DNA of 32,149 nucleotides from a virus: the IMG/VR virus record IMGVR_UViG_3300032086_002624, positions 1-32,149 of that record. The stretch is one strand, 5' to 3'. A program made the translations under genes and the position numbers. This document shows positions 1-32,149 of this stretch, piece by piece; position 1 is the stretch's first letter; each line of letters begins with the position of its first letter. The notes under the pieces were generated by a model. The model did not search any database, was not told the DNA's origin, and worked only from the letters and a program-made list of their open reading frames with translations.

Positions 1-85
1 CGGCCCTCTTCGAGAACCCGGACGCGAAAGTCTCTACGTCTTTGATTTCTTTCACGATTCCATTTATGTCTACTGATATACTCAT
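1..85 (-). CDS. Partial unknown protein (N-terminal 28 residues)
   Basis: Only the first 28 codons lie in the window and the frame runs off the left edge. The start is ATG at 85, chosen because an AAGGA Shine-Dalgarno lies a few bases upstream and a good promoter (127-157) sits about 40 nt ahead. The visible residues begin MSISVDINGIVKEI and show no domain. The gene follows the exonuclease gene and is the first gene of the next transcription unit. A recombination partner for the exonuclease (annealing or single-strand binding protein) is a usual neighbour at this position, but nothing visible proves it. Confidence 0.6.
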   Translation of the reverse strand, partial: MSISVDINGIVKEIKDVETFASGFSKRA

Positions 86-126
86 TCTATTCCTTACCTT
101 TTCTAATTATTATTACTAACGACTCA

Positions 127-157
127 ACTATAGTACATAATCAACAGCAGAAGTCAA
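127..157 (-). promoter_or_regulatory. Sigma70-like promoter for the gene at 85
   Basis: Read on the minus strand, TTGACT (152-157) and TATAGT (127-132) are separated by 19 nt, which is long. The -35 box begins directly after the TAG stop of the exonuclease gene. About 35 nt of leader with a Shine-Dalgarno follow before the ATG at 85. The -10 box and the following TGA match other promoters in the window, which supports the call despite the long spacer. Confidence 0.55.
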
Positions 158-1024
158 CTACCATTGATCGATTATTTCCAGTGGGATGATCTCTGGATGA
201 TAGACGCCCATAGCATCAGGCTCCACGTCCTTGACCAGCTTCCAGTCATTGATTGCAGACCGGCACCGTTCAGCTCCGTCCACCAGCGTGATGTCACTGG
301 CTTCATATACGGACACACCGTACGGCTGTGTCTTCTCAGCGGCAATCCATACGAACTTATCCACCTCGAATCCGATAGCCTCCAGCACCATCACGTAGAA
401 CGCGGCACTGATGCCATAGCCGTACTTGGTAGCACTGCGCTGGAACGGAACCGGACGTGCGTCCATGGTGGTCTTCAAGTCACCTACGATCAGACTCCCA
501 TCCTCGTTCTGCCAGAGCAGGTCGGGACGGATCTTGAGCAGGACATCACCAGTCTCATAGAAACCTGATGCCTCACACACAGCATTCTCCAGAGGTGGCA
601 GGAGCGTGGAGCAGTGATCCCAGACAGCATCGTGGATGGCATTGCAAGCATCGATGTCTTCCTGCTTGGCGAAGGTTACACCCTCAACCAGATCCTTGCC
701 ACGTCCATGGATGCCACATACCTGATCACCGTCCAGCGTGATAGCTGATGCGGAATTGGTACAGGCGGCTCCACTTCCTTTGGTAGCACAGCACTCACCT
801 AGAACCTTATACTGGCTCATGAGGTGTGGCTCAAGCACTGCCGTGTGCGACATGCGCCCGAATGACAGCGTGGGGCTGTCGTACGGTACCGCATTCACAT
901 AGTGGCTGGGACTACGCATAATCTGCTTGATGTTGCTGGAGCTGAGTCCCGGACCTGAGTGATACTCGGTATCCTCCATACCCAGCTTGAAACCCTTCAT
1001 CTTTAGCTTACTGGCGAGGCTCAT
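158..1024 (-). CDS. PD-(D/E)XK exonuclease (exodeoxyribonuclease VIII-like) with inserted zinc finger
   Basis: This 288-residue protein matches the phage family annotated as exodeoxyribonuclease VIII PD-(D/E)XK-like, which digests double-stranded DNA ends for recombination. The nuclease core is visible as RPD (D168) followed by VGDLKT (D182, K184). Between about residues 78 and 110 there is an unusual Cys-rich insert, C79-x8-C88-x14-C103-x2-H106, resembling the small C/C/C/H zinc fingers that end in CGIH. The start is ATG at 1024, which overlaps the stop of the upstream gene as ATGA. The longer frame to 1126 is only a shadow of that gene. Its neighbours (small OB-like protein, helicase, primase) fit a recombination-replication module. 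The family call is firm; the metal-binding role of the insert is inference. Confidence 0.8.
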   Translation of the reverse strand: MSLASKLKMKGFKLGMEDTEYHSGPGLSSSNIKQIMRSPSHYVNAVPYDSPTLSFGRMSHTAVLEPHLMSQYKVLGECCATKGSGAACTNSASAITLDGDQVCGIHGRGKDLVEGVTFAKQEDIDACNAIHDAVWDHCSTLLPPLENAVCEASGFYETGDVLLKIRPDLLWQNEDGSLIVGDLKTTMDARPVPFQRSATKYGYGISAAFYVMVLEAIGFEVDKFVWIAAEKTQPYGVSVYEASDITLVDGAERCRSAINDWKLVKDVEPDAMGVYHPEIIPLEIIDQW

Positions 1025-1350
1025 ATAGCACCGCCTTTCCCGCGCTTGACCCGTATGCAGGGAACCTTGCTGGCTCCGAATGCGGAACAGGTGGTGGGGA
1101 AGATGGTGATCTTCTTTCCCTTCCACTTATCCATGTCGTTGCCGTGTAGGCTCTCGATCATCTTGGCATTGGTCTTGTTCAGTGCCATCTTCTTCTTGGC
1201 TCCGACGAAGCTGATCACAGGGATCTCTTCAGCCCGTCCGTCATTCATGACCTTCTCCAGCTCCACGCCTTCGATGGTTACCTCTACCTGCTTGCCCTCC
1301 ATCTCTGGGGCCGACAGGTATCGGCTTGGGAATAATTCATATACTTTCAT
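1021..1350 (-). CDS. Conserved small phage protein, OB-like, partner of the exonuclease
   Basis: This 109-residue protein begins MKVYELFPSRYL and belongs to a small conserved family often found in phage replication and recombination modules. Its pattern is a beta-rich stretch (VEVTIEGVELEKV, then ISFVGAKKK), a conserved LNKTNAKMI segment and a basic tail (VKRGKGG). The alternating strands suggest an OB-like fold, and a single-strand DNA-binding or accessory role is plausible but unproven. The ATG has a clear AGAAAGG Shine-Dalgarno. It is translationally coupled to the exonuclease by a 4-nt overlap, which suggests the two act together. Confidence 0.7.
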   Translation of the reverse strand: MKVYELFPSRYLSAPEMEGKQVEVTIEGVELEKVMNDGRAEEIPVISFVGAKKKMALNKTNAKMIESLHGNDMDKWKGKKITIFPTTCSAFGASKVPCIRVKRGKGGAI

Positions 1351-1415
1351 ACTGACCTTTCTTTTAGTGTTTCGATATTTAAATCATAGATTTATCTGGA
1401 TTGCAAGTACAATCG

Positions 1416-1730
1416 CTACTGAATCTGTCCTTGGTACACGCTCGCACCACCAGTCGAGAACTCCATCGGGAGCCACTGCGAACTCAGTCCAATCGACACG
1501 ATCACTCCGGGGAGCCATGTGGGGATCAGGAGGATGTTCACGATCAGGAGCAGGAGGTACGGCTCTGGATAGCGTCCGGGGGCGTTGCGCTCCAGTAGCA
1601 TCATGACGAAGGATGCCAGTGATGCAGACACGCACAGGACGAATGAGATCGTCTGTAAAGCTGGGTACGGAAACAGTCCAGCGAAGACTGCGAGTAGGGT
1701 GAGCTTGAGGATGGGGGTCTGTTTATTCAT
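1416..1730 (-). CDS. Small integral membrane protein, unknown
   Basis: This 104-residue hydrophobic protein has about three predicted membrane segments, near residues 8-24, 27-46 and 57-76, separated by a short charged loop (LLERNAPGRYPEP). The start at 1730 is supported by AAAGGA a few bases upstream. It is the first gene after the terminator that ends the primase operon, and it has its own promoter at 1765-1793. A holin or a superinfection-exclusion protein are possible roles for such a protein. It is far from the envelope module, so a holin role is not favoured, and no family was recognised. Confidence 0.6.
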   Translation of the reverse strand: MNKQTPILKLTLLAVFAGLFPYPALQTISFVLCVSASLASFVMMLLERNAPGRYPEPYLLLLIVNILLIPTWLPGVIVSIGLSSQWLPMEFSTGGASVYQGQIQ

Positions 1731-1764
1731 AGGTTCCTTTGGGGTTTAGTTATCTGACCCAACT

Positions 1765-1793
1765 ACTATAGCATTCCAGATCCAGTTAGGCAA
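1765..1793 (-). promoter_or_regulatory. Sigma70-like promoter for the exonuclease operon
   Basis: On the minus strand TTGCCT (1788-1793) and TATAGT (1765-1770) are separated by 17 nt. The -10 box is preceded by TGC, giving an extended -10. The TSS would fall about 7 nt downstream, leaving a leader of roughly 28 nt with an AAAGGA ribosome site before the ATG at 1730. It restarts transcription after the terminator at 1932-1963. Confidence 0.65.
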
Positions 1794-1797
1794 CCAG

Positions 1798-1931
1798 AAA
1801 TTGAGATATATATCCGGGGGGGGTGGTAGGGTCATTTGAAAGTAATATGAAAATAAATATTATACTCATGTGTGTTTTTTTTTATTTCCCCCTATATGTA
1901 ATCTCAATTTGACCCCCCACGACCCCCCCCG
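1798..1931 (-). repeat. Non-coding G/C-tract region with interleaved inverted repeats
   Basis: Two inverted pairs are interleaved. AAATTGAGAT (1798-1807) pairs perfectly with 1901-1910. A G8-containing block (1815-1834) pairs imperfectly with a C8/C6-containing block (1910-1931). Because the order is A-B-A'-B', they cannot form one simple hairpin. The minus strand carries runs of 8, 6 and 5 G within about 45 nt, which could form a quadruplex. No credible gene lies between 1731 and 1989. The location between a terminator and a promoter fits a regulatory or replication-related site, but the function is unknown. Confidence 0.5.
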
Positions 1932-1963
1932 AAAAAAAGGGCCAATCTATATAAGACTGGCCC
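1932..1963 (-). terminator. Rho-independent terminator of the replication operon
   Basis: On the minus strand a 10-bp stem (1954-1963 with 1939-1948, one G-U pair) closes a 5-nt TATAT loop. It is followed at once by seven T (1932-1938). It lies 26 nt after the stop of the primase-helicase gene, in the correct orientation. Confidence 0.9.
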
Positions 1964-1989
1964 TCTCAACGCTTTACGCATATTTGAGA

Positions 1990-4446
1990 CTAACTCGGAA
2001 ATAACCGCCATATAACGCCGTGTCGCCCGGTAGCACTGGCAGACCTCTGAACCCGCTCTGGACAGAGCCGATCTGCGAGGTGTCCAAGGAACCGACCACA
2101 CGCGGCTGGGTAGCTGAAGAGCCTCCCGGCTTGCTGTCTGGTACGGTCATCCCCGGCGAGAAGACTCTGCAACTCACTGGAAGTACCCTCCCAGAACCCG
2201 TCCGCAGACCCGTTCCAAGGCTCGATCATGTCCAGCATCTCAAGCAGACCCCACTCGGAGCTGAGTCCATTCAGCTTCTGGAGTAGAGCAGGATCCTGCC
2301 ATCCTGTGATCTGCATCCGCTTGTCCTCGAACTCACCACGCCACGCGCACTCGTTCTGCATCCACCACAGGAAGCCCGGAATGCAGTCCACAATGCGCTG
2401 GAAGAACTCCTTACGCTCTGCCCCTGTCTTCGGGTTCTCTGGCATCTCGTGGTCGATACAGTGCAGGAGAAGGAACTTATCCTCCATCGACTCATTCACC
2501 TCTGGAAGCACGAGCAGGTTCTCATGCTCATCGTTACAGGCAACGATCAGCCTCCAGTGTGGACTGGCAGTGAACGCATCCAGACCCTTGCCCTCAATGC
2601 GATTGGAGTTGGACACCGCGCACTTCTTAAACGCGCTACCCATTGCGTCCCGGCTCTTCCGATCCCGGCTCACCATCTCATCGTCACAGCACAGGAGAAC
2701 GCTACCAACCAGATCCCGGTTGAAGCTGGTCTGCCCGGACAGGAATTGGAACGCATCCGCACGGGGGTATCCACCCAGCACCTCACGCAGGATCTCGATG
2801 AACAGGCTCTTGCCACATCCGTGTGGCCCACTCACAACCAGAGCCGGGAGCGGACACCACTCACCGCTGTCGAGAGACTCCCATGCGAAGTACATATATG
2901 CCAGTGCGCGATTCAGGTTCTCGTCATCCTTAAACATACCACCCAGAATGTCTGCGAGAAGGCTCCAGTCGCCCTCCTTCGGCTGGATGGTCTTATGCTC
3001 ACGTGTTACGAGGATCCGCGCACCGTTCACCTTGTGTACGCCCTTGGATAGTCCAGCGAATTCACCAGCATAGCGAAGAGGCTCGAACACCTGCTTGTAG
3101 TCCAGAAGCTCATCGGCCGCATCGCCATCAACGTCTCTACGCTCAAGCTCACGCTTGGCAATGTCCCGCTTCAGGTTTGAGAACTCACCTTCACCGCCCT
3201 CCATCATGTAGGTGGCATTGCCCTTGTTATCGACCAAGCAGTAGAGATCCTTGGACACCTCAGTGGGAACCTCTTCGGCCTCCCGCTCCTTCACGAACGG
3301 GAACGTCCTCCCACCGTGAGCCAGACTGTACACCAGTGGGTTCTCGTCTACGTGAATGATCCCGCAATAGTCCCCGCCTCGGTAGTCGGGTTCTGCTGGG
3401 TCGAGACACTGGACTCCATCCCACTTGGCATCGGCCATGGCTTCGGCTACAGTGACGTTTCCCTCTCTGGTGAACAGGACAAAGTCGGCAGACAGCTCTC
3501 CTCCCACCAGTAGCTTCTCAAGTCGCTCCCGCACCTGCTCGACAGGCACACCCAGCTTCGACGCCTCCCGCTCGGATCTGTGATCGATGTAGGAACCGCG
3601 CACAGCTTCAGCCTCTGGAGTGGCATCCGCTTTGGCCTTGGCTACCAGAGCCTCTGCTTCTTTTGCATCCTTCTGGACGCGATGCTTGATGACCTTGGCT
3701 GTGTCCAGCAACTCCCCCCGCTCTACAACCATCGGCATTTTCGCCTTCTGCTGGAGAGGTGGCTGTAAGTCGGCGGGTCCAACAAAGTCCAGACGCGATG
3801 GCTGGTAGACTGCGAAGTCGAACAGGCTACGCTTGAGCATGGCACCGTTCTTGGCAATCTCGATCCTACCCATACCTGCATTCCACAGCTTCTCCTCCAG
3901 CACCTCGGTGGCACGTGGGATGTCCAGACCGGACTTCACCGGGATGTAGATGCGCTGTCCAGAGATCCCCGTGAGATCATTCCCCTCGCCATCCAGAATC
4001 CCTGCACTGGCACTGGTAGTCCAGATGTATCCCGCGTCCAGTATCCCCGGACAAGCGTGTTCTAGGCTGGCCACCAGATCCTCCCGCGACATCGGTTCCT
4101 CTCCCGGAGCCGCATCGTAGTCGAGGAACATGATAGATGGACCTGCATTCCAACGGAAGGCATCATTCGTCCGGGGGCTGAATCCCTTCGGCCTCCCGCG
4201 CTTCTCGTACTCGCTCTTGGTTAGCAACTGGCAGTCACCCGCATTCGGGATCCCGTACACGAAAGCCGTGGAGCTGTCTGTTGACATAAGAGCCTGTGCG
4301 AACTCGGTCAGACTGGACACAGCGATAACCTCTGCCTTACCCTCGACCATGTTCGCGGCCGCCGTCTTCTTCAGCTTGCCATCTACCAGCTCGATCTTCT
4401 TTGTGATCGTCTCTGGTAGGCTACTTGTTATTTTTGTGAATTTCAT
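1990..4446 (-). CDS. Bifunctional primase-helicase (AEP-like primase with SF3-type helicase)
   Basis: This 818-residue protein probably primes and unwinds DNA at the phage replication fork. The N-terminal half has a FLDYD motif (107-111) with two aspartates, as expected for the metal-binding DxD of archaeo-eukaryotic-type primases. The C-terminal half has a Walker A motif GPHGCGKS (540-547), a hydrophobic Walker B ending in DDE (VLLCCDDE) and a sensor-like IVACNDE, typical of superfamily 3 or D5-type phage helicases. The ATG at 4446 has an AAGGAG Shine-Dalgarno and lies inside the end of a small upstream gene, so translation is probably coupled. A strong terminator follows. The helicase call is firm; the primase half rests on one motif and the overall layout. 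Confidence 0.85.
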   Translation of the reverse strand: MKFTKITSSLPETITKKIELVDGKLKKTAAANMVEGKAEVIAVSSLTEFAQALMSTDSSTAFVYGIPNAGDCQLLTKSEYEKRGRPKGFSPRTNDAFRWNAGPSIMFLDYDAAPGEEPMSREDLVASLEHACPGILDAGYIWTTSASAGILDGEGNDLTGISGQRIYIPVKSGLDIPRATEVLEEKLWNAGMGRIEIAKNGAMLKRSLFDFAVYQPSRLDFVGPADLQPPLQQKAKMPMVVERGELLDTAKVIKHRVQKDAKEAEALVAKAKADATPEAEAVRGSYIDHRSEREASKLGVPVEQVRERLEKLLVGGELSADFVLFTREGNVTVAEAMADAKWDGVQCLDPAEPDYRGGDYCGIIHVDENPLVYSLAHGGRTFPFVKEREAEEVPTEVSKDLYCLVDNKGNATYMMEGGEGEFSNLKRDIAKRELERRDVDGDAADELLDYKQVFEPLRYAGEFAGLSKGVHKVNGARILVTREHKTIQPKEGDWSLLADILGGMFKDDENLNRALAYMYFAWESLDSGEWCPLPALVVSGPHGCGKSLFIEILREVLGGYPRADAFQFLSGQTSFNRDLVGSVLLCCDDEMVSRDRKSRDAMGSAFKKCAVSNSNRIEGKGLDAFTASPHWRLIVACNDEHENLLVLPEVNESMEDKFLLLHCIDHEMPENPKTGAERKEFFQRIVDCIPGFLWWMQNECAWRGEFEDKRMQITGWQDPALLQKLNGLSSEWGLLEMLDMIEPWNGSADGFWEGTSSELQSLLAGDDRTRQQAGRLFSYPAACGRFLGHLADRLCPERVQRSASATGRHGVIWRLFPS

Positions 4447-4576
4447 CCCGCTTCTCCTTCAGTGCTTTGATTTTTTCTACCCAGTAATGGTACATGATCG
4501 GGTTCATGCTTTCATACTTTGTCAATCGGTTCTCTGCCATTTCGATTTGTGTATCGAGGTGTTTGGTATCACTCAC
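4421..4576 (-). CDS. Small charged protein, GTG start, unknown
   Basis: This 51-residue ORF starts with GTG at 4576, preceded by AAGGAG at an ideal 7-nt spacing. It overlaps the upstream gene by 8 nt and the primase-helicase by 26 nt. The product is highly charged and probably helical (TQIEMAENRLTKYE, then VEKIKALKEKRDEIHK). An in-frame ATG at 4540 is an alternative start without a comparable ribosome site. No family was recognised. The tight coupling suggests a small accessory factor of replication or simply a translation relay. Confidence 0.6.
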   Translation of the reverse strand: MSDTKHLDTQIEMAENRLTKYESMNPIMYHYWVEKIKALKEKRDEIHKNNK

Positions 4577-4889
4577 CGTTCAGCTCCTTAATCATGTCTT
4601 CGGTTTCCTTTCGATCATTCTTAAATTGAGTCACGGCCTCGCACAGCCCCTTGATTAAATCATCCTTCTCTGCCTGAATGTGCAACCAAGCAGAGAAGTC
4701 CTCGATGCTGATTGTCGGATGATCCGGGTCTGTGACCTGACGATCCTCTGGAGACAGGTTCAGGTTCAGAAACTCGATAAGGTTTGTCTTGTCAGTCGGT
4801 ACCTCGAAGTCCTGCCTGTTGCTTGCTGGCCCCGCGTCCTTCTGTGTGCCTACTATCCTTCCGTCATCTTTTCTTCTGTATAGTTTCAT
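4569..4889 (-). CDS. Hypothetical protein between helicase and primase genes
   Basis: This 106-residue acidic protein starts MKLYRRKDDGRIVG, with AAAGGA just upstream of the ATG. The N-terminus looks like a short beta hairpin with an RxDDG turn. The C-terminal half is probably helical and charged (QFKNDRKETEDMIKEL). No catalytic motif was seen. Its position between the SF2 helicase and the primase-helicase suggests a replication-associated role, which is inference only. Confidence 0.6.
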   Translation of the reverse strand: MKLYRRKDDGRIVGTQKDAGPASNRQDFEVPTDKTNLIEFLNLNLSPEDRQVTDPDHPTISIEDFSAWLHIQAEKDDLIKGLCEAVTQFKNDRKETEDMIKELNGE

Positions 4890-4918
4890 ATCAGTCCTTT
4901 CTGTTTAACATAAGAATA

Positions 4919-4943
4919 CCTTACACCGGATTCCGATGTAAGG
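4919..4943. repeat. Near-perfect hairpin between helicase gene and next gene
   Basis: The 25 bases form an 11-bp stem (one G-U pair on the minus-strand RNA) closed by a 3-nt loop. On the minus strand no T-run follows, so it is not a standard intrinsic terminator. It lies about 20 nt downstream of the helicase stop and about 30 nt before the next ATG, where it could stabilise the 3' end or act as a processing site. Confidence 0.5.
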
Positions 4944-4967
4944 CAAACTCTAATTTCAGTTTTTTTA

Positions 4968-6107
4968 TTATTTTTCGATTTCGTAGCCAATATCCTTGTA
5001 AATCGCCAATCTCTTCTTTGCCTGTGACCGGAAGAAGAAATGTTTATCGACCACGTCGATCACCATGCCATGGCTCTTGCCCTCGTACGGACGCATGACC
5101 CGACCTGTACGCTGTATGGCCTTCCCGGCGGCTTTGCCTGTGGATGCCAGTATGAGCAGTTCCGCGCACGGTGCGTCGAATCCCTCGTCTGCAAGACTGG
5201 TACAGCATATGAACCGGATCTTACCCGCCTTGAAATCCTCCACGATCTGGCTCCTGCCCTTACTCGTAGACGTGAGTGCGAACGCGACCTCCTTCTGGTA
5301 CTCATCGTTCAACATCTTCGACACCTGCTCACACTCGTTCTTTGTATCCAGCAGTACAATGGTCGAAGCAGGAGTCCCCGGCTCCATCAGGCACCCAGCC
5401 AGCTTGTCGGCATAGATGGACGCAAGACCAGCAACGGATCCCCAGCGGAACCTGTTCCTGCGTACGTACACGTCCAGAGCCGCCGCGTACAGGGATCTCT
5501 GTTTCTGTTCCTCATTGCCGTTCTTTCTGTCCACCCATTGCAGTTTGGGTGTGTACCTCTTCCGGGCTTCCTCTTCCAGTCGGTGATCGATCTCGCCATC
5601 CTGCTCGATGGTGACAAAACGCACCTTCCCCGGCAGGACACCACCAGCTTCGGCAACTGCTTCTCTGGTGACCGTGTACACGATCGGCCCCAGCACCTGA
5701 GTGATGTCGAATCCATCTTGCCGCTCTGGTGTGGCTGTGAATCCGTACACCTCGCAACCAAAGTCGGCACCCGCTAACGCTGTACGGAGTATGGCGCGTA
5801 CCTGCTCACACCCTGCCCAATGGCACTCATCGACCAGAATAAGATCGTAGTCTCTCGCATCAGGCTCCGCCGCGTAACACTTGAAATCAATCCCTCGATT
5901 GACCCCCAGTGCTTCCGCCGCCGATACACCCTGCTCGCATTGCTCCTGAGTGTGAGCCAGCCAAAGGGTCTTGAAGGGGTTCAGCTCCTTAATGATCGAC
6001 GCCATGATGATTGTCTTCCCTGATCCGGCAGGAGCCACGATGATGCCTTTCTTCGCGCTAACAGCCGCGTCCACTGCTCGCTGTTGGTAGTCTCTGAGTG
6101 TGATCAT
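4968..6107 (-). CDS. DEAD/DEAH-family SF2 helicase
   Basis: This 379-residue ATP-dependent helicase is compact and carries the SF2 motifs in order. They are an N-terminal Q-like DYQQRA segment, motif I PAGSGKT (26-32), motif II DECH (93-96), motif III TATP (124-127) and motif VI QRTGR (332-336). The arrangement resembles the RAD25/XPB-UvsW group used by phages for branch migration, recombination and origin unwinding. The ATG at 6107 has AGGAGAAGAT directly upstream and sits 8 nt after the metallophosphoesterase stop, so the two are co-transcribed. The class is firm; the exact substrate (fork, D-loop or R-loop) cannot be read. Confidence 0.9.
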   Translation of the reverse strand: MITLRDYQQRAVDAAVSAKKGIIVAPAGSGKTIIMASIIKELNPFKTLWLAHTQEQCEQGVSAAEALGVNRGIDFKCYAAEPDARDYDLILVDECHWAGCEQVRAILRTALAGADFGCEVYGFTATPERQDGFDITQVLGPIVYTVTREAVAEAGGVLPGKVRFVTIEQDGEIDHRLEEEARKRYTPKLQWVDRKNGNEEQKQRSLYAAALDVYVRRNRFRWGSVAGLASIYADKLAGCLMEPGTPASTIVLLDTKNECEQVSKMLNDEYQKEVAFALTSTSKGRSQIVEDFKAGKIRFICCTSLADEGFDAPCAELLILASTGKAAGKAIQRTGRVMRPYEGKSHGMVIDVVDKHFFFRSQAKKRLAIYKDIGYEIEK

Positions 6108-6115
6108 ATCTTCTC

Positions 6116-7354
6116 CTACTTTATAGCTACGTCTAACACATTCGGACGACCGTGGCCAGCGTTCCAGATCAGGAGGAAACCAGCCGTGGAACTCCAGCCC
6201 GACTGTGCTGAGTACGCATTGCCAGTGAACAGTGACGGCGCGTACATAACCCGCAGATCAAGGCTATCTTCCAAGTGCGTGTCCTTCTGCACAATAGGCT
6301 TGCTACCGCTCCGTGAGTGATAGTGTCCAAGCACAGCCATGTTGTACTTGCCCTGTACTCCGTAGTTCCATGCAGTATGGCTAATGTCACGCTTCGACAG
6401 CCCCAGATGTCCGTGAGTGAAGATGTACTGGATGCCGTCTATGTCTTTGGATACAACGTGAGGATGGAAGTCAACCTTCTGTCCAGACAGCTCCAGCATT
6501 TTTGCTATGATAACTCCAGCGTCTCCTGTGCTGTCGAGGTCAGCCTTTATGCTAGACCTGTCGTGATTACCGCAAACCATAGTGATCCCGGACAAGTTGT
6601 TGACCTTGTTCAAGAAGTCGGTGAGCATCTCGTAAGCCATCACGACAGCATTGGCTCCGTACGCTCCGTGCTCCAGAGACTTGAAGGTATTCGCATGGTT
6701 ATGGCCAGAGAACGATTCGATGAAATCCCCTAGCACTACCACCTCGACCTCACTGAACTTGCCCTCGTTAATCTCACTGGCAACGTCATCGAGACGCTGT
6801 GCAAGTATCTCAGGGCTGAAGTCCTCTGTACGAAGTTCGTCCTTGACCTTTGCACCTGCATGAATATCCGCCAGCACAGCAACGCCCTTGCCCCGGCCCT
6901 TGCGCTTGCGTGGCTTAATCTTCTTCACAGCCTTCCGGTATCCGTCCAGCAACGCCTCTAAGTCGCGTCCATCAGAAGCTACAGGCTTCAGTGTGAGTTT
7001 CACACTGGTACGCTCTGCTTCTGCGCCCCATACAGATGCAGACCACCCAGCGACCTCCCACTTAGAGGTATCAACCTTGAAGAACTCCATGGCCTCCTCG
7101 ACGGACTCGATCTTCTTTGATCCTGTGTACTCGAACGACTTCACACCACCGTCGAAGCTCTCAGTGAGAACGTCTCCCTGTTTGGGCGTGTGATCGTTCT
7201 CGACGTGCATCTCTGACTTGACCTTGGCGGCCACCTTTCGTAGCTGGCGTTCAGTCGGTGTGGCTCCCTGTCTGGAAGCCTCTTCGGCCACCTGTGCGTT
7301 AGACCACTCTGGATGGTCCTGTACTATCTTAGTTACTATCTGCTTAGTGTTCAT
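6116..7354 (-). CDS. Calcineurin-like metallophosphoesterase with N-terminal DNA-binding-like region
   Basis: This 412-residue protein has a full metallophosphoesterase motif set: DIH (163-165), GD (209-210), GNHD (262-265), THGH (313-316) and GHYH (343-346). These bind two metal ions. Many phages carry such enzymes in replication modules, where they are usually compared with Mre11/SbcD nucleases. The first 50 residues look like a small helix-turn-helix (AQVAEEASRQGATPTERQLRKVAAKV), followed by a linker region rich in W and K. AAGGATAATT precedes the ATG. Nuclease or phosphatase activity is inferred from the family; the substrate is unknown. Confidence 0.88.
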   Translation of the reverse strand: MNTKQIVTKIVQDHPEWSNAQVAEEASRQGATPTERQLRKVAAKVKSEMHVENDHTPKQGDVLTESFDGGVKSFEYTGSKKIESVEEAMEFFKVDTSKWEVAGWSASVWGAEAERTSVKLTLKPVASDGRDLEALLDGYRKAVKKIKPRKRKGRGKGVAVLADIHAGAKVKDELRTEDFSPEILAQRLDDVASEINEGKFSEVEVVVLGDFIESFSGHNHANTFKSLEHGAYGANAVVMAYEMLTDFLNKVNNLSGITMVCGNHDRSSIKADLDSTGDAGVIIAKMLELSGQKVDFHPHVVSKDIDGIQYIFTHGHLGLSKRDISHTAWNYGVQGKYNMAVLGHYHSRSGSKPIVQKDTHLEDSLDLRVMYAPSLFTGNAYSAQSGWSSTAGFLLIWNAGHGRPNVLDVAIK

Positions 7355-7362
7355 AATTATCC

Positions 7363-7836
7363 TTAGTTATCGATTCCTGAAATGTGGAAGAGTCGGGGGG
7401 ATCCGCGACTGACTACAAACGCCTTCCTGATTGTTACTCCGAATCGACCTCCGGCTGATCGTAGCTTCAGACCCAGATCCCCATCGGAAATCTTCGGGTC
7501 GTCTGCCAGAACCTGCTGGATCTCAATCGCCAAACGCTCATCCAGATCCCCGTACTCCATCAGAGCCGTGATCGGATTGTTGATGCGATAGGCGATGGCC
7601 GCTTCCACGACAATTCCAGAAGACATGATCGGCCCGGACGTGAGTGTCTCGATAGCCCCGGATCCGCGCATGACCTTGTGGATCAGTGGCAGGTTCCAGT
7701 ACAGTCCGGGTTTGTCGATCACCTTCTGGACCTTACCGAAGAGGAGCCTGACGGCTACCTCATCGTGGTCAATGATCGTGGCTACGGCGGTGAACTCTTC
7801 GAGGAGTTCGCTGAATATGTCGAGTATCTTATTCAA
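7363..7836 (-). CDS. Short SPFH/band 7 (prohibitin-like) domain protein
   Basis: This 157-residue protein shows the band 7 signature near residues 20-52: a VAVRLLFGKVQKVI core followed by PGLYWNLPLI. A middle stretch resembles the SPFH beta-alpha core (VEAAIAYRINNP). It has no obvious membrane segment and stops long before the coiled coil of full-length stomatins or prohibitins. The start is TTG at 7836, supported by GAGGAGG about 9 nt upstream and by an 8-nt overlap with the upstream gene. Bacterial SPFH proteins organise membranes or control proteases. A phage copy might act on host membrane proteins or on an SPFH-dependent defence, which is speculation. Confidence 0.7.
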   Translation of the reverse strand: MNKILDIFSELLEEFTAVATIIDHDEVAVRLLFGKVQKVIDKPGLYWNLPLIHKVMRGSGAIETLTSGPIMSSGIVVEAAIAYRINNPITALMEYGDLDERLAIEIQQVLADDPKISDGDLGLKLRSAGGRFGVTIRKAFVVSRGSPRLFHISGIDN

Positions 7837-8095
7837 TGCCAGCTTCCTCCTCGATCAGGCTGTCGTAAATGTGGATCTGGTTATCAGATCCAACGTAGCA
7901 TGAATTCGGAGTGAGGGCAATGTCCACACCGTCATCGAACTCTACGAAGACGGAGAACAGCTTGCCAGTGCGATCGAACTCTTTTATAGCCCGCTTGACA
8001 TCCTTCTTGATGCCGTTGAACGCAGAGCCGACCTCCTTGTCGGTTCCCTCCACGGTTCCTGAATTCTTATCTATGAAGTAATTTAATGTTGCCAT
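7829..8095 (-). CDS. Small protein, tandem paralogue A
   Basis: This 88-residue protein starts MATLNYFID. The start at 8095 was chosen because it aligns exactly with the MAKITYSID start of the neighbouring gene, although a longer frame reaches 8152. The two share a C-terminal block with FDDG, a proline, a cysteine and VG-D at matching positions (VEFDDGVDIALTPNSCYVG here), so they arose by duplication. No known domain was recognised. The gene overlaps the band 7 gene by 8 nt, so the two products are probably made together. The ribosome site is weak. Confidence 0.65.
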   Translation of the reverse strand: MATLNYFIDKNSGTVEGTDKEVGSAFNGIKKDVKRAIKEFDRTGKLFSVFVEFDDGVDIALTPNSCYVGSDNQIHIYDSLIEEEAGIE

Positions 8096-8190
8096 AATCT
8101 TAACTAACCTTTCATTTGTTTTGTTTGAACTTGATAATAATAAAGCATTCATTGTTCTTCATTGCAAATTTAAAATGCAATAAATTCATT

Positions 8191-8469
8191 TTATTTTCCA
8201 GACCACCCTCCTATGGGCATTTCTGAAAATCCGCTGTCGATGACAAATCGCTTGTCTGGCCCTACATGGCAATGTCCGGGAGCCATACACACGCATGACC
8301 CGTCATCGAATTCTGCCTTGCAGTAGAATTGAGGGTTGTCATCAAGAGGATCCCGCAGAAGGCGGTGAATCTTGCGCCTCATCTGACGGAGACGGAGCTG
8401 GATGTAGCTGTTAGTGCCTACATCCACCCCCGGAAGCTCCCCGTCAATTGAGTATGTTATTTTAGCCAT
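8191..8469 (-). CDS. Small protein, tandem paralogue B
   Basis: This 92-residue protein starts MAKITYSID, 4 nt after the stop of the PP-loop gene. It aligns with paralogue A along its whole length: the same start, an Arg-rich central helix (RLRQMRRKIHRLLRD), then AEFDDGSCVCMAPGHCHVG. It has extra cysteines compared with A. Longer in-frame starts lie inside the PP-loop gene and have no support. The family is unknown. The 95-bp gap to paralogue A is AT-rich and holds no gene. Confidence 0.65.
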   Translation of the reverse strand: MAKITYSIDGELPGVDVGTNSYIQLRLRQMRRKIHRLLRDPLDDNPQFYCKAEFDDGSCVCMAPGHCHVGPDKRFVIDSGFSEMPIGGWSGK

Positions 8470-8473
8470 CTGA

Positions 8474-9322
8474 CTAGACACCGCACATTCCATCGCATTC
8501 GTTTTGGAACAAGTCCAGTTGGTTTTTTTCTGCGTCAAAATCGATTTGGTCAATCGGTTTACAGCTTTGATGCAAATATGGGACACCTATTAAGCTACCC
8601 TTTGTCCCGCTATTTCTTCCGGCTTTATGCAATTCCTGCATTGTTTTCTCAACCCGTACCGCCTCTTCAAAACTTTTCGGGTCAGTTGTTTTCAACCTGC
8701 GCCATTCGCTATCACTATGAAAAGGGCAATATACGCAGGATGAACGCGGTGGCTCTGGGTATCCGTTTTTTTTCATCCAGATTTTGCAATCATGGCGCGT
8801 CATTCTTTTTTCGATCAATGGCCACCTGTTTACAGACCATTTTTCCGTGCTGTTTTTCATGCGTTGCACTTCGTCCAAGCTTATCCCGATGTATGCTGTC
8901 ACGGTAGCATGCTTTTGACCTCGCTTTATTTTTCCAAGTTCTCTTTGTTTTTTTACAATGGGTATAATTTTATAGTCGCCTGTACAATCACGCATGGTAA
9001 GCCCGCCCTTTCCTGTGCCGGTATCGACCCATACAGGAATTCCTTTGCGTAAAATGAATTCGCCTTTCTTGTTTTGATGGGCACGTGTTATTCTGTCGGT
9101 TAAAGAGCCTGCCGACACCCTGTGCAAAGGAAACGGCAAAACCGATTCGAGCCAATCCAAATGACGATACACGTCGTCAGGTTCGGCTTTCGTGTCGGCA
9201 AATATTGCCGCATCCGGCATTGGTTCAATTTCGCCATGTTTGCACATTAATGCAAGGCATGTTGATTGAACGCCCGCACCAAGGCTGAGAAAGTTATATT
9301 CTGTTTCCTGTATTTCATTCAT
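8474..9322 (-). CDS. PAPS-reductase-like PP-loop ATPase family protein
   Basis: This 282-residue protein belongs to the phage family annotated as phosphoadenosine phosphosulfate reductase. A PP-loop-like motif SLGAGVQST near the N-terminus would bind ATP or an adenylylated substrate, and is followed by FADTKAEP. A cysteine-rich block CVYCPF lies further on, with more cysteines at the C-terminus (CDGMCGV), so a metal site is possible. The start at 9322 has an AAAGGAG Shine-Dalgarno that overlaps the end of the upstream gene. The coding strand looks more AT-rich, with more homopolymer runs, than its neighbours, which hints at recent acquisition. Related PP-loop enzymes act in sulfate reduction and, as DndC, in DNA phosphorothioation. 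The real substrate here is unknown. Confidence 0.75.
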   Translation of the reverse strand: MNEIQETEYNFLSLGAGVQSTCLALMCKHGEIEPMPDAAIFADTKAEPDDVYRHLDWLESVLPFPLHRVSAGSLTDRITRAHQNKKGEFILRKGIPVWVDTGTGKGGLTMRDCTGDYKIIPIVKKQRELGKIKRGQKHATVTAYIGISLDEVQRMKNSTEKWSVNRWPLIEKRMTRHDCKIWMKKNGYPEPPRSSCVYCPFHSDSEWRRLKTTDPKSFEEAVRVEKTMQELHKAGRNSGTKGSLIGVPYLHQSCKPIDQIDFDAEKNQLDLFQNECDGMCGV

Positions 9323-9323
9323 G

Positions 9324-9728
9324 TTATTCTCCTTTTTTCTCGTTATAGTTCTCAATCAATATACACAATTCATTCAGTTTGTCAAGCGGCAGAACTGCAA
9401 TCCACTTCTTTTTATTTTTACGGTGCAGAACCACAGGAACGCCACCATCGGGGCAATCCCCTTCAGCCTGTTCCAGAGCGGTGTAGGCGTTGAACGTCTC
9501 AGTGCGCTTGACCTCGATGTGCAGACCCTCAATGTCGGTAACCACATCCGGTGCGTCCGGCCCACCATGATACTGCACCCCGCGTCGTGCCTCGCACCCC
9601 AGAACCTTCGCAAGCTCCTTGGCCGCTTCACGCTCACCAGCTTTGCCCTTGTTTCTGGACATACGCCCCTTCTTCGATGCCGACACGGTGTAGGCTGGCT
9701 CGTCATTATCTCTGTATGCGTTACTCAT
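9324..9728 (-). CDS. PD-(D/E)XK endonuclease, Holliday-junction-resolvase-like
   Basis: This 134-residue protein has a compact nuclease pattern: GKAGEREAAKELA with E32, then PDVV with D61, then EVK with E72 and K74. The spacing matches small PD-(D/E)XK enzymes of the Hjc or resolvase-like type. The N-terminal 25 residues are polar and basic. It overlaps the upstream PPC-motif gene by 8 nt and is followed after 1 nt by the PP-loop gene, whose ribosome site lies inside this gene. An AAAGGTG ribosome site precedes the ATG. It may resolve branched replication intermediates, or be a nuclease linked to the modification-like genes around it. Confidence 0.72.
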   Translation of the reverse strand: MSNAYRDNDEPAYTVSASKKGRMSRNKGKAGEREAAKELAKVLGCEARRGVQYHGGPDAPDVVTDIEGLHIEVKRTETFNAYTALEQAEGDCPDGGVPVVLHRKNKKKWIAVLPLDKLNELCILIENYNEKKGE

Positions 9729-10305
9729 TAACTGTCACCTTTCTCTCAATTATCTTATCACATAACTTCTCGAACCAATCGATCAGAGGATCTGGACTGT
9801 ACTCGCGCATGTACTGAGTACACCTCGTTGTACCCGGAACATTCCCGCAGATGGATCTGTCGGTATGCTCATTCCTTTTCGGTGGAAGATCTGGAAGATC
9901 CGCAAAATCGCATCCACAGATGTACAGCTTCGTACTCTTGTGAGCAACATGACCGAAGTCGAATTGATCGATCAGGATCGTGAAGCCTCCATGCTCATCC
10001 GGGAACATACCTACATCTGGCAAGTGTTCCTTGAACAGCTTGCTTCCAGCGGGATGCTCAAGAACACCTCCACACCTGCGAACCTGATCAATCGCGAAGA
10101 ATGCCAACTCCTTCTCTCCGGGTCGGGCTTGGAATGCCATGTGAGCTAACACGCCCCACTTCCGGCACGGAGGATGTACAGCCACCGGAAGATCACCCTT
10201 GTAGGATGTCGCATCTCGATTGATGTCGTAGCAGTCCCAGTGCGGACGGTTTTTGTAAGCACTATCCTCTCTCAGGAATAGTGCCGCGTACTTATGCTTA
10301 CTCAT
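9721..10305 (-). CDS. PPC-motif protein, C5-cytosine methyltransferase-like
   Basis: This 194-residue protein carries HPPC (44-47) and an EHP element (83-85) in the spacing of the PPC and EN(P/V) motifs of C5-cytosine methyltransferases. Many phages encode such short proteins, which appear to lack the N-terminal SAM-binding region and the target-recognition domain. Later conserved-looking parts are FDFGHVAHKSTKLYICG and a Cys near residue 172. The start at 10305 was chosen because AAGGAGG lies 9 nt upstream and the frame overlaps the upstream gene by 8 nt; the longer frame to 10404 is a shadow. It may be a nucleotide- or DNA-modifying enzyme. Catalysis is unproven. Confidence 0.6.
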   Translation of the reverse strand: MSKHKYAALFLREDSAYKNRPHWDCYDINRDATSYKGDLPVAVHPPCRKWGVLAHMAFQARPGEKELAFFAIDQVRRCGGVLEHPAGSKLFKEHLPDVGMFPDEHGGFTILIDQFDFGHVAHKSTKLYICGCDFADLPDLPPKRNEHTDRSICGNVPGTTRCTQYMREYSPDPLIDWFEKLCDKIIERKVTVNE

Positions 10306-10621
10306 TGCTCGCATCCTCCTTATCCAGAACCAGAGCCAGATCCACCCGGAATAATCCGACAGCTCGAACAGAGTCCGGGAACTCGCCCTCTGGCATGATC
10401 TCATTCACACCCTGCTTTGCAGTCTTGGATGCGTGTTTCAGCACCAGATCGACAGCGTCGTCATCCCAGATCACGCTGTCACTGGCTTTCTCAATAGCCT
10501 CCAGCTCATCAGAACCCAGAGCATACCGCTTGTAGTAGTCCTGACGTGCGAGGTGCATCATCTCGCAGTAGAGATGTTCGCTTACCGTGTATTCAGTCAA
10601 GTAGTTGATCAGACGGTTCAC
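10298..10621 (-). CDS. Hypothetical acidic protein, GTG start
   Basis: This 107-residue protein is acidic and probably helical, with a WDDDAVDLVLKHA segment and a C-terminal LVLDKEDASNE. Two adjacent GTG codons can start it. The second, at 10621, was preferred because GGAGG lies 6 nt upstream and the start overlaps the dNMP kinase stop as GTGA. No family was recognised. It sits between dNMP kinase and the PPC-motif protein and is coupled to both. Confidence 0.6.
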   Translation of the reverse strand: MNRLINYLTEYTVSEHLYCEMMHLARQDYYKRYALGSDELEAIEKASDSVIWDDDAVDLVLKHASKTAKQGVNEIMPEGEFPDSVRAVGLFRVDLALVLDKEDASNE

Positions 10622-11208
10622 CACTCACCTCCTACCCCACCGATCAGGTCCAGAACCTGACCTACCGCTGTCTCCAATGTGGCTCCATTGTAGACTACGT
10701 GATCGACCTTGCCAGCACCTTCGAGGTTGCCTTCGGATCCATGATCACCCTTATAGCTCTCGATGGCCGATGGGCGGAAGACCTTGATCACCTTGCCACC
10801 CAGCTTGCGAATGGCATCTGCCTCGTTCTCGTACCGAATATCATCGACCACCACGTCATATCCCTGCTGGGTGAGATCGAAGATTTTATGCTCCAGAATC
10901 TTTGCCCAGAGGTTCTCATCTATTTGAGTCCGTCCCCACTCCTGCCCCAGAGTCTGGAGTAGGTGGCGAGGGGTGTGTCCACCCAGTGAAGTCGTGGGTG
11001 TCTCCTTGTTGTAGTGGAGCATCTCGACAGCGATACGCTGTGGATGGCCCAGCATCTCCAGTAGTAGTACGCCAAGCTCCCGGATGGGATCCGCGCACGA
11101 TACACGCTGGAAGTTGTAGTCGGAGTTTAGCTCCAACTCTTTTGCTATAGTGGTCTTACCACTCTGTGGGACTGGTGAGTACAGTCCGATTATTTTCCCT
11201 ACCTTCAT
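10618..11208 (-). CDS. Deoxynucleoside monophosphate kinase
   Basis: This 196-residue protein resembles the T4 gene 1 type of phage dNMP kinase, which turns dNMPs into dNDPs for phage DNA synthesis. It shows a P-loop near residues 11-20 (SPVPQSGKTT), a SCADPIRE segment typical of nucleotide kinases, GQEWGR in the lid/NMP region and VVVDDIRYENEADAI, which carries the Walker B-like aspartates. The start has AAAGGA upstream. It opens the replication module behind its own promoter (11248-11275). A phage with modified bases often needs its own kinase, and the neighbouring modification-like genes would fit that, but this is inference. Confidence 0.85.
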   Translation of the reverse strand: MKVGKIIGLYSPVPQSGKTTIAKELELNSDYNFQRVSCADPIRELGVLLLEMLGHPQRIAVEMLHYNKETPTTSLGGHTPRHLLQTLGQEWGRTQIDENLWAKILEHKIFDLTQQGYDVVVDDIRYENEADAIRKLGGKVIKVFRPSAIESYKGDHGSEGNLEGAGKVDHVVYNGATLETAVGQVLDLIGGVGGEW

Positions 11209-11211
11209 AAT

Positions 11212-11241
11212 TCATTTTCCTTTGGTTATGGTTTCAATCAT
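11212..11241 (-). other. Possible 9-codon leader ORF before dNMP kinase
   Basis: An ATG at 11241 lies exactly 6 nt after a TATACT -10 box and reads nine codons (MIETITKGK) to a TGA placed 3 nt before the dNMP kinase ATG. The AAAGGA ribosome site of the kinase is inside it. If the transcript begins at the A of this ATG, it would be a leaderless mini-ORF feeding ribosomes to the kinase. It may equally be chance. Confidence 0.25.
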
Positions 11242-11247
11242 GGTGTC

Positions 11248-11275
11248 AGTATACACAAAAACCCTCCCAGTGCAA
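11248..11275 (-). promoter_or_regulatory. Putative promoter of the replication module
   Basis: On the minus strand TATACT (11248-11253) is preceded at 16 nt by TTGCAC (11270-11275), a weak -35 box. It lies in the gap between the lipase and dNMP kinase genes. The leader to the kinase ATG would be about 34 nt. The good -10 box and the intergenic position support it; the poor -35 box weakens it. Confidence 0.4.
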
Positions 11276-11295
11276 TACCTAAAATGAATTTATTT

Positions 11296-12036
11296 TCAAC
11301 TATCTGAAAGTCTGTCCAGATACGCCTGAATCCCGTGTCTGGATATGCCCCTGCGACCCAGCGATGACAGGGAACGCCACCACATGCCATTGTCCGCTCG
11401 TGTGGCGTCCTTCCCGGTAACGATCTGACCGTCAGGACGTATGAAAAACAAGCGCCCCACATGAGCGTACAGGAGTCCCAGAGCACGGGGGACTAAGTCG
11501 GCACCGTTTACGAATCTGAGGTGATTGCATCCGTGCATGAGGTGGAACTTCTTTGCGGATCCTCTGGTCATGGCTCTGGGGGAGCCGAATGTGTAGCAGG
11601 TGCGAACCTCACCAGCCGTCGCCGCTTGCAACCACTGGCAGATGGCTCCACCCAGCGAATGTCCACACAGGATCAGCTCTGGCTTCTGGTCCCGGTGGTT
11701 CGCCATGATCGGGATCAGCTTGACTAGTAGCTCCTGCGCCGCGTCCACGAATCCGGGATGGCCTCTGTACCCTGCCCACTTCTTGAAACCGATCCAGATG
11801 TCGCGAAGGAAATCCCCGGCACCGTTTGTTCCTGCCACCGCCACTATCATCTGGTTGGTTCTTGAGCAGTAGTGGCAATGCGCCTCGACCTCACCAGCCA
11901 CCGTCATGTCGTAGACAAAGTCGGTCTGCGGATTGTACAGCCCCTCTTCCCGGATCTCATTCAGGAACCCCTCACGTCCAGAGTATGCCGCTTTGACATA
12001 CTTGGCCGCTATTAATGCTTGTTGCAATTCATTCAT
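11296..12036 (-). CDS. Class 3 lipase-like alpha/beta hydrolase
   Basis: This 246-residue protein has a full lipase class 3 layout: AGTNGAGDFLRDIW near 68-81 as oxyanion region, the nucleophile elbow GHSLGG with S127, then YTFGSPRA, NGADLVPR with D180 and SRHGIQAYL with H234 as the triad. It has no signal peptide. The start overlaps the HNH stop as ATGA. Being co-transcribed with three lipoproteins and a membrane protein, it could attack host membrane lipids at lysis, or act as a virion-borne lipase. The family is firm; the substrate is unknown. Confidence 0.85.
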   Translation of the reverse strand: MNELQQALIAAKYVKAAYSGREGFLNEIREEGLYNPQTDFVYDMTVAGEVEAHCHYCSRTNQMIVAVAGTNGAGDFLRDIWIGFKKWAGYRGHPGFVDAAQELLVKLIPIMANHRDQKPELILCGHSLGGAICQWLQAATAGEVRTCYTFGSPRAMTRGSAKKFHLMHGCNHLRFVNGADLVPRALGLLYAHVGRLFFIRPDGQIVTGKDATRADNGMWWRSLSSLGRRGISRHGIQAYLDRLSDS

Positions 12037-12335
12037 GAATTATTCCCGCTCGTGAAATAGCAAACCGTCCTCGCCCACGGATTGTGAGTCTTCCAGCTAC
12101 CCTTGTGTCCGATAGTGATGTGGCACCTCTTCGCGCACAGCGTCAGGAGGTTGTCTGGATCGGATGCCAGACTCGGATCCACACTCACTGGAACGATATG
12201 GTGTACATGAACAGATCCAGAGCGACCACAGTATGCACACTCTGGATGTTTCAATCTGTGTTCCTTCATGGCCCTACGATAAGACGGGTACTCACGTACC
12301 CGCCTTAACGCTTCCGGGTTCCGAAGAAAGAACAT
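12033..12335 (-). CDS. HNH endonuclease
   Basis: This 100-residue protein carries CAYCG, then VHVHHIVPV, then DNLLTLCAKRCH, the order of a zinc-bound HNH nuclease. It overlaps both neighbours: its ATG shares one base with the upstream stop (TGATG) and its stop overlaps the lipase ATG. A TTG one codon earlier is possible. Short phage HNH proteins often assist DNA packaging, but those sit beside terminase. This one is embedded in the envelope operon, so it may be a mobile free-standing endonuclease. Confidence 0.82.
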   Translation of the reverse strand: MFFLRNPEALRRVREYPSYRRAMKEHRLKHPECAYCGRSGSVHVHHIVPVSVDPSLASDPDNLLTLCAKRCHITIGHKGSWKTHNPWARTVCYFTSGNNS

Positions 12336-12796
12336 CAACGCTCAGCCCTCGAAGCACCGTTAGGAATAGACCACGTGATGTCTTCGTCTTCTGTCCGGGC
12401 AGTGACCGTGATAGAGCTACCGTAGCGGCCACCGGGATGGGAGAACCTGTAGTGCGGTCTTCCACCGTTATGTTGATCACCCGCGAATCTGCCCACCTCG
12501 GATCCGAAGGAGCCAGAGATCGTGACTCCAGCCACGGCTCCGCGAAGCGCACCGGGCAGGAGTATGACCAGATTGCCATCACCCTCGGACACAGGCTTCC
12601 AGAGGAACCCACCTTCGCCCGGAGACAGAGACTGTTCTACGGCATTTGCCTTGCGAGTCTCTCTGGCTTCCTGACGCGCTTCCTCATCGGACGCGATACG
12701 CTCTTCCGCTTCGGCTACCTGATCATCCAAGTAGATGTCCTCCTCGCTGTCACAGGCAACGAGGAAGACCAGAGACAATGCTAACAGGAACCGCAT
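12335..12796 (-). CDS. Lipoprotein, inner-membrane type (Asp at +2)
   Basis: This 153-residue protein has a type II signal peptide: MRF, a hydrophobic run, then LVAC at residues 12-15 as lipobox. Aspartate follows the lipidated cysteine, which in enterobacteria tends to retain lipoproteins in the inner membrane. Next comes a highly charged helical segment (YLDDQVAEAEERIASDEEARQ) and a C-terminal beta-rich region. The ATG overlaps the stop of the upstream lipoprotein gene as TAATG. The role is unknown; spanin-like or exclusion roles are possible. Confidence 0.7.
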   Translation of the reverse strand: MRFLLALSLVFLVACDSEEDIYLDDQVAEAEERIASDEEARQEARETRKANAVEQSLSPGEGGFLWKPVSEGDGNLVILLPGALRGAVAGVTISGSFGSEVGRFAGDQHNGGRPHYRFSHPGGRYGSSITVTARTEDEDITWSIPNGASRAER

Positions 12797-13431
12797 TAGA
12801 ACGGCTCCTGTTGCAGGTCGATTACTACGTCATTGTCTTGACCAGACACTTCCAGACGTACGGTACGATCCTGTGGGAGGTCACGGAGCTGAACGGTGTT
12901 GCCAGATCCGTCGATCTCTACACGCTGTTGAGAAGCCTCTGCACTGGACTTGAGTGCATCAGCCTGAATCCGTCGAGTCTGGTGATCGGCATCGGACTTG
13001 CCATTGAAGTCATCGAAGCTCCAGATGCCCATTGCATACGTGGATACAGCCAGACCTCCAGCCAGTGCCAAGACAGACTTCATGCCTTCCTTGCCGGAAG
13101 AGAAATCCCAGAACGTCAACTGTAGATGTTCCGCGAATGTCTTCTCTTTCTTCTCTGCGAGATCCCGCTTCTCGATCTCACGCTTCACAGCGACGATCTT
13201 TGACAGTACGAGATCACGCTTCTCTGGATCGGCAATGACCTCATCCTTGCGTAGTTCATAACGCAATCGAGACAGCTCTACGTCCAGAGCCTCACTGTCC
13301 GTAGTGACAGCACTGGAAGTTAAACTTGCCCGGAAGCCTATGTCACCAGTCGAGATGTCCGGCTGGAGTTTAACGTGAGCGCACCCTGTAGACAGGAGTG
13401 CAATAATTGGTAGTAGTAGTATCTTCTTCAT
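12796..13431 (-). CDS. Lipoprotein with charged helix and internal hydrophobic segment
   Basis: This 211-residue protein starts with a signal peptide ending LLSTGC (cysteine 17), followed by Ala, so the lipid anchor may be sorted to the outer membrane. Residues about 50-100 form a long charged helix (KDEVIADPEKRDLVLSK and on). A hydrophobic stretch near 117-139 may be a membrane segment. The C-terminus is beta-rich with short repeats (VEIDGSGNTVQLRDL). AAAGGGA precedes the ATG. A lipid anchor, helical region and second membrane contact suggest an envelope-spanning protein, perhaps a spanin relative, but there is no homology support. Confidence 0.65.
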   Translation of the reverse strand: MKKILLLPIIALLSTGCAHVKLQPDISTGDIGFRASLTSSAVTTDSEALDVELSRLRYELRKDEVIADPEKRDLVLSKIVAVKREIEKRDLAEKKEKTFAEHLQLTFWDFSSGKEGMKSVLALAGGLAVSTYAMGIWSFDDFNGKSDADHQTRRIQADALKSSAEASQQRVEIDGSGNTVQLRDLPQDRTVRLEVSGQDNDVVIDLQQEPF

Positions 13432-13446
13432 GTATTTCCCTTTGGG

Positions 13447-13809
13447 TTATTTTCGTTTTATTTCTTCTTCTAAATCTTCGATACGCTTGGCCAGCTCCTC
13501 TATGGAACCCTCCAGCTCGGAAAAAACAAGAGCCTGAGATTCCAGTGCCTCCGCAAGCCGGTCCATAGTTTTAATCCCAGCCTCTTGCACATCATGGCAA
13601 TGCTCAATCCGAACATCTGCCAGCCTGTCCAACCGCTCGTCCTCTCGACGGTTTGATTCTTCAAGATCGTGTAGGTACCAGAGGAATCCTGCCAGCATAA
13701 CTAGCATGGTTAGCATCTCAGGAGCCTTGCGAGCAAATTGACTCCCAGCAACACCTATGCTAGACAAGCTCTCCGGTATTTCAATTTCAAAAGATTCTTT
13801 AACGGCCAT
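13447..13809 (-). CDS. Single-pass membrane protein with C-terminal coiled coil
   Basis: This 120-residue protein has about 30 polar residues, one hydrophobic segment near 31-47 (MLTMLVMLAGFLWYL), then a long charged heptad-like region to the end (LEGSIEELAKRIEDLEEEIKRK). This topology resembles inner-membrane spanins (Rz type), except that the N-terminal tail is longer. It starts 4 nt after the upstream metalloprotease-like gene and is followed by two lipoproteins, which would suit an inner/outer spanin pair. The assignment stays tentative. Confidence 0.65.
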   Translation of the reverse strand: MAVKESFEIEIPESLSSIGVAGSQFARKAPEMLTMLVMLAGFLWYLHDLEESNRREDERLDRLADVRIEHCHDVQEAGIKTMDRLAEALESQALVFSELEGSIEELAKRIEDLEEEIKRK

Positions 13810-13813
13810 TTTC

Positions 13814-14242
13814 TCAATTCCACCATCCGGTTAGTTGTTTAATAGGCACACCGCCAACGTGGCTTATGGTATGCTCCCTATGCCCGTCTACACCGTTCTG
13901 ATTCCCCAGTACATGAACTAGTTCATGTGAGATGAGATGTCGCACCTGCGACTCACGTAGCCCTCCAAATTTTACTTCATCAACCGTGATGGCATTCCCG
14001 ATCGTCCAGCCGTACGTTGTGGCTGGCAGGTTGCCGAAGTTGATCGTCACCTTGTCGATGTCGATCGACATCCCTGTCAAGGCCATCTCGCCGTTAATGC
14101 GTATGGCCTCGGACATCATAACTGCGGACAGGTGAGGGTCGGAGGAGGCAGGAGAAGAACCCCCACCGCCCTCACCGCATCCGACTATGTTTAACAATGC
14201 AACCACGATTGATACTACTTTAAATGTGTTTTTCTTTTTCAT
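13814..14242 (-). CDS. Lipoprotein with HExxH zinc metalloprotease motif
   Basis: This 142-residue protein has a type II signal peptide ending IVGC (C22), a Gly/Ser linker (GEGGGGSSPASS), then a small domain with SHELVHVLGN. H106, E107 and H110 form an HExxH site, and H121 or H124 is a candidate third ligand in a metzincin-like arrangement. It would be a lipid-anchored zinc peptidase in the envelope. The length is small for a protease, so it may be minimal or only structural. The ATG has no Shine-Dalgarno; instead a strong promoter places its -10 box 6 nt ahead, so a leaderless mRNA is likely. It is the first gene of the envelope operon. Confidence 0.68.
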   Translation of the reverse strand: MKKKNTFKVVSIVVALLNIVGCGEGGGGSSPASSDPHLSAVMMSEAIRINGEMALTGMSIDIDKVTINFGNLPATTYGWTIGNAITVDEVKFGGLRESQVRHLISHELVHVLGNQNGVDGHREHTISHVGGVPIKQLTGWWN

Positions 14243-14248
14243 GCTACA

Positions 14249-14278
14249 AATATAACACGAGAAAGCTGGTTATGTCAA
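14249..14278 (-). promoter_or_regulatory. Strong promoter of the envelope operon, leaderless layout
   Basis: On the minus strand a perfect TTGACA (14273-14278) precedes an extended -10 (TGT then TATATT, 14249-14254) by 18 nt. Reading the overlapping TTATAT gives 17 nt. Exactly 6 nt separate TATATT from the ATG at 14242, so the TSS should fall at or next to the A of the start codon. Confidence 0.8.
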
Positions 14279-14285
14279 TCGATAT

Positions 14286-15788
14286 TTACCACAAAGCATT
14301 CCAGACCGTTCCGTCATAGCAGAACAGCTTGTTACTGCTGGAGTGGTAGAATATCATCCCGGCTGTGATCGAGTTGGTCGGCGCACTGGCACGTGGCTCC
14401 ATCTGCATCACGTCCTCGATTACCACAGCGGATACGGCTCCGGTGGCTGTGAACATGGTATTCGTTGCCACTGTGAAGCCGTAGCCAGACCTTGCAGTGT
14501 TCGTATGGATGTTTACGCTGTCGGTGTCGGCGTCCATATAGAGAATGTCGGTCAAGTTGTCTCCATCGAATACGAAGTCGAGATTCCTTAGACCCGGATT
14601 GAAAGTCATCTCCTCGGTGGTGCTTCCTACGATCCCTATGTATTGATCATTGTCTACAGTGAGCCTGAAGTCGAATTGGCTTACCCATTGCAACTTACTT
14701 TGATCTTCTGTTCCAAGCAGTGAACTCCATTTTCTGAAGCCCGCGTCACCATCTTCATCAAGGGACAGCACTACACCGTTCACGTCATTGCTGATGATGA
14801 ATTGATCGGCATTCCCTGCAAGTCCAGATCCGCGAATCTCCACAACATCATTGGTCGCGTACAGTGTCGCTCCAGAGTCTGCTGTAGACCACGGGCTGTC
14901 CCCCTCGCCGTTCTCGTCATGGTGATCGAGAATGACTTCGATCGATCCCGTGGTGGCGTGGGAGTTTACTACGAATGCAATGATCACAGCCTGTGCTGGT
15001 GATGCAGGTGCATTGGTTACGAATCCACCAGCGGTAGTGGAGGAGGCATACAGTGCAGTACCTTCCGGCCATGCGCTTGTATCTATGTCTCGCACCTTAC
15101 CGAATGAGGTCACCTTTCCATCCGCACCGTTGCTTATGTTCTCAGTAGCCACACCAAGGATGTGGGTGATCTCGGTGTTACCGTCTGCGGTGAACAGTTC
15201 TGCCTTCAATCGAGAACTGGCTCCGATAGTACCAGCGAATGAAACCACCGTACCGTTGGTGATGGTAGTGCCAGTGTCGTTCCGTACGTGGATGTGAAGC
15301 TCTTGACCCAACTGGAGAGTGGTTCCATTCTCTTGCAGGTCGATAGTCTCGTCATCTGCATTCCAAGACAGCGTACCCTGATCCCCGGATCCACCGGAGA
15401 ACTGGAGTGAACCTACCTGTGTGATGACGTTGCTTGCAAGGGAGACGGGTCCGTCAAGGAACTCGACGCTACCGTGCAACACGACATCGTTTGTGTTTGC
15501 GGATACGAAGCCGTGAGTGCCAAGTCGAACAAGACCGGCAGAATCCACAGATATCTCCTTTCCAGCAGTGGAGCGAACATCGAATGCAGATGAGCCGTTC
15601 GCAGGGTTGATGGTGACGGCACCACCATCCAGAGATATCACCTCGTCTCCGTTGGCGATGTCGCCAGCATTGGTAATGTTAAACCCACCTGCATCCATGT
15701 TAGATTGCAGGACTAGATCCTTAATGGGTGTCGCTGCCATTGCTAGGCCAGCGAATGTCAGTGCTAAAATTAATTTGAACTTACTCAT
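14286..15788 (-). CDS. Tail fibre / receptor-binding protein with Sec signal peptide
   Basis: This 500-residue protein has Gly/Asn/Thr-rich beta repeats typical of phage fibres, starting with NMDAGGFNITNAGDI and then serial short strands. It ends in a compact FYHSSSNKLFCYDG domain common at fibre tips. Unusually, it begins with what looks like a normal Sec signal peptide: MSKFK, a hydrophobic core and AMA-A near residues 16-19. The ATG has AAGGAGA upstream, so this start is well supported. It lies last in the tail module, where fibres are expected. It probably binds the host surface. Why it would be exported is unclear. Confidence 0.72.
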   Translation of the reverse strand: MSKFKLILALTFAGLAMAATPIKDLVLQSNMDAGGFNITNAGDIANGDEVISLDGGAVTINPANGSSAFDVRSTAGKEISVDSAGLVRLGTHGFVSANTNDVVLHGSVEFLDGPVSLASNVITQVGSLQFSGGSGDQGTLSWNADDETIDLQENGTTLQLGQELHIHVRNDTGTTITNGTVVSFAGTIGASSRLKAELFTADGNTEITHILGVATENISNGADGKVTSFGKVRDIDTSAWPEGTALYASSTTAGGFVTNAPASPAQAVIIAFVVNSHATTGSIEVILDHHDENGEGDSPWSTADSGATLYATNDVVEIRGSGLAGNADQFIISNDVNGVVLSLDEDGDAGFRKWSSLLGTEDQSKLQWVSQFDFRLTVDNDQYIGIVGSTTEEMTFNPGLRNLDFVFDGDNLTDILYMDADTDSVNIHTNTARSGYGFTVATNTMFTATGAVSAVVIEDVMQMEPRASAPTNSITAGMIFYHSSSNKLFCYDGTVWNALW

Positions 15789-15798
15789 GTCTTTCTCC

Positions 15799-16542
15799 TT
15801 ATGCTGTTATGTACTTCAATTTGTAGTTACCGTTATCTGGTGTCGCACTCAGCTCCACCCTGAATCCGTCCGTGGTGATCGTATCTTCGACCACCGTGGC
15901 AAATATGTTGTAGTTGCCTGAAGTCGGCTTGCTCACTGATACCACCACGCTGTCAGGTGTGGATGCAAGGGCCAGTCCTGTAACTACGATGTAGTCCTGT
16001 CCGCTCACCAGTGCGACTGAGCCTCCGTTAGCTCCACCCGAAGCGGCGTCGATGTCCACGCTTCCATCTGCATTGGAAGAGAATGTGATGTTGGTTCCTG
16101 CGCGGTACGGTCCAGAGGTGGCCACGTTCTGGTACGAGGAGAATATCGCGTAGTTGATTACGGGACCAGTGGTGAGTGCAGTAGTACCTGCCTGAAGGAT
16201 GGAGTCCTTGATGATCACAGATCCGTATGCGTGTACGAATGGGTTGCTGGATCCGTCGATGATCACGATCTCAGCGGGGTAGGCTCCTTCTATCGCAAGG
16301 TCGGCTGGTTGCACGTTGAATGTGAACCTGCCAGTGGTCGCGTCCAGAGAGTCGGAGTCGATCTCGTAGAAGACGGTGTCGTCTACATGGTCGTAGTAAT
16401 AAATCTTTGCTGTGTATCCGGTGAGGGATGTGTCTGCATCACCCAGTGTCTGCACGTCTACCAGTACGGTAGCGTTAGATCCCTCGCTAAATACAAATTT
16501 GAAATCGTCGTTGTCGTAGTGCTTGTCTATTATCTGTCGCAT
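15799..16542 (-). CDS. Distal tail / fibre protein with BppU-like N-terminal domain
   Basis: This 247-residue protein has an N-terminal immunoglobulin-like pattern of the BppU kind (DTSLTGYTAKIYYYD, a DATTGRFTFNV turn, then GAYPAEIVIIDG). It is followed by a linker and a C-terminal beta-rich part (TNITFSSNADGSVDIDAASGG). Proteins with this start serve as adaptors that attach fibres to the tail tip. AGGAGATAA precedes the ATG. It lies between a distal tail protein and the fibre, which suits an adaptor role. Domain recognition is by pattern only. Confidence 0.65.
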   Translation of the reverse strand: MRQIIDKHYDNDDFKFVFSEGSNATVLVDVQTLGDADTSLTGYTAKIYYYDHVDDTVFYEIDSDSLDATTGRFTFNVQPADLAIEGAYPAEIVIIDGSSNPFVHAYGSVIIKDSILQAGTTALTTGPVINYAIFSSYQNVATSGPYRAGTNITFSSNADGSVDIDAASGGANGGSVALVSGQDYIVVTGLALASTPDSVVVSVSKPTSGNYNIFATVVEDTITTDGFRVELSATPDNGNYKLKYITA

Positions 16543-16560
16543 TGGTTTATCTCCTATTGA

Positions 16561-17805
16561 TTAAATTCCTGAATCTGGATCTGCAAATGTGTCCCATAAG
16601 CACACCACCGGAGTCTGGTACTGAAAGTAGGTGGCAATGCTATCTGAGCAGGAGGCTCCGTTGGTATCAGCTCCAGCCGAAGCCCGATCCATATAAGTTG
16701 TTGTAGTTATTATCCCTGTCGTATTCGCGTGTGTATCTATAGAACCTGTGTGGACGGTATATTTCTCACCGATGTCGATTAAGTCCTGCCCACCCTGTGA
16801 GAAAGTAAACGTCTTGCAATAGGTGCTTGTCGGCATCGGGTACTGATACGTGTCCGCGCAATCTATTCCGAACTGATAACTCGCCCGTCTGTTCTTGAAC
16901 TGCCACCGCCTCTGCAATGGGTTACCTAGACCAGCAGTGGTGTCGTTGTCGATATATTCATAAACCCTCGGCGGCTCTGCTTGGTCGCCGCTGGATGTCC
17001 AGCTATTAGTATCCCAGTCGGCTTCGGCCTCTGATTTGAGCGTAGCACAGCTCACACTGGTGTCGTATGTCAGTCCAACCTTGTTGTCTGCCGAACCTGT
17101 CCGATATTCGGGTGTCATCTCGATCATGCGAAAATTGTTGGGGTACCGAAGTTTATACCCACCATAAACACCGTACTGTGAGTTGTCCCCGTCCCACATC
17201 CAGTACCCTACGCAATCCTGAATCACCTTGCACAGTGCCTGTGTCTGATTTAGGACTGTTTTGGAAAGGCAGGGATAGCGGGATTTATTCCAACTAATAG
17301 AACCCTGAATGCTGCCGAAATTCTCGACTGAATCATAGCTGGTATCAGGAACCGCTCTCCAGAGGGGAAGCATTCCTGAAGAAGCTTGACTGTCTGTCCA
17401 TTTAGCCGTGTCGATATACTGCGAAGAGTCAACCAGTGAGTCGGCGGCCAGTATGGTGTTGATCCTGTCGATGTACCCCTGATAAAATCCAGTCAGGTCG
17501 TCGGCTAAGTGTGCGCCTTCGGATAATTCGTGCCTGAAGAAGTCCATACCAGATCCGATATACAGATTCAGTCGGGCGTGTAGGTTCCCCATACCGAAGT
17601 CATCCTGAATATCGTCTCCAGTCTGGTGCGTGTCTATGTTTGTGTACGTGTCCCCATACGAAATGTCTGGACTGACCTCCCACATCCACTGCAACTCGTA
17701 CGGAATCCTCTTCATGTCATTCACGAAGGTGATCATCTGGTTGATGAAGGCGGCACCCTTCGTTTGAAAGGTGTCACCTGTCTGCATTGCGGGGATCCAA
17801 GCCAT
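16561..17805 (-). CDS. Tail-tip associated structural protein, unknown
   Basis: This 414-residue protein has no recognised enzymatic motif. It is rich in Tyr, Trp, Asp and Thr and contains eight or more cysteines in the C-terminal half, which is unusual for a virion protein. The start at 17805 (TAATG overlap with the upstream gene, GAGG upstream) is preferred over the longer frame to 17853. Its position after the tape measure and before the fibre proteins points to the distal tail or host recognition. The function is otherwise unknown. Confidence 0.6.
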   Translation of the reverse strand: MAWIPAMQTGDTFQTKGAAFINQMITFVNDMKRIPYELQWMWEVSPDISYGDTYTNIDTHQTGDDIQDDFGMGNLHARLNLYIGSGMDFFRHELSEGAHLADDLTGFYQGYIDRINTILAADSLVDSSQYIDTAKWTDSQASSGMLPLWRAVPDTSYDSVENFGSIQGSISWNKSRYPCLSKTVLNQTQALCKVIQDCVGYWMWDGDNSQYGVYGGYKLRYPNNFRMIEMTPEYRTGSADNKVGLTYDTSVSCATLKSEAEADWDTNSWTSSGDQAEPPRVYEYIDNDTTAGLGNPLQRRWQFKNRRASYQFGIDCADTYQYPMPTSTYCKTFTFSQGGQDLIDIGEKYTVHTGSIDTHANTTGIITTTTYMDRASAGADTNGASCSDSIATYFQYQTPVVCLWDTFADPDSGI

Positions 17806-18497
17806 TACCGCATCCTCACCTTGTCCACGTGCGGATAGCCGTCTGCGTTCCATTGGGCTACTTCGTAGTTTGCTGAGAACTGCGGTGCAAGTGCGGAAGG
17901 CAGGTTACGATCGTACAATTCACCGAAGTGCATCTGAGTCACGCCACCATTAGTATCTACATGAGCAATAGGATAAAACCAGTATGTTCCATCCATACCG
18001 TCGATAGCACCGCTTGTTTGCAACCGGTTCTGTCTTGAGGCTCCACCAGTGTATGTCGGTGCGTAAGTGTCCGCAGTTATGATCTCGCCAACATCATACA
18101 CGCTGTCGGCTGTGTCCGTCCTCATGGTGAGGCGTAGGTTGATATAGCTGGGCCATCCGGCTCCGGGTGAGATCGTGGACTGTGGCACGTTGACCTCTTG
18201 GTTGAATACGTGCGCGTATCCAGAGTCGATCGTGGCTGTGTCACCAGATACAGTGACCTTGAACGGGAACTTAGACGCGAACGGATCTGCCAGCCCGGAC
18301 GGACGCTCGACATCGGATCCGTCACCGACTATGATCCTCCAGCCCATGCCACCGTTGTGCGTAGGTTTGTCGATGCGACAGTTCACACCCTGAATGTCAT
18401 TGAAGACATTCCGCATGAAATTCTCGTCCTCGATGTTGCAGATCGTACGAGCGGGAGTGCCGGGTTTCCAGAGTTTGAATATGTTATTGAATGCCAT
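17805..18497 (-). CDS. Distal tail structural protein, unknown
   Basis: This 230-residue beta-rich protein begins MAFNNIFKLWKPG. Around residues 85-100 it carries FKVTVSGDTATIDSGYAHVF, a pattern also met in phage tail proteins that bear fibres. The stop overlaps the next start as TAATG, so it is coupled to the 414-residue tail protein. It starts 1 nt after the upstream 90-residue gene. A baseplate-like or fibre-connecting role is likely from position; no family was identified. Confidence 0.6.
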   Translation of the reverse strand: MAFNNIFKLWKPGTPARTICNIEDENFMRNVFNDIQGVNCRIDKPTHNGGMGWRIIVGDGSDVERPSGLADPFASKFPFKVTVSGDTATIDSGYAHVFNQEVNVPQSTISPGAGWPSYINLRLTMRTDTADSVYDVGEIITADTYAPTYTGGASRQNRLQTSGAIDGMDGTYWFYPIAHVDTNGGVTQMHFGELYDRNLPSALAPQFSANYEVAQWNADGYPHVDKVRMR

Positions 18498-18498
18498 A

Positions 18499-18771
18499 TC
18501 AGGTGTCCCACGTTCCTATCGTTGCGCTCGCATAGCGTACGTTATAACCGCCACCACCGATCGGTGTCTTCGTTGCACTGTACCCGGAGTCTGCCAGTGC
18601 AGTCAGGTAGGTGTCGGCGGCTGTATCGGTAAGACCTCTACGCTCCCACTCCTGTATCACTACGCTCTGTGTGTACTGATCACCAGTGGCAACGATCCAC
18701 ACACCGTTGTTGTACTCCCGTTTCTGTACCTCAACCAGAGGTGCGTTTGAAACTGTGCTAAACCAACTCAT
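18499..18771 (-). CDS. Small tail-module protein, unknown
   Basis: This 90-residue protein starts MSWFSTVSNAPLVEVQKREYNNGVW. It has a short beta-rich N-terminus, a helical middle (ADTYLTALADSGY) and a Gly-rich turn (IGGGGYNVRY). The ATG is preceded by AGGAGATAG. It lies directly after the tape measure gene, where lambda-like phages encode distal tail (M/L-like) proteins, but its size and sequence do not identify it. Confidence 0.6.
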   Translation of the reverse strand: MSWFSTVSNAPLVEVQKREYNNGVWIVATGDQYTQSVVIQEWERRGLTDTAADTYLTALADSGYSATKTPIGGGGYNVRYASATIGTWDT

Positions 18772-18780
18772 ATCTATCTC

Positions 18781-20691
18781 CTATCTGCCGTTGTCGGCTC
18801 CCTGAAGGTTCTTCTCAAGCAGGGTCTTGATCTGCTCCTGTATCAGCTCTGCCTTCTTCTTCGCGGCCTCCTGTGCCTTACGCTCACGATTGAATGCGCC
18901 CAGAGCCTTCAGCCACTCACGGTCTTCCCGGCTGATCTTGATACCACGTGCGTGTTTGTCCTTCAGTCGTTCAAATCTCTTTGCTACTTCCTTCGTATCA
19001 GCAAAACCTTCCTTGCGTTGCTTCATACGCTCCCGGAACCCAGCGAACCCCTGTGCGAATCCTGCCATTCCTCGCAGGGGGTCTGGAATCTTTGCGGCCT
19101 CCTTGGCCTTTGCAAGCTGATCTCGGAGATCATCTTCACGCATTTTTTTGCGCCTCTCGAACTCCTCCTTCATCATACGTTCACGCTTCTTCTTTGCCTC
19201 CTCCAGAGCCTTGTCCTCTGCGTCTCCTTGTTCCTCGTAAAACTTGTCCCGCGCTTCGCTCTCTTTCGCCCACTGCTCTTCCTGTGCCTCTGTGGCTTTA
19301 ATAGCCGAAGCGATTTCCTGTGCCTCTGTCTTAACCGCTTCTGCACGCTTATCTAGCTCTGCTTGCTTATCTGCTTCCTTCTGCTTTTCCTTCTCACGTG
19401 CAATGCGCTTCAGCTCGTTCTCATGTGCAAGGCTGGCCTGTCTATTTTTGTTCTCCAGCTCCATCGTGCTTTTTAATTCTTTTTTCTGCTTCTCCAGAGA
19501 GTTGATCTGCGTCTGGTAGAATTTCTCCATCGGGCCAACAGCCAGAAACCTCTGCATACCCAACAGCTTCAGGTTGAAGTCGATAAGCGTAAGCTTCATC
19601 TCTTGGAAGGCCAGCTTCATCATGCCCGAATCTTTACGGGCCATACGCATACCTTCTGCGGCAGACTTTAGCAGTTCGGCCAGCTTCTTCAGCCCCGGGC
19701 CCAGAAGGCTGTTCGCTACAGACCCCAGTTCTCTCCATACCGACTGCACTCCCTGCCACGCCTGATCCAGTTCTAGCGCATCTCCGGTGGATCCTTCGAT
19801 AGCATCTGACAATGGATCTGCCGATGAGGTGAGGTCATCCATGGTGCCTATAAACTTGGACATGTTCTCGTCTGTCAATTTCAGGATGGCATTCATACCT
19901 TCCTTACGACCAGTCATCTCCTTCAGCTTGTTGGCGGAACCGTCTGCCTTCTCGCGCATGATCTGGAGTGACTTGATAAATCCGTGGGTAGCGAATGCCC
20001 CATCACCCAGCTCTTGATTCACTGCGAGGATGGCTGCGCTGATCTGTGTAACGGCCTCGGAGGTGGTGTCACCCTTGGATGTGAGAGTGGCGACCGCCGC
20101 AAGTACGTCATCGATCGACACGCCCATCGTGGCCGCGAATGATGTCACCTTGGAAAGGGATCCACCAAGCTCTTCCATGGTGGTCTTACCGTTGTTGACA
20201 GTCTTCTGCATTTTGATGGCAACCTCACCAGCCTGTGAGTATTCCATTCCGAATGCGTTCAGGATCGATGTGAGTCCGTCCACTGATGTTGCCATGGCAG
20301 ATCCATCGACTACCGCCGCCCTTGCCGCCGTACGCATGAACTCAAATATGTTGTCACGGGGTACACCCGCACTCATGGCCTGATAGATGCCCTCCATAGT
20401 CTCTTTTACATCTCGGCCTGTCTTCTCTGACAGCTCTCTTGCCAGTCTTCGGAGTCCAGCATCGAGCTTTCCTCCAGAGGCCACCGCCTCGATCCGTGCC
20501 ATGCCTTTATTGAACTCGTTGAACTTCATTAGTCCACGTGCGAATGCACCAGCCACTACAGCAACGGCACCAGATACACGTCTCGCCCATACGCGGAACC
20601 GCGCACGGGACTCCTTCAGGTTCTTCATCATGCTCTTAAATTTAGAACTGAAGAAGTCCTTCACTCGTATCGCTATATCAATCTTTGCCAT
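18781..20691 (-). CDS. Tail tape measure protein (TP901 family)
   Basis: This 636-residue protein matches the TP901-type tape measure core: GLMKFNEFNKGMARIEAV, a REL..KTG region, SAGVPRDNIFEFMRTAARAA and the SLSKVTSFAATMGVSIDDVLAAVATL block (about residues 50-230). Residues about 390-600 are long charged coiled coil (KEKQKEADKQAELDKRAEA and on). The protein fixes tail length during assembly. At roughly 0.15 nm per residue it predicts a tail near 95 nm, short to medium for a siphovirus. AGGAG precedes the ATG, which overlaps the upstream gene by 14 nt. Confidence 0.93.
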   Translation of the reverse strand: MAKIDIAIRVKDFFSSKFKSMMKNLKESRARFRVWARRVSGAVAVVAGAFARGLMKFNEFNKGMARIEAVASGGKLDAGLRRLARELSEKTGRDVKETMEGIYQAMSAGVPRDNIFEFMRTAARAAVVDGSAMATSVDGLTSILNAFGMEYSQAGEVAIKMQKTVNNGKTTMEELGGSLSKVTSFAATMGVSIDDVLAAVATLTSKGDTTSEAVTQISAAILAVNQELGDGAFATHGFIKSLQIMREKADGSANKLKEMTGRKEGMNAILKLTDENMSKFIGTMDDLTSSADPLSDAIEGSTGDALELDQAWQGVQSVWRELGSVANSLLGPGLKKLAELLKSAAEGMRMARKDSGMMKLAFQEMKLTLIDFNLKLLGMQRFLAVGPMEKFYQTQINSLEKQKKELKSTMELENKNRQASLAHENELKRIAREKEKQKEADKQAELDKRAEAVKTEAQEIASAIKATEAQEEQWAKESEARDKFYEEQGDAEDKALEEAKKKRERMMKEEFERRKKMREDDLRDQLAKAKEAAKIPDPLRGMAGFAQGFAGFRERMKQRKEGFADTKEVAKRFERLKDKHARGIKISREDREWLKALGAFNRERKAQEAAKKKAELIQEQIKTLLEKNLQGADNGR

Positions 20692-21394
20692 TTTTCTCCT
20701 CTTGTAGCTCCCGCTCGATGCGGATCAGCTCACACTGAAAATTGTAGTTGTCTTCTTGGTATCTGGAGTCCTGTATCGATGCACCTACATCTGCGTAGTT
20801 CCCATTCTGCATTCCGTGCATGAGAACTTTCTGCGCGAAATCCAGCGTATTGGACATCCAGTATTCAGCCTTCAGTCCGCTTATGGCTACCAGCCTTGCA
20901 ATCATGTCTTCCTTGTCCACGGCTGGTGAGTCCTTGCCCTGTACGCGCATCACGTCTGCTTCCAGATCCTCTGGAAAGATACGCTCCATTGCATCATCCA
21001 GTTCCTCGATGGTGAAATTCATCCCGCCGATGTACGCTATGATTGCCTTGCGACATTCAGCCTCGACAAACAACGGACGGAAGTCGTAGTCTTCATCGTG
21101 TCCGTACTCCATTGCCAATGCACAGCCGAATCGCTGATCACACGGCTTCAGGATATGCTCGGAAGCATACTCGAACCAGACTCCTGACTTTATAGTCATC
21201 GGCCTCAGAACGCGACCAGAGCCGCCCACCTCCACGCCCCCGTGGGATAACCACGGGAACGTGCGGTGAGTCGGCTCCTGAATACGCCTCGCCAGCTCGA
21301 TGATAGCGGAGATGTGGTCGAGGGTAGGTTCATACCCCTTACCACGAAGCCGCTCAATAGCCTCGGACGCCATATATGGGCAGTCCAGAGACAA
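20678..21394 (-). CDS. Tail assembly chaperone-position protein, TTG start
   Basis: This 238-residue protein lies between the tail tube protein and the tape measure, the usual place of the tail assembly chaperone. Its sequence is mostly helical and acidic (FTIEELDDAMERIFPEDLEADV) and was not recognised as a gpG family member. The start is TTG at 21394 with AAGGA 7 nt upstream; an in-frame ATG at 21373 has no good ribosome site. No second overlapping frame is long enough for a frameshifted gpGT product, since the tape measure starts at once. The chaperone role is inferred from position. Confidence 0.6.
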   Translation of the reverse strand: MSLDCPYMASEAIERLRGKGYEPTLDHISAIIELARRIQEPTHRTFPWLSHGGVEVGGSGRVLRPMTIKSGVWFEYASEHILKPCDQRFGCALAMEYGHDEDYDFRPLFVEAECRKAIIAYIGGMNFTIEELDDAMERIFPEDLEADVMRVQGKDSPAVDKEDMIARLVAISGLKAEYWMSNTLDFAQKVLMHGMQNGNYADVGASIQDSRYQEDNYNFQCELIRIERELQEEKNGKD

Positions 21395-21397
21395 GGC

Positions 21398-22090
21398 TTA
21401 GTCCTTAGTCAGGTCTTTGAATACCTCTACTGACACTGACTCGTAGTCGGTGTTAGTGCTGGACAGTCCGATCGGGTTCTCCAGATTCCAGCTATTAGCT
21501 GTATCAGCGGTACCTGTAGGTGCACTGGTGCAGTTCTGGAGGGTATTGCTGGCTGTCAGGCGGTATCCATAAGGCTCCCGGCAGACAATGTCCCCTTGGC
21601 TGTCTTCAACAGTCGAGGTGTTACCACTGATCTCGATGGATCCGGCGGTGACATAGTTGCCTGTATCGAGTGCTACCAGACCGAAAGTCTGTGCAACCTT
21701 TTTGGCGCGTACGGTTTCACCGATGCTGTAGGTATTGTGAGACGTAGTGCTGTCTTCAGCTATGCCAGTGATTGAGAGCGTAGGCTCTTCACTGTTGCTG
21801 GTGCTGACAGAGATGCTGGTGACGTGTAGCCACAAGGATCCTGAATTGACAACGTCTCCGACCTTGGCAAAGGTGTCGATGTTGATGTCGTTGTTTGTGT
21901 CTCCACCGCCGCATAACTTGTACTCGTTGCTGTACTCGTCAGTCTGTCCTGCTTTCGTCCGGCAACGGATGTCGCCGTTTGAATCACTGACAGTTGCGTC
22001 TGTGGAATAACTCGGTGAAAATTCTCCAGACTGAACTAAAACGGTAGATCCGTTGCTCAATCCGAAGTAGTCGGTAGCTCCATAGCTCAT
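21398..22090 (-). CDS. Major tail tube protein (likely)
   Basis: This 230-residue protein is rich in Ser, Thr, Asn and Asp, with regular short beta strands, as expected of a tail tube subunit (MSYGATDYFGLSNGSTVLVQ at its start). Its length is close to lambda V (246). It is coupled to the upstream gene by a TAATG overlap and lies two genes ahead of the tape measure. The unusual point is six or so cysteines (CRTK, LCGGG, VCRE, NCTS). The call rests on order and composition more than on a motif. Confidence 0.65.
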   Translation of the reverse strand: MSYGATDYFGLSNGSTVLVQSGEFSPSYSTDATVSDSNGDIRCRTKAGQTDEYSNEYKLCGGGDTNNDINIDTFAKVGDVVNSGSLWLHVTSISVSTSNSEEPTLSITGIAEDSTTSHNTYSIGETVRAKKVAQTFGLVALDTGNYVTAGSIEISGNTSTVEDSQGDIVCREPYGYRLTASNTLQNCTSAPTGTADTANSWNLENPIGLSSTNTDYESVSVEVFKDLTKD

Positions 22091-22728
22091 TATTCTTCTT
22101 CCTTATCTTGCTGGGTTTGGGTATTTAACTGATCGAAATAGTGTCTTGCCTGATCGATAAGTCCGTTAAGACCTTCGTCCATATCAGGCTCTTCCCTGAA
22201 TGCGGTCATCGTACCACCTAGCTGTACACCCATGGCTTCAGCCCGGACGCACCATTGCGCCCACGATGGACGCTGTGTAGCGTGGGATGGATCTCTGGTG
22301 TCGATCCCGAATGACTGGATGTACTCGATGGTGTTTCCCTGTGCGTGTTCCAGTAGAGCGTGGGCAAGCATCCAAGACGGTGTGCCTTTGATCTCCACGT
22401 TGCGACCGAATGCGCGAAGCACATCTATCACTGGTAGGTCTACCTGTCTGCGTACGACCGGGATCGGCTGTGTAGTGACCACGTCACACCCACACGCTTC
22501 GAGGTGCGCGAAGTGATCGATCCCCGGCCCCGGCTCCCACCGTTTCAGGTATTCCCACGCATGGATCTCGTACATACGATCGAATCCCCGCTTCTCGAAC
22601 AGGGACGGATAGGTTAGGTAGCTATTGTTCATAGACCACACTTCAGTACCTTCAACGAAGGCTTCGATGGAATCCGCTTTGCGTACGCCTGAGATTCCCA
22701 TACCCAGTATTGTTATTCGTCGGCTCAT
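22090..22728 (-). CDS. Rossmann-like accessory protein (moron) in the tail module
   Basis: This 212-residue protein begins with a Rossmann-type strand and Gly-rich loop (ITILGMGISGVRKADS), followed by TEVWSMNNSY, FDRMYEIH and later CDVVTTQP. It resembles a phage family of unknown function with a GxN-like motif after the first strand. It breaks the usual U-V gene order of lambda-like tails, so it looks like an inserted accessory gene. The ATG has no Shine-Dalgarno and is preceded by its own promoter inside the upstream gene. It may bind a nucleotide or sugar nucleotide. Function unknown. Confidence 0.65.
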   Translation of the reverse strand: MSRRITILGMGISGVRKADSIEAFVEGTEVWSMNNSYLTYPSLFEKRGFDRMYEIHAWEYLKRWEPGPGIDHFAHLEACGCDVVTTQPIPVVRRQVDLPVIDVLRAFGRNVEIKGTPSWMLAHALLEHAQGNTIEYIQSFGIDTRDPSHATQRPSWAQWCVRAEAMGVQLGGTMTAFREEPDMDEGLNGLIDQARHYFDQLNTQTQQDKEEE

Positions 22729-23168
22729 AGATCAAATATAGCACAACAAAGCTTCCATGTCACGCTAAAAGTGAAAGATTGTATATTGTCCCCGATGTCG
22801 GCATCACCTGTACTGGGGATCTCGTATTCATGCACCTCCAGACCAGCTCCGAAATCGAAGTCAGTCTCCTCGATCGTCTTCCGGGTGAGCCTGTAAATCT
22901 CTGCGAAGATGTTGCGGTCATAATCATCGTTGTAGTGCGTACGTCCTACGAATTGCATGACCACCTCACGGAACGGCTCAGAGCCGACTGGCTTCGAGTT
23001 GGGTGATGCCAGTATCCAGAGGCTCGGAAGATCGATCTCTTCGTCTCCAGCCCCGTATGCAGGTTCCGCGAACATCGTACGGATGTCGCAGGTTACTCCG
23101 GCGGCGGTGAATACCGATGCCAGCTCTGTGGCGATTACTGACTCTAGTCTTTGTTCTATGAAGCTCAT
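22725..23168 (-). CDS. Tail terminator-like protein (gpU position)
   Basis: This 147-residue protein has an N-terminal helix (SFIEQRLESVIATELASVF) and a mixed alpha/beta pattern like tail terminator proteins such as lambda gpU (131 residues), which cap the finished tail. It is coupled to the upstream basic protein by an ATGA overlap. The order (after the Z-like protein and before the tail tube protein, once the accessory gene is removed) matches lambda. The last codons contain the promoter of the next gene. Confidence 0.65.
   Translation of the reverse strand: MSFIEQRLESVIATELASVFTAAGVTCDIRTMFAEPAYGAGDEEIDLPSLWILASPNSKPVGSEPFREVVMQFVGRTHYNDDYDRNIFAEIYRLTRKTIEETDFDFGAGLEVHEYEIPSTGDADIGDNIQSFTFSVTWKLCCAIFDL
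22735..22763 (-). promoter_or_regulatory. Promoter of the Rossmann-like accessory gene, leaderless layout
   Basis: On the minus strand GTGACA (22758-22763) and an extended -10 (TGC then TATATT, 22735-22740) are separated by 17 nt. Exactly 6 nt lie between the -10 box and the ATG at 22728. It is embedded in the last codons of the upstream tail gene, whose coding sequence it must also serve. Confidence 0.65.
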
Positions 23169-23857
23169 CCTCTGTGCATTCCAGATCTGGATCCGGTCTT
23201 CCCTCTCTTGGCTCGTATGTTGCGCTTAATTTGTGCGTTCATGTTGTTGATGGTACGCTGTACAACGGTATGCACGTTTGGCCCCTTGCGAGATCCGTAC
23301 ATAGCCTCTGTAGCGTAGTCCAGTCTGTCCAGTAGACGCATCTCTGGATTGAACCTCCTGAGATTATTGGTCACCTTCATGAATCGACCCTTGTTGTCGG
23401 TAGCGAACTCACCGGGATTTGTAAACATCCCCGGATTCGCACCTCTGCCACCGATGCGTCCGATCATCCATCGCCACGTGTTTGCGGCCAGACCACGCTT
23501 AGTGATTGTAGCGCGGGGATCGGCACGTGCAATCTCTTTGCTTCTGGCAACGATCGGGATGTAGACATCCGGCTTGCCACTGCCCATCTTCTTTTGGGCG
23601 TACCATAAATTCTGATTCTTATTCCGTGTGGCAGTCTTATTCCCTGCCTTCTTCGGGTTCTTTACGATCCTGCGCTTCTTGGGAGCTACCTTGGTTGCGG
23701 CCCGTGCCGCTTTACAGTAACGGATTGCCGCCCATCGTACTCCGTCTCTGGACAGCCCTTTGAATGCTTGGCTGTTCTGCTTTACGAACTGCTCCAGTGG
23801 ACGCGGATCCATGGCCATCATAACTGTCTTGGAATCTACTATGACCTTCTTCGACAT
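23165..23857 (-). CDS. Basic tail-completion protein (gpZ position)
   Basis: This 230-residue protein is strongly basic (KVAPKKRRIVKNPKKAG in the first third and QIKRNIRAKRGKTGS near the end). It has a mostly helical start and a Gly/Asn-rich middle. By order and size it fits the gpZ or HK97 gp10-like minor tail proteins that finish the tail end joining the head. TAATG couples it to the upstream neck protein. The basic tails may contact packaged DNA. No motif proves the call. Confidence 0.6.
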   Translation of the reverse strand: MSKKVIVDSKTVMMAMDPRPLEQFVKQNSQAFKGLSRDGVRWAAIRYCKAARAATKVAPKKRRIVKNPKKAGNKTATRNKNQNLWYAQKKMGSGKPDVYIPIVARSKEIARADPRATITKRGLAANTWRWMIGRIGGRGANPGMFTNPGEFATDNKGRFMKVTNNLRRFNPEMRLLDRLDYATEAMYGSRKGPNVHTVVQRTINNMNAQIKRNIRAKRGKTGSRSGMHRG

Positions 23858-24204
23858 TATTCGTACAGGTGCTTCACGGACAAACGAATCACGCCATCGA
23901 CCGCATCGATAGACTTGCCCATGATCCGCATGGTTAAATCTTCACCACCGACATCTGCACCAGATAGAACGATGCGCTCGTTCGTGCGTACGGTGGAGGT
24001 TACGTCTGCCAGATTAGCGTGCAAGACAAAGTCGTAGTCCTCTCCCAGTCCGTGGAATGCGGCGGTCTGCTCCAGAGAGAGATCGTTGCGTATCGCAGTA
24101 AACGTCTCGCCACGGTATAGGCAAGTGACGTTGGCTCCAGAGAACCAGTTGCTCTGCATGCGGGAGAACTTCTGTCTTATTGATGCTTTGCTAAATCCGG
24201 CCAT
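23857..24204 (-). CDS. Head-tail connector protein (gpFII position)
   Basis: This 115-residue protein follows the capsid gene, where lambda FII (117 residues) and similar neck proteins lie. It has a short helical N-terminus (SKASIRQKFSRMQ) and then beta strands (VTCLYRGETFTAI, IVLSGADVGGEDLTMRI). AAGGATT precedes the ATG. FII-like proteins join filled heads to tails. Sequence similarity was not checked; length, position and beta-rich pattern support the call. Confidence 0.6.
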   Translation of the reverse strand: MAGFSKASIRQKFSRMQSNWFSGANVTCLYRGETFTAIRNDLSLEQTAAFHGLGEDYDFVLHANLADVTSTVRTNERIVLSGADVGGEDLTMRIMGKSIDAVDGVIRLSVKHLYE

Positions 24205-24223
24205 TTATAAATCCTTAAAAATG

Positions 24224-24254
24224 CCCCCCGCTTCACCTTTCGGATCCACGGGGG
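24224..24254 (-). terminator. GC hairpin after the capsid gene, weak terminator or processing site
   Basis: On the minus strand a 6-bp stem (24249-24254 with 24225-24230) encloses an 18-nt loop that includes a possible small CC-GAAA-GG hairpin. It is followed by CATTTTT. It lies between the capsid stop and the connector start. A partial terminator here would explain higher expression of capsid than of the neck genes. Confidence 0.5.
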
Positions 24255-24278
24255 ACGGTGTGGGTAGGGAAACCTATA

Positions 24279-25202
24279 TTAGGAAACTACCGCTTCAGTG
24301 TTCACGATGGCGTCAGTGACGACAACGGGGATACCGAATGCTTCGCTCGGGAACGGAGCAGGTGCGCCAGTGACGTTAGTCGCTGTGCGAGACTGCTGGA
24401 GTTGTTTGAGTGAAGTACGGTTCAGCCAGATCTGGTTCGGCTGGCGTGATGCCGGGAACAGGCTCAGAGACTCAGCGATGAGATCATCGGTGAGAGGAGA
24501 ACCAGCGTCGAGGTTACAGATGCGAGATACGCTCTGTGCAGAACCCTTCTGGATTCCACCCCAACCAGTTACTGGGATGTAGTATGCCGGGTAAGTGGCA
24601 GAACCAGTGTCAGTAACTTTGATTACGCTCGGCTCATCTTCAGTGTTGAAGCTGATGTTGCCGTCATTACCTGCAACGTAGCTCAAGTCTGCGTCACCTG
24701 TGCGAACCAAGTAGCAAGAAGAAACTGCGTTAGTGTCAGTTCCACCTGCACCGTATACCATAGCGTCAGCCAGGGCGTCGAGGTCGGCGTTGTCTTCCAG
24801 ACCAGCGAAACCGCCAGTGTCGTTGTTGGTACCACGGATCAACTGTTGCTCAGTAGCGAACATGGCTTGCTTGAGAGAGCGCATCAATTCGATCTCCAAG
24901 TATGCGTCACGTCCACCACGGTAGCCGTTAGCCTCTGCAACGTCCACGAAGAAAGAAGCATCGAGAACTTTGAGAGTAACGTCAACCTGAGTGTCGGCTG
25001 ATTTGGTTTTGGTCGCACCAGCATCGATGGCGCGGAAAGCCGCACTTGAAGCAGTAGTCTGCTTCTTGTAGCGGTGGTTCGTTCCGTTAGACGCGGGAAT
25101 CGCGTTTACGGCTTGCATGACAGGCGCGTCATCGAGAAGATCAGAGATCATCTCGTCAGACAGACGCTGGTCATTGAATTGTACTAAGTGTGCGAGAGAC
25201 AT
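24279..25202 (-). CDS. Major capsid protein
   Basis: This 307-residue protein follows the protease-scaffold gene and precedes the connector genes. Its N-terminus (QRLSDEMISDLLDDAPVMQAV), a GTNHRYKK segment and a long helix-like EIELMRSLKQAMFATEQQLI stretch match a group of phage capsid proteins with the HK97 fold. Its codon use differs visibly from neighbours (many GCA, GTT and GAG codons), as expected for a highly expressed protein. AAGGATT precedes the ATG. No separate decoration protein gene (lambda D) was found. Confidence 0.85.
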   Translation of the reverse strand: MSLAHLVQFNDQRLSDEMISDLLDDAPVMQAVNAIPASNGTNHRYKKQTTASSAAFRAIDAGATKTKSADTQVDVTLKVLDASFFVDVAEANGYRGGRDAYLEIELMRSLKQAMFATEQQLIRGTNNDTGGFAGLEDNADLDALADAMVYGAGGTDTNAVSSCYLVRTGDADLSYVAGNDGNISFNTEDEPSVIKVTDTGSATYPAYYIPVTGWGGIQKGSAQSVSRICNLDAGSPLTDDLIAESLSLFPASRQPNQIWLNRTSLKQLQQSRTATNVTGAPAPFPSEAFGIPVVVTDAIVNTEAVVS

Positions 25203-25236
25203 TTTATTTTAATCCTTTCTGTCCTTGCGTTAATGT

Positions 25237-26406
25237 TTACTTGCGAGTGTTGAACAAGCCAGCACGTTGGGCAACTTCCTTAGAAGCAGGTACGGGTGCA
25301 GTGGTGTCCTTCTTGGATCCCAACTGCTTCTTGAGTGATTCGTTCTCTTCCTTGAGAGCTTCGAATGCAATCAACTGTGCCTTTTCGTAACCTCCACCTT
25401 CAGTGAATGCGATGGCGGCGATTTCGGCTCCGAATGCTTCTACGGTGCGCTTCAGTTCTGACAGTTCGACTTTTGCCTCTTCAACTTCCTCGGCACACTC
25501 CGGTGCTTCGTCCGCTTCGAGGGCTTCTTCTTCTACTTCGGGGACAGTAGGCTCCGCACTCTCCTCGACAGATTCTTCCACGGCAGTCTCTTCGATCACT
25601 TCTGCGACCGGAACGACTTCCTCTTCTTGTACTTCTTGTACTTCTTCGTTCACTTTATCTTCTTCCTTTTTAGGGGTTTGAGTTATGTAGGATTTGGCGA
25701 GTCGTTCTTGATACGCCGTAATAAATTCGTTTACGTTCTTACCGTATTTCTCGATGGCATCGAGTACGTCAGGGTTGGACGCCAGAGAGGTGAACACGTC
25801 AGGATGATCTTGGAAGAACATCTCCAGTTGACCAGCGATTGTCTCACCAGAGAACAGACCTTCGTTGGCGGCTGGTTCGTCTACAGCGTCACACCCGTGC
25901 AGGGTGTCCAGCTCGACGTACAGCTCCTCAGAGACGAGGTTGCTGTCGAATGATGTCTCCGCACTCATGTATACGTTCTCCCCTGTCTCCAGATCCTTGC
26001 GGAACGTCTCTCCGGGTGTGAAGCAGATCGAGGTGCCGAAGCTCTCTGGTGCGTTCTGGGCCATGCTCAGAACGTAGTCACCCAGCCGACCGTTGGGGCT
26101 GTTGTTGGCTTCGTTGCTTATGTGCAGATCGGCTCTGGCAATGTCGCCATCCCGGTGGAAATTCTTGAACGTGCCAAGATAGGTTCCCAGTGCGGTGCTA
26201 CACATTGACGGATGCCCGAATCGAGCCTTGAGTCCGTTGCGTTTCTGGTTGCCCTGCATGACTACTCGATCGATGAACTCACTGTCCAGATGGACTCCGT
26301 GACCCTTGGCCACTCCCATCGTGCATACAGCTACGTTCTTGATCGTGTTGCCCTCCACGGATTCAGGAGTGGCGTGAAACATTTTGGTCTTGTACCATGT
26401 ACCCAT
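25237..26406 (-). CDS. Prohead protease fused to scaffold
   Basis: This 389-residue protein starts with a prohead protease domain (about 1-180): ARFGHPSM with H65, LGTYLGTFKNF, ADLHI and SFGTSICF with S126, in the order of S14/S78-type serine proteases. A helical linker follows, then a very acidic segment (about 250-320, mostly Glu and Val), a helix (VEEAKVELSELKRTVEAF) and a C-terminal coiled coil (FEALKEENESLKKQL) that acts as scaffold. The layout equals lambda C plus Nu3 in one chain. An internal GTG at 25653 with AGGAAG upstream could give a scaffold-only product. AGGAATAAT precedes the ATG. Confidence 0.85.
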   Translation of the reverse strand: MGTWYKTKMFHATPESVEGNTIKNVAVCTMGVAKGHGVHLDSEFIDRVVMQGNQKRNGLKARFGHPSMCSTALGTYLGTFKNFHRDGDIARADLHISNEANNSPNGRLGDYVLSMAQNAPESFGTSICFTPGETFRKDLETGENVYMSAETSFDSNLVSEELYVELDTLHGCDAVDEPAANEGLFSGETIAGQLEMFFQDHPDVFTSLASNPDVLDAIEKYGKNVNEFITAYQERLAKSYITQTPKKEEDKVNEEVQEVQEEEVVPVAEVIEETAVEESVEESAEPTVPEVEEEALEADEAPECAEEVEEAKVELSELKRTVEAFGAEIAAIAFTEGGGYEKAQLIAFEALKEENESLKKQLGSKKDTTAPVPASKEVAQRAGLFNTRK

Positions 26407-26408
26407 TA

Positions 26409-27968
26409 TTATTCCTCGTTAGATTCTGGTTCTACCGGTGCTTCCGGCGGTGGTTCGGTTTCGCTGTCAGGCTTGCCGTCTACGGCTTCCTCACCAGCGA
26501 TGGGTGATCCCGGCTGGCCGATCGACCAGATGACACCACGCTCATTGAGATACTCCTGCTCTTCGCCAAGCTCATCAGCGATTTCGTAGAAGTCTAAATT
26601 CTGCTCCCGGCACAGACGCTGTCTGGATACCAGACCGTTTGCCAACATGGTGGCGGCGGCTGATGCCTGTTCCTTGCGATTGATCCAAGGCATACCCACA
26701 GCGATAGGCGCACATGCATCGAACAGGTCTTCTTCGTCATCGAAGACTGACTCAGCGATACGCGCCATCTCTGGGTTACCTGCAAGCATACTCTGGATCT
26801 GCCAGTCACGCCACTCTTCTACGTCCTCCATAGTGGCTTGCTGTTTTTCTTTTGCTGATCGTTCATAGTCGGCGCGGTCTGCGAGGGTGTGGCTAAAGCT
26901 TGATTCTCTACCATCGAAAGCACTGAAGGGTATGTCCAAGGCCAGAAGTGCCGCTCTCACCTGCTCCTTCCAGAACTCAACCGTGTCGGTATGGGGCGTT
27001 TTCGACTCCAGCAGATCTACGCGATCGCCCGGCTCAAGGTCAAGGTTCAACAGGTTGCCATCGATGTTGATGTCGTAGCCACCGTCATCTTCCACAGCTC
27101 CGTCTGGATCGGTCTGGTAGGCAGGAGAACCTGAGTATGGTAGCCCAGTCTCGTCACCTTCCAGATCCCGGTAGAATGCGAAGCCAAGCAGTGCATGAAC
27201 ACGTTGCTTCATCAGGGTGTACTGCCAAGACTCGTACAGGTCTTGGAATTGGTTGAGTGCGCTGGACAGAGGGGAGACACCACGGTTCTGACTTCCACGG
27301 ATGAAGTATCCAGAGAAGATTGCGGATTCGCGGGGAACCAGTCCCTGATACTCCAGTGTGCGTCCGTCTTCCGCGTAGCCTGTCAGGCAGAAGTCAGTGA
27401 TGCGTCCGTAGCGATCAAGTATCAATCCCTCATCGTTAACTCTGTCCTTAATCCTCTTCGGCAGTGGTCTACCGTTCATACCTCGATCTGGCATAGCGAT
27501 TCGCGTCGAGTCGATAAGCTGTACACTCATGTCGGGCAATTTGAGCATGAGGTGATCCCCAGAGAGTACCTTTCCTATCTCTCGGAGCGCGAATCCGCTA
27601 TGGAAATTATGTTGTCCAGCCACATCGAAAGCTCTGCGCTTCATGCGTCTGCGGAACTCCTTTGTCAGGAAGTTGGTCAGTGCTTCATCCGGGGTGCGGA
27701 TCTTGAAGTTGAACTGACTCACGTAGCTGATATGCTTGCGGATGGCCCACGCTACGATGCCGTAGTTCCGAAGCTGATCCCATGCCGCCGCTTCCATGCG
27801 TCTACGCTTTGGAAGGTTCAGGGTTACGTTCTCCGACATTAACTTCTTGGGACCAGACTTACGCTTCCCGTCATGGACGGAGGCTTGGTACTCGAAGTTT
27901 GTTGTGGATTGTTTCGGGATCTTGCGTCCGGTGGCAGAGTAGAGGCCACTAAAGTCATCGTTTTTCAT
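26409..27968 (-). CDS. Portal protein (lambda gpB type)
   Basis: This 519-residue protein has the length and pattern of lambda-type portals (lambda B, 533). Visible features are WDQLRNYGIVAWAIRKHISYVSQF, a FRRRMKRRAFDVAGQHNF block, FSGYFIRGSQNRGVSPLSSALNQF and a helical YESWQYTLMKQRVHALLGF. The C-terminus is acidic and proline-rich (DSETEPPPEAPVEPESNEE), likely disordered. It forms the ring through which DNA enters. The ATG overlaps the gpW-like stop as ATGA, and the protease start follows after 2 nt, so the trio is coupled. Confidence 0.88.
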   Translation of the reverse strand: MKNDDFSGLYSATGRKIPKQSTTNFEYQASVHDGKRKSGPKKLMSENVTLNLPKRRRMEAAAWDQLRNYGIVAWAIRKHISYVSQFNFKIRTPDEALTNFLTKEFRRRMKRRAFDVAGQHNFHSGFALREIGKVLSGDHLMLKLPDMSVQLIDSTRIAMPDRGMNGRPLPKRIKDRVNDEGLILDRYGRITDFCLTGYAEDGRTLEYQGLVPRESAIFSGYFIRGSQNRGVSPLSSALNQFQDLYESWQYTLMKQRVHALLGFAFYRDLEGDETGLPYSGSPAYQTDPDGAVEDDGGYDINIDGNLLNLDLEPGDRVDLLESKTPHTDTVEFWKEQVRAALLALDIPFSAFDGRESSFSHTLADRADYERSAKEKQQATMEDVEEWRDWQIQSMLAGNPEMARIAESVFDDEEDLFDACAPIAVGMPWINRKEQASAAATMLANGLVSRQRLCREQNLDFYEIADELGEEQEYLNERGVIWSIGQPGSPIAGEEAVDGKPDSETEPPPEAPVEPESNEE

Positions 27969-28171
27969 ATGAATTTAATCCTGCGAGCGGTGGGTCGCTT
28001 TCCGCTGTCCCGTGCTATTTGCTTTAACAGTTCTTTGCGATACATACGAAGGGATGAGAGGTTGGCTTCCGTGTACTCCAGATCCCCGATCTTCCCGGCC
28101 TGTCCAGTAGTGGAGATCCGGTTGATAGCCTCTTCGATGTCGTCAAGTAATTTTTGCTTGTGAATTGACAT
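27965..28171 (-). CDS. gpW-like head-tail joining protein
   Basis: This 68-residue protein has exactly the length of lambda gpW and its pattern: an N-terminal helix (KQKLLDDIEEAINRI), a short hairpin around GKIGDLEYTEA, then a helix (LSSLRMYRKELLKQI) and a basic tail. gpW fills the portal exit before gpFII binds. Its position directly before the portal gene matches lambda A-W-B. The ATG has no Shine-Dalgarno, but a good promoter lies just upstream with its -10 box 8 nt from the ATG. Confidence 0.75.
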   Translation of the reverse strand: MSIHKQKLLDDIEEAINRISTTGQAGKIGDLEYTEANLSSLRMYRKELLKQIARDSGKRPTARRIKFI

Positions 28172-28179
28172 AGGTAAAC

Positions 28180-28209
28180 ACTATAGCATTTCTATACCGA
28201 TCTTGTCAA
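28180..28209 (-). promoter_or_regulatory. Promoter of the head operon, leaderless layout
   Basis: On the minus strand a perfect TTGACA (28204-28209) and an extended -10 (TGC then TATAGT, 28180-28185) are separated by 18 nt. The ATG of the gpW-like gene follows after 8 nt. It restarts transcription of gpW, portal and capsid genes downstream of the inserted HNH gene. A 6-bp AT hairpin (28217-28234) overlaps the end of that gene. Confidence 0.75.
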
Positions 28210-28227
28210 GCATATAGTTATATATTT

Positions 28228-28713
28228 TTATAACAGCGTGGGGCCACGGTAGTTAGGGTCAAGACCTACAAGGTTCTTAAACGTGTGGAAAGCTATGCGA
28301 GCCTCTGTTTTAGTCGGGTATCGACCCAGATTTGTATCCACATTGTCTATCTGTATTCTGGAGCGGAACTTCCCATCATGATCTTTTAGGTATCCACGTG
28401 CCTCCCTGTTGTGCTGGTTCTGGACGGCACTAACCACTCTCAGGTTCTGGATTCGGTTATCATGTCGGTCCCTATTTATATGATCCACAATTCCGTCAGG
28501 CCACTCACCAGTGGTGAGCAGTATTGCCAGACGGTGTGTTCTGTGAACTCCTCCATTCAAGCCTATTGTCAGGTATCCTGACTTCTGCTTGGTTCCTGAA
28601 AACCAGCCCTTCTTCTGTGCTGATGAGGTGTGAACCCTCCACCTAAAAAATCCAGTCTCAGGATCGTACTCCAGCTTCTCGCTTACTTCTTCGTATGTAG
28701 GTAATTTCTTCAT
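28228..28713 (-). CDS. HNH homing endonuclease with AP2-like DNA-binding region
   Basis: This 161-residue protein has an N-terminal YDPETGFFRW element typical of phage HNH endonucleases, the HNH core HRLAILLTTGEWPDGIVDHINRD (about 78-100) with DNRIQNLRVVSAVQNQHNR, and a C-terminal segment (GRYPTKTEARIAFHTF) like an AP2 DNA-binding domain. Such genes are free-standing mobile elements that cut related phages lacking them. It sits between the zinc-ribbon gene and gpW, has its own promoter, and its ATG has no Shine-Dalgarno. Confidence 0.88.
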   Translation of the reverse strand: MKKLPTYEEVSEKLEYDPETGFFRWRVHTSSAQKKGWFSGTKQKSGYLTIGLNGGVHRTHRLAILLTTGEWPDGIVDHINRDRHDNRIQNLRVVSAVQNQHNREARGYLKDHDGKFRSRIQIDNVDTNLGRYPTKTEARIAFHTFKNLVGLDPNYRGPTLL

Positions 28714-28719
28714 ACATCA

Positions 28720-28748
28720 ACTATAGCAAACTATATACCTGTAGTCAA
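28720..28748 (-). promoter_or_regulatory. Promoter of the HNH homing endonuclease, leaderless layout
   Basis: On the minus strand TTGACT (28743-28748) and an extended -10 (TGC then TATAGT, 28720-28725) are separated by 17 nt. Exactly 6 nt lie between the -10 box and the ATG at 28713. The -35 box starts directly after the stop of the zinc-ribbon gene, as seen for the promoter at 127-157. Confidence 0.75.
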
Positions 28749-28967
28749 TCAAACATCGACAGGCTCTTTAGTCACATAGCACTGTCCGCATCCTTTGCAC
28801 TTGCATCTACGCCTACGAACCGATGCCGGGCCGTAATAAGTATGAGTTACAGTCCGCTCTGAACACCCGCACCGGAGACAGCCTTTCGGCTGTTCGTTGC
28901 TGGCATACATACTGGATCTCTTCCGGGGGGCGGTCTTCTTCTTACTTGTTTTCTTTTTGGATGGCAT
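28749..28967 (-). CDS. Small zinc-ribbon protein with Lys-rich N-terminus
   Basis: This 72-residue protein has a basic start (MPSKKKTSKKKTAPRKR) and a zinc ribbon made of CLRCG and CKCKGCG about 20 residues apart, preceded by RRRR. The pattern recalls the NrdR or Ogr type of small DNA- or RNA-binding zinc ribbon. It overlaps the glycosyltransferase-like gene by 26 nt. It probably binds nucleic acid and may regulate phage or host genes. The target is unknown. Confidence 0.7.
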   Translation of the reverse strand: MPSKKKTSKKKTAPRKRSSMYASNEQPKGCLRCGCSERTVTHTYYGPASVRRRRCKCKGCGQCYVTKEPVDV

Positions 28968-29526
28968 CTTTGAATTCTTTCTCCCATTCGGGCTTGAAGT
29001 TGCTAGGGATACGCTTCACGCATCCGTACAGGTTTGGGGTTATATCTAATTCCTTTGTGAATCCTCTCCACATCACAGCACAGGCGCACAAGGCTCTGTG
29101 ATCGTTTAGCTGGTAGCGATTCATGGTGTCCAGTATCAGGTTCAGGAATGCCTTGGCTGTATCCGTAGGCCATGCCACCCACTGTGCCGCGTGACGTAGG
29201 TGCGCTCCAAGTGAGTCGATCTCCGGGTTCCGCATCAAGCCGATGTCCGGTCCAGATTCAGGCAGTGCCATGGCTGGGTTGAATGTGATCTCGTCGTCGG
29301 CTCCGACCAGCATCACTGGGCAGTCCGCTTCCATGAGTACGTCTCGCATCTGCTCGACCATGCCAGTGTAGCACTGCCTCAGGATCTCGATCTTCCGATC
29401 ACTAGGGACGAGGATGTCTAGGTGTCTTATCCTTGGCTCTACCCCTACAGCCTTGCAGGACTCAGCCAGACGTTTGGCTCCAGCCACGTACATGGGGTTG
29501 TTACTGTGCGCTGATACAACTATCAT
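28942..29526 (-). CDS. Glycosyltransferase-like protein
   Basis: This 194-residue protein looks like a short GT-A type fold: an N-terminal strand (MIVVSAHSNNP), LAESCKAVG, then VMLVGADDEITFNPA (about 71-85), whose DDE could be the metal and nucleotide-sugar binding acidic motif. The following MRNPEIDSLGAHLRHAAQWVAW fits an acceptor region. Its ATG overlaps the ketoisomerase stop as ATGA, so the two are made together, which strengthens the sugar link. Similarity was judged by pattern only, so it may be another Rossmann-like protein. Confidence 0.55.
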   Translation of the reverse strand: MIVVSAHSNNPMYVAGAKRLAESCKAVGVEPRIRHLDILVPSDRKIEILRQCYTGMVEQMRDVLMEADCPVMLVGADDEITFNPAMALPESGPDIGLMRNPEIDSLGAHLRHAAQWVAWPTDTAKAFLNLILDTMNRYQLNDHRALCACAVMWRGFTKELDITPNLYGCVKRIPSNFKPEWEKEFKDAIQKENK

Positions 29527-29915
29527 TTTACTTCTCCTTTGAATTGTTCGTAGCTGTTAATGTAATCTTCTGGTTTATATTTTTCCGATGCCATCACCAG
29601 TGCTATGGCGTCCGATGTATAGCGAAGGGTTCTCCATACTTTGGGTGGCAGATACAGCCCCTCTCCCGGATTGAATAGCACACGGTAATCTTTATGCTTA
29701 CCGTCATCGAACTCCACAGAGATTTGCCCCTGCAAGCAGAACACCACCTCCTCTGTCGTATGGTGTGCGTGTCCACCACGCTCGCATCCTTCTGGAACTC
29801 CGGTCACCCAGAACGTGCGCTTGACTTTAAACGGTATGCAGGACTCCATCTCTGCAATGCTTGTGACACCACGGTGATCTATAACAGATTTAATCCCTAC
29901 CGACACTGGATTCAT
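29523..29915 (-). CDS. FdtA/QdtA-like sugar 3,4-ketoisomerase (cupin)
   Basis: This 130-residue protein matches the WxcM/FdtA cupin family, which isomerises dTDP-4-keto-6-deoxyglucose at C3/C4 on the way to 3-amino sugars. Seen are RGGHAHH (46-52), a CLQGQISVEFDDG strand pair, GLYLPPKVWRTL and the family ending LVMASEKYKPEDYI. The start at 29915 has GGAG 7 nt upstream and overlaps the previous stop as ATGA; a frame to 29930 is also open. A phage copy could alter host or phage glycans. No aminotransferase or thymidylyltransferase is in the window, so it would use host intermediates. Confidence 0.82.
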   Translation of the reverse strand: MNPVSVGIKSVIDHRGVTSIAEMESCIPFKVKRTFWVTGVPEGCERGGHAHHTTEEVVFCLQGQISVEFDDGKHKDYRVLFNPGEGLYLPPKVWRTLRYTSDAIALVMASEKYKPEDYINSYEQFKGEVK

Positions 29916-30004
29916 TTTCCTTCTCCACATCTCTTTGTACAGGCATCACAACACTTGCAGATACCGTACGGGTTCTCGTTCCTTCCAGCGGGGCAGGTGT
30001 GCAT
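29912..30004 (-). CDS. Tiny cysteine-rich protein, likely zinc-binding
   Basis: This 30-residue ORF starts at ATG 30004 with AAGGA 7 nt upstream, and its stop overlaps the ketoisomerase ATG as ATGA. Half of it is a cysteine cluster, CKCCDACTKRC. A GTG at 30040 would extend it to 42 residues and add a CKCG pair. That start has a poor ribosome site but keeps the cysteine pattern. No family was recognised. A zinc-binding role is inferred. Confidence 0.5.
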   Translation of the reverse strand: MHTCPAGRNENPYGICKCCDACTKRCGEGK

Positions 30005-30060
30005 CTCACTATCCTTCCCGCACTTGCATTGCTCTCCCACACGGGGAGGTTTCTTACAGC

Positions 30061-30198
30061 TTACTCAGGCTTTGATTTGTCTTTTTCTGTGCATGGCTTC
30101 TCTTCCTTATTCTTGAAGATGTCGTTGTAGTTCTTATCGTACTTCTTCCGATCCACCTTACGGTACCGGCATCCTTTTCCTGCGACTGACTGTGTCAT
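30061..30198 (-). CDS. Small basic protein coupled to terminase
   Basis: This 45-residue ORF starts with an ATG sharing one base with the terminase stop (TAATG). Its core, GKGCRYRKVDRKKYDKNYNDIF, matches a small protein common in phages, with a Gly-Lys-Gly start and a Y-x3-NYDxIF pattern. The function of that family is unknown to me. Basic charge and coupling to terminase suggest a packaging or DNA-binding role. Confidence 0.65.
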   Translation of the reverse strand: MTQSVAGKGCRYRKVDRKKYDKNYNDIFKNKEEKPCTEKDKSKPE

Positions 30199-32149
30199 TA
30201 TATATTCCCTGTCCTTACCTTTTTTCTGTTTCTCTTACGTGGACGGAACCCCCGTCCTGCTCCAGCCGACCACGGGCCTATGCCGGTGGCGGCTCCTAAT
30301 ACTAAATTCACTGTGAGCGTGTCTGCCAAGTCCCAGACCGATCCGGGCTTCGACCTCCAGACGTACATAGTCTCCACCTCACCATGCACCTTCTCGACCA
30401 GCTCTTCCGCGATTACGTGCCGACCCAGCTCCTTATGCTCACGGGGATCCTGTCCGAAGATGGATATGGATCCGGGTGCGCCTACTTCGGGTAGCCACAT
30501 CCTCTGTTGCCTCTCCCGGAACACGTCCGCATTGTAGAATACTGAGTTGCCCTGTATCTTTCCAGCTTGCTTCTGGACGTTCCACGAGTCTCCCGGTGCG
30601 CCTATAACGTGCGTGGGTCTGTAGTTCTTCGATGCACGGCCTACAGTCGGCATCACTGGCAGACCTTGTATCTTCATGTTCTCACAGAACCGGAAGATGG
30701 TCTTCATCCGGTAGCCAGCATCCACACCCATCAGGTCTATCGGAACACGCTTGCCTTCCTTCATCAGTTCTTTCTGGAGGAACACCATCCGGTGCAGGAC
30801 GGATAGCTGTTCGTAGATGCGCTGATCGATCTCCATGTCGGACATCACCTTGGCCTCTTCCGGGGATACCAGTGGCTCCGTCTCCGGGTATCGTCCGTAG
30901 TCGATGACGTAGGCAAGACCACCACGGCTGTGACCTACGATCGACCAGTGGAGTCCAGAGTAGTTGATGTCTACGTGGCTGGTTACCGTCTCTACGTCCG
31001 GGTGTACGACAAGGCGTGGGAGCCTGTTCACACGTGAGCAGACTAGGTTCAGGTTCAGGCTGTACTCGTTTGCATTCAGTACTTGTGGCTCGTTCATATA
31101 TTCGCTGTAGAAGGCATCGTCACCCAGCTCACATTTCAGGTTCATCGCGTGTTGTATCGCGGTTATTTCTGATCCGCGAATGTACCTGTCAGGCCATCCA
31201 GCCCTTGCACCCTCATCCATTGCTTCCTGATTCTTCTTGTAGAACGCCATAGACTCATCGTGGTCACGATCTTCTTCGCCCTCACTGCGGTACAGCTCCT
31301 CGTACTGCCTCCAGAGATCGTCGTTCTCTGGGAAGGAGTAGAGTATCTTGCACTTCTCGCCACGGAACTCTGGACATATCTTCCTGTCCAGCAACTGCTC
31401 TGCAAGATCGTCAGGAGCGATGACGGTACAGGCCACCAGACATGACATACTGGAGTCGGGTCCAGACATGCCAAGGATGTCCGACTTGATTATGTTCAGC
31501 CTCTTCTCGTTCTGTGCATCGCTGTGTGCAGACTCATCGGTGGAGGGGTCATCGATCAGGACTACGTCAGGACGTATCACACGGCCATCCATACGTGCGT
31601 GTCTGGATCCACGTATACGTCCAGTGATACCAGCCGCCTCTACGACAGCCTCGGAGGAGATCGAGTTCGGGACCATCGGGAAGACCACCTTCTCGGAACC
31701 GCACTGGAGTCCCGTCTTCTCGCCCTCTTCGTTTAGCTGGTGGTTGGCTTTGTGTGAGTTGTTCTCACAGGCGGCAAAGTACGTGCATACCTCTGGAAAG
31801 AACCTCGCCAGATGCTCGTTGTAGGACAGCTCATTCTTGAGTCCAGCGATGAGATTCTTTGCCGCATTCAAGTCGGCGGCGACTATGAATAGGTAGTCCC
31901 TGTACCCATACAGGAGCGCGAACAGTGCCGCGTGTGTACAGAGCGTGGTCTTTCCAGATCCACGTGGCATGGCGATGGCTTTCTTCTGGCCCTGTGTCAC
32001 GGTTCGATAAAGTGCCTCAATTATGTTGACATGATCGGGTGAAAAGTCCAGACTGTATGCTTGTGGAAAACAGGTCTTTAAGAATTGCTCCAAGTCGGTG
32101 GACATTGCAGAGCGTAGTTCCTGATCCTCTGGAGTCGGGTCGTCATGTG
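30198..32149 (-). CDS. Terminase large subunit (5' end open at window edge)
   Basis: This is the DNA-packaging motor and nuclease. The ATPase part has Walker A PRGSGKTT near the N-terminus and Walker B VVLIDDPS. The nuclease part has HVDINYS, GVDAG and a C-terminal WDLADT, the expected acidic residues. From the internal ATG at 32105 it is 635 residues, but the frame stays open upstream for 14 more codons (DDPTPEDQELRSA), and the ATG at 32105 lacks a convincing ribosome site. The true start is therefore probably outside the window. The C-terminus is Arg/Lys-rich (RPRKRNRKKVRTG). Confidence 0.92.
   Translation of the reverse strand, partial: HDDPTPEDQELRSAMSTDLEQFLKTCFPQAYSLDFSPDHVNIIEALYRTVTQGQKKAIAMPRGSGKTTLCTHAALFALLYGYRDYLFIVAADLNAAKNLIAGLKNELSYNEHLARFFPEVCTYFAACENNSHKANHQLNEEGEKTGLQCGSEKVVFPMVPNSISSEAVVEAAGITGRIRGSRHARMDGRVIRPDVVLIDDPSTDESAHSDAQNEKRLNIIKSDILGMSGPDSSMSCLVACTVIAPDDLAEQLLDRKICPEFRGEKCKILYSFPENDDLWRQYEELYRSEGEEDRDHDESMAFYKKNQEAMDEGARAGWPDRYIRGSEITAIQHAMNLKCELGDDAFYSEYMNEPQVLNANEYSLNLNLVCSRVNRLPRLVVHPDVETVTSHVDINYSGLHWSIVGHSRGGLAYVIDYGRYPETEPLVSPEEAKVMSDMEIDQRIYEQLSVLHRMVFLQKELMKEGKRVPIDLMGVDAGYRMKTIFRFCENMKIQGLPVMPTVGRASKNYRPTHVIGAPGDSWNVQKQAGKIQGNSVFYNADVFRERQQRMWLPEVGAPGSISIFGQDPREHKELGRHVIAEELVEKVHGEVETMYVWRSKPGSVWDLADTLTVNLVLGAATGIGPWSAGAGRGFRPRKRNRKKVRTGNI

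Follow-up and report, generated by a model that had tools for sequence, protein, structure and literature searches.

Four genes of an uncultivated virus are predicted to be expressed from leaderless mRNAs. Each begins with an ATG that lies 6 to 8 nt downstream of a strong sigma70-type promoter with an extended -10 element. The RNA made by the host RNA polymerase would have the A of the ATG as its first base (at 28171 its 5' end may lie a few nt away), and the mRNA would be read via its 5'-terminal AUG. This reading is given a probability of about 0.8 on the basis of the sequence. The window, i.e., the whole stretch of DNA that was analyzed, comprises 32,149 bases and corresponds to one uncultivated virus record.

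The four genes encode a predicted lipoprotein, a 212-aa protein, a gpW-like head-tail adaptor, and an HNH endonuclease (Table 1). The head genes of the phage follow a lambda-like order (terminase, gpW-like adaptor, portal, capsid). The lipoprotein gave metallopeptidase matches in Pfam, all of them below threshold. Other genes in the window include one for a Band 7/SPFH-domain protein (7363-7836), a class 3 lipase-like gene (PF01764; 11296-12036) that adjoins a group of small lipoprotein-like genes, and, among the latter, a second HNH nuclease gene (PF01844; 12033-12338) that has no top-ranked promoter.

Table 1. Genes with predicted leaderless starts, their promoters, and a leadered promoter for contrast. 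Spacer lengths count TGn as part of the spacer; the number before ATG is the distance in nt from the end of the -10 element to the ATG.
Feature	Position	Strand	Layout	Remarks
Predicted lipoprotein, 142 aa	13814..14242	minus		lipobox ...LLNIVGC; HELVH motif; SD-less ATG at 14242
Promoter at start 14242	14249..14278	minus	TTGACA-18-(TGT)TATATT-6-ATG	
Protein of unknown function, 212 aa	22090..22728	minus		ATG overlaps upstream stop as ATGA
Promoter at start 22728	22735..22763	minus	GTGACA-17-(TGC)TATATT-6-ATG	within 3' end of upstream gene
gpW-like head-tail adaptor, 68 aa	27965..28171	minus		phrog_118
Promoter at start 28171	28180..28209	minus	TTGACA-18-(TGC)TATAGT-8-ATG	least certain of the four
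HNH_3 endonuclease, 161 aa	28228..28713	minus		phrog_99
Promoter at start 28713	28720..28748	minus	TTGACT-17-(TGC)TATAGT-6-ATG	-35 directly after upstream stop codon
Contrast promoter	1765..1793	minus	TTGCCT-17-(TGC)TATAGT	ordinary leadered promoter; gene at 1730, about 34 nt downstream, has an SD site

Promoters at the four genes

A position-weight scan of both strands of the whole window placed the four sites at ranks 1 to 4 among sigma70-type promoters, with scores of 16.4, 16.0, 15.5, and 14.0 that serve for ranking only, as the weight-matrix values were set from general sigma70 consensus frequencies. The fifth-ranked promoter (at 1770) is leadered and precedes a gene with a Shine-Dalgarno (SD) site. 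All four sites have the features of sigma70 extended -10 promoters, namely 10 or 11 of the 12 consensus bases together with the TG. The original prediction had given coordinates, hexamers, spacers, and -10-to-ATG distances (6, 6, 8, and 6 nt) for these sites, all of which were confirmed. The comparison with shuffled sequence that it proposed also came out in its favor: the strict core [TG]TGAC[AT]-N14/15-TGnTATAnT has 4 occurrences in the window, whereas 1500 dinucleotide shuffles contained 0.004 on average. Each of these four strict cores lies on the coding strand, 6 to 8 nt from an ATG. A loose scan of positions 13000-32149 for 9 of 12 consensus bases revealed no surplus (17 sites found versus 16.5 expected in shuffles). 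Thus, the signal rests on match quality and placement and not on the number of promoter-like sites.

Start codons and Shine-Dalgarno pairing

The start codon is ATG in all four genes. Their pairings with the anti-SD sequence (+0.4 to +0.7 kcal/mol) are the weakest four among the 34 gene starts, the remaining 30 ranging from -9.3 to -0.2 kcal/mol, and the odds that the four sites would be the weakest four by chance are about 1 in 46,000. The claim that SD sites are absent from these starts and present at most others therefore holds. Most genes of the contig have an SD site, and the leaderless layout is found at a minority of genes, those with the strongest promoters. No in-frame upstream start is available at any of the four genes, as an upstream stop lies 2 to 10 codons away. 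Within 30 codons downstream, no in-frame start is present for 28171 or 28713, and the other in-frame candidates are weak, the best having an anti-SD pairing of -3.9 kcal/mol.

Distance between promoter and ATG in environmental phages

Two samples were drawn from viral_contigs by pattern scans. One was an exact-pattern scan with N6-ATG (at least 120 stretches), while the other used N11-ATG and hence was not selected for d = 6, where d is the number of nt between the -10 element and the ATG. Among the matches listed in the N6-ATG sample, 77 of 126 ATGs begin ORFs of 60 aa or more; those of at least 80 aa include genes for a T4-like DNA polymerase, a 5'-3' exonuclease, UvsY, and UvdE. The corresponding count in the N11-ATG sample is 26 of 119 (ORFs of at least 60 aa).

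The test of the spacing proper is the distribution of distances in the N11-ATG sample. A reversed-pattern control, used in the scans of viral records and of Verrucomicrobiota genomes, contains no promoters and tests promoter presence, not spacing. When other promoter cores in the N11-ATG sample were counted (at most one mismatch in the -35 element), 6 had d = 6 and no core had d = 3, 4, 5, 7, 8, or 9, with a second hump at d of about 21-40. An SD site was present at 0 of 6 cores with d = 5-8 versus 93 of 111 cores with d = 20-40, and phages in general seldom have distances of 9-16 nt. The -10-to-ATG distance in environmental phages is bimodal: SD sites are lacking at the 6-nt spike and usual in the hump at about 21-40 nt.

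The bases around the presumed start of transcription give a further indication. At 132 leadered phage promoters the sixth base after the -10 element is C or T in 85% of cases and the seventh is A in 72%. A C or T stands directly before the ATG in 70 of 77 genes with the leaderless layout versus 73 of 132 leadered ATGs. The A of the ATG occupies base 7 after the -10 element, i.e., the signature position, at three of the four sites in the window. Since this Y-1/A+1 signature falls on bases 6 and 7, the A of the ATG sits at the expected +1.

The +1 triplets at the 260 strong cores of the N11-ATG sample include ATA (38), ATC (34), ATG (9), and ATT (1); the initiator favors A and T, so ATG at +1 is not enriched as such and can arise by accident. 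The support from spacing lies in the link of the +1 ATG to real ORFs without SD sites. False layouts do exist: five Verrucomicrobiota genomes that were inspected have an ATG at d = 8 that precedes, in the same frame, the apparent, SD-bearing start of gatB (named from its protein sequence and not from a database match).

Proposed mechanism and alternative explanations

Host RNA polymerase would begin each transcript with the A of the ATG or, in the case of 28171, no more than a few nt from it; this placement of +1 is deduced from the spacing and the Y-1/A+1 signature. The resulting leaderless mRNAs would be translated by ribosomes that recognize the 5'-terminal AUG instead of an SD site. Initiation of the 70S type is taken from the literature, according to which leaderless translation depends on a 5' AUG and proceeds mostly on 70S ribosomes (PMC9031893; PMC4633059). 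RNA that reads through from upstream would be translated poorly, and each gene would depend on its own promoter, with the qualification that coupling through the ATGA overlap may operate at 22728.

Starts without SD sites could also be served by translational coupling, or by SD-independent reinitiation, on a late polycistronic transcript, in which case the promoter-like sequences would matter little. The overlap of the start at 22728 with the upstream stop is in keeping with this, as is another SD-poor start, at 23857, that likewise abuts its upstream gene. However, the three other starts lie 36-57 nt past the upstream stop, which is far for coupling, and coupling does not predict that the window's best promoters stand at all four starts; it is considered quite unlikely. 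A similarly low probability is assigned to real promoters that start transcription a few nt upstream, yielding very short leaders of 2-6 nt and mRNAs that are not truly leaderless. The site at 28171 would suit such leaders, as 8 nt separate its -10 element from the ATG and an A occupies the fifth base after the -10 element, whereas at the other three sites the distance has its modal value, 6 nt, and a pyrimidine (-1) precedes the A (+1); the general rarity of 9-16 nt distances in phages speaks against short leaders as well.

Alternatively, the promoters might belong to other transcripts or to starts farther downstream, with the ATGs near +1 being incidental. The gatB case in some Verrucomicrobiota is a precedent, and the initiator consensus by itself favors A and T at +1 and +2. 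Nevertheless, this is very unlikely given that downstream in-frame starts are absent (28171 and 28713) or have weak SD sites and that the signal peptide of the lipoprotein and the N terminus of the HNH protein fit the ATGs used. That the sites resemble promoters merely by chance, toward which the loose scan leans, is hardly credible in view of the excess of strict cores over shuffles, their shared position relative to the genes, and their common placement on the coding strand. The leaderless reading put forward in the original prediction is, by comparison, well supported by promoter quality, exact spacing, the absence of SD sites and of alternative starts, and the bimodality and start signature in environmental phages.

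Relatives of the phage and its probable host

Megablast, tblastn, and peptide-pattern scans of phages and viral_contigs revealed no close relatives of the portal, 500-aa, 212-aa, or capsid proteins. The best match of the capsid protein among phages is to Akkermansia phage Chantilly (26.6% identity). Relatives of the capsid protein, with up to 47% identity, were found in 13 of 388 genomes from the phylum of an Akkermansia MAG (Verrucomicrobiota), in 0 of 386 genomes from the phylum of an alphaproteobacterial genome, and in 0 of 383 from that of a Flammeovirga genome. The Verrucomicrobiota contigs that carry capsid relatives may be viral contigs binned into genomes. The host of the phage is likely to belong to the Verrucomicrobiota, judging from these protein matches. 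The phylum includes members in which SD sites are scarce, e.g., Akkermansia muciniphila (PMC10783764).

Three Verrucomicrobiota-associated contigs (G139, G316, and G048) carry related terminase, portal, and capsid genes. In G139 the terminase gene is followed by a small gene that is lysine-rich and cysteine-bearing, then by a gpW-sized gene and the portal gene. Relative to this order, which contains no HNH gene, the HNH gene of the window is an insertion between the small cysteine-bearing gene and the gpW-like gene. Between the terminase and gpW regions the window also contains a 194-aa gene of unknown function (28942-29526) and a gene for a WxcM/FdtA-like cupin of the sugar isomerase type (29523-29930), both of which are missing from G139 at the corresponding place.

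The small gene that precedes the portal gene has an SD site in all three contigs (3/3); it was equated with gpW by position, size, and appearance, as BLAST gave no gpW match. In G316 this gene has a promoter, TTGTAA-18-TATATT, 34 nt upstream, and a strong SD site precedes the G139 relative of the 212-aa gene. The leaderless layout is not conserved among the phage's own relatives in these three contigs. Since the relatives have ordinary SD sites, the leaderless form of the gpW-like and 212-aa genes was probably derived in this phage.

Origin of the promoters

The original prediction described three of the four as inserted or module-opening genes and suggested a self-contained expression cassette used by accessory genes. 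The HNH nuclease and lipoprotein genes do look accessory; neither of the other two does, as the gpW-like adaptor and 212-aa genes have syntenic relatives in other phage contigs, and these relatives bear SD sites. Both descriptions are therefore only partly right, and a shared cassette is not established. When the promoter spacers were compared, the best of the 15 pairs was equaled in 75 of 5000 shuffles, which is not significant after correction for 15 comparisons, leaving the copying of one promoter cassette four times unsupported. The HNH family was likewise rejected as a carrier of the cassette: a strong promoter 6 nt before the ATG was found in only 1 of 79 HNH relatives with a usable start (L355), and the remaining relatives lack such a promoter, most of them having SD sites. 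The four promoters were more probably placed independently of one another than copied as a cassette.

In the Manatee Spring podovirus MW202483, the HNH gene (L352, 1489-1977) is preceded by TTTACT-17-TATACT-6-ATG with TGC before the -10 element. It lies on the opposite strand between the portal and stabilization genes, and L355 has the same promoter sequence.

Relation to known leaderless systems

Leaderless phage genes have so far been known one at a time. They are a known but uncommon kind, and their density in this one phage is unusual. The leaderless mRNAs of Escherichia coli (lambda cI, P2, and Tn1721) resemble the present case in that a single gene on mobile DNA is read from a 5'-terminal AUG without an SD site (PMC4633059); here, in contrast, one 32-kb contig, from what is probably a Verrucomicrobiota phage, has four separate genes with predicted leaderless starts, and two of these belong to the morphogenesis region. 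In the PvuII restriction-modification system the C-dependent transcript of an accessory regulator begins at the initiator codon and is independent of a ribosome-binding site (PMC2997769), whereas the promoters described here look like plain sigma70 sites. In Mycobacterium, Deinococcus, and others, leaderless transcription occurs genome-wide, likewise with the ATG at or next to +1 and no SD site (PMC9031893), but in this phage most genes have SD sites and the leaderless layout is confined to a minority at the strongest promoters.

According to the survey, environmental phages may have a few percent of their consensus sigma70 promoters exactly at the leaderless distance; an ATG stands at +1 in 9 of 260 cores, and not all nine open genes. 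The starts of such genes may be misplaced by start-codon callers that weigh SD sites. A speculative and rather unlikely idea is that leaderless starts constitute a second mode of expression, in which chosen genes, including some in the head/tail region whose relatives have SD sites, are made only from their own promoters through a ribosome pathway of another kind, which might suit SD-poor hosts or ribosomes altered late in infection.

Occurrence in other phages and in Verrucomicrobiota genomes

With 9/260 as background, the probability that four of five strong cores would show the leaderless layout is near 7e-6, a figure that is a guide only since the five cores were chosen by score. Several such sites also occur in some other viral records (e.g., five in 21.8 kb), and such sites are also present in the cultured Pelagibacter phage Mosig and Methylophilales phage Melnitz-3. 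The cassettes at uvsY and gp43 were not conserved in cultured T4-like relatives at the starts that were read.

At least one exact match to the layout was found in 98 of 376 Verrucomicrobiota genomes, mostly at a few per several megabases. This sparseness indicates that the density seen in the phage is not general for the phylum. A host-wide leaderless habit was rejected as the cause, as matches in Verrucomicrobiota genomes are sparse and some (gatB) are not leaderless.

A repeated element was noticed in contigs of one Verrucomicrobiota genome (G166; e.g., L501 and L502). It has the form TTGACTTTTN...TGGTATAATTAGTTG[C/A]ATG, the ATG opening a 15-aa ORF whose stop overlaps the next ATG as ATGA, and ten near-identical copies are listed. 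The repeat may encode a leader peptide that is made from a leaderless mRNA and coupled to a mobile-element gene.
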